In this document: positions 1 through 64,000 of the stretch, piece after piece
How positions within the stretch are numbered: position 1 is the first letter of the stretch
Layout of the letters: each line of letters starts with the position of its first letter
Virus record (IMG/VR): IMGVR_UViG_3300037054_000148
Coordinates: 124,001-188,000 of that record
Length of the DNA stretch: 64,000 bases
Source: a virus
Strand: one strand, 5' to 3'
Translations under genes and position numbers: made by a program
Notes under the pieces: model-generated
What the model was told of the DNA's origin: nothing
Seen by the model: only the letters and a program-made list of their open reading frames with translations
Databases searched by the model: none

Positions 1-1122
1 GAAATCCAGTACAAACTCGCTTCCTCACTCTTGGCGAATAGCACCAAGTCGTTGACCGCAATGTTGCGTCAGACGGCTATCAATGCTCATTATACCAAGG
101 TCGCTGAGAAGTTCGAACAGGTACACAAAGTCGAACTCAATGAATTCCTTGAAGATGAGTCCTTCCTCAAGAAGATGAAGGGTGAAGTCGAGAAGGAATT
201 GAAGAGTGAGCCTAAGTCAGCCAAGTTGAAGAAGGCTGATGAAACTGAAGAGCCCAAGGATGAGGCTCCGAAGGATGAGGCTCCGAAGGATGAGGGAGTG
301 CCCCCAATGGACGAAATGCCCCCAGAGGGTGATGTTCCCCCAGTTGACGAGGCTATGCCCCCAGTTGACGAGACGACTCCTCCAATGGATGAGACGACGC
401 CCCCTGAAGGTGGTGCCCCTGCGGGTGAGCCTATTCCTGACGAAAAGAAGCAGGAACTCCAAGAAAAGATCGATAATCTTGAAGCTGATGTTACTTCCCT
501 TGAGGAAGCGATTGAAGGCGAAGAGGAACTCGATTTCACCAAGATCTTCAATGAAGACGACATGGGCGACAAGACCGATGCGTTGGCGAATGAGGGTGAG
601 GGCGAAGAGTTCGGTGAAGATGGTCTTCCAGTCGAAGCTGATGGTGGTGCAGGATTCTTCGGATCCGAGCCCAATGAGCTTGAAGAGGGTGGAGCAACCG
701 CATCCCCAGAGGATTTCTTCCACCATGCATCTCGTTACGACATCTCTTCCCTTGATGTGTTGCTTGCCGATCAGAAGGTAGCCGCAAAGGTCCAGGGTGT
801 GGATGATCCAATTGTCGAGCGTGGCGATATGGCTGACGACCTTCTGAATGAAGGCGGAGTGCCAGACGCTGAGGAAGATCATGAAGATGTGATTCTTTAT
901 GAGGTTCTGAAGACCCTGGGTGTGGATAAGTATGATCCGGGTGCCAAGCGTGAGGGTGAGCCCAAGCTCGAACCCCCAAAGAAGTCTGTCGCCTCCAAGG
1001 CCCCTGCCAAGCCAGCCTCCAAGGCCGCTTCAATCCGCAGTCTCGGCAATGTCAAGACCGCCACGGATATGAGTAAAGAACAGGCAATGCTTGCCAATCT
1101 TGTCTTCACGGACGACATCTAA
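1..1122 (+). CDS. Acidic scaffold-like/virion protein, 5' truncated
   Basis: The reading frame is open from the first base of the window, so the true start lies upstream; a TTG at 31 and an ATG at 61 are internal candidates without a convincing ribosome binding site. The visible 373 residues are strongly acidic. After a helical, charged N-terminal part (FLKKMKGEVEKEL) comes a low-complexity stretch built from KDEAP and PP(M/V)DE repeats (about residues 80-140), then a coiled-coil-like segment and more acidic helices ending in LANLVFTDDI. It sits two genes before the major capsid protein and is followed by a strong terminator. Position and composition fit a head scaffold or internal core protein, but no enzymatic motif is visible. 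The role is inferred from context only. Confidence 0.6.
   Translation, partial: EIQYKLASSLLANSTKSLTAMLRQTAINAHYTKVAEKFEQVHKVELNEFLEDESFLKKMKGEVEKELKSEPKSAKLKKADETEEPKDEAPKDEAPKDEGVPPMDEMPPEGDVPPVDEAMPPVDETTPPMDETTPPEGGAPAGEPIPDEKKQELQEKIDNLEADVTSLEEAIEGEEELDFTKIFNEDDMGDKTDALANEGEGEEFGEDGLPVEADGGAGFFGSEPNELEEGGATASPEDFFHHASRYDISSLDVLLADQKVAAKVQGVDDPIVERGDMADDLLNEGGVPDAEEDHEDVILYEVLKTLGVDKYDPGAKREGEPKLEPPKKSVASKAPAKPASKAASIRSLGNVKTATDMSKEQAMLANLVFTDDI
256..295 (+). repeat. 15-bp tandem direct repeat inside the acidic gene
   Basis: Nearly three copies of a 15-base unit (AAGGATGAGGCTCCG) lie head to tail and encode repeated KDEAP. The unit length is a multiple of three, so copy-number change would keep the frame. 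Looser PPxDE repeats follow to about position 420. Confidence 0.7.
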
Positions 1123-1150
1123 ACAGTAGGCAAATAGCTCTCTGAACTAT

Positions 1151-1178
1151 CAGCCCCTCTTACGAGGGGCTGATTTTT
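1151..1178 (+). terminator. Rho-independent terminator
   Basis: The arms CAGCCCCTC and GAGGGGCTG form a 9-bp perfect stem with a TTAC loop, followed by a short T run. It lies directly after the acidic protein gene and fits a factor-independent terminator ending that transcription unit. Confidence 0.85.
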
Positions 1179-1631
1179 ATGTGGACGAATGAAAGCGAAA
1201 CTTGGGAGTTGATTTATATTCTTAAAGAAAAGAAGATGATGACTTCCAGGATTTGGAATTCGCTTAAACAGCGAACCTCTACGGCCAAGTTTTACTACTT
1301 CACCAGTCGTAATGGTTTTCAATTCTTTCAAAATAGAGTTTATACGGCTCAATATGTTAGAAATTGGATGTGGGTCTACGAACAGTTTAAGAACAAACTT
1401 TCTAACCCTAACGCCAATTACATGAATGTAAAATATCAGGTTAGTGTGGAAGACGTAGAGCACCCAGAAGGCTGTAAATGGGCCGAAGTAACTGGCCTAA
1501 ACCTGGATGATATGGACTCCCTCTCCAGTCAGTGCGACACCTTCGCCTATCAGAGTGATGCGGAGCCGAAGGTGCTCAGGGAGTTCCCGTTGACCACATT
1601 TACTCAAAATAAGGCGGAATTGCTGTATTAA
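1179..1631 (+). CDS. Hypothetical protein
   Basis: This 150-codon frame opens directly after the terminator T run. The ATG at 1179 has no Shine-Dalgarno sequence, and an ATG pair at 1236, preceded by AAAGAAAAG, may be the true start. The protein is rich in aromatic and basic residues in its first half (KFYYFTSRNGFQFF, NWMWVYEQFKNKL) and acidic in its second half. I recognise no family. It lies between the acidic protein and an opposite-strand homing endonuclease, whose stop codon is only a few bases away, so the two genes converge. It could be a small phage protein or a remnant displaced by the endonuclease insertion. Confidence 0.5.
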   Translation: MWTNESETWELIYILKEKKMMTSRIWNSLKQRTSTAKFYYFTSRNGFQFFQNRVYTAQYVRNWMWVYEQFKNKLSNPNANYMNVKYQVSVEDVEHPEGCKWAEVTGLNLDDMDSLSSQCDTFAYQSDAEPKVLREFPLTTFTQNKAELLY

Positions 1632-1633
1632 CT

Positions 1634-2188
1634 CTATCTAGTTAATGACCAGCCCTCGTTCAAATAGTAATCAATCTGCTGATTTCTCACTCGCTTATAC
1701 TTCTGTCCCTTATACATTTTTATTGTATTAGCAAACATTTCTTTCATTGATTGTCTCCACTCCTCATTGTTGGCCACATTATTATTCCCGCGCTTCTTTG
1801 CAATGGCTGACATTTTTTGTTTAGTTTCTTTCGAGCGTTTCACTCCAAGCTGAGACCCAGCGGTTACACAGGTATTATATAGTTCCACTCCATCAGATTT
1901 CAGTTTTTCCAACCAATACTGCTCTCTAAGCAGGAGAGCTTCTCGGGTGGGCTCAGTAACCTCTATAACTGACCATTGGAATGCGTTGACTCCATATCTT
2001 TCCCACGCCCGACTTAAATGCTCATTACTGTGGATTTTTTTGTTAAGCTCATTATGGTGCCGCCGCCATCTTCGGTAGAAGTTCAGGGCTGAACCTATAT
2101 AGCAGACTCCGCTCTCCTTATTATCTATGCGATACACCCCCGCCCTCATGTCGTACGGAAAGGGGTAGGTTCCCAATGGTCTCGCCAT
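1634..2188 (-). CDS. GIY-YIG homing endonuclease (free-standing, minus strand)
   Basis: The 184-residue protein has the GIY-YIG nuclease signature near its N terminus (AGVYRI, then CYIGSA about 11 residues later), followed by the conserved RWRRH segment, a downstream helix (LSRAWERYG) and the metal-binding glutamate region (LLLREQYWLEKL). The C-terminal part (GVKRSKETKQKMSAIAKKRG) resembles a NUMOD3-type DNA-binding motif of mobile endonucleases. Read on the minus strand, a GAGGAG Shine-Dalgarno lies about 8 bases before the ATG. Such enzymes cut DNA at a target lacking the element and copy themselves in by recombination. Its orientation opposes almost every other gene here. It ends 166 bp before a gene that appears to carry a group I intron, so it might also help mobilise that intron. 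Confidence 0.9.
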   Translation of the reverse strand: MARPLGTYPFPYDMRAGVYRIDNKESGVCYIGSALNFYRRWRRHHNELNKKIHSNEHLSRAWERYGVNAFQWSVIEVTEPTREALLLREQYWLEKLKSDGVELYNTCVTAGSQLGVKRSKETKQKMSAIAKKRGNNNVANNEEWRQSMKEMFANTIKMYKGQKYKRVRNQQIDYYLNEGWSLTR

Positions 2189-2354
2189 TATTTTTTCTCC
2201 TCATTAATAGAACGCGAATATCATGTGATAAAAGTAACCTTGTTTTATAAATACCCCTTCCTTCTTTGCACAAGCAACTTCACATTGTAGTGATCTCGCC
2301 ACCTCGGCTGATCCGTGAAGAAGCGATAAAAATCAACTCATATAGGAGAGATTA
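2189..2354. other. Intergenic region between divergent genes
   Basis: This 166-bp AT-rich stretch separates the minus-strand endonuclease from the plus-strand intron-bearing gene, so it must hold the start signals of both. On the minus strand a GAGGAG ribosome site serves the endonuclease. On the plus strand AGGAGAG at 2344-2350 serves the ATG at 2355. A TATAAA-type box near 2252 is a possible -10 element, but no good -35 was found. Confidence 0.5.
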
Positions 2355-3166
2355 ATGTATCTCGAACTTAGTGACTTGGGTCTTCACAGTGGAAACGTTG
2401 TGAATGTAAGGTTTAAACTTGGAGAACGCTTAACAGATAATGCTGATGCCAATTCCAAACGAAGCCGGTCAATTGGTGCAGGATCGGAACGCTTAGAGGC
2501 CATAATAACCCACCTAAATTGAAAGCTAAGCTTTTAATATGGTGAAGGAATGGTCCAGACCACGAACACCCATTTGGGGTGGCGGTGAAAACCGAAGTGG
2601 TAGAGAAAAAAGCAAATATGGGGTTAAAACCATAAAAAGCTTAGAATAGTGAGTACTACGGTCAGAATGACGGAACTTGCGTCCCCAATCTGACTCTCAC
2701 AGGTGATCCTGGGACTGATAATGCTGCATTGACTGCTGCTGGCTACAATTCTGGAGCCATCGTTAGCATTCTTTACAATGGGACAACCACCCCTGGCGTT
2801 CTCAACCTGATCATCCACCCTCTGGACGGCGCAAACTCCCTCACCGGAGCCGGTCCAGAAGTGCCCTACGGCTTCCTGCTCTTGGGTGCTGGCCAGTTCT
2901 CGTCTTCCATTACCCCTTCGGGCTCTGGCAAGACCCCTGTGGTCCGCGCATTCCCCAAGTTCAAGGTTCCCGCCGCTCAGGTCACGGGCAGCACCCCTCT
3001 CAACGGGCAGCGTCTCTACACTGCTAACGTTGGTGGTGGCGTTGGTCCTGGTATGTTTACCGCAACCCCTGGTTCGGCTAACACCGCTGGTTCCATCGTC
3101 GTGGGTATCTGCACCCACCCAATCTCCGCCACCGAGCCTTGGCTTGGCGTTGCTTCGTTCTTGTAA
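2355..3166 (+). CDS. Small virion-type protein gene interrupted by a group I intron (two exons)
   Basis: Exon 1 begins at an ATG preceded by AGGAGAG and gives MYLELSDLG before an intron-like block. Exon 2 is open from about 2645 to the stop at 3166, but its first ATG (2729) has no ribosome site and would delete conserved-looking sequence. Joining 2355-2381 to 2654-3166 keeps the frame and gives a 179-residue protein reading LSDLG-YYGQNDG across the junction. The product is rich in Gly, Thr, Pro and Ser with little charge, as in beta-rich capsid decoration or head proteins. It sits directly upstream of the major capsid protein, 15 bases away. The exact splice site is uncertain: a boundary at 2384 is also in frame. 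The function is inferred from context. Confidence 0.65.
2382..2653 (+). ncRNA. Putative group I self-splicing intron
   Basis: The 272-bp block between the exons has no coding potential but shows the pairings expected of a group I ribozyme core. P7 could be GGCCAT (2498-2503) with ATGGTC (2550-2555), in a context resembling the phage group I signature. P8 is a 9-bp hairpin at 2518-2538. P9-type hairpins follow: CACCC/GGGTG (2567-2581) and CGGT-GAAA-ACCG (2583-2594), the latter with a GNRA tetraloop. CCAATT/AATTGG fits P4/P6-type pairing. The intron would end in G (2653) and follow a T in exon 1 (2381), as group I introns require. It encodes no endonuclease. P1, P3 and P10 are not firmly assigned. 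Confidence 0.65.
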
Positions 3167-3181
3167 AGGGAGACAAATACA

Positions 3182-4120
3182 ATGACTATTCTATCCCGCA
3201 CCCAAGCACAGACCGCCCAGCTTGGTCAGATTCTGAAGACCGCAGCCGGTCGCCAGAAGCTAGCCGCCGCTCTAGGCCCCTCTCTTCGTCGTCGCCGTGA
3301 CTACATGTCAATCGCCCGTAAGGCATTGATGGTAGAAACACTTCCCGATGGAGCCCTCCCGATTTACGACAAGGAATTTGACGAAACCGGACGCAGCTTC
3401 GTGCAGGCGTTCGTGGTCGGTGAACAGGGTGGAGACGTTGTAAACGTTGCCAACCCAATCCGTGTCACGGTCCCCACGTTTGAAATCGTGTCCAACCCCA
3501 TGATTCCAATCACCCAGATCAAAGAGCGCAGATTCGATATCGTTTCTCGCGCCCTCAATCTGGCTAAGGCCGAAGTCGGTGCCGCTGAGGACAACTACGT
3601 CTTCAACCTCTTCCTGAAGATTGATGCTGCGGCCACTACCGCAACCTCTTCGACCGGATACACTGATTACGTTTACAACAAGAGCCTTGCCTATAACGTC
3701 TCTTCATCTTCCGGACCTTACGGCCTCGCCGTTGATCCTTTCGCAGATGCTTTCGGTATGGTGCAGCGTCACGATCTCTCTGTTGCCTACATCTTCATGA
3801 ACCCTCGTGATTATGTGGACATCCTGAAGTGGACTGATGACAACATCGACCGTGAGACTCAGCGTCACTTGCTGAAAACCGGTATCATGGGCTACCTCTG
3901 GGGCGCAACGATCTTGCAGTCCAGAAAAGTCGCTTACGGTGATGTCTGGGTCATGGCTGATGCCGAGTTCCTTGGTGTCATCCCTGAGCGTGTCCCCCTG
4001 ACCGTTCTAAGTGCTGATCGCCCTGACCTTCGTCAGATTGGCTTCAGTGTTTTCGAGATTCTGGGATTTTTAATTTTCAATCCTTCTGGATTGGAGAGAA
4101 TCGTAATCACCCGGTCTTAA
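3182..4120 (+). CDS. Major capsid protein
   Basis: The 312-residue product builds the icosahedral shell and has features of HK97-fold capsid proteins of large myovirus-like phages. After an N-terminal helical arm it has ARKALMVETLPDGALPIYD, an extended E-loop-like acidic strand region (FVVGEQGGDVV), the P-domain segment RVTVPTFEIVSNPMI followed by ITQIKERRFDIV, and a long spine-like helix (ALNLAKAEVGAAEDNYVFNL). The C-terminal half holds beta strands and a conserved-looking ILQSRKVAYGDVWV. A GGGAGA ribosome site lies upstream, and a rho-independent terminator follows, which fits a highly expressed late gene. Family assignment is by recognition of the overall pattern. Confidence 0.85.
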   Translation: MTILSRTQAQTAQLGQILKTAAGRQKLAAALGPSLRRRRDYMSIARKALMVETLPDGALPIYDKEFDETGRSFVQAFVVGEQGGDVVNVANPIRVTVPTFEIVSNPMIPITQIKERRFDIVSRALNLAKAEVGAAEDNYVFNLFLKIDAAATTATSSTGYTDYVYNKSLAYNVSSSSGPYGLAVDPFADAFGMVQRHDLSVAYIFMNPRDYVDILKWTDDNIDRETQRHLLKTGIMGYLWGATILQSRKVAYGDVWVMADAEFLGVIPERVPLTVLSADRPDLRQIGFSVFEILGFLIFNPSGLERIVITRS

Positions 4121-4142
4121 AAAGTCCTTGATAATTAAGGCA

Positions 4143-4174
4143 AAGGGCCTCTTCGGAGGCCCTTGTTATTTCTT
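4143..4174 (+). terminator. Rho-independent terminator after the capsid gene
   Basis: The arms AAGGGCCTC and GAGGCCCTT form a 9-bp perfect stem closed by a stable TTCG tetraloop, followed by a T-rich stretch. It ends the capsid transcription unit. The next 120 bp (to 4292) is AT-rich leader without an evident gene. Confidence 0.88.
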
Positions 4175-4292
4175 ACAAAAATTAGTAAAAAATCGGCACC
4201 GGCCTCCACTCAATCTCAATTACTCTTAACCCAATTCATCCTACGTAAAACTAATCCAACTCAGTAAAATAATCTATCCAATTCCCTAGAAT

Positions 4293-4315
4293 ACCGAGTA
4301 TTATATTGTAGGAGG
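4293..4315 (+). promoter_or_regulatory. Promoter-like element fused to a ribosome site (copy 1)
   Basis: A 23-bp element with an ACCGAGTA start, a TATTAT box and a GTAGGAGG end lies just before the HNH gene. It matches 21 of 23 bases of the element at 63277-63299, which stands before a membrane-protein gene 59 kb away. It looks like a -10 box placed immediately before the Shine-Dalgarno, which would give a near-leaderless transcript. No matching -35 was found. Confidence 0.45.
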
Positions 4316-4319
4316 TCCC

Positions 4320-5570
4320 ATGGACCAGACAATCAAAGATGCTTTTGCGGAAATACCCCATGATCCAGATTGGTTGGATCGCTACTTGAATTTTCTTGAG
4401 GAATCCACTATTCCGACTGAGGATGACTACTCCGAGTCTCATCATATTCTTCCCAGGAGTCTGTTTCCTGACTTTCAGTTGTTTACTCAGAACCCTTGGA
4501 ATCGCATTGACTTGAAGGGGACGGACCATCTGATCGCTCACTACTTCCTACTGAAAGCTTTACCAGAGGTTCATGCACTCAGACATGCGTTCTGCTTCAT
4601 GGTGGGCATTAGGCAGGATCAGCCGGTTCCTGATATCTCTCCCATCCTTCTTCAAGAGATGGCTGAAGAGTATGTGTTTCAGAAAACTGGGCTCAGATGG
4701 GTAACTAAAGATGGTCAGGAGCTGAAGATTTTGCCTCATGAACACACGAAGTATTTAATGGACGGGTGGGCTCTGGGTAGGGCTTATACCCATTCTAATG
4801 AAACTCGGCTAAAAATTATTGATGGAAATAGGGAGTGGCACCGACTTGAATCTCTCAAGTCTGACGCTTATGTATATCTGCCCCACGGTGATCAACATCA
4901 TCGTCGTATATTTGGCTGCCCCCCAGAAGTTAGGGCAAAAATTTCTGCTGGGCTGACCGGATTGGTTCAGTCTGCTGAAACGATTGAAAAGCGGCGGCTG
5001 AAAATAGTTGGGACACATTGGGTCTGGAACCCAGACTCCAAGAAACAGTTATCCGTTTCTCGCCAGGGTGAGGGCAACAACCGCTTTGGCCAAGTTGGTT
5101 ATTGGCGAGACAAACATCATTCTGAAGAGGAAAAGCAAAAAACCTCTGAGTCTCTCAAGCAGTTCAACAGGGAACACCCTGATGTGAATCGGGATAACAA
5201 GCCCAGAGGGGAGGATCATTGGACGTTCGGCAGGGAGCGACCAGAGGAGACGAGACAGAAGATATCTGCCTCGCTGACGGGCAAGAAACAGTCCACAGCG
5301 ACCAAACAGAAACGTGCGGAGTCCCTAGCGATGACTAAACTTCCCTCTTTTACTCCAGAAGAGGAAAGTATTTTTCATCGCATCCTCTCTGCCCCGACTG
5401 ACAGAGAGCGAGAGTGTCTGGCTAGGTTGATTAGTTCCACCAAGCAAGCACCGGCCAAATCCTTAGCTCTGGGTCTCTGCTTCCTTCTCAACGGAGAGTG
5501 GCAGACTCGTGACCGCCGCTACTGGAGGACGGCTGAAACTTGGCTGAAGAAAAATAACATCGTTATTTGA
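4320..5570 (+). CDS. HNH homing endonuclease with NUMOD3-type DNA-binding repeats
   Basis: The 416-residue protein has an HNH nuclease core near residues 40-80: SHHILPRSLFPDF, then an asparagine-containing NRIDL and TDHLIAHYFL, matching the H-N-H metal-binding pattern of phage HNH enzymes. The C-terminal half holds repeated segments of NUMOD3 character (GEGNNRFGQ, GEDHWTFGRERPEETRQKIS, SLTGKKQSTATKQK) that read the target site. It starts at ATG with a strong AGGAGG ribosome site 4 bases upstream. It stands alone between terminators, next to the capsid gene, as expected of a selfish insertion into an intergenic space. Homing activity is inferred from the family. Confidence 0.85.
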   Translation: MDQTIKDAFAEIPHDPDWLDRYLNFLEESTIPTEDDYSESHHILPRSLFPDFQLFTQNPWNRIDLKGTDHLIAHYFLLKALPEVHALRHAFCFMVGIRQDQPVPDISPILLQEMAEEYVFQKTGLRWVTKDGQELKILPHEHTKYLMDGWALGRAYTHSNETRLKIIDGNREWHRLESLKSDAYVYLPHGDQHHRRIFGCPPEVRAKISAGLTGLVQSAETIEKRRLKIVGTHWVWNPDSKKQLSVSRQGEGNNRFGQVGYWRDKHHSEEEKQKTSESLKQFNREHPDVNRDNKPRGEDHWTFGRERPEETRQKISASLTGKKQSTATKQKRAESLAMTKLPSFTPEEESIFHRILSAPTDRERECLARLISSTKQAPAKSLALGLCFLLNGEWQTRDRRYWRTAETWLKKNNIVI

Positions 5571-5596
5571 CAACAAACAGAGTAATAGTTCAATAT

Positions 5597-5607
5597 CCCC
5601 TACGGGG
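5597..5607 (+). promoter_or_regulatory. Short leader hairpin
   Basis: CCCC-TAC-GGGG forms a small hairpin between the HNH gene and the next start codon at 5629. No T run follows, so it is not a clear terminator. It resembles other short pre-gene hairpins in this genome. Confidence 0.35.
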
Positions 5608-5628
5608 GAACTCTTCCATGGAGAACAA

Positions 5629-6312
5629 ATGAACAAATGCTATAAATTCACCCGAGACGTTAACTTCCCTCAGAAGGGACCGGACGGGAAAACTCCCAAC
5701 GGTTTCGTCGCTTTGCCTGGGGACACGATTACCCAGATTTCTCACACCACCTATCAGTTTTCAGATGGATATAAGGAACGTGAACTCACATTAACCGACC
5801 AGGGTATTGAGACTATGCTGGGTCATGGCTGGATTGAAGAAATTGGTGTTGAGGGTGAGGAGGGAGAGGAACAAGAGGTCTCCACAGATCCCTATGAGAT
5901 CATCGCTGCGGCTCAGGCACAGATTGCTGCGGCTCAGGCTGCCATCAATCAGGCGACTGCCAGCAAGGCTATCTCTAAGGCAGCGGCTCTGCGTCCTGCA
6001 AATCGCCCTAATACCCCCACAGCTAAGCCTGTCCCCACTCCCCAGGCCCCTCGTCCTGTCCCTCCTCCGGCAAGGCCAGTAGTTCCAGCCCCCTCTCCTA
6101 AGCCAGCCCCCAAGCCCCTTCCTAAGCCCATTGGAAAGGTCGTGGCTCCCGCCGCCCCCGAGCGGGTATCCCCCATTCTTGAGTCCGCTCTGGGAGAAGA
6201 CCCCACGCAGGGTCATGGTCAGCTTTCAGAAGCTGAGGCAGTTGATGCCGTTCTATCCAGAGTCAAGAGGGTGAACCGCCCCCGTACCCCAGCAGGAACG
6301 GCAAAGGGTTAA
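5629..6312 (+). CDS. Hypothetical virion-type protein with proline-rich tail
   Basis: The 227-residue protein has a compact N-terminal domain of about 80 residues (KFTRDVNFPQ, LPGDTI, MLGHGWIEE), an acidic link, an alanine/glutamine helix (IAAAQAQIAAAQAAINQA) and a long proline-alanine-lysine stretch (about residues 120-180) that should be extended. The N-terminal domain appears paralogous to that of the next gene: both have a (K/N)FP strand, a PGD turn, and end in (L)GW followed by a charged pair. GGAGA lies just upstream of the ATG. No enzyme motif is seen. It may be a head or tail accessory protein with a flexible tether. Confidence 0.65.
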   Translation: MNKCYKFTRDVNFPQKGPDGKTPNGFVALPGDTITQISHTTYQFSDGYKERELTLTDQGIETMLGHGWIEEIGVEGEEGEEQEVSTDPYEIIAAAQAQIAAAQAAINQATASKAISKAAALRPANRPNTPTAKPVPTPQAPRPVPPPARPVVPAPSPKPAPKPLPKPIGKVVAPAAPERVSPILESALGEDPTQGHGQLSEAEAVDAVLSRVKRVNRPRTPAGTAKG

Positions 6313-6313
6313 A

Positions 6314-6763
6314 ATGCTGCATCAGTATCAGTCAGATCGTGAGTTGAAGTTCCCTGATCAACGGCTTTACACTAAGCCGGGGGATATTTTAATGTATAAC
6401 GACCTAACCTTTGCACTGACCATTTATCGGAACTCAGTTTTGATGGGAACAGTTCAGTTCTCTCGAAGCGGCCTCCAGGAGTTCTTGAGACTCGGTTGGG
6501 TAAAAAAGCCGACTGAAATCAATTCTCTCCCCACTGTTTCCACCCCTCCTTACATCGTTGGGGTGGACCTGGGGTTTGGTGAGGGTAAGTCGGTCGAGGT
6601 GACAGCTATTCAGACACCTGAAGGGGATATCAAAATTACAAATATCGCAGAGGTTAAAGGGATCCCAGATTCCATGCTTCCGCTGGTTCCCGGCATCACC
6701 TCTGAAGATAGAATGGTCGAAACTATGGCCATCCCCAAACTACGCAAAGCGAAAAAGTCTTAG
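6314..6763 (+). CDS. Hypothetical protein paralogous to the preceding gene
   Basis: The 149-residue product starts one base after the previous stop, indicating translational coupling. Its first 75 residues align by eye with the N terminus of the upstream protein (RELKFPDQ, KPGDILMYND, FLRLGWVKKP). Instead of a proline-rich tail it has a separate C-terminal half (YIVGVDLGFGEGKSVEVTAI) followed by a basic end. IVGVDLGFGEGKS resembles the start of an RNase H/actin-type fold, but further motifs are missing, so I do not assign an activity. The pair probably arose by duplication. Confidence 0.6.
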   Translation: MLHQYQSDRELKFPDQRLYTKPGDILMYNDLTFALTIYRNSVLMGTVQFSRSGLQEFLRLGWVKKPTEINSLPTVSTPPYIVGVDLGFGEGKSVEVTAIQTPEGDIKITNIAEVKGIPDSMLPLVPGITSEDRMVETMAIPKLRKAKKS

Positions 6764-6787
6764 ACTATTGCCCTCTCTTATTGAAGG

Positions 6788-6810
6788 TGTGGGTCTACAA
6801 AATAGACCAC
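6788..6810 (+). promoter_or_regulatory. Hairpin in the leader of the SWIM-protein gene
   Basis: GTGGGTCTA and TAGACCAC pair over 8 bp with one bulged G, closed by CAAAA. No T run follows. It lies 16 bases before the next start codon and may affect transcript stability or translation. Confidence 0.4.
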
Positions 6811-6826
6811 TGACACAGAGTGATCA

Positions 6827-7735
6827 ATGTCCGATAGTCCCAAACAGCCAGAAGAAGTGTGGGTGAGCATCCCACTCCCCTATCTGGCTGTATCTCGTTA
6901 TAAAATTGCTTTGAACATCCGAGAGCTTACCACTCTGACTAATCAGTTCAGTTTGAAATACGTCAAGGGCTGTGTTCCCACGTTGATTCGCTCTCTCCCC
7001 AAAGAACTTTCAATGCAATACAGGGTGAAGTGCCAGAAAGAGGACTCTGATCCTGCTGGTCATGAGGTTAGAGTCAAATTCGATATATCTCAGGTAACCA
7101 AAGATACTACCCTGAATGACCTTCAGGTTCGTTGTTCCTGCACGTGCCCCGCCTTTTTATACTGGGGGGCTCAGTGGCACCTCCATGAGAAGGACGGCTT
7201 AGAGGGCCAGCCAAGGCCCCTCTTACAGGCCCCCCAGGAGCGGCTAGATTTGCGAAATGGATACTTGATTTGCAAGCACGTGAAAGTCGTCGCGGATCGT
7301 ATCATCCCTTCTATTAGCAAGGTCATCAAAAATATCTCCAGAGATCTTTTAGTTCAAGAGAACAAATCTCGTGAAGAGCAGGAACGCTTGGATCAGGAAG
7401 CTGACGATAAGTTGCAACAGGCTCTACCCCATGAAAAGGGCAAGCCAGTCGCCCCAAGGCCCACTAAAGCCCCAAAACCCACTCCTCCCCAGAAAGCTCT
7501 CACTCAGATGCAAGGGCCTAGCCCACAGGAAGTTCAGCGCAGACAAGATCTTCTTCAGAAAGAGCAAGACCGTTTGATGGATCTGGTTATGAAGCCTATC
7601 GAAGAAACTAAATCGGTAGAGGATATGCAGGGGACTCCAAATAGGCCAGCGAAGCCTAAAAAGCCAGAACGGAGTGGTCTGGACATGAGCCTCAAGCCCG
7701 GTCAAAAAGTTCGCACACGCCAGGGAGTTATTTGA
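6827..7735 (+). CDS. SWIM-type zinc-finger protein
   Basis: The 302-residue protein contains a CxC...CxH pattern: CSCTCPAF at about residues 102-109 and CKHVKVVADRI about 40 residues later, as in SWIM zinc fingers used for nucleic-acid or protein binding. The gap between the two halves is filled by a loop (WHLHEKDGLEGQPRPLL). Before it lies a beta-rich segment (MQYRVKCQ, EVRVKFDIS) that often precedes SWIM motifs. The C-terminal half is charged and proline-rich and ends in a basic tail. Its stop overlaps the next ATG (TGATG). Among virion-type genes it may be a DNA-associated head protein, but that is a guess. Confidence 0.65.
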   Translation: MSDSPKQPEEVWVSIPLPYLAVSRYKIALNIRELTTLTNQFSLKYVKGCVPTLIRSLPKELSMQYRVKCQKEDSDPAGHEVRVKFDISQVTKDTTLNDLQVRCSCTCPAFLYWGAQWHLHEKDGLEGQPRPLLQAPQERLDLRNGYLICKHVKVVADRIIPSISKVIKNISRDLLVQENKSREEQERLDQEADDKLQQALPHEKGKPVAPRPTKAPKPTPPQKALTQMQGPSPQEVQRRQDLLQKEQDRLMDLVMKPIEETKSVEDMQGTPNRPAKPKKPERSGLDMSLKPGQKVRTRQGVI

Positions 7736-8712
7736 TGAAAAACGCCGCTCTTCCCGATACTATTAATCTTCCCAAACAACCGATGTCTAAGGAGTTTGAT
7801 GCGGTTCGCCGCACCTATCAGACTATGGCAGATGAGGGCATTCAAGCCTTGAGTTGGAGAGAGTTCCAACAAAAGTTCCAACAGGCCGTGAAGCAGTATC
7901 CTCAATTGTTCACAGAAATTCGCCACAATAAACCCACTGTCCAGCAGTCTGATCTGAAGAGTTGGGTTGATAAGCAGCAGAGCCGTGGAAACTATAATAT
8001 CACCTATGATAAATATCATAGTCCCGAGCACTCCTACCGAGATGTTGAACAATTGGTTATGCAGTTGAACAGGGGAGCCGATGCAAATAAAATATTGGAA
8101 GAGGACTCTCCGTTAGGTCAATTTATTGATATGGTAGGTCAGGCTAGTGGGCCTTCTGGGCACCCCGCCAAACGAGATACAGTAGGGTGGCTGCGGGTTG
8201 ACTTCGTGGATGAAGACTACCTGTTTGTTGACGAGATTCAGTCTGATTTGGTAAACGGAGTCTCCCAGGCTCAGGCATTTCTTAAGCACCCAAACTATCA
8301 GGCATGGTATGAGGCTCAGAATGCTGGGGTCAGAACCCAGATTGACGCGATTCCCGATGCGAGACAGCGGTTCAATGGAGCAAAGGGCCAGTTTCAAATG
8401 ATGGGTTACACGATTGAGAGTCTAGAAGAAATCAAGGGTAAACTAGTCCAGTTGTTTGAAGATTGGAGCGAGTATGCGTTAGCCACAATCTTGGAAATTG
8501 CAAGGTCACACGGGATCAAATATGTGGCCATTAATAGCTCTGACAGTATTGCTACGAGAGACCCCTCGGTAGACCCACAGAAAATCAAGATGTATTACGA
8601 TAATCTGGCAAAATCCTTTGGATTCAAAAAAGAGAAGGTCGATACGGGCCAGATTTCAGGCATCTTCTGGGTCCGCAAGGCTTCTATTCCCTCCTACCTG
8701 ACAGCCCGGTAA
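7735..8712 (+). CDS. Protein with an EIQSD motif, GNAT-like C terminus
   Basis: I place the start at the ATG at 7735, which overlaps the previous stop; AGGGAG lies upstream. The 325-residue protein has VGWLRVDFVDEDYLFVDEIQSD at about residues 150-172. This resembles the (F/W)xxEIQSD(W/L) signature seen in large polyvalent phage and plasmid proteins, which precedes a helix and an acetyltransferase-like end. Consistent with that, the C terminus has ATILEIARSHGIKYVAIN and MYYDNLAKSFGFKKE, the latter typical of the last strand-helix unit of GNAT folds. Catalysis and substrate are unknown. It might modify host or virion components after injection, but this is inference. Confidence 0.55.
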   Translation: MKNAALPDTINLPKQPMSKEFDAVRRTYQTMADEGIQALSWREFQQKFQQAVKQYPQLFTEIRHNKPTVQQSDLKSWVDKQQSRGNYNITYDKYHSPEHSYRDVEQLVMQLNRGADANKILEEDSPLGQFIDMVGQASGPSGHPAKRDTVGWLRVDFVDEDYLFVDEIQSDLVNGVSQAQAFLKHPNYQAWYEAQNAGVRTQIDAIPDARQRFNGAKGQFQMMGYTIESLEEIKGKLVQLFEDWSEYALATILEIARSHGIKYVAINSSDSIATRDPSVDPQKIKMYYDNLAKSFGFKKEKVDTGQISGIFWVRKASIPSYLTAR

Positions 8713-8716
8713 GGAC

Positions 8717-8762
8717 AAGTCTTCATCACAAATGGACTTCCTAATTCTTAGGATGTAGACTT
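8717..8762 (+). promoter_or_regulatory. Stem-loop, possible terminator or leader structure
   Basis: AAGTCTTCATC and GATGTAGACTT pair over 11 positions with one T-T mismatch around a 24-base loop, followed by a few T residues. The large loop and weak T run make a terminator uncertain. The next gene starts 16 bases downstream. Confidence 0.4.
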
Positions 8763-8777
8763 TTACTAGGAGCCCCT

Positions 8778-8981
8778 ATGACTACAAAAATTGCTGCCGT
8801 TGACGCTGAGGCGATGAACAACCTCTTCGCTGAAGAACTCACTAAGACAGGTTCTAAGGTCGCTGCCGGAGAAAAGCTCCAGTGCTTTGACGATCACAAG
8901 GATTATGTGTCCACCCTCGAATCCGTCCTGAGTGACGACAAGAACGATGCGTGGGAACCAAATGACATGATTCTCGATTAA
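8778..8981 (+). CDS. Small hypothetical protein
   Basis: A 67-residue acidic protein with a good ribosome site (TAGGAG, 6 bases before the ATG). It has an alanine-rich N terminus (KIAAVDAEAMNNLFAEEL) and an acidic C terminus (WEPNDMILD). No known family is recognised. It is bracketed by two stem-loops, so its message may be separately processed or regulated. Confidence 0.7.
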   Translation: MTTKIAAVDAEAMNNLFAEELTKTGSKVAAGEKLQCFDDHKDYVSTLESVLSDDKNDAWEPNDMILD

Positions 8982-9026
8982 TCGAGATAAATAATGAAGC
9001 TCTCGGCTGGCCTAGTTCTCTCAGGT

Positions 9027-9087
9027 TTGAGAACACAAGAACAAGGACGGATAAAATCATCCGCCCTTTCCCGTTCTGTGTTTTCAA
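9027..9087 (+). promoter_or_regulatory. Long imperfect stem-loop upstream of the sigma-like gene
   Basis: TTGAGAACAC pairs with GTGTTTTCAA (one G-T), then AGAAC with GTTCT, then CGGAT with ATCCG around an AAAATC loop, giving a stacked hairpin of about 60 nt with small bulges. It ends 14 bases before the ATG at 9102 and leaves the ribosome site GGTGAG free. It has no T run, so RNase processing or transcript protection is more likely than termination. Confidence 0.55.
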
Positions 9088-9101
9088 GTCTGGTGAGAAT
9101 T

Positions 9102-9899
9102 ATGAGTTTCAACGAGGATTTCAACATCTATGTTCATGAGGCCCTAAAGGCCCATAATCTCCCTATTGACCCAAAAATGGACTGGGCCAAGTGGCTCAAT
9201 GCAGTGTATCGAACCAAGGTCGCCCCTCATAACGAGGAAATGCGTGATGAGGCGATTCACGAAGTCCTGGTCCACCACTTGTTCGAAGAAAAGTCGGATG
9301 TGTTGAGTAAATTTGACCCAGCCCGACTCCCTGAGAAAGTTCAGCAACGCCCTCTTGAAGAACAGGTTTCTTCTTATCTGAAAACCTGCTTTATTTACAT
9401 GATGGGAGACGCAATTAAGTATCTCCGTAAAATGTATCCCGAACAGGAGACCGCGATGGGTCTGACTACAGAAGATCCTGACGCCCCGAGCATTCTTAAC
9501 AAAATTCAACATGGAGTGGTCGATCAGGAAGAGGAGGAGCTTGTACAGAATGTTGAAATGCGTAAACTCCGTCATGCTTTTGACGAATGGTGTACACGAA
9601 AGCTACGGCCAGCTACGGCCAAGCAGATAAGGCAGTTTTTCGATCTGATTATCATCTTTGATGGGGGTCAGGGAGAGATGCTAGATGAGTTTGCTTCTCG
9701 TTCTGGGGTTAGTCGTGCGAGAGCCAACCAGCTTCTGTACCATGAATTACCCCGCTACCTACGTCAATTCTCTAGTTCCCCGGAAGGAAAAGGTTTTAGT
9801 CTTGCTAAGCGTATTCGCACCAAGATTGAAAACGAAGGGCGTGAATCCAAACAGCCTGCGGTCGAACCAGAACCAGAACTTGCCCAATCAAACCCCTAA
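9102..9899 (+). CDS. Sigma-factor-like protein
   Basis: The frame is open from 8994, but that start would run through a long stem-loop. The ATG at 9102 follows GGTGAG and is preferred (265 residues). The order of features fits a divergent ECF-type sigma factor. A region-2-like helical segment has EEMRDEAIHEVLVHHLF, an FDPAR turn and YLKTCFIYMMGDAIKYLRK. An acidic linker follows, then a region-4-like segment ends in the helix-turn-helix LDEFASRSGVSRARANQLL. Such phage proteins bind host RNA polymerase core and redirect it to phage promoters. Sequence similarity is low, so the role is inferred from the pattern. A poly-acid/proline tail ends the protein. Confidence 0.6.
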   Translation: MSFNEDFNIYVHEALKAHNLPIDPKMDWAKWLNAVYRTKVAPHNEEMRDEAIHEVLVHHLFEEKSDVLSKFDPARLPEKVQQRPLEEQVSSYLKTCFIYMMGDAIKYLRKMYPEQETAMGLTTEDPDAPSILNKIQHGVVDQEEEELVQNVEMRKLRHAFDEWCTRKLRPATAKQIRQFFDLIIIFDGGQGEMLDEFASRSGVSRARANQLLYHELPRYLRQFSSSPEGKGFSLAKRIRTKIENEGRESKQPAVEPEPELAQSNP

Positions 9900-9916
9900 T
9901 CCTTTGGAGGAACCTC

Positions 9917-10399
9917 ATGCGTGAGAAAAGAGAACTAGAAACCCCGGTTGTTGCTGCTGAACAGCCCGTCAAATTTGCCCGATTCAAGCAGATTGCCAAT
10001 GAAGATCCTGCCGCTCTGTCGGATGCCCTGTGTGAATTGTCAGAGGCATTTTCCAGTATGGCAGAGGCTTCAGAAGCATTGATCGAGAACCTCGATCTAA
10101 CCCCAACCCCTAAAGAAGCCTCTATTCGTGAAAAAGTAGCAGCCCGAAAGAAGTTCGCTACTATGTTGAAGAAGTTGGCTGAAGAGGCCCCCGAGAAGGT
10201 GGAAGAAGCTCTAAACGAGATTTATAACGCCGTAGATGAAGTGGCTCTCGCAATTGAGAACCTTTCTGGTAATCTTGGCTTTAATCTTGGAGAGACCGCT
10301 GAAGAACCAGTTGAGGGACCAGTAGATGAGGTTGAATTGGCTGAAGAGCATCTTGGAGAGCCCCCAGTTGCCCCAGCCGAAGAAAAATGCATGATGTAA
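9917..10399 (+). CDS. Hypothetical helical acidic protein
   Basis: The 160-residue protein starts at an ATG preceded by TTGGAGGA. It is almost wholly predicted helical and rich in Ala, Glu and Leu, with two related segments (FARFKQIANEDP near residue 20 and FATMLKKLAEEAPEKV near 75) each leading into an amphipathic helix. The C terminus is acidic and proline-rich. No domain is recognised. Helical bundles of this type occur in phage internal head or chaperone-like proteins. It lies at the end of a transcription unit before a 17-bp stem structure. Confidence 0.6.
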   Translation: MREKRELETPVVAAEQPVKFARFKQIANEDPAALSDALCELSEAFSSMAEASEALIENLDLTPTPKEASIREKVAARKKFATMLKKLAEEAPEKVEEALNEIYNAVDEVALAIENLSGNLGFNLGETAEEPVEGPVDEVELAEEHLGEPPVAPAEEKCMM

Positions 10400-10412
10400 T
10401 GCATCACAAAAT

Positions 10413-10462
10413 TAAGCTAAACTGCGTGATAGGTAAAAATTACCCTCACGCAGTTTAGCTTA
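10413..10462 (+). repeat. Strong inverted repeat (17-bp perfect stem)
   Basis: TAAGCTAAACTGCGTGA (10413-10429) is perfectly complementary to 10446-10462, and the enclosed bases contain a second small hairpin (GGTAA-AAA-TTACC). There is no following T run, so it is not a standard terminator. It lies just before a homing endonuclease gene and may be a processing site, a bidirectional terminator using a factor, or a feature of the insertion boundary. Confidence 0.8.
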
Positions 10463-10503
10463 TACAGTAATATACAGAAGAATCACATCTTAAGGAGCTT
10501 GAT

Positions 10504-11193
10504 TTGGGCGCACGAAGAATCTATAAGAAACAACCGTACGAAACTGGTATTTACCACATAAAAAACAGTGTGACTGGTAAATACTACATCGGTTCCTCAA
10601 TTGAATTATCGAAACGAATGGGGAGGCACCTGTGGGGACTGCGAAAAGGTATTCATCATTCACTCAAGCTCCAGAGGTCTTTCGATAAGCACGGTGAAGT
10701 TGCGTTCGAATTCAAGATCCTGCTGGTGTGCGAGGCCAAGGATGTCGAGATGTTCGAGACCAGAGCCATCCATGCCTATGACTCTTACCAGAATGGCTAC
10801 AACGTAGCCCCAGAGGCCAAGGGAGGGTTCATGCGGGGCCGCAAGTGGCCCGAGAGGACTAAGGAAGCTAGAGTCGAAGCTATGCGAGGGCGCACTCACA
10901 CAGAAGAGTCAAAAGCACGAATTCGAGAAGGACTAGCCAAACTGACTGAAGAAGAGAAGCAGGCCCATCGAGATTGTATTGGGGCCGCTAATCGTAAACC
11001 TAAAAGTGAGAAAGGCAAGAAAGCCATCATCCAGGGATTGAAGAAACGCTATGAGTCCGCTAAGGCGCATGAACAGACGGCAGAGGCCACAAGAAATTCT
11101 TGGGCTGCAAGGCGGGAAAAATACGGCCCGACTGGACGAAAACCGAAAAATAGTGCAGTTGTAAGTTGTTCTGAGGAGGTGATTTACGGCTGA
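10504..11193 (+). CDS. GIY-YIG homing endonuclease
   Basis: The gene starts at TTG, 6 bases after AAGGAG. The 229-residue product has the nuclease signature ETGIYHIKN then KYYIGSS, the RMGRH basic segment, a central KHGEVAFEF strand and an ETRAIHAYDS segment carrying the metal-binding glutamate. The C-terminal two thirds hold NUMOD3-like motifs (MRGRKWPERTKEARVEAM, MRGRTHTEESKARI) followed by a lysine-rich helical region. The last codons of the gene contain the GGAGGTGA ribosome site of the next gene, so it is inserted tightly into that leader. It is a selfish element by family knowledge. The cleavage site is unknown. Confidence 0.92.
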   Translation: MGARRIYKKQPYETGIYHIKNSVTGKYYIGSSIELSKRMGRHLWGLRKGIHHSLKLQRSFDKHGEVAFEFKILLVCEAKDVEMFETRAIHAYDSYQNGYNVAPEAKGGFMRGRKWPERTKEARVEAMRGRTHTEESKARIREGLAKLTEEEKQAHRDCIGAANRKPKSEKGKKAIIQGLKKRYESAKAHEQTAEATRNSWAARREKYGPTGRKPKNSAVVSCSEEVIYG

Positions 11194-11233
11194 GAATTCG
11201 CCTTATTTCGAGTCAATTGTAGCATCTAGGGCT

Positions 11234-11935
11234 ATGCTCTTGGACCCCGATGACTACCAGGGAGACCACACCCTTTCCTTGGAAACTCAGGCAGATATGG
11301 TCTCTCAAAGTACCATATCCTACATCCAGGACAATTTTGGCAAATTTATGGAATATCTGAAGTTTTTGAGTTTCGAAGACCAAGAACTGCTCCTATCCTA
11401 CTATTTGCTTAGTAAAACCCAATGGTCTATAGCGCGACTTCACGGTTCCACACAGACAATTTGCAGTTTCAAATTGCGCCTAGCCATGAAACGTCTAGGC
11501 ACCTATATTCTCATGGGTATCCCTTCAAAGGAAAAGATAAACCAGACGTTAGGGACCATTGATATGGTGAATTTTCAACCGGAAGAGTCTGCCGCCCCCA
11601 TCCCTTATTCGGATATGATTGACCTCTATGCTAAGACCCGTTCTTTCAAGACTGTGGCGTTGGCTTTTGGGGTAAAGCGTCCCGATGTGAGAAGAGCCCT
11701 CTCCTCTCTCTCTAAAACCCTCCTAGCCACCAAGGAATCTCCTACGTTGGCCCTAGGAGCCTATGTATTCGGCTTAATTGACAAGGCATCCGCACAGGGA
11801 AGGGGCCTGAGCCAGCGAGAACGTGCCAAGATATGCCCCATTTACCGAAGAGACCCAGACATGCTGGGGAAATTCGAAATCAACGTAGCAGCCCCAGAAT
11901 TTGATCATTTCCTTCTGTCTCGTGCGAACAATTAA
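11234..11935 (+). CDS. Helix-turn-helix sigma-like protein
   Basis: From the ATG at 11234 the product has 233 residues. The best ribosome site (GGAGGTGA, 11175-11182) lies 50 bases upstream and points to an ACG codon at 11186, in frame, which would add AENSPYFESIVASRA; the true start is therefore unsure. The sequence FEDQELLLSYYLLSKTQWSIARLHGSTQTICSFKLRLAMKRLG looks like a sigma region 4 helix-turn-helix. A second HTH-like unit follows (YAKTRSFKTVALAFGVKRPDVRRAL). It could be a DNA-binding regulator or sigma-like factor. It precedes a run of virion-type genes. Confidence 0.55.
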   Translation: MLLDPDDYQGDHTLSLETQADMVSQSTISYIQDNFGKFMEYLKFLSFEDQELLLSYYLLSKTQWSIARLHGSTQTICSFKLRLAMKRLGTYILMGIPSKEKINQTLGTIDMVNFQPEESAAPIPYSDMIDLYAKTRSFKTVALAFGVKRPDVRRALSSLSKTLLATKESPTLALGAYVFGLIDKASAQGRGLSQRERAKICPIYRRDPDMLGKFEINVAAPEFDHFLLSRANN

Positions 11936-11989
11936 GACCATCGCTAAAAAAGACTATCTGACCCATTAATGAAATGGAGTCGCACACCC

Positions 11990-12283
11990 ATGCAAGCCGA
12001 TATTAACCAGCAAGTTTACTACCTATCTGGCAAGCCCCAGAAGCTGGCGTCTTCGAAACGAGCGTCAGATAAAGGGTTGAAGAAGGCTGCGTCGATGGGG
12101 CTCATCAGGGTCGCTGGAAACTTTTTCGAATGCCCAAGCAGTAAGGATTTATGGAAAGTGGACGGGGATAAAGTGAAACGTGTGTCTTCAGTAGAAGTGG
12201 ACTTCAACGAAAAACTTTCCGCAGCCGACCCTGAAGATCCCAATGGATATTTGAAAGATATCCTGGCCCAACTCGATTTCTAA
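11990..12283 (+). CDS. Small hypothetical protein
   Basis: The ATG at 11990 follows GGAG and is preferred over the ATG at 11969, which lacks a ribosome site. The 97-residue protein has a basic N-terminal half (KPQKLASSKRASDKGLKKAA) and a strand-rich middle resembling a short beta unit (FECPSSKDLWKVDGDKVKRV), ending in an acidic tail (YLKDILAQLDF). No family is recognised. It is 14 bp upstream of the next start and appears part of the same operon. Confidence 0.6.
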   Translation: MQADINQQVYYLSGKPQKLASSKRASDKGLKKAASMGLIRVAGNFFECPSSKDLWKVDGDKVKRVSSVEVDFNEKLSAADPEDPNGYLKDILAQLDF

Positions 12284-12297
12284 AAAGGTAAACCCTA

Positions 12298-13620
12298 ATG
12301 GACGACAACAAGCAATTCTCTCTTATCGACTCTTTCCTTCAGGATGTAGAACCCGACTATGGGAATATTGGCCTAAAAAAGCCTCAGAAGATGGATGAGC
12401 AATTCACTGATGCCTCGTCCCAGGTGGATAACGCCTTCCTTGACCAAATTGGGGGGAGGTCCGAGCACACTGTTGTTCCTTCTGGCCGAACTGCTGCTGG
12501 GGGTCGTGAGACTAAACCCATCAGGGACGCGACTACCGGAGACTCTGCTCTTGCTGATGCGTTCAAAGCCCTTGGAGCCGTAGAGCAGCATAACGAGCTT
12601 GATGTGCTCACGGATGCAGAAATCAAAAATCGTGTCAATTACCTACTGAGTTTGGGACACAAACCCAGTCGTGTGGCGGGTATGATGGAGAAGATGGCCG
12701 AGTCGGCTCTGAAGGTCTATGACAAGAAGACCACAACTGAGTTTCTTAAAGATCAGGCTGGGCAGGCTGGACTGGCCTATTTGGAGCCTAATTTTTACAT
12801 GAATTCTTGTGTGGCATCTGCTAAGGAGATCCAGAAGAACGGTCATCTAAACGCTATGTCAGTTAAAAAGATTGCCGCTTGCCCCGGATGCAAGTATAAC
12901 AATTGCGGTAATTGCACCCTTTATAGCCGCCCCATTGTTGCTTCGGCCAAAGAGCTTGAGACTGTGGTCAAGGCAAATTTGAAGGCCAAGGATATAAAAA
13001 TTGCCGGAACTTTGAAATCCACATTAGTCAAGATGCACGAAGGTGGGGAAAAAGAGGCCCAGGCCCTCCCATATAGCCGGAATACTGAAAAGTATGTGGT
13101 CAGGACTGCTGGTGATAAGCAGTCTATGGTCCACAAAGAGGCCAGTGTTGAAGAGATTGGCACTATGGTCAGTTCAGGCATCCCCCTTAAGGATGTGTAT
13201 AAGACCGCTGCGGCTCAGTATGGTAAGACTTCTGCAATGGCTGCGATTAAACGCTACATTACGGGCCTTAAGAAGAGTGGTGCAAAAGTGGTGCTGGCTG
13301 CGGTTGACTGCACTCTGCTGAAAAACAAGCTAGCAACTGGAAATGCCATTGTTGGTGAGAGTAAGTGTGCCTCCTGCTCCTATCGAAACGGAATGCACTG
13401 CGGTTTGACTGGTGGGACGCTCCTGACATTCCCTGGGATGGATCGCGTATCTTCTAAACATATCGCTCACGAAGGCGTGAAAGACGGGCGTGAAGTTCTA
13501 TTTGAGTTTGACCTTCTTGACACCGGAGAAGATAGCCCCATCGAGTATAAGGAAGTGCCAGAGCAGGCAGATACTGATGTGGAACTGACTCGTTCGTCAG
13601 AAATCAACATCGAGGACTAA
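12298..13620 (+). CDS. Hypothetical protein with two cysteine clusters
   Basis: The 440-residue protein has an acidic N-terminal region, a helical middle, and two cysteine-rich clusters that could bind zinc: CPGCKYNNCGNC around residues 198-209 and CASCSYRNGMHC about 150 residues later. The two clusters look like related units, each following a CxxxKN/LKNKLATG-type helix. Its stop is directly followed by the next ATG (TAAATGG), showing coupling. Cys-rich virion proteins of this size occur in large phages, but I cannot name the family. A DNA- or protein-binding structural role is possible. Confidence 0.6.
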   Translation: MDDNKQFSLIDSFLQDVEPDYGNIGLKKPQKMDEQFTDASSQVDNAFLDQIGGRSEHTVVPSGRTAAGGRETKPIRDATTGDSALADAFKALGAVEQHNELDVLTDAEIKNRVNYLLSLGHKPSRVAGMMEKMAESALKVYDKKTTTEFLKDQAGQAGLAYLEPNFYMNSCVASAKEIQKNGHLNAMSVKKIAACPGCKYNNCGNCTLYSRPIVASAKELETVVKANLKAKDIKIAGTLKSTLVKMHEGGEKEAQALPYSRNTEKYVVRTAGDKQSMVHKEASVEEIGTMVSSGIPLKDVYKTAAAQYGKTSAMAAIKRYITGLKKSGAKVVLAAVDCTLLKNKLATGNAIVGESKCASCSYRNGMHCGLTGGTLLTFPGMDRVSSKHIAHEGVKDGREVLFEFDLLDTGEDSPIEYKEVPEQADTDVELTRSSEINIED

Positions 13621-14118
13621 ATGGAAAAAGACGGATTAATCACTTTTACGGTTCAGTCCACAGAGGCGGCTGGGAAGCCCTCTGAGGGGGAACTGTCAAA
13701 GCGTATGGTTGAGATTCTGGGGAAAATTAATGACCCCAGCCAGCCCGTATCCGAAATTAATCGACTGATTGCCGGTGAGATTGCCGTGGTCACGGGGGAG
13801 ATGAGTATGCTCTCTCAGGCCAATATGTACAAGCAGAAGCTCTATACCGAACAGATCAGATCTCTCAGAGATCTCTCTAAGACCCTCAGTGAGTCTGAGC
13901 TTCTTTCTAAGAAGGATTTCTTGAACTTTGATGGTCCGAAGTTCCAGTTCGTTTTCCAGGAACTTGCCGGTGCGGTTAGAAAGTCAGCCAAAGACTCCGG
14001 ATTCAGCGAAGATCAAACCAACACTCTGCTCCGTAATTTCCGAGACACGGTAACTCAGATGGAACCAGAGCTTCGCAAACAAACCGAAAAAATTGATTCC
14101 AGTTTTCTTCAGAGGTAA
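13621..14118 (+). CDS. Hypothetical helical protein
   Basis: The 165-residue product starts immediately after the previous stop. It is predicted mostly helical with a heptad-like middle (EQIRSLRDLSKTLSESELLSKKDFL) and a C-terminal amphipathic helix (FRDTVTQMEPELRKQTEKID). No Cys, no signal peptide and no known motif are seen. It lies between the cysteine-cluster protein and a 911-residue protein in what appears to be one operon. It may be an assembly partner of either. Confidence 0.55.
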   Translation: MEKDGLITFTVQSTEAAGKPSEGELSKRMVEILGKINDPSQPVSEINRLIAGEIAVVTGEMSMLSQANMYKQKLYTEQIRSLRDLSKTLSESELLSKKDFLNFDGPKFQFVFQELAGAVRKSAKDSGFSEDQTNTLLRNFRDTVTQMEPELRKQTEKIDSSFLQR

Positions 14119-14120
14119 TA

Positions 14121-16856
14121 ATGGCACGAGTAGAAAAATCATTCACAACGCTAGGCTTGGAGGGCATCCTTCAGGGTGTCGTCGCTTGCCTCATTGATGC
14201 CGAGAAGAAGGCTCAGTCCTCTCGTGAGATTCAGTCTATTGATGTCAGTCGCCGTGGTCTCAGACAAGACCTCTACGTTGGCAAATTGATGGTGATCCCA
14301 GCTTCTGTCATGGATGAAATGGATAAGATTCCTGATCCGCTCCTCAAGGGCGCGGTTATCCGTCTCTTCGATGGAGAGGATGCCTCCTACCTGGAGATGC
14401 ACCGACTCAGCACGAGCGAGTTTGACAATTTGACTCCGAAAGAGATTAATGAATACAAGGATAAGGTGTTCAAGGATGCGGACGGAAAGATGGGGTGCAT
14501 CGTTATCTTCCAGCCAGCCTGGGGTAACGTTCGTGATCTTCATGCATTCCGTTTCACTAAGGAAGTCCCCAAACTGACTCTGCTGGTTCGTCACCTTGTA
14601 TTCTCCGCCTACTACAACCCCAGTCTTTCCGCATTGTTTGATACGCTAGCCGAAGACGCAATCAAACTGGATGCGGTGAACATCACCCACGATCACCTTG
14701 GCCCAGCTTATGAGTTTCAGTCTAAAGAGAATGTTTACCCTAAACTGGACAAACTGGCAAAGATTGCCGCCATCATGAAGATGAGCCCCGATGAGTTCAC
14801 TACAGCCTATCTGGAAGCCGCAGTGTGGACCGGAACGGATGAAACGGGTGAACCGCTGGATCGAGAAGGAAAATTCTCTATTGAGGATTTCTCCACCGAA
14901 GCTCTTCGAAAAGCTGAAGAAGATTGCACAGCCTTCATGGAGATGGCCGGTCCAGAATTGGACGCCCTGAGTTCCGATCAAGCGGGGCATCTGTTTTGGT
15001 TGAATCGTAACGGCCACGGCACCGGTTTCTGGGATGAGGATAAGCTCTCCCCAGAAGCTCAACAGTCCCTGGACAAACTAGCCCATTCATTTGGGGAATG
15101 TGATATGTATGTCAGTGATGACGGGGAGTTGGAACTCTCTGGAGGCCAGATTCCCGCACCCACTCCACAGCCTGGAAGTGGGCATATCCTCCCCAAGGAA
15201 TCTAAGTGGATTCGCCTAAACGCCGCCGCTCTGCCACTGATTTTGGCTGACAAGATCACACCTGAAGAGTCTAGTGTTTTTGACGAATTGACTATACAAT
15301 TAAAAAAAAAGACCGCTGGTAGCAAGACTGCTGTTGAAGTAGGGCCTTACGAAGGCTACTGCCCAATTTGTGGGACTCCTGGATGCCAGGGAGAGTGCTC
15401 CTCAGCCGGAACGGGGAATAAGGAAAATTTTACTGATCGAACCGCCACTGGGGATGCCGGTTCGGTAAGAATTCCCACCTCTCCTAATACCGGAACCCGA
15501 GCACAAGAAGATTTTCAGGATCCCGGTTCCCAACCGACTGAAGAGGAGCCGGTGCATTTTGGGTCAGCCAGGATGGCAGCTTTTTTAGAGAAAGTAGCAA
15601 GTGGTGAGGTTCTTAATGGGTATACACAGATGCGAGAGACTTTCAAATCTGACTTTGCTTCTAAGAACGAACCCACTAAGGAAACAGATCACGCAGAGGA
15701 TTTGGTCGCAAACAAGAAGGCAGCCGATCAGGCTGTTAGCTCTGCGGCTAACCGGCTGATAGAGCAGCATGAGGGGGAGTACCTCTCTAAAGAAAACTTG
15801 ATGCGACTCATATCCCACATGACGAACAATGTCAAAGCAGTGTTCTCCTTCCTAACACAGCAAGGGCTTCTTCAACCATACGGCAAGGATAGTTTCAAAG
15901 TTATGACCCGCACTGAGCAGGAGGATACCCATGGAGACGGGGTGTTCTGCCCTAACTGCGCTGGCCCTGGTGTTTCAATGGGGAACCTTGGTGGCCGTGA
16001 ACACTTCCGTTGTAGGAATTGCGGAACTGATTTCAGTCAAAAAACAGCCGGTGACGTTAAAACTGCGTCTACTCATAAGCTGGCCCTAACCTACATGCAT
16101 CCAGGTGAAGCCTTGGAGCAATTTTACCCGGAAATCCTGAAGGACACCTCTGACTATCCCATCGGTTACCCAGAGCGCAACTCCACCCCACCACCCCTCT
16201 CCTTGGAATTGCAGAATGAGCCGGGTGGCGAGTCTCAAGTAACGGACAAGGACTATAGTGATAATGGAATGAAGCACTCTTTAGGGGAGCCTGGACTGCT
16301 CCAAACTGAACAGGACAACTCCTCCGTTCCTCTCAAACCGAATGAACGTTCGATACGTGGTCCTTTCTTTTCTGACCAATTCTACCGAATCCACACAGAT
16401 ATTGAGCCAGCTTTACTGACCATGAAATCCTCTTTGGAGAACAAGACTGCGGCTGCCCCTGCCAAGGCGACTATTATAGCTGAGTTTCTCCGTAAACTAG
16501 CTGGTGAGATCGCTTCCTCCTTACTGGCCGCTTTTGTGGTAACAGACCGCCCCCTCTTTACCAACAGCCCCTCTTATTCAGTGGTAAACTTGGCAAATGA
16601 GTCTACGATTTGCCCCATGAACCCCCTGCTTACCAGCGGAGGGATGAGCCCCTATGTGGCTCAATTCAAGTCTCTGCTTTCCTCCGTCAATAGCGGAGAA
16701 CTCACTGAAGCAATCAACAACGCTTGGGCTCAGGGTGGGGTATGGCATGATGGTCCGGATGGCCGTTTCCTATACGAAATTTTCGTGAGAATCGAAAAAG
16801 TTGATCTGGAGACGCTGGATATCACGTATAAGTATATTACGGGAACCAAGGAGTAA
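14121..16856 (+). CDS. Large multi-domain phage protein with two zinc-ribbon-like motifs
   Basis: The 911-residue protein has at least four parts. The N-terminal 200 residues form an uncharacterised domain. Residues about 225-345 match a widespread phage domain marked by AYLEAAVWTGTDETGEPLD, GHLFWLNRNGHGTGFWDE and ECDMYVSDDGELEL. A first Cys cluster (YCPICGTPGCQGEC) follows near residue 410. A second, with FCPNCAGPG...FRCRNCGTDF, lies near 610-645. The C terminus is a separate domain with the helical segment IIAEFLRKLAGEI. The size and position among head genes suggest a virion or injected protein. Its activity is unknown. The 'NGHGTGFWD' domain is often found as a stand-alone phage protein, so this appears to be a fusion. 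Confidence 0.6.
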   Translation: MARVEKSFTTLGLEGILQGVVACLIDAEKKAQSSREIQSIDVSRRGLRQDLYVGKLMVIPASVMDEMDKIPDPLLKGAVIRLFDGEDASYLEMHRLSTSEFDNLTPKEINEYKDKVFKDADGKMGCIVIFQPAWGNVRDLHAFRFTKEVPKLTLLVRHLVFSAYYNPSLSALFDTLAEDAIKLDAVNITHDHLGPAYEFQSKENVYPKLDKLAKIAAIMKMSPDEFTTAYLEAAVWTGTDETGEPLDREGKFSIEDFSTEALRKAEEDCTAFMEMAGPELDALSSDQAGHLFWLNRNGHGTGFWDEDKLSPEAQQSLDKLAHSFGECDMYVSDDGELELSGGQIPAPTPQPGSGHILPKESKWIRLNAAALPLILADKITPEESSVFDELTIQLKKKTAGSKTAVEVGPYEGYCPICGTPGCQGECSSAGTGNKENFTDRTATGDAGSVRIPTSPNTGTRAQEDFQDPGSQPTEEEPVHFGSARMAAFLEKVASGEVLNGYTQMRETFKSDFASKNEPTKETDHAEDLVANKKAADQAVSSAANRLIEQHEGEYLSKENLMRLISHMTNNVKAVFSFLTQQGLLQPYGKDSFKVMTRTEQEDTHGDGVFCPNCAGPGVSMGNLGGREHFRCRNCGTDFSQKTAGDVKTASTHKLALTYMHPGEALEQFYPEILKDTSDYPIGYPERNSTPPPLSLELQNEPGGESQVTDKDYSDNGMKHSLGEPGLLQTEQDNSSVPLKPNERSIRGPFFSDQFYRIHTDIEPALLTMKSSLENKTAAAPAKATIIAEFLRKLAGEIASSLLAAFVVTDRPLFTNSPSYSVVNLANESTICPMNPLLTSGGMSPYVAQFKSLLSSVNSGELTEAINNAWAQGGVWHDGPDGRFLYEIFVRIEKVDLETLDITYKYITGTKE

Positions 16857-16859
16857 TTG

Positions 16860-17339
16860 ATGTCTGATACGAATATTGTCATCGCTCAACTGAAGAGTAT
16901 GATGAGTGAGGTTCTGGAACTTCGGGATCAAAAACCTGAAGCACAATCCAAGGCCATTGAACTCTTGAAAAATGTAATCAATGCTCTCCATCTGGGGCGT
17001 AAAACAGGGGCAAAGAGGGCTGCCACAGCCCCCAGGAGCTTTGATACCCCAGCCACCGAGTATTTGTACGGTCTGAAACCTGACCTCGAATCTGGCGACC
17101 CCAACCATGATAACGGCTGGTGGGGGCTTTATCTGGGTATGCTCTCAGAGGGCAGTCCAGAAGGTTCCGGTGTTTCCAGTGGGGCCGACTCTGATATGCT
17201 TAAGCGTAATCATGGTGCTATCATCCACGAAGCAGAAGATGGCTCTGTTACCGGTCAATTCTTTCCTCTTGAAGAAGATGCGGTTGACCAATGGGAAGAG
17301 TCTATCAGTGGCGACGAACCCGAACTTTCTCACATTTAA
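16860..17339 (+). CDS. Hypothetical protein
   Basis: The ATG at 16860 lies 6 bases after AAGGAG and is preferred over the TTG at 16857. The 159-residue protein starts with an amphipathic helix (IAQLKSMMSEVLELRDQK), passes through a short basic region (GRKTGAKRAAT) and ends in an acidic, glycine-rich part with WWGLYLG. No family is recognised. It is translationally coupled to the large protein upstream and precedes another WWG-containing protein, so the two may be related or interact. Confidence 0.55.
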   Translation: MSDTNIVIAQLKSMMSEVLELRDQKPEAQSKAIELLKNVINALHLGRKTGAKRAATAPRSFDTPATEYLYGLKPDLESGDPNHDNGWWGLYLGMLSEGSPEGSGVSSGADSDMLKRNHGAIIHEAEDGSVTGQFFPLEEDAVDQWEESISGDEPELSHI

Positions 17340-17351
17340 TAGAGGTAATAC

Positions 17352-18617
17352 ATGAAACTCTCACTCACTGCAAGACTTTTCCTGGCTGATGTCTCTGGGT
17401 CTACCAAGGCCACCATCGTACAGATGTACAAAGCCAAGCCCACTTTCCCCAAAGATGACGCTCAGATCGGAGCAGTTCTTGCAGCTTTGGACTCCACTCT
17501 CCCCCCAGGTCTTCCTCCCAATCGTCAGAAGGTTTATTTGAAATATTTGGCCAAGCAGCTTTGGGGCATCACCCCTCCAGGATTCGTTTTGAAGATGAGT
17601 CCGGAGGGGCAGATCGACTTCGAGGATAAGCCCCGTGTCAGTTCTACGCTGGCTAATTTTGAGCAGGCCGTTAAGGACCAGACTCTAACCGGAGAGGCTA
17701 CGAATGTGGAAGCCTATGCCACCCTATCAGATATGCAGGAAGCTGCTGCCACGGAGAAGGGACAGAAAGTCAAGGCTAAGTTCACCATTGATAACCTTCC
17801 TGAAGAGGCAGAGTCCTCTAAGGGCGGTCAGCCCGGTAATCCCCGGCAGGCCGTAGCTGAGGGCAGCAAGGTGATTGCCCAGGACGGACCCTGGAAGTGC
17901 TACAAGATTAATGCCGGTGATCCAAAAGGTAAAGAAGCTGGAAGTTGGCTGGGAATGAACGGCTGGTGGGGCGTGAGTTGGTGTGTGGGCCGCGATTACA
18001 GCGGTGATGCCTGGAAGAGCCGCCCTTACATGAACGAAGGGGATTTTTATTTCCTGGTTCGTGATGGCATTAGCCGCTATGCCATTGCTACGGATGGATC
18101 CAAGGCGGATGTTTATAACCCTGCGGATGACGTGATTTGGCAGACCGGTGGAGCGAGTGGTGGAAACTTCCCGTCCCTGAAGGCCACAGCCAAGCAATTA
18201 GGGGCTGAGTTCAACGCAAGCTCTGTTTCTAGTCTTCCCCAAGAAGCTCTGGGTATCCTTCGTGCTGCTACGGCTGCTGACCCCTATCTGGCTGGTCTGA
18301 TCCCCCCAGACCAATTGAATGAGACTGACACATCCTCTCTGGACAAGGTTATTGCTTCTTGCCCTGCTGAGGGGTTGGTGAAGGATCTGAACTCCAACTC
18401 AGGCTATCGTGGCAAGGGAGTGACGGCTGGCATCATCAATCGTTGCGTGGCCAAGAATAATAAATTTGGCGCAAAGGATTTTTCCACTGTTTGGGATCAG
18501 TTCGGGGAGCAGGCTATGATCATGTATATTGAAGCTCTTGCCTCCAATGGTTACAAAGAGCTACCCCCCACATTGGAGGCTTACTTTGTCAAGGAGGCGG
18601 AGAACTTCGAGTTCTAA
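17352..18617 (+). CDS. Hypothetical protein with a WCVGRDY-type domain
   Basis: The 421-residue protein has an N-terminal helical region with YLKYLAKQLW, a charged linker, and at residues about 190-265 a domain with GWWGVSWCVGRDY, GDFYFLVRDGISRYAIATDG and VYNPADD. Phage proteins with a similar 'WC...Y...G.(L/F)Y.(L)..G..YA' pattern are common in large phages and in polyvalent proteins, and their role is unknown. The C terminus is helical (FGEQAMIMYIEALASNGY). It is followed by the large terminase gene, with GAAAGTAAGG between. Confidence 0.6.
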   Translation: MKLSLTARLFLADVSGSTKATIVQMYKAKPTFPKDDAQIGAVLAALDSTLPPGLPPNRQKVYLKYLAKQLWGITPPGFVLKMSPEGQIDFEDKPRVSSTLANFEQAVKDQTLTGEATNVEAYATLSDMQEAAATEKGQKVKAKFTIDNLPEEAESSKGGQPGNPRQAVAEGSKVIAQDGPWKCYKINAGDPKGKEAGSWLGMNGWWGVSWCVGRDYSGDAWKSRPYMNEGDFYFLVRDGISRYAIATDGSKADVYNPADDVIWQTGGASGGNFPSLKATAKQLGAEFNASSVSSLPQEALGILRAATAADPYLAGLIPPDQLNETDTSSLDKVIASCPAEGLVKDLNSNSGYRGKGVTAGIINRCVAKNNKFGAKDFSTVWDQFGEQAMIMYIEALASNGYKELPPTLEAYFVKEAENFEF

Positions 18618-18640
18618 GCTGACTGAGAAAGTAAGGTAAT

Positions 18641-20494
18641 GTGAGTAGCAGACAGAGATTTAGCCAAAAGTCAAGGGAGTCGGTGCTGGGTGGGTTGGTT
18701 GATACTCACATCACAGACAGTACAACTCTGCTTAATGCCCTGGAATTCATTGAATCTCCTAGTGGGCTGAATATAACCTTATACCCAGTTCAGCGTGTTT
18801 TGATCAAATTGATATTTGGCATTCCGATGGACTGGGACGAACGGGAAGTGCCCGTTTACGACCAATTCTGTGAAAAGCTCCTCTTTACTTTTACAGAACG
18901 TGAATATATCCGTTATGTATTCGAGAAGGGTCGGATCAACATCCCCACCTGGGAGGATGCCAACCCGCTGGGATATAATGAGATTGACATGATTGTCGGT
19001 CGCCGTGGTGGTAAGAGCGTTGTGGTCGCCGCAGTTGCTGCCTACAAGCTCTACCTCTTGTTAAGCCATCGAGACCCCCAGGAATACTACGGCTTGGTCC
19101 CCGGTTCCCCGATTGATCTGACTATGATGGCCCAGGATTCCAAGGGGTCTAGTCGGCTTTATGATCAGCTTAAAGAGGATATCAACCGAGCCCCCTTCTT
19201 CGCCCCTTACATTAAATCCATGACAGGTGAGGAGATGACCTTCATCTCTGAATCTGACCGTGGTAAGCGAGAACTCACCCCCTCCATCAAAGCCGCCGCT
19301 TACCCCTGCACCACTAATGCCGTGCGTGGACCCAGCAGTTATTTCCTAGCCTTGGACGAGTTTGCTCACTATCGGCAGCAGATCGGTTCCACCTCTGATG
19401 AGATGTATTCCGCCGCCGCCCCCGCTACTATGCAATTCAAGGGTGGAGGAACCCGTGACGGTCTGAGGGAAAGTATGATTTTTATCATAACTTCCCCAGT
19501 AAATAAAATTGGTAAGTACTATACTTTGTTCAGGGATGCTTTATTGGAAGGCCCTTCTAGTCCTGTCCTAGCCTTCCAATGCTCAACCGCAGAGATGAAC
19601 CCTCGCTCCGACACTCCGTTCTTGAAGAAGGAGTACAAGGATAATCCTGAAAAGTTCAAGGCTGAGTATGGTGGGGAGTTTCTGGATGCATCTGAGACCT
19701 ATGTTAAAGGTTTAACGATTGATGAGTGTGTTGACCAAGATCGGGGTAATGTGACTATCCTCACTTCTTCTATGATAGGCCACAATTACTTCTGGGGTCT
19801 TGATTTGGGTATGAAACATGACGCTACGGCCCTTGCGGTCTGCCACTGGGAGGGGGGTCAGAACAAGGCATGGCTCGTATATGATTACATTGATAGGTTA
19901 ATGGTGGGCCTGGGTAAATATAAAGATGTTGCTGAACTTCCACTAGATGATGTGCTGGACTGGCTAAAGGACGCACATGCAATGCTCCCCTGCTTCCAGG
20001 GTGTGACTGACCAGTATGGTGGTTCCCTTCTGGTTCAGCTACTGAATGCAAATCAGGTAACTGGGATTGAGTTGCTTCATTTGACCTCTGGTGTTAACTC
20101 GCAAATGTACCTCACACTTAAAACTCTCATGGAGAATCGTCAGGTAAAGTTCCCTAATGTGTCTGCATTTGTCTTAGAAATGAAGCTCCTGGAAGCCTCT
20201 TTCATTAATAAATATCAGGTTATCGTTAAGGCTCCGACCGAAAAAGATGCTCATGATGATATGGCAGATGCGGCAGCTCTTGCAGCCTATAAAGCTCAGC
20301 TATGGGCCATAGGTGACGGTAAGCGTGTCATGTGGGACATCATGCAAGGGGTTCCGCAAAACATGATCCCCGGCACTATCAGGGGTGGGTGGGATATGAA
20401 TGGCTCCCTTGCCCATCTCAGATCCTACGAACGACAGCTTCAACATCAATTAAATCCCTATGGTGCGGTTCAAAACCCATGGAGAAGACATTAG
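18641..20494 (+). CDS. terL: Terminase large subunit
   Basis: The 617-residue packaging motor pumps DNA into the procapsid through the portal and cuts concatemers. The ATPase domain has a Walker A-like VGRRGGKSVV (about residues 124-133), Walker B YFLALDEFAHY (about 233-243) and a downstream coupling motif (FIITSPVNK). The RuvC-like nuclease domain has the first acidic strand DLGMKHDATALAV, a middle acid in TDQYGG, and the last acids in DAHDDMADAAALA. It starts at GTG, 5 bases after AAGG. The usual length of such proteins is 500-700 residues, so it appears complete and without intein. No small terminase was recognised next to it. Confidence 0.95.
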   Translation: MSSRQRFSQKSRESVLGGLVDTHITDSTTLLNALEFIESPSGLNITLYPVQRVLIKLIFGIPMDWDEREVPVYDQFCEKLLFTFTEREYIRYVFEKGRINIPTWEDANPLGYNEIDMIVGRRGGKSVVVAAVAAYKLYLLLSHRDPQEYYGLVPGSPIDLTMMAQDSKGSSRLYDQLKEDINRAPFFAPYIKSMTGEEMTFISESDRGKRELTPSIKAAAYPCTTNAVRGPSSYFLALDEFAHYRQQIGSTSDEMYSAAAPATMQFKGGGTRDGLRESMIFIITSPVNKIGKYYTLFRDALLEGPSSPVLAFQCSTAEMNPRSDTPFLKKEYKDNPEKFKAEYGGEFLDASETYVKGLTIDECVDQDRGNVTILTSSMIGHNYFWGLDLGMKHDATALAVCHWEGGQNKAWLVYDYIDRLMVGLGKYKDVAELPLDDVLDWLKDAHAMLPCFQGVTDQYGGSLLVQLLNANQVTGIELLHLTSGVNSQMYLTLKTLMENRQVKFPNVSAFVLEMKLLEASFINKYQVIVKAPTEKDAHDDMADAAALAAYKAQLWAIGDGKRVMWDIMQGVPQNMIPGTIRGGWDMNGSLAHLRSYERQLQHQLNPYGAVQNPWRRH

Positions 20495-20503
20495 AAATCA
20501 AAA

Positions 20504-20531
20504 CTTTCCTCTGCTATGATAGAGAGGAAAG
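20504..20531 (+). promoter_or_regulatory. Leader hairpin containing the ribosome binding site
   Basis: CTTTCCTCT (20504-20512) pairs perfectly with AGAGGAAAG (20523-20531) around a 10-base loop. The 3' arm is the Shine-Dalgarno of the GTG start at 20535, so folding would hide it. Confidence 0.6.
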
Positions 20532-20534
20532 CGT

Positions 20535-20732
20535 GTGTCAGACTCTGATGAACTGCTATTCAAAATCCAACAGGATATCGAGCATCTGACTAATAGGGTT
20601 GGTCAGATAGAAGAGGATACAGGCTCCTTAGTAATGGTTCAAAGCCGAATCTTGAATTCTTTAAATGATTTGCAGACTTCTGTATTAAAAGTGCGTGAAG
20701 CCCTATTGAGAGTGAGAGAGAAACTAGGATGA
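20535..20732 (+). CDS. Small coiled-coil protein
   Basis: The 65-residue protein starts at GTG, 4 bases after GAGGAAAG. Nearly the whole chain is one amphipathic helix with heptad spacing of hydrophobic residues (IQQDIEHLTNRVGQIEE, LNSLNDLQTSVLKVREAL). It overlaps the next gene by ATGA and probably binds that coiled-coil membrane protein. Small coiled-coil proteins with this layout occur next to phage lysis or membrane proteins, but no lysis motif is seen. The ribosome site lies in a hairpin, hinting at translational control. Confidence 0.65.
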   Translation: MSDSDELLFKIQQDIEHLTNRVGQIEEDTGSLVMVQSRILNSLNDLQTSVLKVREALLRVREKLG

Positions 20733-21412
20733 GCGAAGAACTGTTCGATGACGAAGAGACCACCGAGAGTGGGAAAAAATCTGGCCCTCGGTTCTTACCG
20801 AGCAAGACCACTATAAAGGATGATCTTCAAGAAATTTATGACACCGAACGCCAGATCGGCTCTGCGGTATTCAAACTCCACCAACTTATCGGTCAGGTGC
20901 AGGAGACATTGGGCAAGAAAGCCGATTCAGAAGAGGTTAGCGAGGGCCTTGAGGATCTCAACCTCTATCTTGAGACCAATAGTAAAGCTGTGCAGGACCG
21001 TCTGACAGAGATCAAGGCGGCGGCGGATGTGTTTACCAACCACTTGGCTAAAATCGATAATGATTGGCTTCGGGTGCAAAGGGCAACCAACGAGACCCTC
21101 AGATCTCATGGAATTGACCCCCAGACCCTGGCTGAGGAATCAGACAAAATAAAAAAACTTGGGCGATGGATGACGGCAATCCAGATGGTTGGAGTATCAA
21201 TCATAGTGACCCTCATTTCGGCCTGGATTATGTCCTCGGTCAGCAAAACGATTGTCACCGACCAGAAAGCAGTAAATGATCAATTATTGCAACAGAACCA
21301 ACAAATTTTGTTGCAAAATCAGCAGCTTGAACGCACAATGGAAGAGCACATACTCTTGGACGAACAGAAGTTCAGGCGTAGTAATGACCATTCTCCGGAA
21401 CACTCCCACTAG
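20729..21412 (+). CDS. Coiled-coil protein with one membrane segment
   Basis: The 227-residue protein has an acidic N terminus, a long helical region (residues 30-140) with coiled-coil spacing, one clear transmembrane segment (MVGVSIIVTLISAWIMSSV, about 152-170), and a glutamine-rich coiled coil after it (DQLLQQNQQILLQNQQLERTM). The tail is rich in His and Ser. It overlaps the preceding small coiled-coil gene by ATGA. Topology and function are unknown. A membrane-anchored trimeric or dimeric coiled coil is suggested; a spanin-like or host-membrane tether role is possible but unproven. Confidence 0.65.
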   Translation: MSEELFDDEETTESGKKSGPRFLPSKTTIKDDLQEIYDTERQIGSAVFKLHQLIGQVQETLGKKADSEEVSEGLEDLNLYLETNSKAVQDRLTEIKAAADVFTNHLAKIDNDWLRVQRATNETLRSHGIDPQTLAEESDKIKKLGRWMTAIQMVGVSIIVTLISAWIMSSVSKTIVTDQKAVNDQLLQQNQQILLQNQQLERTMEEHILLDEQKFRRSNDHSPEHSH

Positions 21413-21444
21413 GCAAAAATTTCCGTATAGGTTTTCGCTGGGAA

Positions 21445-21457
21445 GTGGGTATAATAG
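21445..21457 (+). promoter_or_regulatory. Promoter -10-like element GTGGGTATAATAG
   Basis: A consensus TATAAT box in a GTGGG context lies 25 bp before the TTG start of a sigma-like gene. The same 13 bases occur at 36950-36962. No good -35 is visible at the usual spacing, so it may be an extended -10 or use a phage factor. Confidence 0.45.
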
Positions 21458-21481
21458 GTTGCAGGACCACAGGAGGTTTTC

Positions 21482-22294
21482 TTGACAGACTCTTTTGTTT
21501 TCTCTTCAAAAATGCTAGGACACGGCTCAGATGCTGTGCCTGAGTACGAGGGTGAGCCGTTCACTGGGGACGGAACTCACTTCATCGGTCAGGACGGATT
21601 CGTCGTTCCGGCAAACTTCATCGAGTTCTTCGAACGCTACCCCGTGTACGTTCGGAACTGGGTGTCGAAGAAACTCCGCAAGTGCAGCAGCCATCCGGAT
21701 GTGGAGGACTGGACCCAAACGCTGCTGACCCACTTGTACCAGCTTCATCACGGGCGCACCATCAAAGGGGGTGAAGGTGAGGAGGATCGTGAAATCGGTG
21801 GAACTCTCTATAAATTGGGGTTCACGGACGTAATCCATGCCTTCAACCCATGGGCACAGCATGGAGCCTCGGCTCGTCGGTTTTTCAATTTCGTCAACAC
21901 GTGCCTGAGCAACAAGTACATCAGCCTTCGGTCCAAGTATGGCAAGGATGCGACCAGCCACTCCCTGTTCAGCCTGGATTCTCCCACTCCCATCCAGGGC
22001 ATGGATGAGTCCAATGGCCCCATCAGCCGTGAATACCTGCTGATGGACCGCTCTAGTCTCTATCGGGATCAGGTGGCTGAGAACCGCCCTCTCACTGCTG
22101 ATGATGTGTTCGTCCAGCAGTTCAGGGATTTCGTGGAGCGGAAGGATCCGAATCTGCTCCCTCTGGTTAGTGCGATCATGAACAAGGATAAGGTGGATGA
22201 GATCCTGGAGGTGCTGGGTTATGACCAGAACCGCTACCTTCGTGACCGGAAGAAGCTGATCCGGCTTTCCAAGTCGTTCCAGGCAGGGGACTAA
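21482..22294 (+). CDS. Sigma-factor-like protein
   Basis: The 270-residue protein starts at TTG, 5 bases after AGGAGG. After an N-terminal extension it has a region-2-like block (FFERYPVYVRNWVSKKLRK, then HPDVEDWTQTLLTHLYQL), which matches the sigma-70 pattern in which an acidic D-ED motif precedes a helix contacting core polymerase. The segment FNPWAQHGASARRFFNFVNTC resembles the FDP...F..Y(L) helix. A region-4-like helical end follows (DEILEVLGYDQNRYLRDRKKLI). It shares this layout with the protein at 9102. It likely directs host RNA polymerase to a class of phage promoters. The GC-rich codon use differs slightly from its AT-richer neighbours. Confidence 0.65.
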   Translation: MTDSFVFSSKMLGHGSDAVPEYEGEPFTGDGTHFIGQDGFVVPANFIEFFERYPVYVRNWVSKKLRKCSSHPDVEDWTQTLLTHLYQLHHGRTIKGGEGEEDREIGGTLYKLGFTDVIHAFNPWAQHGASARRFFNFVNTCLSNKYISLRSKYGKDATSHSLFSLDSPTPIQGMDESNGPISREYLLMDRSSLYRDQVAENRPLTADDVFVQQFRDFVERKDPNLLPLVSAIMNKDKVDEILEVLGYDQNRYLRDRKKLIRLSKSFQAGD

Positions 22295-22330
22295 CAACGT
22301 CAACATCACTTCAAACCCGGAGGAGTTTAA

Positions 22331-22663
22331 ATGAGTAAGGCCAATAAGATTCAGGGAACCCCGAAACCAGCCGATGTGAAGCGGGTTGACTCACCTGATC
22401 TGCACCATCTTAAGGCTCGTCAGCGCAAGGTGTACCCACCACATATGCAAGTGCGAAGATGTGGAAACGGGGACTTCTTCGTCAAGCCGCATGGACTCCC
22501 CCACCTTAACCACTGGATCTACTATGACCACTGGGTGGATCGGAAAGACTTGCCGAGCATTATCCACTGGTTTGAGGGGCGCTACCCCGAAACCTGTGGT
22601 TTACCAGTTCGATTCATCAATTGTCCCCCCTTCGAGTGCGGACGGGAAGCTATTCCCAATTGA
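22331..22663 (+). CDS. Small basic hypothetical protein
   Basis: The 110-residue protein starts at ATG after GGAGG. It is basic and rich in His, Trp and Tyr (GLPHLNHWIYYDHWVDRKDL), with two cysteines near the C terminus (INCPPFECG). No family is recognised. It follows the sigma-like gene by 36 bp in the same direction and ends just upstream of a tRNA-like element, so both may be cotranscribed. Confidence 0.6.
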   Translation: MSKANKIQGTPKPADVKRVDSPDLHHLKARQRKVYPPHMQVRRCGNGDFFVKPHGLPHLNHWIYYDHWVDRKDLPSIIHWFEGRYPETCGLPVRFINCPPFECGREAIPN

Positions 22664-22668
22664 AGTAA

Positions 22669-22783
22669 AAGTGCGGATGACCTGGGACCACGGCTCCCAT
22701 GCCTCACGGCGGGTCATCTCCTGGGTAGCGGGTGGGGTTAAACTCCCCGTCTGCGGAAAGGTTCGAATCCTTTCGCACCTACA
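22669..22783 (+). tRNA. tRNA-like element of unusual length
   Basis: The 3' end is convincingly tRNA-like: AAAGG-TTCGAAT-CCTTT forms a T arm with the invariant loop, followed by CGCACCT, which pairs with AAGTGCG at 22669 except for one position. An anticodon-like hairpin (GGGG-TTAAACT-CCCC) precedes the T arm. However, the element is about 113 nt, and the middle holds an extra stem (GATGACC/GGTCATC) and TGGGA/TCCCA, so I cannot draw a normal D arm. It may be an aberrant tRNA, a tRNA with an insertion, or a tRNA mimic. CCA is not encoded. Its 3' end overlaps the last codons of the opposing endonuclease gene. Confidence 0.45.
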
Positions 22784-23675
22784 GTCTTCCCCGCGCAAAA
22801 CCTTCAGCTACTTCAGAGGGTTTTGCGCGAAGTTCTATGACCCCATTGTTATACCAATAAACCCCTAGAAGGGGACTCTCACCATCCGGTGTGCTAAACA
22901 CTTTCTTTCGACCTTTCAGTGCTTTTGACTTGGCTTTATTTTGTTTTTCTTTTTCCTCATCAGTCAAGCTAGCCCAGTAGGCTCTCTGTTTAGCTGATGC
23001 TATTTCGCTTCGTAGTTCTCGCTGCTCTTCTGTCATTGCAGCTTCGCGTCTAGCTGCTACATCTCTTCCGATTTGAGTGAGACGTTCTTTATCCTCCTCT
23101 GTTAGACTAACTCTATAGTTCTTTATACCTTCTCGTTGCGCTTGAACAGTCTTGGTGTAGAGAGCTTCCTGTTCTTCCTGAGTTAACTGTCTCTTCCATG
23201 TCTTCAATCGCTCTGCTCCAGCTACCTGTAAAGCAGTCCGCTTCTTTGAATTCTTTTCCCAGAACTCAACTGTTCCTTGCAGTCTTTCCTTTTTCTCCTC
23301 ATCTGAGCATTCTTTCCAATAATTTACCATCTGGGCCGAATGTAAAGCTCTCGTTTCATCGGTGCAATTCTTCAAGGGGTTCACGGCAATGGGGCAGACG
23401 TTATATCCAATCTCTCTGTCGTATGATTTTAACAAATCCAGATACCGCTGCTCTTTTTGATCAAGTTCTTCCACTGAGCATTCACATAAAACCTCAAATG
23501 TAAACTTTTCAATTCCATATTTTTTGACAGCCGCCAGCAGATGCCGATTGTGGTGGGTGCCTTTTCTGAGTTTGCTCAGGTGTGACCAGAGCCGCCCTTG
23601 AAGATTGATGGATTGACCCACATAGACCTTGCCGTTCACAGTATTAGTTATTAGATAGATACCACTTTTCCGCAT
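22779..23675 (-). CDS. GIY-YIG homing endonuclease (minus strand)
   Basis: The 298-residue product begins with the nuclease signature SGIYLITNTVNGKVYVGQS, followed by the basic LQGRLWSHL segment, the KKYGIEKFTFEVL strand and QKEQRYLDLLKS with the catalytic glutamate. The rest is long charged helices rich in Lys, Glu and Arg (LTDEEKEKQNKAKSKALKGRKK) and a C-terminal domain (GVYWYNNGVIELRAKPSEV). It lies opposite to its neighbours, between a tRNA-like element and the primase zinc-finger gene. Its 3' end overlaps the tRNA-like 3' end by 5 bases, suggesting insertion next to that element. It is a selfish gene by family. Confidence 0.92.
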   Translation of the reverse strand: MRKSGIYLITNTVNGKVYVGQSINLQGRLWSHLSKLRKGTHHNRHLLAAVKKYGIEKFTFEVLCECSVEELDQKEQRYLDLLKSYDREIGYNVCPIAVNPLKNCTDETRALHSAQMVNYWKECSDEEKKERLQGTVEFWEKNSKKRTALQVAGAERLKTWKRQLTQEEQEALYTKTVQAQREGIKNYRVSLTEEDKERLTQIGRDVAARREAAMTEEQRELRSEIASAKQRAYWASLTDEEKEKQNKAKSKALKGRKKVFSTPDGESPLLGVYWYNNGVIELRAKPSEVAEGFARGRL

Positions 23676-23686
23676 GGAGCCCTTTC

Positions 23687-24316
23687 GTGGAAGAAAATCT
23701 TGATTTTGAGTTTGGAGACAAGCTACCCTATCTGGATGATGAGATTCATCCTGACAGGTGGCTTCGGGCCAGAAATGAAATTGATCACGTAGCCCTTTTG
23801 GAAGAGTTCATTAAGAAACCCATAATGGGGAATGTCATAAATTGCCCGTTGGGGATTCACCGAGACTCTACCCCTTCCTTTAATATATACAGACAGTCCA
23901 ATTCTTCACATTGCTTTGGTTGCCCTGGAACCACGAAAGAGCAGTACAATGACAACGTGAACCTCGTCTCCAAATGGTTTGGTATCAATAAAGTAGCTGC
24001 CTTGCAATGGCTAGAGAAGCATTTTAAGCTCCCCCCGATTGCAGGACAACCTATCGAACCTGACGAGGAAGAAGAAAGGGACGAGGAGGAATCCGATCCA
24101 TTCACGGTGAAGGATCTGGTTCCAATGTTCCTTACGATAGCCCCCACTCTGATTGAAACAGTGGATGACGCTAAGTATCTGATAAAGAAATACTTCTTGG
24201 CTCTTCATCTTGACGATCCACTATTTTTGGCACGGGTTCTTGGACGAAAGCGGCTTGAGAGTATTAGATTATCAGGACGAGTGTCGAATGAAGGAATTGG
24301 AAGAAGCAATAAATGA
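23687..24316 (+). CDS. Primase zinc-binding (CHC2-type) protein
   Basis: The gene starts at GTG after GGAG. The 209-residue protein has the primase zinc motif at about residues 52-79: INCPLGIHRDSTPSFNIY followed by HCFGC, i.e. C-H-C-C with the PSF strand typical of CHC2 primases, and then a helical segment (VNLVSKWFGINKVAALQWLEKHF) as in DnaG/gp4 zinc domains. It has no TOPRIM catalytic core. That part is found in the gene at 38185. The zinc domain recognises the priming site. The C-terminal 70 residues are acidic then helical. Its end overlaps the start region of the DNA polymerase gene, so the two are likely coexpressed. Confidence 0.8.
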   Translation: MEENLDFEFGDKLPYLDDEIHPDRWLRARNEIDHVALLEEFIKKPIMGNVINCPLGIHRDSTPSFNIYRQSNSSHCFGCPGTTKEQYNDNVNLVSKWFGINKVAALQWLEKHFKLPPIAGQPIEPDEEEERDEEESDPFTVKDLVPMFLTIAPTLIETVDDAKYLIKKYFLALHLDDPLFLARVLGRKRLESIRLSGRVSNEGIGRSNK

Positions 24317-27300
24317 GCAAGATCCTGTAATAACGGGAAAGAAGCCTCGTAAAAAGAAGGAAAAGGCTGAGAAAAAGCCCAAGGCCCCCAAAGTAATTAA
24401 AACCCTCCGTGAGATATTTATGGAGAGGTTGGCCCTCATCGATATCGAAAACTTGAAGAAGCCATGGATGGCTACCAAATCGTTCAGGTTGATTGATACG
24501 GCGGAGGAGCTTCAACGCTGGGTTGATATGGTCATGAGCGATCCTGGACGCTCCCAGACCCACTCATGGGCTGCTCACACTGGCCCCGTCATTGCGGTGG
24601 ACACCGAGACGGATGGCCTGGATATTCGTGTAGTTGAAGGGAAGATGCGAACCAAGCTGGCAGGAGTCTGTCTGTCAGCCGATGGACTGGAAGGTCTCTA
24701 CATTCCGGTCGGGCATGAGAATGGGAAGAACATTCCCGCCACTGAGTTGGCCCCGATCCTCCAGAAGCTCTTTGACCAGTGCCACCTCGTATTTTTTAAC
24801 GCCAAATTTGACCGTGAGGTATTGCGACTCAGCCTTGGTCTGACTTTCAGGGATTACCCGTTCTTTGAAGATGTACAGACGCTGACCTACCTGGATGACC
24901 CTAAAGCCAAAGTTGATGACAAAGGGGCTGGCAGCCTTCAAGAGGGCCTGAAGAATCTTTCCAAGGTGAAGCTGGGGTTTGAACAGATTGAACTGGAAGA
25001 TCTGGTCAAGGTCAAGGCCAAGGTATGGAATGTGGAGTTGGAGAAGTACACCCAGCGTATGGTTTACTGCCCATTCACTTGGGTTCCTACAGAAATGGCT
25101 CTTTGGTACGCGGCTTCTGATGCAATTACCACTTGGCTGCTCTGGCGATTATTCCACCAGGAGCGAGATTTCTCCCAGATGTTGGGGGTCCATCGACTTG
25201 ACCATCTATTAGTGGACACCATTACCTGGATTGAGCGGCAGCGTCCTCGTGTGGATGGGGATCGTCTGCAAAATACTATTGACTTTCACGCTAGTCGGGT
25301 GAAGCAACTTACTGAAGAATTGGGTAAGATTTCCGGCATCGAAAATTTCAATCCCGGCTCTACTCCTCAGATCACCAAAATTCTTTTTGAGGACAGGGGT
25401 ATGGAGGTGATTGAACGGTCTGAGAAGACTAACGATCCGTCTACAGCTATTGGGGTGCTGAAAGAGCTTCATAAACGATACCCTACTGATGAATTTCTGA
25501 TTAAATTGATGGATTTTCGTGAGTACGCGGCTCTGCATCCAGCTAGTATGCGTTATGACCCAGTTGACCACACAATTAGGTTCTACCTCAAACAGAACGT
25601 TGTGGCTGGCGGTCGTCTCGCGGCTGCGGGTGGAGAGTTTGAAAAGGATGGCGGGTGCCAACTTAACCCCCAGGCTATCAAGAAGGTGGGTGGAAATTGG
25701 TGGGTCAAAGGGTGGCTGTTGGACACGCTTCCAGAAGAGTTCGCCGCTCTGACGATTCTCACGGAGTATCCGGACCCCTCTATGCTAGAACCCTCTTGTG
25801 TTAAGGATGGAAAGATCGCCCCCAATATCGACTCCAATAACCACACGGCCACCTATTTTGGCAGACGCTACTGCATGGTCCCCTCCTGTAAGTCTTGTTT
25901 ACGGGCGCTAAAACCAGAGCGGATAGACGCCAATGAGATTATCAATTTCCGAGGTCTGATTGTTGCGGATCCAGGCTGGACGATGTTCAGTTCTGACTAC
26001 AGCAATATTGAAATGAGAGTAGCAGCAAACATTTCAAAAGAACCGCTATTCATCAAGGAGTTCATGGAAGGGGCGGGAGACTTCCACTCTCTCACCGCTA
26101 TGGCCCTTTTCCCTGAGTTTTCTAATCCCAACACCCCCAAGGCCAGAAAAAAAGAGCTTCGTGCATTGGCCAAAATTATTAACTTCGCTTTGTTGTATGG
26201 CGGGACTGCCTATACGATCAAAGAGAACATGAATAAGGAGGGGTTCAACATTAGCTTTGAAGAAGCTGAAGAACTGGTCCAAAAATATTGGGATTCAGTG
26301 CCCACGTTCGCCGCATGGTGCCAGAATAAGCGTGATGTGGCCAGAGCGAAATTGATCTGCCGTACTCCAACGGGTCGGATCGTTAATTTTGAATCAGCCA
26401 TGAAGGGATTCCGTATCCATAAGCCAGAGCAGTGGGAGAAGGACAATTTCTGGGAGTGGAAGAAGTTATGTAAGCGTGAGGTAGAGCTTACTCGCTTGGA
26501 GCTTAAAGAGGATGCGTTGGCGGTAAAGAGGACTGCGGAGGCAATTTGGGCTAATCCTAAATCTGGAGTGCGTAACGTTCAGGAGTTCAATCGTTTCCTG
26601 GGCAAGGCAGAGCGGGTAGCCATCAACATCCCGCTTCAGGGGACCGCAGGAGATCTAATGCGCTCCGCCCTAAATCGGATTCGTATTTGGGCATTGGCCA
26701 ACCCAGGTCTAGAGAAGGTGTTCCGTCTTCACCTTACTGTGCATGATGAAATTGACTTTTCAGTGAAGAATGAGTTCGTACCCTATGTGCTGCCTAGGGT
26801 TAACCGATTGATGAAGCTCCGCAAACTCCATGCATCTAAGGGATGGCCGGTACCTATCGAAACAGACTGTGAGTATGGACAGACCTGGGATGTGAACCAG
26901 CACCTTACTGGAGATGATGGTCATAAGGCGGCTGGATGGACGGCCATTGCGGGAATGGAAGCTTACACCCCTCCTGATTTCGCTGAAGATGTGGTAGACC
27001 GGATTGTTGACACATGGATGAAGGGCGACCGAGAGCGGGTAACTAAGTGGTTGCAACAGCTTCATCCCAGAGTTCATGGCTATTTGGCAGAGTTTAATGA
27101 TGACCCTGAGACGGTCCGTCATTACCTCATTGTAATGCTCCAACTCCACGAATTTTGGAAAATCGATGAAGATGAAAGTGACACGTTGACCTTGTTGGAG
27201 TATGCGGAGGAGAATGGTTTGAAGATAACTGAAGAGCCCCTGGTGGGTAATCTTTCGGGCTATTTGAACTCCGTCCCCCCGGAGGACATACCTATTGTCA

Positions 27301-27677
27301 CAGAGGTGGTGTTGGAACCAGAGGCTCAGTCTGAGCCAGAGCTAGCGGTAGAGCCGGAAACTGAGAAAATCACTTCCATCGAACAGCTTCATGAAATGGT
27401 ACAGAATGTCGTAGAGATGGCAGCAGCCGGAGAAGTGGAAGAGGAAGTGTTCTTTCAGGAACCCCCTCGTAAAGAGGTAGCTCAGGTTGTGGGTACAGCC
27501 CCAAAAATTCCAGTTGTTCGGAATATGGACCTGGATGAACAAAAGGTGTTCAAGACACTAATAGGAGCAGGTTTGGGTAGAAAGGAGATCGAATTTGTTT
27601 ACGAATTTGATAGCAAATATTACAAGATACCTAACACTATTACTGATGTGATTCCCAAGGAATACCTGCTATGTTAG
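24288..27677 (+). CDS. polA: Family A DNA polymerase with 3'-5' exonuclease and C-terminal extension
   Basis: The ATG at 24288 follows AGGA and overlaps the primase gene by 29 bp; an upstream TTG at 24210 is less likely. The 1,129-residue enzyme has a basic N terminus, then exonuclease motifs IAVDTETDGL, FFNAKFDREVL and YAASDAITT. Polymerase motif A is FSSDYSNIEMRVAA, motif B RALAKIINFALLYGG and motif C LTVHDEIDF. Insertions lie before motif A and after motif B, so it is longer than PolA Klenow-type enzymes. About 250 residues follow motif C, including an acidic region and an uncharacterised C terminus that may bind a partner. It has no 5' nuclease domain. It replicates the phage genome. Confidence 0.95.
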   Translation: MKELEEAINEQDPVITGKKPRKKKEKAEKKPKAPKVIKTLREIFMERLALIDIENLKKPWMATKSFRLIDTAEELQRWVDMVMSDPGRSQTHSWAAHTGPVIAVDTETDGLDIRVVEGKMRTKLAGVCLSADGLEGLYIPVGHENGKNIPATELAPILQKLFDQCHLVFFNAKFDREVLRLSLGLTFRDYPFFEDVQTLTYLDDPKAKVDDKGAGSLQEGLKNLSKVKLGFEQIELEDLVKVKAKVWNVELEKYTQRMVYCPFTWVPTEMALWYAASDAITTWLLWRLFHQERDFSQMLGVHRLDHLLVDTITWIERQRPRVDGDRLQNTIDFHASRVKQLTEELGKISGIENFNPGSTPQITKILFEDRGMEVIERSEKTNDPSTAIGVLKELHKRYPTDEFLIKLMDFREYAALHPASMRYDPVDHTIRFYLKQNVVAGGRLAAAGGEFEKDGGCQLNPQAIKKVGGNWWVKGWLLDTLPEEFAALTILTEYPDPSMLEPSCVKDGKIAPNIDSNNHTATYFGRRYCMVPSCKSCLRALKPERIDANEIINFRGLIVADPGWTMFSSDYSNIEMRVAANISKEPLFIKEFMEGAGDFHSLTAMALFPEFSNPNTPKARKKELRALAKIINFALLYGGTAYTIKENMNKEGFNISFEEAEELVQKYWDSVPTFAAWCQNKRDVARAKLICRTPTGRIVNFESAMKGFRIHKPEQWEKDNFWEWKKLCKREVELTRLELKEDALAVKRTAEAIWANPKSGVRNVQEFNRFLGKAERVAINIPLQGTAGDLMRSALNRIRIWALANPGLEKVFRLHLTVHDEIDFSVKNEFVPYVLPRVNRLMKLRKLHASKGWPVPIETDCEYGQTWDVNQHLTGDDGHKAAGWTAIAGMEAYTPPDFAEDVVDRIVDTWMKGDRERVTKWLQQLHPRVHGYLAEFNDDPETVRHYLIVMLQLHEFWKIDEDESDTLTLLEYAEENGLKITEEPLVGNLSGYLNSVPPEDIPIVTEVVLEPEAQSEPELAVEPETEKITSIEQLHEMVQNVVEMAAAGEVEEEVFFQEPPRKEVAQVVGTAPKIPVVRNMDLDEQKVFKTLIGAGLGRKEIEFVYEFDSKYYKIPNTITDVIPKEYLLC

Positions 27678-28138
27678 TGACATCTAAAAATCCAAAATAT
27701 CTCAATTTAGGGCGAGATATTGAGAACGCTACGCTTCGAATGGCTCATATGCGGCGATTAATCGATATGATGCAGGGGTGCCTTGGGTCTGGCGTGACAG
27801 TCCTGGAGTCCTTCAAGGAATTAGATAATAAGGGAAAGTATGCCAAAGTTGAAGGTGAGAAACTGGAACATCTGGTTCAAGTCAAAATGATTTTGTCAAA
27901 TATCCAGGAGTGTATTTCTATCGCTGATAGCGAATTTGAGAAATATGCAAATGAGTTTGACAAATTAGATAAGACATTCATTAGACTGAAGAATGCCCCT
28001 CAACCCAAAGAGAAGAAAGCGGCAGAACCCCAGCCCCAGCTTCCCGAGGCTACAGCAGCCTCATTCCCCGATGCCTTACCGGCTCCCATAGAACCACCCG
28101 AACTGCCCGAATCCCCAGAAGAGTCCAAGGACAACTGA
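27671..28138 (+). CDS. Hypothetical helical protein with proline-rich tail
   Basis: The 155-residue protein starts inside the end of the polymerase gene (overlap of 7 bases). Residues 15-110 are predicted helical, with LEHLVQVKMILSNIQECISIADSEFEKYANEFDKL suggesting a coiled coil. The last 45 residues are rich in Pro, Glu and Ala. No motif is recognised. The overlap with polymerase suggests coexpression, and a replication accessory or portal-linked role is possible since the portal gene follows. Confidence 0.55.
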   Translation: MLVTSKNPKYLNLGRDIENATLRMAHMRRLIDMMQGCLGSGVTVLESFKELDNKGKYAKVEGEKLEHLVQVKMILSNIQECISIADSEFEKYANEFDKLDKTFIRLKNAPQPKEKKAAEPQPQLPEATAASFPDALPAPIEPPELPESPEESKDN

Positions 28139-28154
28139 TAAAAATGGACTTTTC

Positions 28155-28171
28155 CTCCCTTTCGTAGGGAG
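28155..28171 (+). promoter_or_regulatory. Leader hairpin with ribosome-site-like 3' arm
   Basis: CTCCCT-TTCGT-AGGGAG forms a 6-bp hairpin. The AGGGAG arm is the best Shine-Dalgarno before the portal ATG at 28183, although the spacing is 11 bases. Folding would hide it. Confidence 0.45.
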
Positions 28172-28182
28172 TTTGGTGGTAT

Positions 28183-30498
28183 ATGGCAGGAAGACGTAGG
28201 CAGACGAGAATCAAAGTAGCAAGTAAGGATATTCCGCAGTTCTCTGTGGGGAAATACTCCAGTTTTGATACCAATGGCACAGTTGTGGACCCCATTAGGA
28301 GTGCCTCCTCTGCTGATGCTAAAGTCAGAATGGCCAATAAGATGCGGAAGAGTGCTGATCTATGGGCTGGAGAGAATGGTCCTGCCAACATTTCTGATTC
28401 TGAGAATATTGGCTATTATAGCTATGAGTTCCCTGTGGATGCGTTGGAACTCCCGCAATCCAGAGCCCAGGAACTCCGATTTTACCGTCTAGCCTATGAT
28501 CGTGACCCCATCGTTGGAAGGGGTATTGATCTCCATACTGAAATCCCCATGAACAAGATCAACCTTGATCGTCCTAAGTGCTCATCTGAGGCTTTTGGAG
28601 ATTACATTTACGACTTCTATCAGGGATTGGTAACCAATTCAAGATTGTTTGAGACCCTTCTTCACGCTAGCCGTGAGTATTGGAACATTGGTGAAGCCTT
28701 CCTATTCGTAGAGGACGACCCTGACATCAAGCCATCTGAGGCGGCTGAAGAGTATGTTCAGGCCATGGATGAACAAGACGATCAGAAAATGGCAGAACAG
28801 GGTCAGTCCCGTTCTTATTTCGAAACTGACAACACCTCTTGGGGTTCTGAAGCGGTCAGCATGACCACCAAGCACTCCTCCGCCAAGTTGGCAGCCCAAT
28901 TGGGGTTTGATCCTCTTGCTGAGACTGACAAGGCTATTCGCAAGAAAGTAGCGGCTCTGACTCAGATTATGAGTGACTTGAAGACCTTGGAAAAGACTGC
29001 TGAGGCTAAACAAGCTGCCCCCCCAGCAGATGATGGAGGTGGAGCAGCCGTTGGAGAATCAACTGATGCCCCAACCGGTGGAGCGGATCTTCCGGCCCCA
29101 GGGGATGAGACGGGTGGGGGTGACGCAGACTTAGGCTTCGAAGACGACACGGCTGGTGGAGGTGGTGGAATTATGCCCTCCAGCGGTGGCGGAGGCGGGG
29201 GAGGGGGCTTTGGTGGCGGTGGCATGGATATGGGCCTGGATGATACGGGCACTGGCATGGAGCAGCCTGTTCCTCCTAAAGACTTAGAAACTCGCAGAAT
29301 GGAAGAAGTGATCAAGCTCTTGAGGAGAAAGAAAGACCTCTTGGAGGAGTTAGAAGATCTTCATGAGATCCGAAAGAACGACTTCGAGCTTTTCTCGCAT
29401 CTGTGCAACAAGAATTACATGGGATTTGACCGTATTCAGCTTCTTCCGCCTGAAAATGTGGAAATCAAGAAATCTTCAACCTTTGGTTCTGAACCTACGA
29501 TATTCTATAAGCCCCCAGAAGACGCCAAGGCGTCCTATATTGACAATCCGGATACCCCGGATGCGGTCCGAGATAGCCTTTCGGCGGATGGGGTCATCCC
29601 CTTGAATGATAACCCATTCAAGGGCTCTTATGCGATTCATTTCGCTCGTAAAAAAGCCCCATTTGAGGATCATGGACGTAGTATTCTTCAGCGTTGCATG
29701 AGAAGTATCATCTACCGTGAGAAGCTCCGTCAGGTCCAGACAACCATCGCTTCCCGCAATATGACCCCTAAAACTTTAGTGGTCGCTCCGGGTGTGGCGA
29801 ATGGAGAATTGATGGCCCTTAGAGGCCATATTGACGAGGCCAAAGCGGATCCGGATTATACCGTAGTGGTGAACTATGAATGCACCTGGAACGAGATTGG
29901 TTCTGAGGGTCGCCTTCTCACCCTGGATGGTGAGTGGAGCCATACCGGCAATGATCTAGCCATCGGTTTGGGCTTCAGTCCTGATATCCTCAACGGCGAA
30001 GGGCTCTACAGCAACACCCGTACTCAGTTGGATATCCTTAGCACTACCTACCTCCAGTTCCGCGCAGTCGTTGCTTATATCGTGCAGGAATTGATATTCA
30101 AGCCCATCGCAATGAAGAAGGGCTTCTATGAGATCGACCGTTATGGCCGTCCCCGCTGGCTCTACCCAGAAGTAAAATTTGGCCGCATGGCTCTTCGCAA
30201 TGCCGGAGAGACCTATCAGATGCTGTTTGATCTTTACCAGAAGGGTTCGGTGCCGGTTAGCGTCCTGCTTGAGCTTCTTGATGTAGACCCAGAAGTTTGC
30301 CGTAAGAACCTGGAGGCTGACCTCTTTACTGTCAATGACTCTAAGTTTAACGCTTTCTTGGAGAACCTCTATAGCAACGTTGCTGGCTCTGGCTCGTTCA
30401 CTACAACTGACATTGCAGATAAATTCAAACGTGCGCTTGGTTTGAAGGAAAAGGATATCGATGAATCTGAGATCGAAGGTTCTGGCGAGGGCATCTAA
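28183..30498 (+). CDS. Portal protein with glycine-rich insertion
   Basis: The 771-residue portal forms the ring at the unique head vertex through which DNA passes. Recognisable parts are the N-terminal wing (PQSRAQELRFYRLAYDRDPIVGRGIDL), the clip-adjacent segment HASREYWNIGEAFLFVEDD, the stem region (ILQRCMRSIIYREKLRQVQ, TIASRNMTPKTLVVAPG) and crown-side ILSTTYLQFRAVVAYIVQELIF. Between residues about 280 and 365 is a low-complexity Gly/Asp/Ala-rich insert with runs of Gly up to nine long. It divides the wing from a charged helix (EEVIKLLRRKKDLLEELEDL). Family placement rests on the overall order of portal segments and on position before the fibre genes. It ends in an acidic tail. Confidence 0.85.
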   Translation: MAGRRRQTRIKVASKDIPQFSVGKYSSFDTNGTVVDPIRSASSADAKVRMANKMRKSADLWAGENGPANISDSENIGYYSYEFPVDALELPQSRAQELRFYRLAYDRDPIVGRGIDLHTEIPMNKINLDRPKCSSEAFGDYIYDFYQGLVTNSRLFETLLHASREYWNIGEAFLFVEDDPDIKPSEAAEEYVQAMDEQDDQKMAEQGQSRSYFETDNTSWGSEAVSMTTKHSSAKLAAQLGFDPLAETDKAIRKKVAALTQIMSDLKTLEKTAEAKQAAPPADDGGGAAVGESTDAPTGGADLPAPGDETGGGDADLGFEDDTAGGGGGIMPSSGGGGGGGGFGGGGMDMGLDDTGTGMEQPVPPKDLETRRMEEVIKLLRRKKDLLEELEDLHEIRKNDFELFSHLCNKNYMGFDRIQLLPPENVEIKKSSTFGSEPTIFYKPPEDAKASYIDNPDTPDAVRDSLSADGVIPLNDNPFKGSYAIHFARKKAPFEDHGRSILQRCMRSIIYREKLRQVQTTIASRNMTPKTLVVAPGVANGELMALRGHIDEAKADPDYTVVVNYECTWNEIGSEGRLLTLDGEWSHTGNDLAIGLGFSPDILNGEGLYSNTRTQLDILSTTYLQFRAVVAYIVQELIFKPIAMKKGFYEIDRYGRPRWLYPEVKFGRMALRNAGETYQMLFDLYQKGSVPVSVLLELLDVDPEVCRKNLEADLFTVNDSKFNAFLENLYSNVAGSGSFTTTDIADKFKRALGLKEKDIDESEIEGSGEGI

Positions 30499-33400
30499 TG
30501 ATTACACAACTTGGAACCCAGTCATGGACCTCTGAAGTCCTTACCGGTAACGGGGAATTTCTGGAAACATCTCCAGGGACTTTTTACGTTGTATCCAATA
30601 GCTTATCTAATGGAACGTTCCAAATATTCAAATCAACAGATCATGGTAATACTTTTACCGCAACCGTAACTTACACATTCCCCACCGTAGGGGACATTGC
30701 GTTTGACCCAGCCATCAGCTATGATGGGACTTTAGTCCATATCATTGGGGCGGTTACCAACGCCACAAATAGCACTCTTACTGACTTGGTAGTCTTTACC
30801 CTCACTCCTGGGTCCACGGACACTCTCTCGGCCCCTTCAATCGTGATTACTGGCACCCGTATTCACTCTGGATACGACATCGTTTCACAGTCTGATGGGA
30901 CGAGCGTTATCGTCACAGCCGTCACCAATCCTACCGTGCCCACTTTGACGAACGATTATACGCTAGTGGGTATCGTCTTAGCTTCGAATAACACAGTAAG
31001 CAGCATCACACCACTACTTGCTCCGGCTTGGGCTGCCTCCACTATGTATGTAGTTGGAAATCGAGTATCCTACGGTGGGGTGGGGTATGTCTGCATCAAA
31101 GCCAACACTTCTGGCTCTTCCTTCGTCACTGATAAGGCGGCTGGGGATTGGGCCGTAGAGTCAATTCGAACCGGTGAGACTTATGGAGCCGTCTCCCTCA
31201 CGACCGATGGAACCACTGTTGAAGCCTACTATACGGCTCACCTTAAAGTATTGACTTTTGGCTCTGCCTTGCAACAAATTAGAGTGCGGACATTCCATAG
31301 TGGAGTATGGTCTGCGGAAACAGTTGTGTATTATTACGCCAGCAATTTCATCGACACCAAGCTCACTGTTCTCCCACTGACCGATCCAACCTATGATCGA
31401 GTCATGTCTCATTTGTATTACACTCAGGTTGGCAATCAGCTTTCCTCAACTCTTCTAGTCGGAACTAGAGCTTATGGAACTTGGCATTTCATTACCTACA
31501 CAGGGTCAACCACTCAGACTTACATGGAGCCAACGCTTATATACGACTCAGGGGATAACATTCACCTTAATTACTTATGGGGGAACGTTAATGCGGGTGC
31601 GGGAGGGCTTTTGGTCTCCAATTTGCTAGACCCCACAACGCTGAAATACACATTCCAACCGGGTCATTATGACCAATTACTCCTAACATGGCTGAGAGGG
31701 ACTAAGAGTGTAGTGGATACAGCCTCTGCCTGGGCTGTGATTGGAGAGCAGACCCCCGCCACCCCCACTATTCCTCCCTCTTACACCCCCTTATTCGTCT
31801 CCTTTTACAACTCTCCCCCTGTGGTAAGTCTAGTTATTGATGCGGGTAACCACACAACCATCACCCCTCCAATTGAGACAGTAAAAAGAGGGGCTGTAAC
31901 TATTCTAGATGCAACAGGAACTTTTGATCCGGATTATGATCCGATGCGTTTCATTTGGAGTAGTGATGATGGGACTGGGCTGGTTCAACTCATCCCAGTT
32001 GCCGGTAACCCAGCCCTTCTCAATGTTGTCATCCCTAATCAGATAGGCCCTTCCTCATTCACCGTGCATATCACGGTTTCCGTAGTTGACCTCGCTCAGG
32101 ATGGCCTCACCCCGCTGCACTCTCCCGTGACCGCCACCGCGACCCTCACAGTTGCAACCACAGCCCCTCCGGTCGTCACCTGGGATCCAGCCCTCTTTAC
32201 TTACAATTCCATGACGAGCCAGTGGGATATCCCACTTCCCCGAAATAGCACGGTTGCCCTGGTTCCAACTATTGTGGGTTCCTACGGGGCGACAGCTAGT
32301 TTCGCCACCAATGTGATGACCCTTCAGACCGTTCCATCTGAAGGAGAGATTGCAATAGGACAGACATTACAAGGGGCTGGTGGCGCACCCAATGCCCTAT
32401 CGGGTCTGACCATTACGGGACTCCTTTCAGGTGTGTTAAATGAGGTAGGATCTATCTACTCGCTTTCCGGAACAGTGGGAACCATCGCAACGGAAGACAT
32501 CTCTACCGGAAGCTACTACCCCTTAACTTATTCATGGGCTCAGATTTCTGGGACACCCATTCCTATCCTGAATAGCACTAGCCTTTCTTATCTTTGGATA
32601 CTGCTGAGCGGAACTTACGTGCTGGGCAGCACTGTGGTTTTCCAAGTTACCGTATCAGATGGGATCAACACTCCAGTGGTCTCCACGGTAGCTGTTGCGA
32701 TCTCAGCTATCAACACTACCGCCCTGGATGGGAATTTCATAAGCAGGGCCGTTTACTCCACTCCAGCCCTATCTTCAATCACCACGCGCAATAATCCAAC
32801 TGATCAGTCAGCCTGGGGTGCCATTGAGGTAGGGCTTGTCACATCAGATTTTGTCCAGATGAAAATCTCTCGGAACTCTGCTACGGGGGCCAGACGACAG
32901 ACTTACATCGGAGATTATTCCATTGCGATTATAGGAGAAGAGGGCTCTGGGGACATATATTATAGGAAGGTGTTCCTCCTTGGAAATGATCGTGGGAAGA
33001 TCGTGGATGCGGTCCTTTTAGAGGATGATGATCTGATGGTTTTGACGGACGATCACCAGCTTCTCCGATACACAGACCTAGGTCTTTACAACATTTCTGA
33101 CTATTATCAGAACTCTATCGATCTTAGCTCTTATTTTTCTGCTAATACGGAAGTAATGTGGTTTTCTGCCACTCCTTCGTTTAATGGCTCTAGAGTTTTT
33201 GCTTTTGCCACCTCAGCAGGGGCTTTCCTCATCCAAGTGGCGGAAACCGGTTTGGTCCTTGGGGATGTTTTGCTCCTATCTACTTCTAGCTTCAATCTGT
33301 ATGGTGGAGACTACATTGTGTTCATTAGATTCCAGCAGGTTGAAAGTCTTCGTCAGGGCACAATTTTGGTGGGAAGCCTCGCCCCCAAGACTCAAACGTC

Positions 33401-33695
33401 TGCTCTTCAATACTTTGAAACGGTGTTCGATCTCAGTCTGAGATCGATTGTTAATGTGTGGGATCGCACCAGCCGTATCAATCAGAGCGTGGTTACGGGC
33501 GAGTTTCTCAGTAACTTCGAGTCCAACTACACCGGAGTTCTCCAGGCTCCCATTCTTACTCTTACTCAAAATACCAATACAGCCGTGACCCTTACGTGGA
33601 CTCAGGTTAGACCAGACTTAGTTGAGACCTATCAAGTATTTGGTAGCTCTACACCTGGGGTGTCGGTGGCCCCACTTTCTGATGCGACGAGCTAG
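30498..33695 (+). CDS. Large tail/virion adhesin (propeller, CBM-like, PKD/Ig-like, partial FN3)
   Basis: The 1,065-residue protein overlaps the portal stop by one base. It is almost all beta sequence. The N terminus has a BNR/sialidase-type repeat (FKSTDHGNTFT) and propeller-like strands. Residues about 175-215 (WAASTMYVVGNRVSYGGVGY, then VCIKANTSGSS) match the CBM5/12 chitin-binding pattern. Around residue 475 there is a PKD-like motif (VTILDATGTFDPDYDPMRF). Further Ig-like strands follow. The last 50 residues (APILTLTQNTNTAVTLTWT...YQVFGSS) form the first half of an FN3 domain whose second half is encoded by the next gene. It likely binds host surface glycan. Confidence 0.7.
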   Translation: MITQLGTQSWTSEVLTGNGEFLETSPGTFYVVSNSLSNGTFQIFKSTDHGNTFTATVTYTFPTVGDIAFDPAISYDGTLVHIIGAVTNATNSTLTDLVVFTLTPGSTDTLSAPSIVITGTRIHSGYDIVSQSDGTSVIVTAVTNPTVPTLTNDYTLVGIVLASNNTVSSITPLLAPAWAASTMYVVGNRVSYGGVGYVCIKANTSGSSFVTDKAAGDWAVESIRTGETYGAVSLTTDGTTVEAYYTAHLKVLTFGSALQQIRVRTFHSGVWSAETVVYYYASNFIDTKLTVLPLTDPTYDRVMSHLYYTQVGNQLSSTLLVGTRAYGTWHFITYTGSTTQTYMEPTLIYDSGDNIHLNYLWGNVNAGAGGLLVSNLLDPTTLKYTFQPGHYDQLLLTWLRGTKSVVDTASAWAVIGEQTPATPTIPPSYTPLFVSFYNSPPVVSLVIDAGNHTTITPPIETVKRGAVTILDATGTFDPDYDPMRFIWSSDDGTGLVQLIPVAGNPALLNVVIPNQIGPSSFTVHITVSVVDLAQDGLTPLHSPVTATATLTVATTAPPVVTWDPALFTYNSMTSQWDIPLPRNSTVALVPTIVGSYGATASFATNVMTLQTVPSEGEIAIGQTLQGAGGAPNALSGLTITGLLSGVLNEVGSIYSLSGTVGTIATEDISTGSYYPLTYSWAQISGTPIPILNSTSLSYLWILLSGTYVLGSTVVFQVTVSDGINTPVVSTVAVAISAINTTALDGNFISRAVYSTPALSSITTRNNPTDQSAWGAIEVGLVTSDFVQMKISRNSATGARRQTYIGDYSIAIIGEEGSGDIYYRKVFLLGNDRGKIVDAVLLEDDDLMVLTDDHQLLRYTDLGLYNISDYYQNSIDLSSYFSANTEVMWFSATPSFNGSRVFAFATSAGAFLIQVAETGLVLGDVLLLSTSSFNLYGGDYIVFIRFQQVESLRQGTILVGSLAPKTQTSALQYFETVFDLSLRSIVNVWDRTSRINQSVVTGEFLSNFESNYTGVLQAPILTLTQNTNTAVTLTWTQVRPDLVETYQVFGSSTPGVSVAPLSDATS

Positions 33696-33703
33696 GAGTA
33701 AAG

Positions 33704-34360
33704 ATGTCCGCACCCTTTAGTCTTTTACAAACGATTGGTAGTGGGGCCATAACCACTGCCTCACTGACTGGACTGGACCCCACCCTAACCTATAAATTCT
33801 ACGTAAACTCCACAAATAGTGATGGGACGAGCCCTAATTCAAACGTGGTAACCTTCGGAGCCCCTCCGCTCTTCTTTACTTATCTACCAAAATTCTTTAA
33901 GACTGTTCCTGGCACCTCTGGAATTCTAACTCAACCGGTCACTATGGTGGATGGCTCAGACCCCACCTCTTACACCTGGACCGCTACGTTGACAATGCTG
34001 AGTGTCATCCTTAACTTCCCTCCTAATACCTCTGATGACACCATCTTAAGTATCCCTGCGTCTACCACAGCCCCGACTCAAATCACCAATTATGAGTGGA
34101 CATGGTTCGACCCCGCTACAGGGACATTTTACCTTTCGAATAATTATACTAGCTGGTTCACCAATGGAGCCCGACTTTCGTTTGATGTTACGGCCACCAG
34201 AATTTCAGATGGGTTGATTTTGCAGGGAGCCTATTACTCTTTCCAAGCCCCGCCATCACTTGAGGTTGACCCCCTAACAACTTTTGGTTTTGCAGGATCA
34301 GGATTCCAGCCCTTCGGTCAGGGAACGTTCTCTCAGGGAGTTGTAAATGTCCGCAGTTAG
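33704..34360 (+). CDS. Adhesin continuation, second half of FN3 plus beta domain
   Basis: The ATG follows AGGAG with 5-base spacing, and the upstream stop is 9 bases before it. The first 50 residues ([30 protein letters not shown]) are the typical C-terminal half of an FN3 domain: the tyrosine-containing F strand and the (S/N)xDGxSPxS loop. The first half lies at the end of the preceding protein. The remainder is a beta-rich domain ([16 protein letters not shown]). The frame continues open upstream to 33683 in the -1 frame, but no slippery heptamer is visible. It may be a split gene or associate with the upstream product. Confidence 0.65.
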
Positions 34361-35864
34361 TAAACCCGTAATTCAGACTAATCCATTCGCCTACGCAGGG
34401 TTGAAAAATGCTATCTCGTATGCATCCAACTCCCCGGCTGCCTCCACACATGATGGGTTCCCTCAGACCACAATGCAGCCCATTGCCTTCGGCGGTCAGC
34501 CACCCACCGGTCAAGATTTTAATGGTATTTTCAATTTTATAACCGCTTCTCAGGTTTGGACTAATTGTGGCGGCTACTGGTGGTACGATTCCAACTTTGC
34601 CGATACGATTGGTTATCCAATTGGTGCGGTGTTGAAGACTAACGATTTAGGCTATGAATTTGCCTGTATTGAAGACGGAACAGCCGTGGATCCTAATGTG
34701 AGCGGTCCAGACGGCACCAACTGGGCCTCTTGGGGTGGTCTGGTCTCCGGGGCTTTGAGACATGTTCAAGATACTGGGCTAATTAATGCTCTAGTTGTTA
34801 CCACTAAGCCTATTGTTACCAACCTCTATGATGGCATGAGTTTCAGCGTTGTGGTAAAAAACACTATCACAGGTGCTTGCACATTGAATGTGGGAACGGG
34901 GGCCATCTCTATTGTTCGCTCTGATGGCTCGACCCCCCATCCTAATGATATGGTAGCCGGGGGTTGCTACGAACTTGTGTATGACAAGACCAAGAACAAG
35001 TTCTTTGTTGGCTCCAGTGTGATGGGTGCGACCGGTTCGACTGGTCCGACTGGTGCCCAAGGGCAAACCGGAAAAACTGGGCTGACCGGTGCGACTGGTT
35101 TGACGGGCCTCACAGGTCAGAGTGGGTACACCGGGTACACGGGGTCTACTGGGCCAACTGGTGCGGCTGGAATGACCGGAGCGACCGGTTTGACTGGCAT
35201 TAACGGTAACACCGGCCTGACTGGAATCGTGGGGCCGACCGGACCGCAAGGCAATCAGGGTATCCAAGGTATCCAAGGTATCCAAGGTATCCAGGGTATC
35301 CAAGGTAATCAAGGTAATCAAGGTATCCAGGGGGTGGCTGGGGCTGCTGCCTATTCAGGCTACTTTACTGTGATCAACGGAATGGTTACCGCTGGAGTCA
35401 ACCCAGCCGGTGCATCCATTTCCGGCTCTTCTACCAAGTTGTCAGCCACTTATAATTCAGGTAATACGGTTGAATTCACCGCTAACACTTCCTGCCTTGT
35501 AATCATTGGAGGGTGGCTATGGGCTCAAGGTTATGATGATACGGGCTACGGAGGAGGTCACTGTGGTTACATTGGCTCCATATACAATCAACAGACTAGT
35601 GTCGGAGGGTCCATTACAATTTGGCTTAGTAATGCAAGCAGCAGTGATGGCCTTCCTATTTCTTACATTTTGAATAATCCTTATTGGAACCAGATGGTGC
35701 TCAATAGTTCTGGGAACGCCCCTTGGGCAACGGTTGCGATGGGTCAAATCACTGTTCCCCTGGCCGCAGGACAAGTGCTAGTCCTGACGATGAATAATAC
35801 GTGGAACACTTCCGCTTGGGTTCAGAGCACTTGGTACTGGTACAACTCTATCGCGGTCGTCTAA
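34347..35864 (+). CDS. Tail fibre with collagen-like repeat
   Basis: The 505-residue protein overlaps the previous gene by 14 bases. Its N-terminal 120 residues match the attachment domain of many tail fibres: [20 protein letters not shown], a [11 protein letters not shown] segment and [10 protein letters not shown] linker domain follows. Residues about 225-330 are collagen-like Gly-X-Y triplets ([23 protein letters not shown]) ending in GIQ/GNQ triplets from a 9-base tandem repeat. The C-terminal 175 residues are a beta-rich head domain with several Trp/Tyr residues, the likely receptor tip. Collagen-like fibres form trimers. Copy-number change in the repeat would alter fibre length. Confidence 0.85.
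35250..35330 (+). repeat. 9-bp tandem repeat (GIQ/GNQ triplets) in the fibre gene
   Basis: Nine near-identical 9-base units, mostly GGTATCCAA or GGTAATCAA, encode (G-I/N-Q) nine times within the collagen-like shaft. Because each unit is three codons, slippage keeps the frame. Confidence 0.9.
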
Positions 35865-35890
35865 CCGCTCCCTATGGAGTAATAGGTTAG

Positions 35891-36577
35891 ATGGACTTCA
35901 ACTCTCAATTCGAATCTGTGCGCTCCGGACTACTCACCGAACAGACCATTCTACAACGAAACCAAGTCAAGATTGATGATCTGGAAGCTCAGAAAATCAT
36001 GAATACAAAAGCCTTGGGGGTCATAGACAAGGCCATCCAGGTCATCAGTGCAAATGGCATTGGCAAGGTGGAGTCCATCGTTTCAGATGGATTGAAACTA
36101 GTTTTTGACCAGGATCTCCAACTTGTGATTGAACGTAAGGAAGGGGCCAGGGGGGACTCCTATCGTCTCATGGTCCAGGAAGGTGATGTGATTGGCCCCC
36201 CAATCGACACGATGGGTGGGGGCGTGGTCAATGTCATCTCCTTCCTCCTCAGAGTCATCATGATCCAGCGGTTCAAATTGAATAAACTGATCATCTTGGA
36301 TGAAGCGTTCAATAACGTATCAGCGGACCGGCTCCCCAAGGTCTCAGAAATGCTCAAATCTCTCTGTGATGACCACGACTACACTATTTTATCAATAACC
36401 CAGCAGCCCTTGCTGGCGTGTGCGGCAGACCGAGTATTGAGTGTAGAGACGGGGCCGCTCCTGCGGGAGCTTACCTCTGATGAACTGGATGAATTGAGGG
36501 CAAATGGCTCAAATCAAAGTAAAGTCCGATCTGGAGATTCTGGCAAGGCTAAAAGAACTCCTTCAGCGACATCGTAA
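35891..36577 (+). CDS. C-terminal half of an SbcC/Rad50-type ATPase
   Basis: The 228-residue protein has a short N-terminal coiled coil (ILQRNQVKIDDLEAQKIM) and then the distal half of an SMC/Rad50-type ATPase. This includes the ABC signature-like MGGGVVNVISFLLRVIM, Walker B LIILDEAFNNVSADRLP with the catalytic glutamate, and a switch-like TILSITQQP. There is no Walker A. The matching half (Walker A, coil, CxxC hook) is the protein at 55966, 20 kb away. The two must associate to make a working ATPase with the SbcD-like nuclease at 58928. It probably serves recombination-dependent replication and DNA-end processing. Its end overlaps the next gene by 74 bases. Confidence 0.8.
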   Translation: MDFNSQFESVRSGLLTEQTILQRNQVKIDDLEAQKIMNTKALGVIDKAIQVISANGIGKVESIVSDGLKLVFDQDLQLVIERKEGARGDSYRLMVQEGDVIGPPIDTMGGGVVNVISFLLRVIMIQRFKLNKLIILDEAFNNVSADRLPKVSEMLKSLCDDHDYTILSITQQPLLACAADRVLSVETGPLLRELTSDELDELRANGSNQSKVRSGDSGKAKRTPSATS

Positions 36578-36920
36578 ACGATATGTTAAGGCCAGACTCA
36601 AGCCCAAGGGCTCAAACTGTGCTCACAAAGTGTGGGACGATGCGAAAAAGGAGTGGTTCTGTGAGGGCTGTGGGTCCAGAGACCCCGAACTATGCCTCAA
36701 CCCTATGTGTTTCGAGCCTGAACTAACCAAAGAAGAACTGGCCGTGGCCTTCAGGGAGGATATCTGCAATACGCAGCGGATGCTTCGTGATTACCGGGAT
36801 ATTGCCACGCTTTTGTGGGTTCTGAGTCAGTTTGACGATCCGGCTGAGTATGAGCGGACCAAGGAAGGGTTGATTGGAATGGAGCAGCGACAGATCTCTG
36901 ACACTCCGGAGAAAAAATGA
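36504..36920 (+). CDS. Hypothetical protein with Cys cluster
   Basis: The 138-residue protein starts within the previous gene after GAGGGC. It has a basic helical N terminus (LARLKELLQRHRKRYVKARL), a cysteine cluster (CAHKVW...WFCEGCGSRDPELCLNPMC) that could hold zinc, and an acidic helical C terminus. It is one of several small Cys-containing genes in this region. The stop overlaps the next ATG (ATGA). No family is recognised, and DNA binding is only a possibility. Confidence 0.6.
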   Translation: MAQIKVKSDLEILARLKELLQRHRKRYVKARLKPKGSNCAHKVWDDAKKEWFCEGCGSRDPELCLNPMCFEPELTKEELAVAFREDICNTQRMLRDYRDIATLLWVLSQFDDPAEYERTKEGLIGMEQRQISDTPEKK

Positions 36921-37012
36921 ACAAAGAGCCTATACGGATTGTCGATGTTGTGGGTATAATAGCTGTAGTGGCCATCCTCTTGGTCGCTCATTTTTTTCTG
37001 CATTGGATCTGA
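36917..37012 (+). CDS. Small single-span membrane protein
   Basis: The 31-residue frame overlaps the previous stop by ATGA and ends two bases before the next ATG. After MNKEPIRIVDVV it has one hydrophobic segment (GIIAVVAILLVAHFFLHW), giving a one-span peptide. The tight coupling on both sides supports real translation. A 13-base promoter-like element lies inside the gene (36950-36962). Function unknown. Confidence 0.55.
   Translation: MNKEPIRIVDVVGIIAVVAILLVAHFFLHWI
36950..36962 (+). promoter_or_regulatory. Promoter -10-like element, identical to that at 21445
   Basis: GTGGGTATAATAG lies within the small membrane gene and 52 bp before the nucleotidyltransferase start. It is identical over 13 bases to the element before the sigma-like gene at 21482. 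It may be an internal promoter. Confidence 0.4.
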
Positions 37013-37013
37013 T

Positions 37014-38015
37014 ATGAAACTTCTGGTTAAAACGATCTACGGTTCTAAACTGTTCGGCACCGCCCTCCCCACTTCTGATACGGACCTAAAAGCCGTGTTC
37101 GTATGCGACATGGAGGGGTTGGTTTTCAATAAAACCGATGCGGAGAACACGGTGGAGGGAAAGGGAAGCCAGAAGGTCGAGTTCGAAGCACACCACATTT
37201 CCAACTTTTGCCGTATGCTCAAGCAGGGGCAGACTCTGGCCTACAGCATGTTGTTCACGCCAAAGGATTTGGTGGTCAGCACCTCTGATGCATGGGAGGA
37301 GTTGGTGGAGAACAAGGCTCGGCTGGTGAGCAAGAATCTTCGGCCCTTTGTCGGCTATGCTCGTTCCCAGGCTCAGAAATACAGTCTGAAGGGGGAGCGT
37401 CTGGCCACTCTTGATCATTTCATTGAGGACATTAAGATGTTCCTGGATGAAAAAGAAGTCACCCCCAATGGTCGTCTTTATGAATCCGCTTTTTGTGGGC
37501 TCATGGAGCATTACAAGGATGCTGAGGGTGCTAGACTTTGGACTGAGCACACAGCCAACATGGACGTTCGGCATATCGAGATCTGTGGCAAGAGTTTCGG
37601 TGAGACTACCCCTCTGAAGTTGTGGGTAACACCCCTGATGGAGCTTCGCAGTCGCTACGGGGGCCGCTCCCAACAGGCCAAAGAGGACAAGGGCATTGAT
37701 TTGAAGGCCATGTATCATGCGGTTCGGATCACAAGTGAGATGAACGAAATCCTCACCACTGGTAGTCTCACATACCCTAGGCCAGAGGCCCCACTGCTCA
37801 TGGATATTCGCAATGGCAAGTTGACGAATCGTGAGGTTGGTGATATCATCGACCGTCTCATCTGTACGGGTGACGAGTTGTTTGAAACCTCCACTCTTCG
37901 GGATAAACCTGATGCTGAGTGGCTGGATGACTGGCAGCTTCGCACTCAAGGTGACGCAGCCTTCTGGGCTTGGAGTAATCGAAATGCCATGGTGAGGCCC
38001 AATGCACGTTCCTGA
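37014..38015 (+). CDS. RlaP-type nucleotidyltransferase
   Basis: The 333-residue protein begins with the nucleotidyltransferase signature GSKLFGTALPTSDTDLKAVF: the GS loop plus the DxD pair that binds the metal. This matches the RlaP family of pol-beta-type transferases often found near RNA ligases. A later acid-containing strand (EFEAHHISNFCRML) and the helical KNLRPFVGYARSQAQKY follow the family layout. No RNA ligase is seen in this window. The substrate may be a nucleic-acid end or a protein. Phage members are thought to take part in nucleic-acid repair. Its end overlaps the next small gene. Confidence 0.75.
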   Translation: MKLLVKTIYGSKLFGTALPTSDTDLKAVFVCDMEGLVFNKTDAENTVEGKGSQKVEFEAHHISNFCRMLKQGQTLAYSMLFTPKDLVVSTSDAWEELVENKARLVSKNLRPFVGYARSQAQKYSLKGERLATLDHFIEDIKMFLDEKEVTPNGRLYESAFCGLMEHYKDAEGARLWTEHTANMDVRHIEICGKSFGETTPLKLWVTPLMELRSRYGGRSQQAKEDKGIDLKAMYHAVRITSEMNEILTTGSLTYPRPEAPLLMDIRNGKLTNREVGDIIDRLICTGDELFETSTLRDKPDAEWLDDWQLRTQGDAAFWAWSNRNAMVRPNARS

Positions 38016-38181
38016 TCCCGTAGAACTCTCAGAGGCGCGGATCGACCGGCTCATGGCCTTGTTTGTCGATGAACATACCTGCATGGAGTGTGGAAAGCAC
38101 GTAGACTACGAGTTGTACTGTATGTCACCACAAGGGGATGGCCCGTGCGTTTGCATGGAATGCGCGGGGGTTAGCGAGTAG
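38002..38181 (+). CDS. Small zinc-finger-like protein
   Basis: This 59-residue frame starts after GGTGAGG, overlapping the nucleotidyltransferase end by 14 bases, and ends 3 bases before the next start. It has two CxxC pairs: CMECGKH and CVCMECAG, separated by about 23 residues, as in a compact zinc ribbon. The N-terminal helix is LSEARIDRLMALFVDE. Good ribosome site and tight packing support it. It may bind DNA or a partner protein. Confidence 0.65.
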   Translation: MHVPDPVELSEARIDRLMALFVDEHTCMECGKHVDYELYCMSPQGDGPCVCMECAGVSE

Positions 38182-38184
38182 TCT

Positions 38185-38916
38185 ATGGGTTTATACTTAC
38201 AAGACGCATGGTGGAACGACCTTAACGAATTGAGGTCCAGGACAGAGAAGCTGTATGAGAAAATAGGTCGTGATATGTGGCAAGTCACGGCTGAAAAAAT
38301 GATTGCGCTTCGAGGCTGGAAAATCAAGGAGTCTGAGGTCATTCCAGTTTTGCAGGAATTGGGAGCGTATTATGTCCCCAAGAAAATGATTCCTGGCCCC
38401 ATGTTCGTGTTCCCCAAGGTGGATGCGGCGGGGCATACCACTAGTGCTCAGACAAAGCCTCTCCACGACTTGTTTGGCCCCGGTAAGTATCATACACTAG
38501 GGGTGAGTCAGAAAGTCTTTCTAGGCCCTACCTGGATAGGGAATACAGATGAGACGCTGGAGAAGATCCTACGGCTAAAATCGGTCACACTGGCAGAGGG
38601 TCCGTTTGATTTGGTGGCCGCGAAGATCCTGGCCCCCCTCCTCCCTATTATGTCTTCCCTCACCAAGTCTATTGGAGAGAAGCATGTCGCGTATTTGAAG
38701 ATCCTTGGAGTTCAGCATCTCTACCTGTTGTTTGATCATGATGAGGCTGGTGAAAAATCTAAAATCATTCTGAGTAAAATTCTGGACATTCCGGTAGAGG
38801 CGATTGGTGATTGCCCAGGAGACGATCCTTCTGGGGCGTTAAAGACTAAAGGTACAAAAGATGCTCTCCGTCGAGTATTAAAGACCATAGAAGAGGATCA
38901 TGAACATGATGATTGA
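38185..38916 (+). CDS. TOPRIM primase catalytic subunit
   Basis: The 243-residue protein has the core motifs of a DnaG-type primase TOPRIM fold: the glutamate motif VTLAEGPFDLVAAK (about residues 130-143), the DxD motif LYLLFDHDEAGEKS (about 173-186), and a later CPGDDPSGALK resembling the aspartate-containing end motif. The zinc-binding half is absent and is supplied by the gene at 23687, 14 kb upstream. A helical N-terminal region precedes the TOPRIM core. The two proteins together would make RNA primers for lagging-strand synthesis. No helicase domain is attached. Confidence 0.8.
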   Translation: MGLYLQDAWWNDLNELRSRTEKLYEKIGRDMWQVTAEKMIALRGWKIKESEVIPVLQELGAYYVPKKMIPGPMFVFPKVDAAGHTTSAQTKPLHDLFGPGKYHTLGVSQKVFLGPTWIGNTDETLEKILRLKSVTLAEGPFDLVAAKILAPLLPIMSSLTKSIGEKHVAYLKILGVQHLYLLFDHDEAGEKSKIILSKILDIPVEAIGDCPGDDPSGALKTKGTKDALRRVLKTIEEDHEHDD

Positions 38917-39274
38917 CTCCATCCCTTTGCTTAGAGGAGCCCTCTATAAGGTCTTCAAACACCGTGACACAGCGGAGATGATGGATGTATTTATCTCCGG
39001 AGAGTGTGGTCGCTATTGGATTTATGACCTCACTTTGGAGGATGGAACCGTTACCCCGTTTATCTACTATTCTCTCCAAGATGGAGGAGGCTGGCTCAAT
39101 ACGGGCTGCTCCTATACAGATTTTGTAGCTGCGGTGGACCAAATCATTTCCACTTGGCCTCTGTCTGAGGGTATCAAAACAATTCTTGAAAATGAAAAAT
39201 CCAGGCTTGCAAAATTGATGCAAGACAGTATCAGTAATAGCAAGCCTGATTCACTGCCCAAGGAGGCAAAATGA
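38900..39274 (+). CDS. Hypothetical protein
   Basis: The 124-residue protein overlaps the primase end by 17 bases and uses an AGAGGA ribosome site; the second or third ATG (38906, 38909) could also be used. It has a beta-rich N-terminal half with an acidic patch (VFISGECGRYWIYDLTLEDGT) and a helical C terminus (IKTILENEKSRLAKLM). No family is recognised. It overlaps a small membrane-protein gene at its stop. Confidence 0.55.
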   Translation: MNMMIDSIPLLRGALYKVFKHRDTAEMMDVFISGECGRYWIYDLTLEDGTVTPFIYYSLQDGGGWLNTGCSYTDFVAAVDQIISTWPLSEGIKTILENEKSRLAKLMQDSISNSKPDSLPKEAK

Positions 39275-39423
39275 ACAACGTAGCGAAGTTTTTTTACTCG
39301 GTCGGTGGGGTGGCGGTCGTCACTCTCGGCTCCTGGCTCCTCAATTTCGGACTCATCCATGGCCTTATCGCGGGTGTGATCCTCTGCATCGGAGCCCACA
39401 TCTTTCTTAAGCTGAAGGGGTAA
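39271..39423 (+). CDS. Small membrane protein (two spans)
   Basis: This 50-residue frame is preceded by AAGGAGG at ideal spacing and overlaps the previous stop by ATGA. It has two hydrophobic segments: FFYSVGGVAVVTLGSWLLNF and LIHGLIAGVILCIGAHIFL, then a KLKG end. It should insert as a hairpin in the inner membrane. Holins can look similar, but there is no lysis neighbour, so I do not assign one. Confidence 0.65.
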   Translation: MNNVAKFFYSVGGVAVVTLGSWLLNFGLIHGLIAGVILCIGAHIFLKLKG

Positions 39424-39429
39424 GTCACA

Positions 39430-40737
39430 ATGATGTTTGGTAAAGGAACATGGACCCTGCTGAAACTAGTGCAGGGTGATGGGGGTGTGACCCCATTGGA
39501 AGCCTTCAAGACAGCGTTTGAAGCCGCTGGGTCTCGCTATATTCCCCTTGTGGCCATTAGCGAGGCTATCCACGAGAAGTCTTCCACGATTGGCCTCGCT
39601 CCCTTTTCTCAGCCCCGCATGGGGGATCTGGAAGAGATCGAGTTCTACGTGGACAAGGCGGCAAAGGACTTCAAATCAGAAGATACGGAGTGTTTTATCA
39701 ATAACCAGACCAACCTCCGTGAATGGGAGATGGTCGATGGGGAGCTTCTTTCGGGGCAGATTCATGTCCCCCTGGACCCTTTCTGGGAGCCAAGTTTTGA
39801 TCAGTGGCAGTTCTCCCCTGGTGTTTACGGTATGTGGGTAATGATGTTCGAGTATATCGACGCGATGGATGTGAACAGCAAGAAAGAGCATCTGGCCTAC
39901 AATTACGGTGCCCCTTTCAAGTTCCAGTCTGCGGATATCAAGAAGCAGATCACCGAACAGGTGGAGGATATCAACACCTTCGTTCGCAAGCACCATCAGG
40001 TGGTGATTGACTTCAATATGGGCTACATCTGGATTAGTAGTGGGGCAAAGGCAATTCTTGAACCCGTCATGACCTTGCTGGATGAAATGGGCCTGATTTT
40101 TGAAACCCCCACTGATTTGGTGGGAGACATCAACGCAGATGACGTTTCTGAGGCTCTGGAGACGCTGTACAACGCTTCCGTGATCAAGGATGATGTGGTG
40201 CGCCGTCTGGAAGAGTTCAAGCTCCACGGAGCCGATGGGGTTGAACCAGACTCCAACGCAGTGATGGAGAAGATCCTGAAGGCTTATTGTGCATTCAGCG
40301 AAATTCAGGGGTTCCATGTCGGCATGTCCGCGCCATTGGCCCTTTTTCTGGATCCCCGCTTCGTCTCACCCACAGCAGCCAGGAGCACCTACGAGGTGAC
40401 AGAGCTTCTCAACTCGCATGAGTCGGCACGGGTAGCAGTCGCAGATTTGACGTTCTGTCATTACACTGATCGGATTGCCAAGAACGGAGAACCCAGGAAG
40501 TTTCTGGAGAAGCTGTTCAGCATTCAGGCATCCCCTGTGTTATTCCATAAGGATATTCCAGGGCTTCGAGTCTGTGGTTTGAATATCGATAACTACAGAC
40601 GGATGATCAAGGTTCATATCAAAGCCACTGGTAATGCCCCAACGATTGCGGAATACTGGAAGATGAGTCACGACTCCATGAAGGAATCGGTGTTCACTTA
40701 CTACTCCGTGCTGAAGGACATCAAAGAATCCAGGTAA
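39430..40737 (+). CDS. Hypothetical protein, replication region
   Basis: The 435-residue protein begins MMFGKGTWTLLKLVQG after a weak ribosome site. Features include a beta/alpha N-terminal half, a helical middle (FEYIDAMDVNSKKEHLAYNYG), a strand-turn segment VVIDFNMGYIWISSGAKAILEPVMTLLDEMG and a C-terminal part with few cysteines. The FNMGYIWISSGAKAILEPVM segment faintly recalls RdgC-type proteins, but I cannot confirm it. It lies between the primase half and the clamp-loader-like gene, so a DNA role is likely. Confidence 0.55.
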   Translation: MMFGKGTWTLLKLVQGDGGVTPLEAFKTAFEAAGSRYIPLVAISEAIHEKSSTIGLAPFSQPRMGDLEEIEFYVDKAAKDFKSEDTECFINNQTNLREWEMVDGELLSGQIHVPLDPFWEPSFDQWQFSPGVYGMWVMMFEYIDAMDVNSKKEHLAYNYGAPFKFQSADIKKQITEQVEDINTFVRKHHQVVIDFNMGYIWISSGAKAILEPVMTLLDEMGLIFETPTDLVGDINADDVSEALETLYNASVIKDDVVRRLEEFKLHGADGVEPDSNAVMEKILKAYCAFSEIQGFHVGMSAPLALFLDPRFVSPTAARSTYEVTELLNSHESARVAVADLTFCHYTDRIAKNGEPRKFLEKLFSIQASPVLFHKDIPGLRVCGLNIDNYRRMIKVHIKATGNAPTIAEYWKMSHDSMKESVFTYYSVLKDIKESR

Positions 40738-40762
40738 TAGATAGTAGGAAGAGGGAGCACTG

Positions 40763-41794
40763 TTGAATTTCTGGGCACCGGTATCGCTGAATCAAATTGT
40801 GGGCAACACTAGATCATTGGAGTTGCTTAGAGCGATCCTGGAGAACCGGGATCGTGCTCCCTCCTGCTATGTGTTAGACGGGCTGAATGGAGTCGGGAAG
40901 AACGCCATGGCTAAGCTGTTTCTCCATGAGTTGTTTCCCGATGTCAAACCTAAAGTTGTCCAGCCTGAATTTTTCACACAAACGCTACAACAGGAAGACC
41001 TGGACGAGTATACTTGTCTGATTTGGGATCATGCGGAGCGGCTATCCACCGAACAGGCGGATCAACTTTGCGCTTATTTGGATCGATCAGATGTGAAATC
41101 GGTTTCGGTGTTCCTCTGTGTTAATTACAACAAGGTGCATAAAGGGCTCAGGGCCAGGGCCTTACGAATTCCTTGCTTGAAGCCAAGTCGAGCGGATCTG
41201 GTTGGTCTGCTTGGCTCCATTTGCGCGAGTCACCATCTTAACTTTGAGCTAGAGGCGCTTAACCTCATAGCTGCCCGAAGTTCAGATACCCCTTCACGAG
41301 CTATTCTAGACCTTCAGGCTATTTCAGTGATGGGAGGGGTAACAACTAAGACGGTGTGTAAATTGCAAGTAAATATTGAGGAGCAAGCCATCCAGCTTCT
41401 AACTAATATTGATCATCCGGATATCATGAAAATGGCTAGTTTGATTAAGGATATGCACCCCATGGAGGAGCTTATCGATGCTTTATTTGAAGTATATTCG
41501 ACAGCTTTTTATGATAGTACAAAATCTCTTGGGGTTATTGCCGAAAAACTGAGTAATAATAAAAGGGTGGGAGACATTTTCATTAAATGGAAATCTGTTG
41601 TGGCTCCTCCCTCCTCAGCGTTGTTTATTCTCATAAAAGAACTAGTAGATTCAAGAAAAGCAGTGGAAATGCCAGTTTTCATCTCCTCCCCTTCTCCAAA
41701 AAAGGAGGTCCAACGGGCTCCCATTGCCACGGAGGAAAGTTGGAACAAAATTATTTCTGAAGCGAGTAATATCGGTGATTCTTCAATACGGTGA
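40763..41794 (+). CDS. Clamp-loader-like AAA+ ATPase
   Basis: The gene starts at TTG after GAGGGAG. The 343-residue protein opens like a DNA polymerase III gamma/tau or T4 gp44-type subunit (NFWAPVSLNQIVGNTRSLELL) and has Walker A GLNGVGKNAMAKLF, a Walker B-like CLIWDHAERLS in place of the canonical DExH, sensor-1-like SVFLCVNYN and an arginine-containing segment RARALRIPC. A helical domain follows (AARSSDTPSRAILDLQAI), then a C-terminal collar-like domain. It probably loads a sliding clamp for the phage polymerase, but no clamp gene is recognised here. The Walker B change (WDHAE) is unusual. The end overlaps the NusG-like gene by 20 bases. Confidence 0.7.
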   Translation: MNFWAPVSLNQIVGNTRSLELLRAILENRDRAPSCYVLDGLNGVGKNAMAKLFLHELFPDVKPKVVQPEFFTQTLQQEDLDEYTCLIWDHAERLSTEQADQLCAYLDRSDVKSVSVFLCVNYNKVHKGLRARALRIPCLKPSRADLVGLLGSICASHHLNFELEALNLIAARSSDTPSRAILDLQAISVMGGVTTKTVCKLQVNIEEQAIQLLTNIDHPDIMKMASLIKDMHPMEELIDALFEVYSTAFYDSTKSLGVIAEKLSNNKRVGDIFIKWKSVVAPPSSALFILIKELVDSRKAVEMPVFISSPSPKKEVQRAPIATEESWNKIISEASNIGDSSIR

Positions 41795-42872
41795 TATCAA
41801 AAAGCTCAAAGGACTCAAGTGGTATATCCTTGAAGTCAGATCAGAGCGAACAGTAGAGAACGTAATTCGTCGTGTTGGTAAGACCATGCCTACTATATTT
41901 AAGGACGGAGGGTCTTGTGAGGTGTTTGTTCCGATAGAGGACCGAGATCTCAATTTGTTTAGCCTATCCACCTCCTCCTATGTGTTTCTCCGTTCTGATC
42001 GAAAGAAAGAATTACAGAAGTTCAAAGGGGTCACAGGTGTGGTAGGGATCCTCTGTGAGGGGGAGCAGCAGCGGATTGATAAGGCCCTGATGGTGGAGGA
42101 TGACTACGTTCAGGAATTAATCAAGATGACAGAGGAGAAGTTTATGAAGAGCCCAGAGTCCATACAGGTCGGCTCCTTTGTTCGTATTCTGGATGGTTTG
42201 GATAAAGGGTTCTGTGGGCATGTATCTCGCATAGATCGAGGCTACGCCCTGATCCGGGTTGAGCTTAAAACTAGACAGATGTTCATTGATACTCCTCTGC
42301 ACAATCTCAAAGATTTGAGTTTTGTGCCACCCAACTCAAGAGTGTTTTACTACTCTGACTTAGTGGACGAGTATGTGAAGGATTACAGTGATGAGGCCAT
42401 CATGACCCTAGCTAAGGATTTGGAGTTTGTGATGGAGGTGACTGAACCCCTCCCCTCTGATGAACCAGATGAAAAGAAAGTCAAGTATGGTCGGCAGAAG
42501 ACCGTTACGGCCATGACAAAGAAATTGATATTCAGCGGCATCAAAGACCCAAAGGTCATAATTAAAGAAGCATTGGCAGCCATTGAATCAAGTGACATCA
42601 AAAAACCGAAGAGTGCGTTTATCTTCTATTCAATCCTTAAACAGGCCATCATGGAGACCCTGTTCAAAGATGATAGTAGGATCAAAACTTATAAAGATGT
42701 GGTCAAGTATTACGGGGATTCTTACCGTTTTTCTCCAAAAATGATCGCTGAATTGGATGAACATTCGATCCTATCTCCAAAAAGCGAGACCTCGGATAAA
42801 TCGAATCAGCACTCTACAGTAATAAAAATCAAACTGACCAAGGAGTCAAAATGTCAAACACCACCGGAATAG
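41775..42872 (+). CDS. NusG-like transcription factor with C-terminal extension
   Basis: An upstream in-frame ATG (41724) is inside the previous gene; the GTG at 41775 gives the better start (365 residues). Residues about 12-115 look like an NGN domain: LKWYILEVRSERTVENVIRR, the CEVFVPIEDRD strand, and FKGVTGVVGIL. Next is a KOW motif (QVGSFVRILDGLDKGFCGHV). Host NusG is about 180 residues, so about 190 are added at the end, helical and Lys-rich. Such a factor would bind RNA polymerase and change pausing or termination, as RfaH- and NusG-type proteins do. It overlaps both neighbours (clamp-loader and actin-like genes). Identification rests on the NGN-KOW order. Confidence 0.7.
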   Translation: MILQYGDIKKLKGLKWYILEVRSERTVENVIRRVGKTMPTIFKDGGSCEVFVPIEDRDLNLFSLSTSSYVFLRSDRKKELQKFKGVTGVVGILCEGEQQRIDKALMVEDDYVQELIKMTEEKFMKSPESIQVGSFVRILDGLDKGFCGHVSRIDRGYALIRVELKTRQMFIDTPLHNLKDLSFVPPNSRVFYYSDLVDEYVKDYSDEAIMTLAKDLEFVMEVTEPLPSDEPDEKKVKYGRQKTVTAMTKKLIFSGIKDPKVIIKEALAAIESSDIKKPKSAFIFYSILKQAIMETLFKDDSRIKTYKDVVKYYGDSYRFSPKMIAELDEHSILSPKSETSDKSNQHSTVIKIKLTKESKCQTPPE

Positions 42873-43933
42873 GATTAGATATTGGTACCGCTTACATCGT
42901 CTCTGCCAAATCTGACATCGACAATAAAGTCAAAATTAGCTCGGTAAGGGACTGCTTTCTTGCTCTCCCTCTGGATCAATCTCCCGCATTGGAGATTGCG
43001 GGAGTGGAGTTCATTGAGGGTGCAGAGGAGGTCTATGTGGTCGGTAACGATGCGATCAATTTGATTGGTGTCCTCGGAGGGGAGCTACGCCGTCCTCTCA
43101 GCAAGGGCTTTATCAGTCCCAAGGAAGAAGATGGGAAGGAGATACTTCAACTCATCCTTCAGCAGATCCTTGGAAAGCCCCAGGTTCCGGGGGAGCTTGT
43201 GGCTTTCTCAGTACCTGGGCCTATTTTTGACGTTGAATCCACGGTCGCCCCTAAACCCAGCCATGATTCCTCTCTGACCTTCCATACCAGCTTCTTCAAG
43301 AATCTGATCACCGATCTGGGTTATACGGCCCGTCCGGTCAACGAAGCGGTAGCAGTCTGCTTCAATGAAACCGTGGTCCCCAAGAACCCATCTGAAACCC
43401 CCCTAACCGGACTCTCAATTTCGTTTGGTGCTGGCACTACAAATTTGGCCTTAACATTCAAATCTATTCCTGTTAAGTGCTTTGCTCTTCCCTTCGGCGG
43501 AGATTATGTAGACCAGATGGCAGCCAAGGCCACTGATTCCACACTTTCTCATGTAACTTTGTTGAAAGAACGTGGTGTTGATTTGATGACTGGACTCGTA
43601 ACAACCAAGGGTGAGTTTGACGATACCCAGACTGAACGTCAGGCCGAAGCAATTGCAGTCGCCTATGCAGACCTAATCACTAAATTGGTCAACGCCACCA
43701 ATAAATTCTTCAGCTTCAATGAGAATCGTGTGGAAATCCCTGATACTATTCCGGTCATCCTGGCGGGTGGGACTACTAAGGCCCCCAATTTCATGAAACT
43801 TTTCAATAAAATTTTCATGGAGAATCTTGATGTGAGATTCAAAGTTTCAGAGGCAAGGCTGTCCGCAACTCCTTTGGATGCTACGGCCAGTGGCTGCTTG
43901 AACTTCGTCCGGATCCTTCAGAAAAGAGGCTAA
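42851..43933 (+). CDS. Actin-like ATPase (ParM/MreB-type fold)
   Basis: The 360-residue protein shows the sequence marks of the actin/Hsp70 superfamily: phosphate-1 motif GIGLDIGTAYIVSA near residue 6, phosphate-2 motif LSISFGAGTTNLALTF near 188, and the adenosine motif IPVILAGGTTKAPNFMKLF near 300. It starts after AAGGAG, overlapping the NusG-like gene by 22 bases. Phage and plasmid relatives form filaments that move DNA or organise a membrane-bound structure. The next gene encodes a membrane-anchored coiled-coil protein, which might be its partner. The exact subfamily cannot be set without alignment. Confidence 0.7.
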   Translation: MSNTTGIGLDIGTAYIVSAKSDIDNKVKISSVRDCFLALPLDQSPALEIAGVEFIEGAEEVYVVGNDAINLIGVLGGELRRPLSKGFISPKEEDGKEILQLILQQILGKPQVPGELVAFSVPGPIFDVESTVAPKPSHDSSLTFHTSFFKNLITDLGYTARPVNEAVAVCFNETVVPKNPSETPLTGLSISFGAGTTNLALTFKSIPVKCFALPFGGDYVDQMAAKATDSTLSHVTLLKERGVDLMTGLVTTKGEFDDTQTERQAEAIAVAYADLITKLVNATNKFFSFNENRVEIPDTIPVILAGGTTKAPNFMKLFNKIFMENLDVRFKVSEARLSATPLDATASGCLNFVRILQKRG

Positions 43934-43985
43934 TCGGAGTAGTGGGCTACCCGTTTCTCTGTTTGTAGCGGAACAGGTAACTCTC

Positions 43986-44873
43986 ATGAATGACGATAAA
44001 GCTCTCCTTAATTCAGTCCCAGCATTGGTCCCAGCCCCAGCGGTTACCCCGCTCCCCGTGGCCCCCCCGAGACTTCAAATGCCCACCATTAATTTCAGTG
44101 GTGGGCATTTTATCATAATGCTCATAGCCATTGGAATCACATGGTGGGTGACTAAACGCAATCTCCCTACTCAAGCCATCGCTCAGACTCAGATGGCTCA
44201 ATTCCAAGCCCTTTCTGATAAAGTTGACCAACTAGCCGGTCACGTAGTCACACAATCTGACCTTGAAGACAAGGTTAAGGCTCAGATGGGATCAGCCTTC
44301 TCCGCAGCGGTAGCCAAACAGGATGGAACCCTCACTAATCTTGCCACAGCAGTTGGGCAAATCCAGGGGCAATTATCAGCTATGGGTCAGACCACGGTAC
44401 AGAAAACACCTACCGGAGGCTTCAGCACCACTCTGAATCAGGATAGAGGGGCAGCCCCCCCGCTTACCAGTGTAAATCTCACATATGATCCGACCTCCTC
44501 TGGGCTTAAAAGTCAGTGGGATAATCATACTGAAAAATTTACAGCAAGTTATGGAGAGTGGAGAACTAGCGGGGATGGCGCGAGAGCGGCACTTACACTG
44601 TCTAGGGATGTGTATAACGGCTCAGTGAAAGTTGGAACTGAACAGATCCCCCTAGTCAACGGAGACGCCTATTTCAGTCAATCTGATATTGCTCGAACTG
44701 CTCCAACACCAAAGTATACGTTTATGATTGGATCCAGTTATGATATGCAAACAGGGAAACCCCACCTGAGTGGTCTGATCGGAAAGCAGTTCTCCCCAGT
44801 ATCTGGGATTGCTACCGGCTATGTGAATAACGGATGGACAGTCCTTTATACCTATAGGTTTGGCACGAAATAG
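43986..44873 (+). CDS. Membrane-anchored coiled-coil protein
   Basis: The 295-residue protein has a proline-rich N terminus (LVPAPAVTPLPVAPP), a transmembrane segment (GHFIIMLIAIGITWWVT, about residues 40-56), a helical region with coiled-coil spacing (about 64-135), and a C-terminal beta-rich domain (TASYGEWRTSGDGARAALTLS, NNGWTVLYTYRF) ending in an aromatic strand. It starts 52 bp after the actin-like gene. A membrane anchor with an extended helix and a beta domain could hold or connect filaments, phage particles or the cell wall. I do not know the family. Confidence 0.6.
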   Translation: MNDDKALLNSVPALVPAPAVTPLPVAPPRLQMPTINFSGGHFIIMLIAIGITWWVTKRNLPTQAIAQTQMAQFQALSDKVDQLAGHVVTQSDLEDKVKAQMGSAFSAAVAKQDGTLTNLATAVGQIQGQLSAMGQTTVQKTPTGGFSTTLNQDRGAAPPLTSVNLTYDPTSSGLKSQWDNHTEKFTASYGEWRTSGDGARAALTLSRDVYNGSVKVGTEQIPLVNGDAYFSQSDIARTAPTPKYTFMIGSSYDMQTGKPHLSGLIGKQFSPVSGIATGYVNNGWTVLYTYRFGTK

Positions 44874-44912
44874 TGTATTTTTAACACTGAGTCAGAATCG
44901 TAGTTTTATGCG

Positions 44913-44987
44913 AGTTCCTCAACAACATAAAAGTAAATTTTGGCCTTAATAAACTGAATATTCAGTACCTAGAATAGGTGAGGAACT
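44913..44987. repeat. Inverted repeat with internal palindrome, intergenic
   Basis: AGTTCCTCA (44913-44921) is the exact reverse complement of TGAGGAACT (44979-44987). Between them is a perfect 12-bp palindrome CTGAATATTCAG (44954-44965). The 145-bp gap 44874-45018 carries no gene. The arms could form a large stem-loop, a binding site, or a transcription-control region. A short T-rich run follows at 44993. Confidence 0.6.
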
Positions 44988-45018
44988 TCCCCCTTTTTGA
45001 TATCATAGGAGACGCAAC

Positions 45019-45525
45019 ATGGCAGCACCCATCAATGCAACTGGAGTGACTGGAGCAACCGGAGCAACTGCTCCTCCCCTCCCCCCCATCACTATTGTAA
45101 TCAACAAGGCACAGTTTGAGGCGGCGGTCCAGCAGTATCTCAACTTATCCCCCGCAAAGGCAGAGTTGGATGTCATCAAGTCGTTGAGTTGGCCGTCCTG
45201 CTGCACCCCCCCAGCCCTTTGGACTACTATGGCAGATGTGGAGACCCTGATTGCCTTGGTCGCCTCAGCTTGTGAGTTGGCAAAGACGGCTATCCTGAAA
45301 CAGTATGACCCTGCGGGAACCTTGGGAAACAAGATTGACAACGAGATCGTACTCGCTGTGGCAGTGCAGATTGTGGGTCAGGCCATTTCCTTTGGTGGCA
45401 TTTTCGGGGTACTGGCCGAGCATCTGAAAGAGGGGCTCCTCTCTATGCTGGTAAGCGTCTGGGTAGACCAGCAGCCCACAAACTGGGTTTCGCTGGCAGA
45501 AAAAATTCTCGGCCTCAGTCTCTAA
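45019..45525 (+). CDS. Hypothetical protein with Gly-Ala-Thr N terminus
   Basis: The 168-residue protein starts after AGGAGACG. Its N-terminal GVTGATGATAPPLPP resembles a short collagen-like or flexible lead. The rest is alpha-helical and hydrophobic in places (VLAVAVQIVGQAISFGGIF), with one pair of cysteines (PSCCTPPAL). No family is recognised. It may be a virion-associated or membrane-associated protein, but there is not enough to choose. Confidence 0.55.
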   Translation: MAAPINATGVTGATGATAPPLPPITIVINKAQFEAAVQQYLNLSPAKAELDVIKSLSWPSCCTPPALWTTMADVETLIALVASACELAKTAILKQYDPAGTLGNKIDNEIVLAVAVQIVGQAISFGGIFGVLAEHLKEGLLSMLVSVWVDQQPTNWVSLAEKILGLSL

Positions 45526-45536
45526 TCGAGGTCAAT

Positions 45537-45812
45537 GTGTGCCTTCTTGCTAAAATCGGAGATCATGAATACCTGGCCTTTTTTAAGCCAGTGCATGGCA
45601 GCACCGACTACAGCGGGAGAATAGAACTCCGAGACTCCACCTTTCAAACTATCCCTCTTGATTCTCTACTCGGCCCCATTGGTAGTATCCTGGTTAAGGA
45701 TCCCGCTGAGGCCGATTGGCATGAAATGTCTATAGAAGATTTAAAACAACTGGCCAAGGATTCTATGGCGAAATCTCTCGTCGGCCTGCAAAGTCTTTCG
45801 AAGCAGTCATGA
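45537..45812 (+). CDS. Small hypothetical protein
   Basis: The 91-residue protein starts at GTG after CGAGG. It is mixed alpha/beta with one aromatic strand (HEYLAFFKPVHGSTDYSGRI) and an acidic helical end (HEMSIEDLKQLAKDSM). No motif is recognised. Spacing and direction fit the surrounding operon. Confidence 0.5.
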   Translation: MCLLAKIGDHEYLAFFKPVHGSTDYSGRIELRDSTFQTIPLDSLLGPIGSILVKDPAEADWHEMSIEDLKQLAKDSMAKSLVGLQSLSKQS

Positions 45813-45851
45813 CAAAACGCAGTATTAGTAGAGCAGGTAGAAGGAGTTTGG

Positions 45852-46097
45852 GTGGGTGTCTTGAGCCTTAGTAAGTTAGACCGTATTGAACCGAAGGGCG
45901 GGACACGCTCCACATATGAGAAGAGGGCACCGGCAGGTTCCAAGGCAATTCCGTGCTGTCTCCAATGTAGGGCACCCTTTGACTTGGCAGAATTGTCTAT
46001 GGTAGATCAGATGGACGCCCTGGACGGTGTTTTGATTTGTGAAGATTGCAAGAAAGAGAACAAACTTTCTGAGCAAAAGCATCACCATTTCGAGTAA
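45852..46097 (+). CDS. Small zinc-ribbon-like protein
   Basis: The 81-residue protein starts at GTG after AAGGAG with 5-base spacing. It has two CxxC pairs (CCLQCRAPF and CEDCKKE) about 28 residues apart, fitting a treble-clef or zinc-ribbon domain, like DksA/TraR-type proteins, and a His-rich end. The DksA-like acidic coiled-coil tip is absent. A nucleic-acid or RNA polymerase role is possible but not shown. Confidence 0.6.
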   Translation: MGVLSLSKLDRIEPKGGTRSTYEKRAPAGSKAIPCCLQCRAPFDLAELSMVDQMDALDGVLICEDCKKENKLSEQKHHHFE

Positions 46098-46151
46098 TAC
46101 ATAACATACCAGCGGAATCCTCCGCACCCCGTTAACTCAAAGGAGAGTCCT

Positions 46152-46358
46152 ATGACCACCAAGCCCGATGTAACCTCAGTCATCAGAGGAGAGTTCGCCA
46201 AGACCGACACGCTCACCGTCAAGCAGATCAGAGCCATCAGTCCCGAACTCGACAACGCCAATCTCGTTCGCAAGGGGTTCAAGGCCCTGATTGCCGAGAA
46301 TCTCTGCACTCTGGAGGGCAGCAAGCGCGGATCCAAATACGTCCGCAAGCAGTCCTAA
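46152..46358 (+). CDS. Small winged-helix-like protein
   Basis: The 68-residue protein starts after AAAGGAG. Its pattern (VKQIRAISPELDNANLVRKGFKALIAENLC, then a strand-turn KRGSKYVRK) resembles a small winged helix with a DNA-contacting wing. It is basic. A strong terminator follows, so it ends a transcription unit. It could be a regulator, but the family was not identified. Confidence 0.6.
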   Translation: MTTKPDVTSVIRGEFAKTDTLTVKQIRAISPELDNANLVRKGFKALIAENLCTLEGSKRGSKYVRKQS

Positions 46359-46393
46359 CCAGACCCCAAGAGCACAGCAAGTTGATGAGTAGA

Positions 46394-46421
46394 CCGAGGC
46401 TTAAATGAGCCTCGGTTTTTT
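46394..46421 (+). terminator. Rho-independent terminator
   Basis: CCGAGGCT and AGCCTCGG form an 8-bp GC-rich stem with a TAAATG loop, followed by six T residues. It is the clearest factor-independent terminator in this region. Confidence 0.95.
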
Positions 46422-46438
46422 ATTGCTGGACTTTTTGT

Positions 46439-46453
46439 CCCTCCTGTAGAGGG
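46439..46453 (+). promoter_or_regulatory. Short leader hairpin overlapping a ribosome site
   Basis: CCCTC-CTGTA-GAGGG can fold just before the ATG at 46461, and its 3' arm GAGGG is the ribosome binding site. Folding would hide it. Confidence 0.45.
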
Positions 46454-46460
46454 GGTAGCC

Positions 46461-47246
46461 ATGCGACCCATATGTTTTGCCCTAGTGATGGGGTTGGTAT
46501 TAATGGTAAATTGCGGGAGGACACCTCCCCCCATAAAGACGGTGGCCCCCGTTCCGGCTGAAACAACCATTCGGACTAAGGTAGAGGAACAGGCCGTTTC
46601 TAAATCAGTGGCGAAAGCTGTCCAGCAGTCTCATCTTAAGATAGCAGCCACTCCTAAACCACCTCCTAAACCCCCTGAGAAGGAAGCAATGGATACTTTG
46701 GAAGTGGAAACTGACACCTCTGTTTGGACAGTGGGGAAGACGGGGATCATTACAGTGGTGATCGCTGAGCCGGAACTAGTAGCGGACGCCTCTCATTCGA
46801 ATGAGATTGGCATCGGGTCCACTTTGGTGCCTATCTCCGCATACTATCTCGTAGCCCTCGAAGGAGCCCTTCCAGGGCAGTTTGATATCGCTCCCGCCCC
46901 AGGACAGCAGGAAAAGCAACACAGGGCTCCAAAGGGCTATCCGGCCACTTGGCGATACGAAATCACACCGCTTCGCAAGGGGAAGGTGGACCTTCTCTTC
47001 ACCCTGAAAATTTTTGCGGAGAATGATACGGCTGGGACAGCCATCGCTACCCGTCCCCTTCATCTGGATGTTACCTCAAAATTTCCCTCTTCATTTTTAT
47101 TCAGTCTGAACCACACTATTACCAACGGCCCCGGCTGGGGAGCAGTATTAGGAGTTGTGGCCGCCCTCATCACAGCGTTGGCATATTCAACGTGGTGGAG
47201 AAGTAGGCGCAAAAGTCGTAAAAAGCAAATCGTTTCGAAGGACTGA
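46461..47246 (+). CDS. Exported/membrane protein with C-terminal span
   Basis: The 261-residue protein has a signal-peptide-like start (MRPICFALVMGLVLMVNCG), although the lipobox is poor (MVNC). A proline/lysine-rich linker (about residues 25-80) and a beta-rich domain follow (LEVETDTSVWTVGKTGIITVVIAEPEL). At the end is a transmembrane segment (GWGAVLGVVAALITALAYSTWW) with a basic tail. It may be anchored at both ends, or processed and anchored at the C terminus. Phage spanins have one such end, but the domain layout here does not match, so the role is open. Confidence 0.6.
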   Translation: MRPICFALVMGLVLMVNCGRTPPPIKTVAPVPAETTIRTKVEEQAVSKSVAKAVQQSHLKIAATPKPPPKPPEKEAMDTLEVETDTSVWTVGKTGIITVVIAEPELVADASHSNEIGIGSTLVPISAYYLVALEGALPGQFDIAPAPGQQEKQHRAPKGYPATWRYEITPLRKGKVDLLFTLKIFAENDTAGTAIATRPLHLDVTSKFPSSFLFSLNHTITNGPGWGAVLGVVAALITALAYSTWWRSRRKSRKKQIVSKD

Positions 47247-47291
47247 AACCAGCTAGTTTACCACTACCAGCTTCTCTTGAAAGGGGACACA

Positions 47292-47519
47292 ATGGACACC
47301 GTGAAACAGTCTTGTCAGGTGTTGGATCGCATCCTACGTCAGGGTGGGGTGATCGATGAATCTGCGTTACCCTATGATAACGACTTGCTTATGTACAGAC
47401 TAACCCAGAGAAAGTTCATTCAGCCTACCGCTACGTATGACAGCGGGGAACGCATTTTTGCCATAACCGACAAGGGCATTGCAGAATTGGAGCGTCACCC
47501 CAGTCATGCCGGGAACTGA
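47292..47519 (+). CDS. Small hypothetical protein, winged-helix-like
   Basis: The ATG at 47292 has AAAGGGG upstream and is preferred over the TTG at 47277. The 75-residue protein has a helix-rich start (SCQVLDRILRQGG) and a turn-strand end (TYDSGERIFAITDKGIAEL) that resembles a small winged-helix fold. No direct match is recognised. It is coupled to the next gene. Confidence 0.55.
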   Translation: MDTVKQSCQVLDRILRQGGVIDESALPYDNDLLMYRLTQRKFIQPTATYDSGERIFAITDKGIAELERHPSHAGN

Positions 47520-47520
47520 T

Positions 47521-47793
47521 ATGTTTCCCGTTGACTACCGCATCCACCAGTTGGAATTGCGTGTCAACGGCTGGTTGTTCCCCCATGTATGGCTGGCTAT
47601 TTATTCATTTGATAAAGTCGTGAAGTATGCTCTGATGGTTGAAGACCCCACCTTTGGCAGATTCGAATTATCAAGTAATATGGTAGTAGAATGGAAGACC
47701 AAAGGACGATGGTATCAGACTAAGCCGCAGTTTGTGATTAATCACCTACTCGCTAAAGGAGCGTACGATGACGCAGAGGCCCAAGAAGGTTGA
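47521..47793 (+). CDS. Small hypothetical protein
   Basis: The most likely start is the ATG at 47521, one base after the previous stop; the ATG at 47506 is also possible. The 90-residue protein is beta-rich with many aromatics (RVNGWLFPHVWLAIYSFDKVVKYALMVED). No motif is recognised. Its end overlaps the next start by 26 bases. Confidence 0.5.
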   Translation: MFPVDYRIHQLELRVNGWLFPHVWLAIYSFDKVVKYALMVEDPTFGRFELSSNMVVEWKTKGRWYQTKPQFVINHLLAKGAYDDAEAQEG

Positions 47794-47947
47794 AGATATT
47801 GAAGACCAGATGGACGCAGCGATTGATCAAAAAGATCATAAGGAAATGAGAAAGTGCCGCCATGGGATCAGCAAACATATCGAATCCAGCGTTAAGCTCA
47901 GGATTTCTGATGAGGTGGAAGATCCCCCATCCTGGAAATACGAGTAA
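47768..47947 (+). CDS. Small acidic/basic hypothetical protein
   Basis: This 59-residue frame starts after AAAGGAG with 7-base spacing, inside the end of the previous gene. It is highly charged and helical (KVEDIEDQMDAAIDQKDHKEMRK), with no hydrophobic core, and ends just before the helicase gene. No family is recognised. Good ribosome site and overlap support translation. Confidence 0.55.
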   Translation: MTQRPKKVEDIEDQMDAAIDQKDHKEMRKCRHGISKHIESSVKLRISDEVEDPPSWKYE

Positions 47948-47967
47948 TACGTAAGGTGAGGGTCGGC

Positions 47968-49911
47968 GTGGACGAACAGTGCCCACTGGTTACACCATAT
48001 ACGGATAATGAAGGCATCCCAGTAAAGATGCTGGAGTTGCTGTATCGGATCCGAAAGCATGATCCGGAGGACGGGCCTATTCCGGTCCCAGTCCCCTCAT
48101 GCTTTCGAGAATTTTCCCTCACGGCGCATAAACCAGTAAAACTTAAAAACTTCCAGACCCAAATGACGGCCCATCTGATCAAGATGCATCGGTTTATCAA
48201 TGGGGAGGGGACGGGCCTGGGTAAGACCCTGGAGAGCATCGCTGCGGCTGCCTATCTGCATGAGAAGCACGGCTGCAAAATCTTGGTCTTGGGCACTAAA
48301 TCAACTACATATCAGTGGAAGACAGAGGGATTTGACGAGTTCACCACACTCAGGACTCATGTGGCCACCGACACTTACAAGGGGCTGAAGGGGTCGCAAG
48401 CCAGACTCGCTCAGATCACAGATTTTCTTAAAAATGATATGTGTGATGTGATGATATGCAAATATTCCTCTCTCATCGGCAGAACCAAATCTCTAGAAGG
48501 TGAATTTGACGAACAGGGCTACCCAATTGAAAAAGGTCAACGAGAAGAGTTAAGCCAGGAAGTGAAGGATCTGATTCAGATTGTCGAACCTTACGGGGAG
48601 AAACTGATTCTGATTTGCGATGAGGCTCAGAAATTTAAATCCACCACTACCCAGGTTCGCAAAATGATTTTGGAGTTGCAGAGCCGAGTGGGCCGAGTGT
48701 GGGCCATGACTGCTACGGTTATCCAGAATAGTTTGGAAGAATTCTATAGTATCGCTAGCGCGATTGGGATCCGCCCCTTTGGGGGGATGGCTAAGTTCAG
48801 AGATCGCTTCTGCAAGTATCAGATGTCATATATCGGCAACGGGAGGCAGAAGCCTTCGTTAGTGGGTTACCGGAATGTCAAAGAATTCAAGATTGGGATG
48901 CGCCCCTTTTACTTGGGTCGGTCCTGTGCTCAGGTAAAAGAGCCTCTACCTAAGCTCACCACTCTCTATCACCCGATTGATCTGGACGCCAAACAGGTCA
49001 AAATGTTGGAAGACATCCGAAGTAAAAAGCTGGTGCTCCCGCCCTCTATTCACAAAATAGCCGGGGAAATCGTAGAGAAAGAGCGGGATGCGGATAACCG
49101 GATGACTATGTTGTCGGTTATGCAGTTAATTTCAAATCATCCCTGCCTTATTGACCCCACTGACAAAAAAGCCTTCTTCTCTAAGTCCCTTAGCCCGAAG
49201 GAGGAGGCCCTGCTTGAGCTTCTAGACGGAGAGCTTGCGGGGGAGAAGGTCTTAGTCTTCACAAAATCCAGAAAGTGGATTGACCGATTTGAGCAGCTTT
49301 GTAAGGATGGCCATTTTACTAATCGTAAGTTCCTCCGGATCACTGGGGCTGAAGACGAAAAGCAACGGGACACCAACAAACGTCTGTTCCAAACTGACCC
49401 CGACTATAATCTGTTGTTCATCAACACTGCAATTATGGAGGGGGCAAACCTTCAACAATCTGCCCATATGATTCTCTTGGATGCTCCGTGGGGTTGGGGG
49501 GCACTGATTCAATTGGTGGGCCGGATGGTCCGGATGTCAAGTCCTCACTCGGTTTGTACCTTGCATGTGGTATGTGCTAAAGGCACGATTGATGAATATG
49601 TGATCGATACGCTGCGAGGCAAGAAAGGGGTGTTTGACATCATTCTTGGAGAGTCCCATGCGGCGGGACTGCTGGACACCGGGAATGACCTCGATCTTTC
49701 TAGCGGTATGGAAACCCTGAATGATGACAAGGAGTTTAGGGAACTTTTGACCGCTCATGTCAAAACTACAAAAATGGGCGACTATTTGAAAGGCAAAATC
49801 CTCGCAGAAGCAATAGGGGAGGGGGAAGATTATGTAATGAGCTTCGAGAAGGAGCCCAAAGAGAGTAATAAGAACAAGAAGAAATCATTCGAGTTTTCTG
49901 AGAAATGGTGA
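47968..49911 (+). CDS. SNF2-type superfamily 2 helicase/ATPase
   Basis: The GTG at 47968 follows AAGGTGAG with good spacing and is preferred over the GTG at 47956. The 647-residue protein has motif I GEGTGLGKTLES, motif II ICDEAQKFKS (DEAQ), motif III AMTATVIQN, and in the second RecA-like domain motif V/VI-like sequences with VLVFTKSRKW, MEGANLQQS and LIQLVGRMVRM. This is the SNF2/UvsW-like order. Such phage enzymes remodel DNA and replication forks, as T4 UvsW does. The C-terminal 100 residues are helical and acidic/basic. It lies before the recombination block, which fits this role. Confidence 0.85.
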   Translation: MDEQCPLVTPYTDNEGIPVKMLELLYRIRKHDPEDGPIPVPVPSCFREFSLTAHKPVKLKNFQTQMTAHLIKMHRFINGEGTGLGKTLESIAAAAYLHEKHGCKILVLGTKSTTYQWKTEGFDEFTTLRTHVATDTYKGLKGSQARLAQITDFLKNDMCDVMICKYSSLIGRTKSLEGEFDEQGYPIEKGQREELSQEVKDLIQIVEPYGEKLILICDEAQKFKSTTTQVRKMILELQSRVGRVWAMTATVIQNSLEEFYSIASAIGIRPFGGMAKFRDRFCKYQMSYIGNGRQKPSLVGYRNVKEFKIGMRPFYLGRSCAQVKEPLPKLTTLYHPIDLDAKQVKMLEDIRSKKLVLPPSIHKIAGEIVEKERDADNRMTMLSVMQLISNHPCLIDPTDKKAFFSKSLSPKEEALLELLDGELAGEKVLVFTKSRKWIDRFEQLCKDGHFTNRKFLRITGAEDEKQRDTNKRLFQTDPDYNLLFINTAIMEGANLQQSAHMILLDAPWGWGALIQLVGRMVRMSSPHSVCTLHVVCAKGTIDEYVIDTLRGKKGVFDIILGESHAAGLLDTGNDLDLSSGMETLNDDKEFRELLTAHVKTTKMGDYLKGKILAEAIGEGEDYVMSFEKEPKESNKNKKKSFEFSEKW

Positions 49912-49914
49912 TAA

Positions 49915-50715
49915 ATGGACCCAAATGAAGTTTCGGAATGCCCTCGTTGCAAAGGCTCCGGATTCATAAGACTTGCTAACGGGATGCTGGACTTCTGCAC
50001 TTGTTTTTTCACGAGGCAGCTAGCATTACAACTAGGCACTCTGACTACCTTCCCTGAGATCAATGTGCCATCCAAGCTCTCTCCGTTCCTGCTCAAACGA
50101 AGAGGGAACGGGCTTATAGAAGTAGACTCCTTGGATGGGAGCATGGAGGCACTCTCGGTCCATTTGCGAAAGGCTCTCACAGACGAATTTTATGACGCGA
50201 TCAATAAGGGTCGTAAGCCTATTACGTGGAGAGAGACTACAATGGTGGAGGTGACAGATATCAGATTTGGTAATATGCCGTACGCGGAGAAATTCGCCCT
50301 CTTGACTGCTCCTCAGCTTCTCATTATCAGAGCCGCCATGTGGCCCCCTTATGTTCAGCACTATGACAATGTTAGGATGTTGATCGGGGACCGAATGGGG
50401 AAGAAGAATCTAACATGGCTGGTCAACCCTAACTTTTCAAAAATGAAGGATGATAAGGCTATCCCCTTGTCATTTAAAGATTTTATTAAGGATATTATGG
50501 GGTTGAACAGGTTTGTTCATATAACCAGGGAAGAATCAAAAGGGGAGAGCGGAGCAAAAGTGAAAAAAACAACTGAAATGGGTATTCACCAGGGGATCGG
50601 GGTAGCGGGTATTAATCAAAAGATGCTGACCGATGCAAACGATCCGGTTCAGACCAGAATAGCCAAGATGGAGAAGACCGTTGACCAATATGACCGTAAC
50701 AGCAGTGATGGTTAG
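49915..50715 (+). CDS. Hypothetical protein with a CxxCxGxG zinc motif
   Basis: The 266-residue protein starts with ECPRCKGSGFIRL, the CxxCxGxG motif known from DnaJ-type zinc centres, and a second pair in FCTCFF about 20 residues on, so it may bind zinc. A helical middle follows (MEALSVHLRKALTDEFY) and a basic, lysine-rich end (KMKDDKAIPLSFKDFIKDIM). It is next to the helicase and may be a loading or partner protein. No match is recognised. Confidence 0.55.
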   Translation: MDPNEVSECPRCKGSGFIRLANGMLDFCTCFFTRQLALQLGTLTTFPEINVPSKLSPFLLKRRGNGLIEVDSLDGSMEALSVHLRKALTDEFYDAINKGRKPITWRETTMVEVTDIRFGNMPYAEKFALLTAPQLLIIRAAMWPPYVQHYDNVRMLIGDRMGKKNLTWLVNPNFSKMKDDKAIPLSFKDFIKDIMGLNRFVHITREESKGESGAKVKKTTEMGIHQGIGVAGINQKMLTDANDPVQTRIAKMEKTVDQYDRNSSDG

Positions 50716-51022
50716 CCTTAAAGTTGGGGATGTGGACTACGGACGAGGATCTGAACGATTCGTCTCGCTACGTGGGGAGATCCCTGAAGGCCAGGAAGGT
50801 ATCCCTATCAATGACTACGATGAGATCTTGAAAAGGGTTTTAGATCTTCAATTAGAGGCATGGGAAGCAGTGCAGGGCAGCCGGTATGTGGGAGGGGTCG
50901 TGAAGGCTCCGTTGTTCAAGGATTTGATCGCCATAGGCCGAAAGCGCACCGAACGAGTGAAACAATTTTTGACTGAAAGAGGCGAAGTAGATGTTACCGA
51001 TATTGAATCAACTGAAAGCTGA
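50690..51022 (+). CDS. Small hypothetical protein
   Basis: The ATG at 50690 is the first in-frame start; a later ATG (50708) is also possible. The 110-residue protein has an N-terminal beta region (SLKVGDVDYGRGSERFVSLRG) and a helical C terminus with basic residues (LFKDLIAIGRKRTERVKQFL). It overlaps both neighbours, a sign of coupling. No family is recognised. Confidence 0.5.
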   Translation: MTVTAVMVSLKVGDVDYGRGSERFVSLRGEIPEGQEGIPINDYDEILKRVLDLQLEAWEAVQGSRYVGGVVKAPLFKDLIAIGRKRTERVKQFLTERGEVDVTDIESTES

Positions 51023-52451
51023 GACAGTCCTGGAGGGAACGGGGCTACTTGAGAAGGTGGAAAAACTCCGCTCAACCTTCACTTATAAGTCGTCTGAAGA
51101 GGCTTACTCTTTTGATGACTATTACTTGAGGCTGCTGAAAGAGGCAGATGGGGTTGAACAGATCACCCTCCTGTCCTCCGTAGCTCCTGGCACGGCTCAG
51201 TCTTATTTGGTGCAGCTTACCCAATCTCTGCAATTGGTCACTGATAAAATTGAATCTATCCACAGTCGAGCTTTATTTTTCCTGGGGAAGGTCCGTGCGG
51301 CTATCCACAATAAGGATGGGCTGGAAGCTGCATTCACCGTATGGTACCAGATTGCCATCACCGATGTGCTAAAGGCACATGACCTCAAGTTCACAGCCTC
51401 TGTCTGTAAGGCTTTGGCCGAGTCTGAGTTCACTCGTCTGATTGGTGAAGAGGTGGTCCTGGAAGGCATGGAGGATGCGATCAGTATGCTGATCGAACAT
51501 CTGAAAAGTGCTAAGAAATTGGCCATGGAAAAGTATAAACTCGGCACCGAACAGGCCAATGCCTCTCTCCTACGTATGCCACCCAGTCAGGGCTTAACGG
51601 AGAATGAAGACCCATACCCTCTGCTAAAGCAACGATACGGCTCCCTCACAGAGGAGCCCCAGAAGCCTAAATACGATGATGACGATGAGTCCGAAAACGG
51701 ACTCCCTGCTGAAGAGGGTGACCCTAACTACGTGGAAAGACGCGAGTTTGCTGGACACCCTTTGAGTGACAAGGTAATCAAATTCATTCAGGGCACCGTC
51801 GAACAACCGGAAGTCGGTGTGGTGCTGGGCGGAGAACTTGAAGAAGTGGCGAAGAAGTGGCGTGAAGAGCAGTTGGACGCAGCCCAAGAAGCTGAGGACA
51901 AAGCACTCCTTCAGATGCTAGTTTCTAAGGAACTCACTCCCTTGGTGGAGATGCTGGCTCAGCTTCCAGATACCGGCTTCACTCATAGCGAAGATTCAAA
52001 TGCGGATGCAGAATATGTAGCTGCTCATCCAGAGACCCGGACACCATTGGTGGTGAAGCGGCGTGATTTTGATGAGGCTCTAGAAGTTCAAATAGAGCCC
52101 TCTCCAAACTTGGCCCCCGGCCCCGCCTTTGATGTTGATAAATTTGATGAGGTGCCCTCGGCTCTACCCGCAGATAAAATCATTCACGATCCCTTTGTTG
52201 GAGACGTAAAGGTGGTTCAGGGTGAGGATGGCCCCGCGCTCGTAAAAGAAAAGGGAGAGAAGGCTATTCAGCCCCAGCCTAAGCCAAAAACCAAGCCCAA
52301 ATACGATGATGAAGATGATGAAGATGGTATCTCTGTGCCCTCTTCTACCCCGGAGTCCCTAGCCCCGGAACTAGTAAGTCCAGTAGCACCAGCGGAAGTT
52401 CAACCGGTCAAAAAAGATCGAAGAAAGATCACTTTTGACGACTCATTCTGA
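50991..52451 (+). CDS. Large hypothetical protein, helical with acidic linkers
   Basis: The 486-residue protein has a helical N-terminal 200 residues (LLEKVEKLRSTFTYKSSEEA, FFLGKVRAAIHNKDG), then an acidic linker beginning KPKYDDDDESENG, a second helical domain (LEEVAKKWREEQLDAAQEAEDKALL), another similar linker (KPKYDDEDDEDG) and the end KKDRRKITFDDSF. The KPKYDD segment resembles the start of the next protein (NKPKFDEDEELD), a likely repeat of the same linear motif. Its place before the SSB-like gene hints at a replication-fork partner. No domain is recognised. Confidence 0.55.
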   Translation: MLPILNQLKAETVLEGTGLLEKVEKLRSTFTYKSSEEAYSFDDYYLRLLKEADGVEQITLLSSVAPGTAQSYLVQLTQSLQLVTDKIESIHSRALFFLGKVRAAIHNKDGLEAAFTVWYQIAITDVLKAHDLKFTASVCKALAESEFTRLIGEEVVLEGMEDAISMLIEHLKSAKKLAMEKYKLGTEQANASLLRMPPSQGLTENEDPYPLLKQRYGSLTEEPQKPKYDDDDESENGLPAEEGDPNYVERREFAGHPLSDKVIKFIQGTVEQPEVGVVLGGELEEVAKKWREEQLDAAQEAEDKALLQMLVSKELTPLVEMLAQLPDTGFTHSEDSNADAEYVAAHPETRTPLVVKRRDFDEALEVQIEPSPNLAPGPAFDVDKFDEVPSALPADKIIHDPFVGDVKVVQGEDGPALVKEKGEKAIQPQPKPKTKPKYDDEDDEDGISVPSSTPESLAPELVSPVAPAEVQPVKKDRRKITFDDSF

Positions 52452-52480
52452 GTATCAATTAGAGAGCAAGGAGCACACAT

Positions 52481-53281
52481 ATGGCGAACAAGCCAAAGTT
52501 TGACGAAGACGAAGAGCTAGACCTTAAGGCCGGATCGAAGGCCGGTGCGGGTCAAAAAGGAACCGCTGCTGCGGGAAAGAAGACCCTGGAGAATGAGGAA
52601 GAACTCGACTGCGACTGGGGTGACACCGAACTGATGAAGAAGAAGGATCCGATGCCACGGGTCAAGCCAGAGAAGGGCAAGGCCGTTCGCTTCGCCATTC
52701 TTCCCTTCATCAAGCCGAAGAAGGCGTTTAACCACTATATCGACAAGAAAGGCACTTTCCGTTGCCTCTCCACTGAAGAGAACGAGGGGGTCTGCTGCAC
52801 CTCTGGTCTGGCTGGCAATGCCAATCTGGCCATTGTTGCTCTGGTGGTCAAATACACCAACTGCGATCCCAAGACCGGCAAATACGGCCTGGATAAGGAC
52901 GGTCGAAAGATCGTGGAAACTGACTGGGAGGTGGGCCATGTCAATCTCAGCCGCACCAACTACACGGCCATCAACCGCATGATGGAGGATGAAGACGCCG
53001 CCAACGGGAATCCGGAGACCGTCTATGACTTCGATATCATCATGACTCACAATGAGACCACTGGTATCGGTTATACCCTCACCCGTGCATCTCGTACGCC
53101 ACGCTACCGCAAGGATCCAGAAATGGTCGCGGCCATCGAAGAAGCCGTTCAGCCTCTCATGGACGGCAAGCTCCTCACCGCAAGGCTGGGTCGCAAAATC
53201 AACGCCATCGAGTGGAAGGCCCTGCTCTCCGGCATCTCCGGAGCGAACGATGATGACGCTTCGGATAACGGCGATCTGTAA
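52481..53281 (+). CDS. Single-stranded DNA-binding-like protein
   Basis: The 266-residue protein has the layout of phage ssDNA-binding proteins: an acidic/basic N terminus, a core with strands RFAILPFIKPKKAFNHYI, a Cys-rich strip (FRCLSTEENEGVCCTSGLAG), VRLINNVALV-type strands (LAIVALVVKYTNCDPK), TDWEVGHVNLSRTNY, and a typical acidic tail (DDDASDNGDL). Acidic tails recruit partner proteins. It stands between the KPKYDD protein and a strong terminator, ahead of the RuvC-like gene, in the recombination block. No OB-fold signature could be fixed by eye, so identity is moderate. Expression should be high, as its ribosome site and terminator are strong. Confidence 0.65.
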   Translation: MANKPKFDEDEELDLKAGSKAGAGQKGTAAAGKKTLENEEELDCDWGDTELMKKKDPMPRVKPEKGKAVRFAILPFIKPKKAFNHYIDKKGTFRCLSTEENEGVCCTSGLAGNANLAIVALVVKYTNCDPKTGKYGLDKDGRKIVETDWEVGHVNLSRTNYTAINRMMEDEDAANGNPETVYDFDIIMTHNETTGIGYTLTRASRTPRYRKDPEMVAAIEEAVQPLMDGKLLTARLGRKINAIEWKALLSGISGANDDDASDNGDL

Positions 53282-53300
53282 GTAGCCCAAGAGTTTGACT

Positions 53301-53331
53301 CGGGGAGCCTCGGGGCTCCCCGTTTTATTTT
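53301..53331 (+). terminator. Rho-independent terminator after the SSB-like gene
   Basis: CGGGGAGCC and GGCTCCCCG pair over 9 bp with a short TCG loop, followed by a T-rich tail. It ends the SSB-like transcription unit and lies just before the GTG start of the next gene. Confidence 0.92.
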
Positions 53332-53340
53332 GGAGAAGCA

Positions 53341-54156
53341 GTGGCACCACGTAAACCGAAGAAAACGTTCGCTGAAAAGATTACTTTTCCAGCTACATCC
53401 ACTATCAAAAAATGGCTAGTCATCGGACTTGACCCTTCTCTGAGCCGCACCGGTTTTGCCTTTGCTAAGATGGTCAGCCTCTCCTCCCAATGGTTGAGTA
53501 TTGGCTCTCTTAAACCTGATGATACCTCTCTTCCCATATGGCTCAGATCTCAACAGATAGCCAGTGCGATTGGAGAGATGATGCTACACTGGCAAAATAC
53601 TGCTGTGACCGGTAGCCTGGAACCAACTGGTTTGATTGTCTGTATGGAAGTCCCAACCCCCAGAAACGACTATCTCAATATTCTTTCCAAGACTATTCAT
53701 GCCCACCTTCTCCCTCTCACGGGTAAACTGTTCTCTGAAGTGCATGTGCTTCAGGTAAACGCAGCTACGATGAGATCCAACATGGGTCTGACTGCTACGG
53801 GAGACAACAAATGGGAGAACGTGCGGAAAAGTCAGGAGTTCGCTGATCCGGCAACCTATCCAGGCATTGATTCAGACTCATGCGATGCAATTCTCTTTGC
53901 TGAATATGGTAAGATGGTGGCGGAATTGTTGACTCCCGAAACCAATTTGGTTGGTGAATCCCCAATACTGCTGAGCCTCTGTGACAACACTCCCGTAGTG
54001 AAAGGCAAGGGCAAGAGAGCAAAAATTGTGACCAAAGGTATCCTTCACAATCCGGCATATTGGTACACCTACACCCCCACCGAATACAGTATTAGCTTAA
54101 AAGACGCTACCGTCCCGCCCAAGAAGCGGTTGCAAAAAATTACCATAACCATCTAA
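53341..54156 (+). CDS. RuvC-like Holliday junction resolvase/nuclease
   Basis: The gene starts at GTG after GGAG. The 271-residue protein shows the RNase H-type catalytic order: first strand with aspartate VIGLDPSLSRTGFAFAK (about residues 27-43), a glutamate strand IVCMEVPTP, and the late acids DSDSCDAILFAEYG. RuvC is about 170 residues, so this one is longer by a C-terminal beta-rich end (PAYWYTYTPTEYSISL). It resolves recombination junctions before packaging in phages of this type. It precedes the RecA gene by 8 bp. Confidence 0.8.
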   Translation: MAPRKPKKTFAEKITFPATSTIKKWLVIGLDPSLSRTGFAFAKMVSLSSQWLSIGSLKPDDTSLPIWLRSQQIASAIGEMMLHWQNTAVTGSLEPTGLIVCMEVPTPRNDYLNILSKTIHAHLLPLTGKLFSEVHVLQVNAATMRSNMGLTATGDNKWENVRKSQEFADPATYPGIDSDSCDAILFAEYGKMVAELLTPETNLVGESPILLSLCDNTPVVKGKGKRAKIVTKGILHNPAYWYTYTPTEYSISLKDATVPPKKRLQKITITI

Positions 54157-54164
54157 GGAGAACC

Positions 54165-55409
54165 ATGGCTGTAAAGCGCGTTAAACACACTAAGGAAGCA
54201 GGAGAAGTTCCTGATTCCAAAGCAGCATTCCTGGAGGCCCTAGACGGCTTCGGGGAAGACCCCACAATTCAGAAGATGGAGGTCCAGGAGACGTTCGTTC
54301 CTATGGGGTCTATTATCCTTGACCACGTGCTGCAACTGAAGGGCATCCCCGGTGGGGGCCGAGTCATTCAGATTCACGGTAAGGAGCATGGGGGCAAGTC
54401 CACCCTCTGTTACAACATCGTCAAGTCTTATCAGCGGCTGACCGGCAAGGCTGCGGCCATCTTCGATTTTGAGGGCACCAGCACCCCCGAATACTTCAAA
54501 TCTAACGGGGTTAATACCGACCGTGATGCTCTAGTGGTATTCAAGAACAACTCCATTGAGGCCGCAATCCAGAAGTCCATCGTCCTGATGAAGGCCGGAG
54601 TGAAAGTGTTCATTTACGACTCTGTACCTCGTATGAAGTCCATGGTGGATGAGAAAGAAATCATGAATGGCAAGGCTTTCAAGAACACCGTTGGTGCTCA
54701 CGCCAAAACCATGAACATGTTCTTTGACATTCTCCTCCCCTACGCCCAGCACTATGACTGCGTTTTGATCATGGTCAATCAGATCAGAGCTAGGATTGAT
54801 GGATCACGCGAGGGCCAATCGGCTGCGAAATACAGCACCATCACCAATCTCAACTACGTCCTACCCGGAGGATTCGCCATGCGATTCATCCCCTCTCTGA
54901 CCATTGAAGTCAACGTGGCCAAGGCCCTTCGTGCGGGTGGTGGTGAGTCTGATTGGGACATCGAGCCAGGAGAGAACAAGGGGAACAACTATGTGGCGAC
55001 CCGCATCAACGTTCGTGTCTTGAAGAACAAGGTCACGATGGGTGGGTATCGGGCTGGGGTGCTCTACCTCCGTTCCGGCTTGGGGCTGGATGACAATATC
55101 AGCATCCGTGAATTGGCCCATCACTATAAGCTCATCTCCTATGTGGGGCGCAAGTATGTGATCGGATTAGAGTCTGACCCGATCATCATCTATGACTCTA
55201 AGGATGCGGCAATTCGAGATCTGGTGATTGAGCAGAACCCTATAGTTCTTAGTAAACTGCGCGAACTAGTGGTTGCGGCGGTTGAAAATGACCAACACGG
55301 GTTCTCCATCCAGCCCTCTGAGGAAGATTTGGCCTCCTCTGACGAGGACTTCTATCAGAAGATCTCTGCTAAGGTGGCATTTGATGATGAGGACCAGGAT
55401 CTATCATGA
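54165..55409 (+). CDS. recA: RecA-type recombinase (RecA/UvsX)
   Basis: The 414-residue recombinase has an N-terminal helix region, Walker A IHGKEHGGKSTL (about residues 69-80), the FDFEGTSTPEYF segment, Walker B-like VFIYDSVPRM, and the DNA-binding L1/L2 area around MVNQIRARIDGSREGQSA. Next come the strand GFAMRFIPSLTIEVNVA and the C-terminal domain with acidic tail (FDDEDQDLS). It makes filaments on single-stranded DNA and promotes strand exchange. Phage recombination-dependent replication uses it. It starts after AAGGAG. The next gene overlaps its stop by ATGA. Confidence 0.92.
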   Translation: MAVKRVKHTKEAGEVPDSKAAFLEALDGFGEDPTIQKMEVQETFVPMGSIILDHVLQLKGIPGGGRVIQIHGKEHGGKSTLCYNIVKSYQRLTGKAAAIFDFEGTSTPEYFKSNGVNTDRDALVVFKNNSIEAAIQKSIVLMKAGVKVFIYDSVPRMKSMVDEKEIMNGKAFKNTVGAHAKTMNMFFDILLPYAQHYDCVLIMVNQIRARIDGSREGQSAAKYSTITNLNYVLPGGFAMRFIPSLTIEVNVAKALRAGGGESDWDIEPGENKGNNYVATRINVRVLKNKVTMGGYRAGVLYLRSGLGLDDNISIRELAHHYKLISYVGRKYVIGLESDPIIIYDSKDAAIRDLVIEQNPIVLSKLRELVVAAVENDQHGFSIQPSEEDLASSDEDFYQKISAKVAFDDEDQDLS

Positions 55410-55969
55410 TTATCGACTCCAACAACCTCCTCCTCAAGACCTTTTGGTTCCTGGCTCTTTTGGGTTCCACCCTCTTCATGGCTTCAAATCTCGCTTACAG
55501 CCCTGCCGCCTCTCAGTACTGGATGTGGGCCGGAGGGGTTATCCTGGGGGCCTATTTGACTGGGTTCCTCGGTGTGCTAACCTATACTGTGGCCCATTCC
55601 GGAGGGGTCGATCAAGCTCTTCGAAAGATGGGCACACTGGAGAAGTTCGTAGACGCTCTAGCTGAGCCATTCCCATGGGCCAATAAGGCGTTCTGGTTCA
55701 CCATTTTCTACTACGCCTCCCTCCTTATTGGCTGGCCCTTATTGCACGGAGCCTTGCTTTGCATCTCAGTCTCTCTCCTTGCTACCACCGTCCTATGCGT
55801 CCTTCGCAATCTTCACCTCATCAGAGCCTTCCTTCGTCTCTCGATCAAGGGGGTAATGATTGAGAGTGCGGTCAAGGATTTAATCTCTCACATTATGGCC
55901 TCTGAAGCAGAGAAAGAATGTGATAAAGAAGGCTGCTCCTGCAAGACCCCACCTGAAGAGGAATCATGA
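55406..55969 (+). CDS. Polytopic membrane protein
   Basis: The 187-residue protein has about four hydrophobic segments: FWFLALLGSTLFMASNLAY, WMWAGGVILGAYLTGFLGV, FWFTIFYYASLLIGWPLLH and CISVSLLATTVLCVL. The C-terminal tail is acidic and contains a few Cys (CDKEGCSCKT). It overlaps both RecA and the SbcC-like gene by ATGA. A membrane protein inside a recombination cluster is unusual. It might anchor recombination structures or be unrelated. No family is recognised. Confidence 0.65.
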   Translation: MIIDSNNLLLKTFWFLALLGSTLFMASNLAYSPAASQYWMWAGGVILGAYLTGFLGVLTYTVAHSGGVDQALRKMGTLEKFVDALAEPFPWANKAFWFTIFYYASLLIGWPLLHGALLCISVSLLATTVLCVLRNLHLIRAFLRLSIKGVMIESAVKDLISHIMASEAEKECDKEGCSCKTPPEEES

Positions 55970-57198
55970 AATTTCGGCTTGTAGGCAGGGATTTCCAGTC
56001 TTGGAAACACTTCGATTTGAATGTCAACGGATTCACCATCATCGTTGGCAGTTCAAATCGAGGGAAGTCCGCGATTGTCAGATCCCTGCGTGGTATTCTG
56101 AGGAACCAAGTACAAGATGCTTTCATCCGACATGGCCAGAAAGCTGTTGAGCTTAAGCTCGAAGTAGAAAATGGCCCCACGGCTGTCCTGACCAGAGGGA
56201 AGACTACCACCTACAAAGTCAATGGGGAGGACTTCGCTAAGCTGAATGGAGATGTGCCCCAACTGATCAAAGAACTAAAGCTGGGCGAAATCACCATTGG
56301 TTCTGCTAAGTTGGACCCCACATTCGCAGGGCAGTTTGACAGCCAGTTCATGATGAACCTCTCCCCCAGTGAGTTAAACTCTGTGTTCGGTCTGTTCAGC
56401 AATACGGAGCAATTGAACCAAGGTAAAAAGGCCATCAATCTAAATAACGCAGAGATCAACTCTCAGGCTAAGATGCTGGCTCTGGAGGTTCAAGCCGGTC
56501 ATACGAAAATTGCTGAGATTAGCTCCGTGCTAGGGGCATTTGAATCCCTAAAGCCCAGGCACGATGACACGCGACAGAAAATTACCACGGCTCAAACCGT
56601 ACAAACTTTGTTGAATCAAAGAATTGTGCAATGGAGCCGGGTTGTAACTCTGGAAAGCATAAATCGTATCTCTCCCCCGTCTACCCAAAAAGTGACGAAG
56701 GCCCACAAAGTCCACACGCTCCTATCTCACAAGATGCAGACTTCAAGTCGTGTCAGAGTCCTTCGCCAATCCTCCCAGGTAGCCCCACCTTCAACCGAAC
56801 TGGTTTCCCGCTACCTCCGCCTAGGGAAAAGCCTCAGACATGTCCAGAGGCTCCAGGAGCATGTTGCAATCGGCTCTGAGGTGATGGTTGCGGCCAGACC
56901 GATCAAATGGGGGCTGCTGGTTCGACAATGGAGTCTGTGGAAGGAATATTTTCCTCTTCGAAAGCGGCTCGAAGCAGCCCCATCCGTAGAGCGGATGGAT
57001 GTTAGTAAACCGGAGCATGATCTTATGGTTCTCAGGCTTCTAGCTGCATGGCCTAAGATGCGCACTCTCTTGGCTTCGCGCAAGGAGGACGTATCCGTAG
57101 TTAATCGTCAACTAGCCGACCTCCACAATCAGCTTCATGAACTTACCAAAGACACCATCTCGTGCCCGAAATGCGGGTATCAATTCATCAAGGAGTAA
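55966..57198 (+). CDS. N-terminal half of an SbcC/Rad50-type ATPase with CxxC hook
   Basis: The 410-residue protein opens with the ATPase head (KFRLVGRDFQSWKHFDLNV) and Walker A IVGSSNRGKSAIVRSL (about residues 26-41). A Q-loop-like region with FAGQFDSQFMM follows, then a long coiled coil (about 150-390). It ends with a zinc-hook pair SCPKCGYQFIKE. The second head half (signature, Walker B) is missing. It is encoded at 35891. Splitting at the hook gives two chains that must join. Overlap with the previous gene by ATGA and a following coiled-coil gene support one module with the SbcD-like nuclease at 58928. Confidence 0.85.
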   Translation: MKFRLVGRDFQSWKHFDLNVNGFTIIVGSSNRGKSAIVRSLRGILRNQVQDAFIRHGQKAVELKLEVENGPTAVLTRGKTTTYKVNGEDFAKLNGDVPQLIKELKLGEITIGSAKLDPTFAGQFDSQFMMNLSPSELNSVFGLFSNTEQLNQGKKAINLNNAEINSQAKMLALEVQAGHTKIAEISSVLGAFESLKPRHDDTRQKITTAQTVQTLLNQRIVQWSRVVTLESINRISPPSTQKVTKAHKVHTLLSHKMQTSSRVRVLRQSSQVAPPSTELVSRYLRLGKSLRHVQRLQEHVAIGSEVMVAARPIKWGLLVRQWSLWKEYFPLRKRLEAAPSVERMDVSKPEHDLMVLRLLAAWPKMRTLLASRKEDVSVVNRQLADLHNQLHELTKDTISCPKCGYQFIKE

Positions 57199-57200
57199 TC

Positions 57201-57482
57201 GTGGCCATAGCCGAAGAAATCCAGGATCTGAACAAACGTATCTCTGGTTTGGAGAAGAAGCAGGAAGAGGTCAAGCGGACCCTAGCCGTTGAAGAGCACA
57301 AACTATCAGAACTCCAGGCACAACTCAAGGACGAGGGGTATGACGTTTCCAAAATGTCTGATGCAGAGATTGAAGCTCTGATGGATAAACTAGCAGAGAG
57401 CATCGAAACTGAGATGGAAAGACTCAAGGGAATCATCGAAGAGGCCGAAAAGCAATATGAGAAGTTCCAAGAGCTTCGATAA
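57201..57482 (+). CDS. Small coiled-coil protein
   Basis: The GTG at 57201 follows AAGGAG directly after the previous stop, so the earlier in-frame GTG at 57162 is unlikely. The 93-residue protein is almost entirely coiled coil (IQDLNKRISGLEKKQEEVKR, LAESIETEMERLKGIIEEAE) with no cysteine. It may complete or support the split SbcC coil, or be an unrelated helper. Position after the hook-bearing half favours the first. Confidence 0.6.
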   Translation: MAIAEEIQDLNKRISGLEKKQEEVKRTLAVEEHKLSELQAQLKDEGYDVSKMSDAEIEALMDKLAESIETEMERLKGIIEEAEKQYEKFQELR

Positions 57483-57490
57483 GGTAGTCT

Positions 57491-57646
57491 ATGTGGCCCG
57501 AACCCCTCCTCCCGGCTTCCTCTTATTACCCCACCCCTCCAATGCGAAGGGTGGAGCCGGTGGTGCGGATTCAACCGCAAAACTTGGGTAAACGGATTCC
57601 TGTTGGAAACAATCAAGTTGGCACCCTCATTGATGTCTACATCTAA
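57491..57646 (+). CDS. Small proline-rich hypothetical protein
   Basis: A 51-residue frame that follows the coiled-coil gene by 8 bases. It begins MWPEPLLPASSYYPTPPMRR and ends with VGNNQVGTLIDVYI. The ribosome site is weak (AAGG). It is rich in Pro, Val and Arg, with no known motif, so it is a tentative gene. Confidence 0.4.
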   Translation: MWPEPLLPASSYYPTPPMRRVEPVVRIQPQNLGKRIPVGNNQVGTLIDVYI

Positions 57647-57683
57647 CCGAATTGGCTAGCTGTTCCATAATGAGGAGAGTCCG

Positions 57684-58310
57684 ATGGAGTTTAAACTTGA
57701 GCCCCAAGCCCTGATCCCTTGGAAGCTAGTGAATAGTAGTCAGTTGCACCAGGATATGGTTCTGGTAGACACAGATTACATGGCCTTGATGTACGATGAA
57801 GGGTTTGATTGGTGCGATGTCTCACTGCCCAACGATAAAGCACTTAAAGTAGTGCGGCTGTTAGAGACCCCGAACCTCGGTCAGAGGTTAGCATTTTTGT
57901 TCAATTGGATCCAGTCGGAGACCCTTAAATCCGAGTGTCTCCGAAATCATATCGGGGCAGTCGTTACGGATGAGGATTTACGTATCCTCGGATCTGGCTT
58001 TAACCGCAAACCCTCATATTTTACCCATTGTGATACGATGGGGTGCGATCCGGAAAGGATTTGTCGTGCCACCTTTCAGCCAGAATTGATGGCACTGAGC
58101 CAGCTAGAGATGGGTGTCAAACCCTTTGCCATGTTTTCTAGTGTGGCACCAAATTTAAGTAGCATTAATCTGTGTGAGCTACATGGAGTATCAATTATTG
58201 TATACTTGGCTTCCCGAAAATTTTCTAAACTAGACACACCAGTTATCAGTTTTAAGACGGTGAAGTCCGGTATTATTTTTCTGAAAGCCACCATGGGAGC
58301 AGCAGAATGA
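57684..58310 (+). CDS. dCMP/cytidine deaminase-like protein lacking zinc ligands
   Basis: The 208-residue protein is clearly built like a dCMP deaminase in its second half: SECLRNHIGAVVTDEDLRIL, SGFNRKPSYFTHCD and a GC...CRA spacing, then the helix with the active-site motif. The usual HAE is changed to QPE (TFQPELMAL), and the later PCxxC is changed to PNLSS (APNLSSINLCE). The proton-shuttle glutamate stays, but the histidine and both cysteines that bind zinc are gone, so it should not deaminate. It may be a regulator or a binding protein, or act in a complex. An N-terminal 75-residue region has no match. GAGGAG precedes the start. Confidence 0.7.
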   Translation: MEFKLEPQALIPWKLVNSSQLHQDMVLVDTDYMALMYDEGFDWCDVSLPNDKALKVVRLLETPNLGQRLAFLFNWIQSETLKSECLRNHIGAVVTDEDLRILGSGFNRKPSYFTHCDTMGCDPERICRATFQPELMALSQLEMGVKPFAMFSSVAPNLSSINLCELHGVSIIVYLASRKFSKLDTPVISFKTVKSGIIFLKATMGAAE

Positions 58311-58588
58311 AACTTCTTATCGACCTACGCAGGAAACGAGTCAAAATTGAGTTTGAAGCCACTCAAGATGAGATGGGTCAGCCTGAGTCTCAGGTCAATG
58401 TCGAGGTCAAGACCAATAAGCGGCAGAACAAGCAGATTCTGGACCAGATCCCCGATATCACAGGTAAGCTGCTGTATTATCTGACTATGACTAATGTTGT
58501 CCTTCTTGACTCGACGTATGAGCAGATGGAACGGATGATTGCCAAGGCTTTAGAAAGCGAAAAGTGCAATGACAAAAGACCCGTTTGA
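58307..58588 (+). CDS. Small hypothetical protein
   Basis: The 93-residue protein overlaps the previous stop by ATGA. It is charged, with a strand-rich start (KLLIDLRRKRVKIEFEAT) and a helical end (YEQMERMIAKALES). No family is recognised. It overlaps the hemerythrin-like gene by 20 bases, so the three genes from 57684 to 58931 form one coupled unit. Confidence 0.55.
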   Translation: MKLLIDLRRKRVKIEFEATQDEMGQPESQVNVEVKTNKRQNKQILDQIPDITGKLLYYLTMTNVVLLDSTYEQMERMIAKALESEKCNDKRPV

Positions 58589-58931
58589 GCAAGCGCACAC
58601 CCACATACTAGAACTCTTGGATCATCTTCACGTAGGAGCCAACTCTCCGGTTCTTTTAGGTGAGTTAATTGACCATTTGAGTAATCATTTCATTGACGAG
58701 GAACGTTTGATGAAGGTCTGCAACTACCCTGAACGGGAAAGGCACATCAACGAGCACCTTCTCATCCAGGATTTCATTCTTCCGCTTCTTCCTCGTCTCG
58801 TGTCGGGTAATAACTTACAGGAGGAACTTGATCTGATACGGGAGAGAATGGCTCTTCATATCTCTGCCGATGACGCTAAGCTCATCCAATACGCCAACAC
58901 CTACACCCCGGAGATCCTCGAAGCCCTATGA
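58569..58931 (+). CDS. Hemerythrin-like di-iron protein
   Basis: The 120-residue protein carries the ligand pattern of bacterial hemerythrins with matching spacing: an N-terminal His (H10 or H12), HxxxE (H40/E44 in NHFIDEERL), HxxxH (H59/H63 in RHINEHLL) and HxxxxD (H97/D102 in LHISADDAKL). E44 to H59 is 15 residues, as in known bacteriohemerythrins. The chain is predicted as four helices and the length is typical. Such proteins bind O2 or act in iron or redox sensing. In a phage this is rare. It lies between a small gene and the SbcD-like nuclease, overlapping both. The role is unknown: oxygen or NO sensing, or metal handling, are possibilities. Confidence 0.8.
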   Translation: MTKDPFEQAHTHILELLDHLHVGANSPVLLGELIDHLSNHFIDEERLMKVCNYPERERHINEHLLIQDFILPLLPRLVSGNNLQEELDLIRERMALHISADDAKLIQYANTYTPEILEAL

Positions 58932-59944
58932 AATTGAAAAGGATAGATGATGAAGTAAATATTGTGTGGATGACAGATATCCATCTTTCAGATCGCGCTC
59001 CAGGGAGGCGTTCAGACGCTTATAGGGAGCAGATTTTTGATAAGATCCGTCAGGTCCGTAAGATATGTGAGGATAACCACGCGATTTGCTTGGTTGGGGG
59101 GGATGTATTCCACATCAAGACTCCCAAATCCCCGGCCAACAGCCTATCCCTGATCCGAGAGGCCATCGAGATATTCAGCGAATTCCCAGGTGGTTGCGTG
59201 TACGGCTGCGTGGGTAATCATGACATCCAGTTTGACCGCATGGACACACTCCCACACCAACCCTTGGGTATTCTGATGGAGGCAGGGGTATACCGGTCCT
59301 TGAACGAGGAATCTCTGATCATCGAGACACGGGAGGAAGCGTTGTTAGACCCCTCTTTCACCATCCAGGTGGATGCGTGGGACTATGCGGAGCCGGGTGA
59401 CACTTATGAGGCTCTGAAACGGTCTGGGGCTCGTCCAGAGGGTATTGACTATCGCCTTGGAGTCGTCCATGCATCTGGGTGCAGCGGGGACACGAAGGTA
59501 TTTGGGGATCAAGTTAGCCTCATTGGCTACAATCAACTTCGAAAGTTGGATTATGACATCCTGCTTTGGGGGCATGATCACACCAGGACTGAGACGGAAC
59601 GCTGCGGCAATATCACCCACATCAACCTGGGGAGTATCGCCCGTGCGGCCCTTTCCCAGGATGAAGCAGATCGACCCGTAAGTGCGGCGCTGCTCAGATT
59701 CACCTCTGAAGGGGCTAAGATAAAAGAAATCCCACTCAACGTGGTGCCGCTTGAACAAGCATTTCGAACAGAGGACAAGCGAGTAATAGATGTGAAGGAT
59801 AGCACTAGCATGAAGGCGTTTTTCTCAGAATTATCAGAGTCGGTGGATGAGATTGAATCGTCAGACCCCATCACTGTGATTGAAGCCCTGTGCAAGAACG
59901 ACCCCACGTTATGTGCTCATGTAAAGGAGAAGTGCAACCTATGA
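58928..59944 (+). CDS. sbcD: SbcD/Mre11-type nuclease
   Basis: The 338-residue metallophosphoesterase has the full motif series: WMTDIHLSD (D and H), LVGGDVFHI, CVGNHDIQF, GVVHASG and LLWGHDHTRT. Two Mn ions are held by these residues. It is the nuclease partner of Rad50/SbcC proteins and processes DNA ends and hairpins. Its partner halves are at 35891 and 55966. The C-terminal 80 residues form the capping and partner-binding part. It overlaps the hemerythrin gene by ATGA and the next gene by the same. Identification is firm from motifs. Confidence 0.9.
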   Translation: MKLKRIDDEVNIVWMTDIHLSDRAPGRRSDAYREQIFDKIRQVRKICEDNHAICLVGGDVFHIKTPKSPANSLSLIREAIEIFSEFPGGCVYGCVGNHDIQFDRMDTLPHQPLGILMEAGVYRSLNEESLIIETREEALLDPSFTIQVDAWDYAEPGDTYEALKRSGARPEGIDYRLGVVHASGCSGDTKVFGDQVSLIGYNQLRKLDYDILLWGHDHTRTETERCGNITHINLGSIARAALSQDEADRPVSAALLRFTSEGAKIKEIPLNVVPLEQAFRTEDKRVIDVKDSTSMKAFFSELSESVDEIESSDPITVIEALCKNDPTLCAHVKEKCNL

Positions 59945-60762
59945 AATCAATTGAAGAAATCTGGCAATCCGAAGAGTCCATGGGGGAAGCCTACAAGGAC
60001 ATTCTTCATCTCTCAAAGTTCGACCGCACGACTGACGCAAGCAAGCTGGTCAACAGACTAGTGGACAATGAGGTTATGATGGTCCAGAATGGCACCCCCC
60101 TCTACTATGACAAGCGGATTTGGATCCTTCAGCACATTCAGGATTTCAACATCGCCACCCAGCTTCTATTGAATTGTCAAGAAGGCTCTGTGCGGTTTGA
60201 CATTGCGAAGCTAGACAATGATACCCAGCAGTGGCAAAGGGATGGTAATTTCGAAGCTTCCCCCTTCGATAAAAAAGCTAAGTTCATGGAGGGTGAGGAT
60301 GAGAAGTCTAAGAAGTTTAACACTATTCTTGCTGGAATTCGTAATCTTAAGATTCTATCGGCGGGGCTGATTGGGTTAAACAGTTTTCGAATCAGCCCCA
60401 TCGGCTCGACCCCAGCATTTGCTGACATGAACAACTTGTCCAACCTTTCTATCATGGGGTTGAGTAACTACGCTGGTTCTGATGTAAGAATCTGGATGTT
60501 GAATCATAAGGCCATCCAAGAGTTTATCCATGTTCGTCAACAGGATGACGGCGGAACCATTGCTGACGGGCTGGTCTACCCGATCTACTCCAAGAGTGGG
60601 GGGGACATCCTCCTTCGTGCGTTGACTAGTCGCTGGGTGGCCTATCAGGCGCTGAGTGAGCGGTTTCGTATTTATGTGGTTCCCAAGTACGACTCCATCC
60701 TCACGGTCGGAGAGGATCTTCCGGAAGGTTTGAAGGAGTTTGTGAGTGAGTTTAAGGGCTGA
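59941..60762 (+). CDS. Hypothetical protein
   Basis: The ATG at 59941 follows AAGGAG and overlaps the SbcD stop, so it is preferred to an earlier in-frame start. The 273-residue protein is mixed alpha/beta. It includes a short hydrophobic segment (IRNLKILSAGLIGLNSF), YSKSGGDILLRALTSRWVAY and a C-terminal acidic helix. No motif is recognised. Its overlap with SbcD suggests a recombination or repair context. Confidence 0.55.
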   Translation: MKSIEEIWQSEESMGEAYKDILHLSKFDRTTDASKLVNRLVDNEVMMVQNGTPLYYDKRIWILQHIQDFNIATQLLLNCQEGSVRFDIAKLDNDTQQWQRDGNFEASPFDKKAKFMEGEDEKSKKFNTILAGIRNLKILSAGLIGLNSFRISPIGSTPAFADMNNLSNLSIMGLSNYAGSDVRIWMLNHKAIQEFIHVRQQDDGGTIADGLVYPIYSKSGGDILLRALTSRWVAYQALSERFRIYVVPKYDSILTVGEDLPEGLKEFVSEFKG

Positions 60763-60997
60763 TGTCAAAGATAAGCTCCGTGCGCCAGCCAAGGGTGGGT
60801 GGAAAGAAACGATTCAGGGGAAGCCTGATGTCCAGCAATGCGTAATTGAAATCATAGGTGATACCCTAGGACAAGGCATCGTGGATGCGAAAGGTAAACC
60901 CCCTGACAATTTGGTGATCTTCTTGGACCGAATCCTCCAGAAGAAACAACATATAAACGATCTGGATTTGCTTTTGATTTTGAATGAGGTGGAATAA
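60746..60997 (+). CDS. Small hypothetical protein
   Basis: The 83-residue protein starts at GTG within the previous gene and ends one base into the ThyX start. It has a basic N terminus (ADVKDKLRAPAKGGWKET) and a helical end (NDLDLLLILNEVE). No family is recognised. Overlap on both sides supports it as part of the nucleotide/recombination operon. Confidence 0.5.
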   Translation: MSLRADVKDKLRAPAKGGWKETIQGKPDVQQCVIEIIGDTLGQGIVDAKGKPPDNLVIFLDRILQKKQHINDLDLLLILNEVE

Positions 60998-61617
60998 TGA
61001 AAATAGTGCAGCCAAGTGTAACCCTCTTACACCATACTCCCGAAGCGGAGAAAGTCATTGAACGTGCGGGGAGGGTCTGCTGGAAGTCGGAGGAGAAGAT
61101 TACTGAAGATTCTCACGTGGCCTTTATCAAAATGATTATGGACCCAAGTCGGAAGCATGAATCTGTATTGGAACACGCTTCCGCTGGATTTAGCATCGTA
61201 TGTGACCGTGGGATCAGTCATGAGATCGTTAGGCACCGCATCGCTTCATATTCTCAGGCTTCGACTCGTTACTGCTGCTATGCGAAAGACAAATTCGGTG
61301 GGGAGATTTCCGTCATCTGTCCAAGTGGCATAGAAGAATGCACGAGTGAGCATATTGCGTGGTACGAGGGCTGTTATGAGGCTGAAAAAGCCTATCTAAA
61401 GCTCATTGAACTGAAGGTTTCCCCTCAGAATGCGCGTTCGGTCCTCCCCACATGCCTCGCAACAGAAATCGTCTGGACGGCAAATCTTCGAGAGTGGATG
61501 CATATCCTCTCCCTCAGATCGGCAAAAGCTGCCCATCCCGATATCCGAATTATCATGGAAATGATTAAACCACACCTAGTAAGTATCGCTCCGACAATAT
61601 TTGCAGATTACGTCTAG
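60997..61617 (+). CDS. thyX: FAD-dependent thymidylate synthase (ThyX)
   Basis: The 206-residue enzyme makes dTMP from dUMP using methylene-tetrahydrofolate and FAD. It has the ThyX signature RHRIASYSQASTRY (pattern RHRxxSyxxxSxRY) at about residues 79-92, and earlier the EHASAGFSIVCDRGISHEIV segment that holds FAD. The C-terminal NLREWMHILSLRSAKAAHPDIR matches the family end. Length is typical. The gene begins inside the previous stop (TAATG). It supplies dTMP for phage DNA, as in many phages without ThyA. Confidence 0.95.
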   Translation: MKIVQPSVTLLHHTPEAEKVIERAGRVCWKSEEKITEDSHVAFIKMIMDPSRKHESVLEHASAGFSIVCDRGISHEIVRHRIASYSQASTRYCCYAKDKFGGEISVICPSGIEECTSEHIAWYEGCYEAEKAYLKLIELKVSPQNARSVLPTCLATEIVWTANLREWMHILSLRSAKAAHPDIRIIMEMIKPHLVSIAPTIFADYV

Positions 61618-61633
61618 GAAAGTCTGAAATAAC

Positions 61634-61660
61634 GGTTCCTCTTCTGTATAGAGAGGAACC
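61634..61660 (+). promoter_or_regulatory. Leader hairpin covering the ribosome site
   Basis: GGTTCCTCT (61634-61642) and AGAGGAACC (61652-61660) pair perfectly over 9 bp around a 9-base loop. The 3' arm includes the Shine-Dalgarno AGGAA of the ATG at 61664, so folding would block translation. Confidence 0.65.
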
Positions 61661-61663
61661 CCA

Positions 61664-62215
61664 ATGGATTCACATAATACCTATTTCATTGTAGAGGCGT
61701 CACATTTATTTAGAGCCGGTGAGATTCACTCTTCCCAGCTTTACGTCATAGACGTAGTTAGTTATATCGCACGAGAAATTCTGGATGCTCCGATTACCGA
61801 CACTTGGGTTCTATTCGGTTCGACAAAAGAGCAACAGGCTGATAAATATGTTCAGGCCGTAGAGCGAACTGGCGTAAAAGTTGTCCGAATGGTCCCGATT
61901 GATTCGAGAATCATTCCAGGGAACAAGTTTTATAAGCCCTCTACTTACTTACACGACATTTTTGCCACCTTGCCAATTGGATCCCAGGTCTGCTTGGTGG
62001 GGTTTCATAATACTCGGTTTGAAGACCTGCTTCGTAAATATCAGGAGTCATTCAAGATCAGCATTTGTGCGTTCACTACGAAGTCAAAGACGAATAACGA
62101 TATGCGGATTCCAGAGAATTTCACGCCGCTAGTAGAACGAGCCGTTAGTCTGGATGATCATATCTCAGGCATCAAAAACGAGTATAAGCGGTCTAAGCAG
62201 GTTGAAGTCCAGTAA
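61664..62215 (+). CDS. Hypothetical protein, possible NYN/PIN-like fold
   Basis: The 183-residue protein has an alternating strand/helix pattern: YFIVEASHLFRAGEI, WVLFGSTKEQQADKYVQAVE, VKVVRMVPIDSR and VCLVGFHNTRFEDLLRKYQE. The order resembles a NYN/PIN nuclease fold, with FHNTRFEDLL in the position of the usual (S)GDxDF motif, but most conserved acids are missing. A catalytic role is doubtful. Its ribosome site is inside a hairpin. It is not coupled to ThyX. Confidence 0.45.
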   Translation: MDSHNTYFIVEASHLFRAGEIHSSQLYVIDVVSYIAREILDAPITDTWVLFGSTKEQQADKYVQAVERTGVKVVRMVPIDSRIIPGNKFYKPSTYLHDIFATLPIGSQVCLVGFHNTRFEDLLRKYQESFKISICAFTTKSKTNNDMRIPENFTPLVERAVSLDDHISGIKNEYKRSKQVEVQ

Positions 62216-62260
62216 TAATTAAGTAAGGATCAAACTTTTTGACACTATGTAGAGGATCCG

Positions 62261-62881
62261 ATGAAGTATAGCACTGTAACAGAGGAACAATTAGACGTAC
62301 TCCAGCAGGGATTAGACTTACTGGCACACGTTAATCACGACCTCGTGCCCACCACGCTGTATTTATACGGCCTGTTAAAACCGGGGAGTCCAGTTCTGGC
62401 AAATGTGGCGGAAGCCGCATGGGAAGATAGCTATGCGGGGGAAGCCAAAGAAAACGATATCCGTATTGAGACTGCTGCGGTGGGAATCCGGCTAAGCAGT
62501 GATATTTTGCAGCATATCCTAGGTTCAGGGTATCGTTCTGATGATGACGACTTTCAGTATATGCTGAACGGGGAGATTCATGAGAGCAGTTTTTCTTATA
62601 CAAGCACCAAGCCAATGCTTTCGTTTTCGCAATTCGCAAAGGTGGCCCTGGCTGATGATTCCTACTGGCTCAAAGATTTCCTACAGGCCGAAGGGGCGGT
62701 TTCTGAGCAGCAAAACCCCAGTGTAGTGACTCGAACCACCCCAGCGACCAAGGAACCTCATGGCGGGGCGGAGGAAGCCCTTCACCAGCAACACCCCCAT
62801 CAGTCCTCTCTGAAGCCCATCGTGGGCAACTTGAGTCCTGAGATGATCGAGCAACTGATCTGGAAGAATCGTCTAAAATAA
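62261..62881 (+). CDS. Hypothetical protein
   Basis: The 206-residue protein begins after GAGGATC. It has a helical start (EEQLDVLQQGLDLLAHVNHD), a charged middle with YRSDDDDFQYML and a His/Gln-rich low-complexity stretch (HGGAEEALHQQHPHQSS), then a short C-terminal helix (SPEMIEQLIWKNRLK) that looks like a docking peptide. No family is recognised. It is the first gene after a 45-bp gap. Confidence 0.5.
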   Translation: MKYSTVTEEQLDVLQQGLDLLAHVNHDLVPTTLYLYGLLKPGSPVLANVAEAAWEDSYAGEAKENDIRIETAAVGIRLSSDILQHILGSGYRSDDDDFQYMLNGEIHESSFSYTSTKPMLSFSQFAKVALADDSYWLKDFLQAEGAVSEQQNPSVVTRTTPATKEPHGGAEEALHQQHPHQSSLKPIVGNLSPEMIEQLIWKNRLK

Positions 62882-62891
62882 AGGAGTTCCG

Positions 62892-63254
62892 ATGAGAGTC
62901 ATGGATGCCCCACCCGCCACCCAGTCGCCAGTTGAGATCCAATTGGTCGTATCATCGGAGTATGAGCAGGCTGTTAGAAAGCCCAACTATATCAAGGTAC
63001 TGTTATGGTTCAGCACCGAACAACCCCGAACCCTCGCCTCTCGGATCCTTAAGACCTCTCCTTTTGATGTGCCGGGGCCAGTTCTTGAATACGTGGCTAT
63101 TCTAAAGCCAGCCGATAAGACATTTGACCTCCTCTGGGCTTTCCTTGAGGATTTCGAAACCCTCAAGGATAGAGGGGTCGTCCCCCCAGATGCCAAGTTG
63201 GGCAATTTTGACTTCATCGAAGAAGATCAACGTTTTCTCGCTTTCGTAATGTAA
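62892..63254 (+). CDS. Hypothetical protein
   Basis: The 120-residue protein starts after AAGGAG. It has a beta strand (VEIQLVVSSEYE), a basic helix, and a hydrophobic-aromatic end (FDFIEEDQRFLAFVM). No motif is recognised. It has the same orientation and spacing as its neighbours. Confidence 0.5.
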   Translation: MRVMDAPPATQSPVEIQLVVSSEYEQAVRKPNYIKVLLWFSTEQPRTLASRILKTSPFDVPGPVLEYVAILKPADKTFDLLWAFLEDFETLKDRGVVPPDAKLGNFDFIEEDQRFLAFVM

Positions 63255-63276
63255 ATCCTATACAGAACCCCCTCCC

Positions 63277-63299
63277 ACCGAGTATAATATGGTAGGAGG
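63277..63299 (+). promoter_or_regulatory. Promoter-like element fused to a ribosome site (copy 2)
   Basis: This 23-bp element matches 21 of 23 bases with 4293-4315. It has ACCGAGTA, a consensus TATAAT box and GTAGGAGG just before the ATG at 63305. The repeat 59 kb apart suggests a shared promoter class. Confidence 0.5.
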
Positions 63300-63304
63300 C
63301 TCTG

Positions 63305-63502
63305 ATGAGCAATAGTTCTGCAAATACGGGTGGGGGATGTGTCACAGTTGGATCGGTGGTCGCGGTGATCCTCAGCGCAGCCCTGAACCACTCCTTCTGG
63401 TGGGGTGTGCTTCATTTCTTCTTCGGGTGGCTCTATGTCATTTATGTGGTCCTGTGCCGCTCCCATGAGATCATGCCTGCGCTGAAGGCAATGTTTTCAT
63501 GA
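63305..63502 (+). CDS. Small membrane protein
   Basis: The 65-residue protein starts after GTAGGAGG. It has two hydrophobic stretches: CVTVGSVVAVILSAALNHSF and FFFGWLYVIYVVLC, with Trp-rich spacing between. It should insert in the inner membrane as a hairpin. No function is known. Its promoter-like element is shared with the HNH gene region. Confidence 0.6.
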   Translation: MSNSSANTGGGCVTVGSVVAVILSAALNHSFWWGVLHFFFGWLYVIYVVLCRSHEIMPALKAMFS

Positions 63503-63726
63503 CTTTTGATGAAGTCATTCACGATCTGACCAACTGCATGGTCCTACAAGTCACTGAGCTTCAGCGGGGCATCAAAGAGGCAAAGAATTTGGTGCATGTG
63601 CTTGAAACCTGCCCCATTTCTACCAACGAAGCAGAACAGAAAAAGGTGGATGACTTCATTAATCTGTATTCCAGCTATGCCATGGCACTAGAAGCGGCTG
63701 TGGATATCGTAAATCAAAGCAAGTAA
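63499..63726 (+). CDS. Small hypothetical helical protein
   Basis: The 75-residue protein overlaps the previous stop by ATGA. It is mostly helical (FDEVIHDLTNCMVLQVTELQ, FINLYSSYAMALEAAVDIV), with two cysteines that are not in a metal motif. No family is recognised. It comes just before the ligase gene. Confidence 0.5.
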   Translation: MTFDEVIHDLTNCMVLQVTELQRGIKEAKNLVHVLETCPISTNEAEQKKVDDFINLYSSYAMALEAAVDIVNQSK

Positions 63727-63737
63727 TCGAGGAAAGC

Positions 63738-64000
63738 ATGGCAGAAGATAAAAGGACATTCGAGGAGGCGGGTAAGGGCCTGATCCTCGATACGAACAAC
63801 GAACTGATTAATGCCCGTCACGCATACTACGCGCTGGCCCAACCCATTATGACCGATGCAGAATATGATCGGCTGGAGCGACAGCTATATGACATGGTGA
63901 AAGGGTTGCCCCAATTCAAGTCGCTGGCCACAGTCCTGACGACTGTTGGATCTGACTTGGTAAACACGGGGGGTCGGATCAAACATCAGACTCCTATGTT
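63738..64000 (+). CDS. ligA: NAD-dependent DNA ligase, N-terminal part (3' truncated by window)
   Basis: The frame starts at an ATG after GAGGAAAG and runs to the window end without a stop. The 87 visible residues match the start of LigA enzymes: the Ia domain with LINARHAYYALAQPIMTDAEYDRLERQL, then a segment ending GGRIKHQTPM, which corresponds to the VxHxxPM region before the adenylation active site. Tyr residues in the YY(A)L...EYDxL motif bind NMN. The catalytic lysine lies outside the window. It seals nicks in phage DNA, with NAD as cofactor. Confidence 0.88.
   Translation, partial: MAEDKRTFEEAGKGLILDTNNELINARHAYYALAQPIMTDAEYDRLERQLYDMVKGLPQFKSLATVLTTVGSDLVNTGGRIKHQTPM

Follow-up and report, generated by a model that had tools for sequence, protein, structure and literature searches.

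Hemerythrins are small iron proteins that bind oxygen in some worms and bacteria. Among free-standing bacteriohemerythrins, only that of Methylococcus has a well-described role, which is to scavenge or deliver O2 (PMC12607906); integrated elements of Thaumarchaeota are listed as having a hemerythrin family, arCOG01471 (PMC6563490). In open-access papers, a scope that takes in few subscription papers and no bioRxiv preprints, we found no description of a phage hemerythrin. Here, we analyzed a 64-kb stretch (hereafter, the window) of a 313,597-bp (313.6-kb) virus record, in which a putative bacteriohemerythrin gene lies directly upstream of the gene for an SbcD-like nuclease. The nearest cultured relative found, Tunturiibacter phage Tunturi_5 (PP885688), is a myovirus that infects an acidobacterium and has a genome of 309 kb (PMC11924767). 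It carries the same succession of genes, namely, UvsX, SbcC-like exonuclease, small gene and SbcD, with 42% identity to the window phage in UvsX and 39% in SbcD; Acidobacteriota are only suggested as hosts of the window phage, through this distant relative. In Tunturi_5, however, a different gene (gp178) precedes SbcD, and no hemerythrin is present anywhere in the record, the only complete genome among the relatives. The possibility that gp178 is a divergent hemerythrin was considered and rejected: the His motifs are absent, and searches of the record with Pfam and with the phage model detected no hemerythrin.

The analyzed record is a very large (jumbo) phage, and helicase and clamp-loader genes accompany the phage markers in the window. 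The features used below are as follows (positions in the window; strand where assigned):

18641-20494: terminase large subunit, phage marker
24210-27677: family A DNA polymerase (PolA), phage marker
28183-30498: portal, phage marker
54165-55409, plus strand: UvsX/RecA-like recombinase (phrog_97, 5e-44; Pfam RecA), used to find relatives
55966-57198, plus strand: SbcC-like exonuclease, 410 aa (phrog_16465 exonuclease, 4e-13), which has a P-loop at its N-terminus and a CPKCG pair at its C-terminus
58307-58588, plus strand: orphan gene, 93 aa, just upstream of the hemerythrin and overlapping its start by 20 bases
58569-58931, plus strand: predicted bacteriohemerythrin, 120 aa (Pfam, NCBIfam, PDB profile, AlphaFold and Foldseek; ligands invariant in near relatives; dN/dS 0.05-0.11)
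58928-59944, plus strand: SbcD/Mre11-type metallophosphoesterase, 338 aa (Pfam Metallophos, 32.6 bits, cut-off 21.5; phrog_100, SbcD-like)
60997-61617, plus strand: ThyX, flavin-dependent thymidylate synthase (Pfam Thy1, 180 bits; phrog_85)

The SbcD-like protein retains all of its motifs (D17xH, GD59, GNHD99, H181 and GHDH218). The SbcC-like protein ends at its CPKCG pair, and a 106-aa ORF that resembles a coiled coil comes next (the two spanning 55966-57482); no C-terminal ATPase half of SbcC was seen adjoining the 410-aa gene. Positions 57684-58310 encode a dCMP-deaminase-like protein that has seemingly lost its catalytic residues; where the relative on contig L023 has HAE, the window protein has QPE, and PCLDC is replaced by PNLSS. 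Elsewhere in the window, we observed an actin-like protein (42851-43933; Pfam Volactin, 165 bits against a cut-off of 35) and three ORFs with N-termini that, by eye only, resemble GIY-YIG homing endonucleases (1634-2188, minus strand; 10504-11193, plus strand; 22779-23675, minus strand). No tRNA was found in the window.

The hemerythrin ORF starts with ATG, stops with TGA and encodes a single domain. An initial annotation, made from the sequence, had described a hemerythrin-like protein with a full set of di-iron ligands, and comparisons with Pfam, NCBIfam, PDB profiles and predicted folds all returned the same family. The motifs were as that annotation had given them: an N-terminal His (H10), H40xxxE44, H59xxxH63 and H97xxxxD102, with E44 and H59 spaced 15 residues apart. 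The ligand set is thus complete (H10, H40, E44, H59, H63, H97 and D102, that is, five His, one Glu and one Asp at family spacings), and it aligns with the ligands of solved hemerythrins. When the ligand pattern was written as a regular expression with loose spacings, it matched only this ORF among the 161 six-frame segments of at least 90 aa in the window, compared with 0.0075 matching segments per window in residue-shuffled controls. The protein scored above the cut-off of the Pfam Hemerythrin model (PF01814; 28.6 against 25.3 bits) and matched the PDB profiles of DcrH (2e-15), 4xpx (1e-13) and myohemerythrin (3e-13). The NCBIfam models for bacteriohemerythrin (NF033749; E=3e-11, 43.5 against 84 bits) and for the hemerythrin domain (TIGR02481; 42.0 against 51.75 bits, with a significant E-value) gave scores under their curated cut-offs, which are naming thresholds rather than structural criteria; because of these scores, we regard the protein as a divergent member of the family.

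The structure check that the initial annotation had proposed was run, and no fold contrary to a four-helix bundle was obtained. The AlphaFold2 model, built from a nine-row alignment of the phage copies and one bacterial relative, was mostly helical (pLDDT 92.7, pTM 0.83), and its ten best Foldseek matches in the PDB were all hemerythrins, with DcrH-Hr at the top (TM 0.78). The Foldseek E-values were weak (0.04-0.17), yet the probability was 1.00, and the profile search provides independent agreement at the sequence level. The predicted helical bundle would hold a di-iron centre through its five His, one Glu and one Asp. Taken together, sequence and model identify the ORF as a true bacteriohemerythrin of one domain, which has diverged within a known family and occurs here in a new setting.

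The phage collections searched contained no credible hemerythrin at the sensitivity used, at which very divergent copies would be missed. Searches of 50,697 phage records by tblastn with three phage copies and one bacterial relative gave no match. With DcrH as the query, the same records yielded two contigs of apparently mislabelled bacterial assemblies and MT837110, a 7.7-kb unverified scaffold. The two contigs, CAKLQH020000030.1 and CAKLQF020000028.1, filed under 'Acinetobacter phage MD-2021a', were rejected as bacterial chromosome, the hemerythrin genes being surrounded by argB, fur, pilT and algC, and probably represent mislabelled assemblies. PHROGs contained no match to the window hemerythrin and only weak matches to the other copies, in families of unknown function; the viral structure library contained no convincing hemerythrin match. 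The rarity noted in the initial annotation is therefore borne out in these three collections.

Relatives of the gene were found among metagenomic phages. Near copies are present in two IMG/VR contigs (92% and 78% identical), in the gene order of the window. More distant relative contigs were found by scans with SbcD and UvsX, and in L010 and L011 (53% SbcD identity) as well as in L014 (56%) a hemerythrin is likewise flanked by a small gene and SbcD; a scan of genomes yielded only one weak bacterial relative. Overall, 7 of the 12 related phages carry a hemerythrin (L010 and L011 were counted as one phage, as were L020, L021 and L024), and several of the remaining ones are fragments in which absence is unproven, Tunturi_5 being the only complete one. 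The hemerythrin tree included 29 bacterial rows, that is, 27 domains from Pseudomonadota genomes, the only genomes sampled, plus the relative L005 and DcrH-Hr. In this tree, the five rows from beside SbcD group together in a single clade (support 97/93), and the phage hemerythrins of L029, L030 and L033, located away from SbcD, cluster separately and less firmly (88/92). The L033 gene (37-528, minus strand; record G007) is a second hemerythrin in a phage that also has the SbcD-adjacent copy, and it adjoins a nucleotidyltransferase-like gene resembling the one at 37014-38015 of the window (RlaP). The SbcD tree does not place the window group and L010/L014 as sister groups, and the simplest reading is therefore a single old acquisition with a later loss in L020, the root being unsure. 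Thus, the hemerythrin was probably acquired once, at the SbcD site, by an ancestor of this jumbo-phage group and then kept by selection. The gene is under purifying selection: its dN/dS of 0.05-0.11 compares with 0.02-0.03 for SbcD and UvsX.

What might such a protein do for a phage? O2 binding is the most likely activity of a free-standing bacteriohemerythrin that has all of its ligands, and the presence of the Methylococcus protein (4xpx) among the best structural matches also counts for this function. We tentatively favour, at somewhat short of even chances, a role in which the phage hemerythrin would be loaded with iron, would reversibly bind O2 at the predicted di-iron centre and would benefit the infected cell by buffering or scavenging O2 in the cytosol when O2 is low or fluctuates. 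Indirect support comes from nucleotide metabolism. The only ribonucleotide reductase (RNR) match in the record is to the class II, B12-dependent model (432 bits against a cut-off of 400), and neither RNR R2 nor NrdD was matched in the record; the dNTP synthesis of the phage therefore need not use O2, which fits hosts that live at low or variable O2 and to which buffering or scavenging of O2 could be useful. The class II gene (49374-52043 of G000; 880-4590 of L048, outside the window) is interrupted by an intein, and its relative in G007 lacks the intein. Two candidate clients of the hemerythrin were rejected, namely, a class I RNR as a user of O2 or iron, the RNR being class II with no R2 match, and a phage radical SAM enzyme in need of protection, no radical SAM match having been found in the record. 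That no O2-sensitive phage enzyme was found for the hemerythrin to guard counts against O2 buffering, as do the many other roles of bacteriohemerythrins (PMC12607906).

The main rival to O2 binding is the handling of peroxide, NO or iron, which we consider rather unlikely: the di-iron centre would carry out peroxide or NO chemistry, or store iron for Fe-S repair, and so protect the cell or the phage DNA from oxidative or nitrosative damage. Precedents include Fe-S protection in Campylobacter and detoxification by hemerythrin-like proteins (PMC12607906) and the role of YtfE, a di-iron protein, under nitrosative stress (PMC9052748), and the position of the gene in a DNA recombination block would suit DNA protection. 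However, YtfE-type proteins belong to a different branch, whereas the nearest solved relatives of the phage protein are O2-binding hemerythrins, and no linked stress gene was identified.

The initial annotation had also proposed translational coupling to the SbcD/Mre11-type nuclease and a link to DNA-end processing. The coupling was based solely on gene overlap, and the 4-base overlap (ATGA, 58928-58931) is indeed present in the window but is replaced by a 2-base gap in L014. The functional link is weakly supported. SbcD lacks an adjacent hemerythrin in Tunturi_5, L012, L013, L020, L022 and L023, and in three phages the hemerythrin is located away from SbcD, so that the two genes do not regularly co-occur as would an accessory factor and SbcCD. 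Regulation of SbcD by the hemerythrin is possible but, given that the genes are separable, not favoured; adjacency itself is weak evidence because phage genes are densely packed. The more constant partner is the orphan gene (93-100 aa), which lies just upstream of every SbcD-adjacent hemerythrin in the loci examined, in three lineages. A profile of this gene from the window lineage detected counterparts in L010 (2e-4) and L014 (5e-3) and in none of the other loci, and a five-row profile gave only a chance-level match (0.05) in L023. The 93-aa protein has no confident predicted fold and no match among solved structures. In this small sample of three lineages, the hemerythrin at the SbcD site and the orphan gene appear to travel together, and SbcD apparently needs neither.

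It is unlikely that the hemerythrin and the orphan protein form an O2, NO or iron sensor whose target would be the neighbouring SbcCD-like nuclease or a host component. The conserved order of the orphan gene, hemerythrin and SbcD, the overlap of the genes and the sensor function of hemerythrin domains in bacteria (PMC12607906) would fit such a sensor; nevertheless, six relatives, including one with a complete genome, have SbcD without either gene, the hemerythrins of the second lineage are located elsewhere, and the phage protein has no fused output domain. The more elaborate version, in which the two genes constitute a jumbo-phage module that senses O2, NO or iron and, by way of the orphan protein, controls phage DNA-end processing or host takeover, is less probable still; if true, the module would be a virus-encoded oxygen sensor.

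We also find it improbable that the bundle has been kept as a structural or binding module with an incidental metal site. Other helical bundles are common in phages, and in L010 (5646-6014) and L011 an Asn replaces the ligand His40; the same Asn codon occurs in two metagenomes, and a read error is therefore unlikely. This substitution argues against the full centre being strictly required in these phages, and hence also weighs against O2 binding there. Nevertheless, all seven ligands are kept in 7 of the 8 phage copies, across about 25-30% identity. In the nine-row alignment, the columns identical in all rows are H10, E44, E45, M48, P54, H59, H63, H97 and D102, and H40 is kept in 8 of the 9, L010 being the exception. 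Finally, bacterial contamination or a recent chance pick-up of a gene that the phage does not use, although bacterial contigs do get filed as phage (as with the Acinetobacter case above), is hardly credible, being contradicted by the terminase, portal and PolA genes in the window, the same gene block in other contigs and the low dN/dS.

The maintenance of a hemerythrin beside a DNA-repair gene in related viruses suggests that the virus may handle oxygen or reactive gases while it infects its host. If phages supply an O2-binding or iron protein, oxygen or reactive gases would limit phage replication in some habitats, and oxygen handling would join the host functions that phages carry. Because the protein recurs within one jumbo-phage group, as two hemerythrin lineages, the idea can be put to the test. 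Among mobile elements, the closest parallel is with the integrated elements of Thaumarchaeota, which also carry a hemerythrin but are archaeal and integrated rather than tailed jumbo phages, and are likened here by description alone. Among proteins, the best match by both structure and profile is DcrH-Hr (PDB 2avk and 2awc), a domain of the Desulfovibrio chemotaxis protein DcrH, in which all seven ligand positions align with those of the phage protein; the latter, however, is free-standing rather than part of a chemotaxis receptor, has a shorter N-terminus and is only about 20% identical. In domain organization, the phage protein is more like the bacteriohemerythrin of Methylococcus capsulatus, likewise a single domain that stands by itself (TM 0.67; 25% identical where the two align), from which it differs in length (120 against about 131 aa) and in lacking most of the N-terminal arm that precedes the first ligand His (H10).
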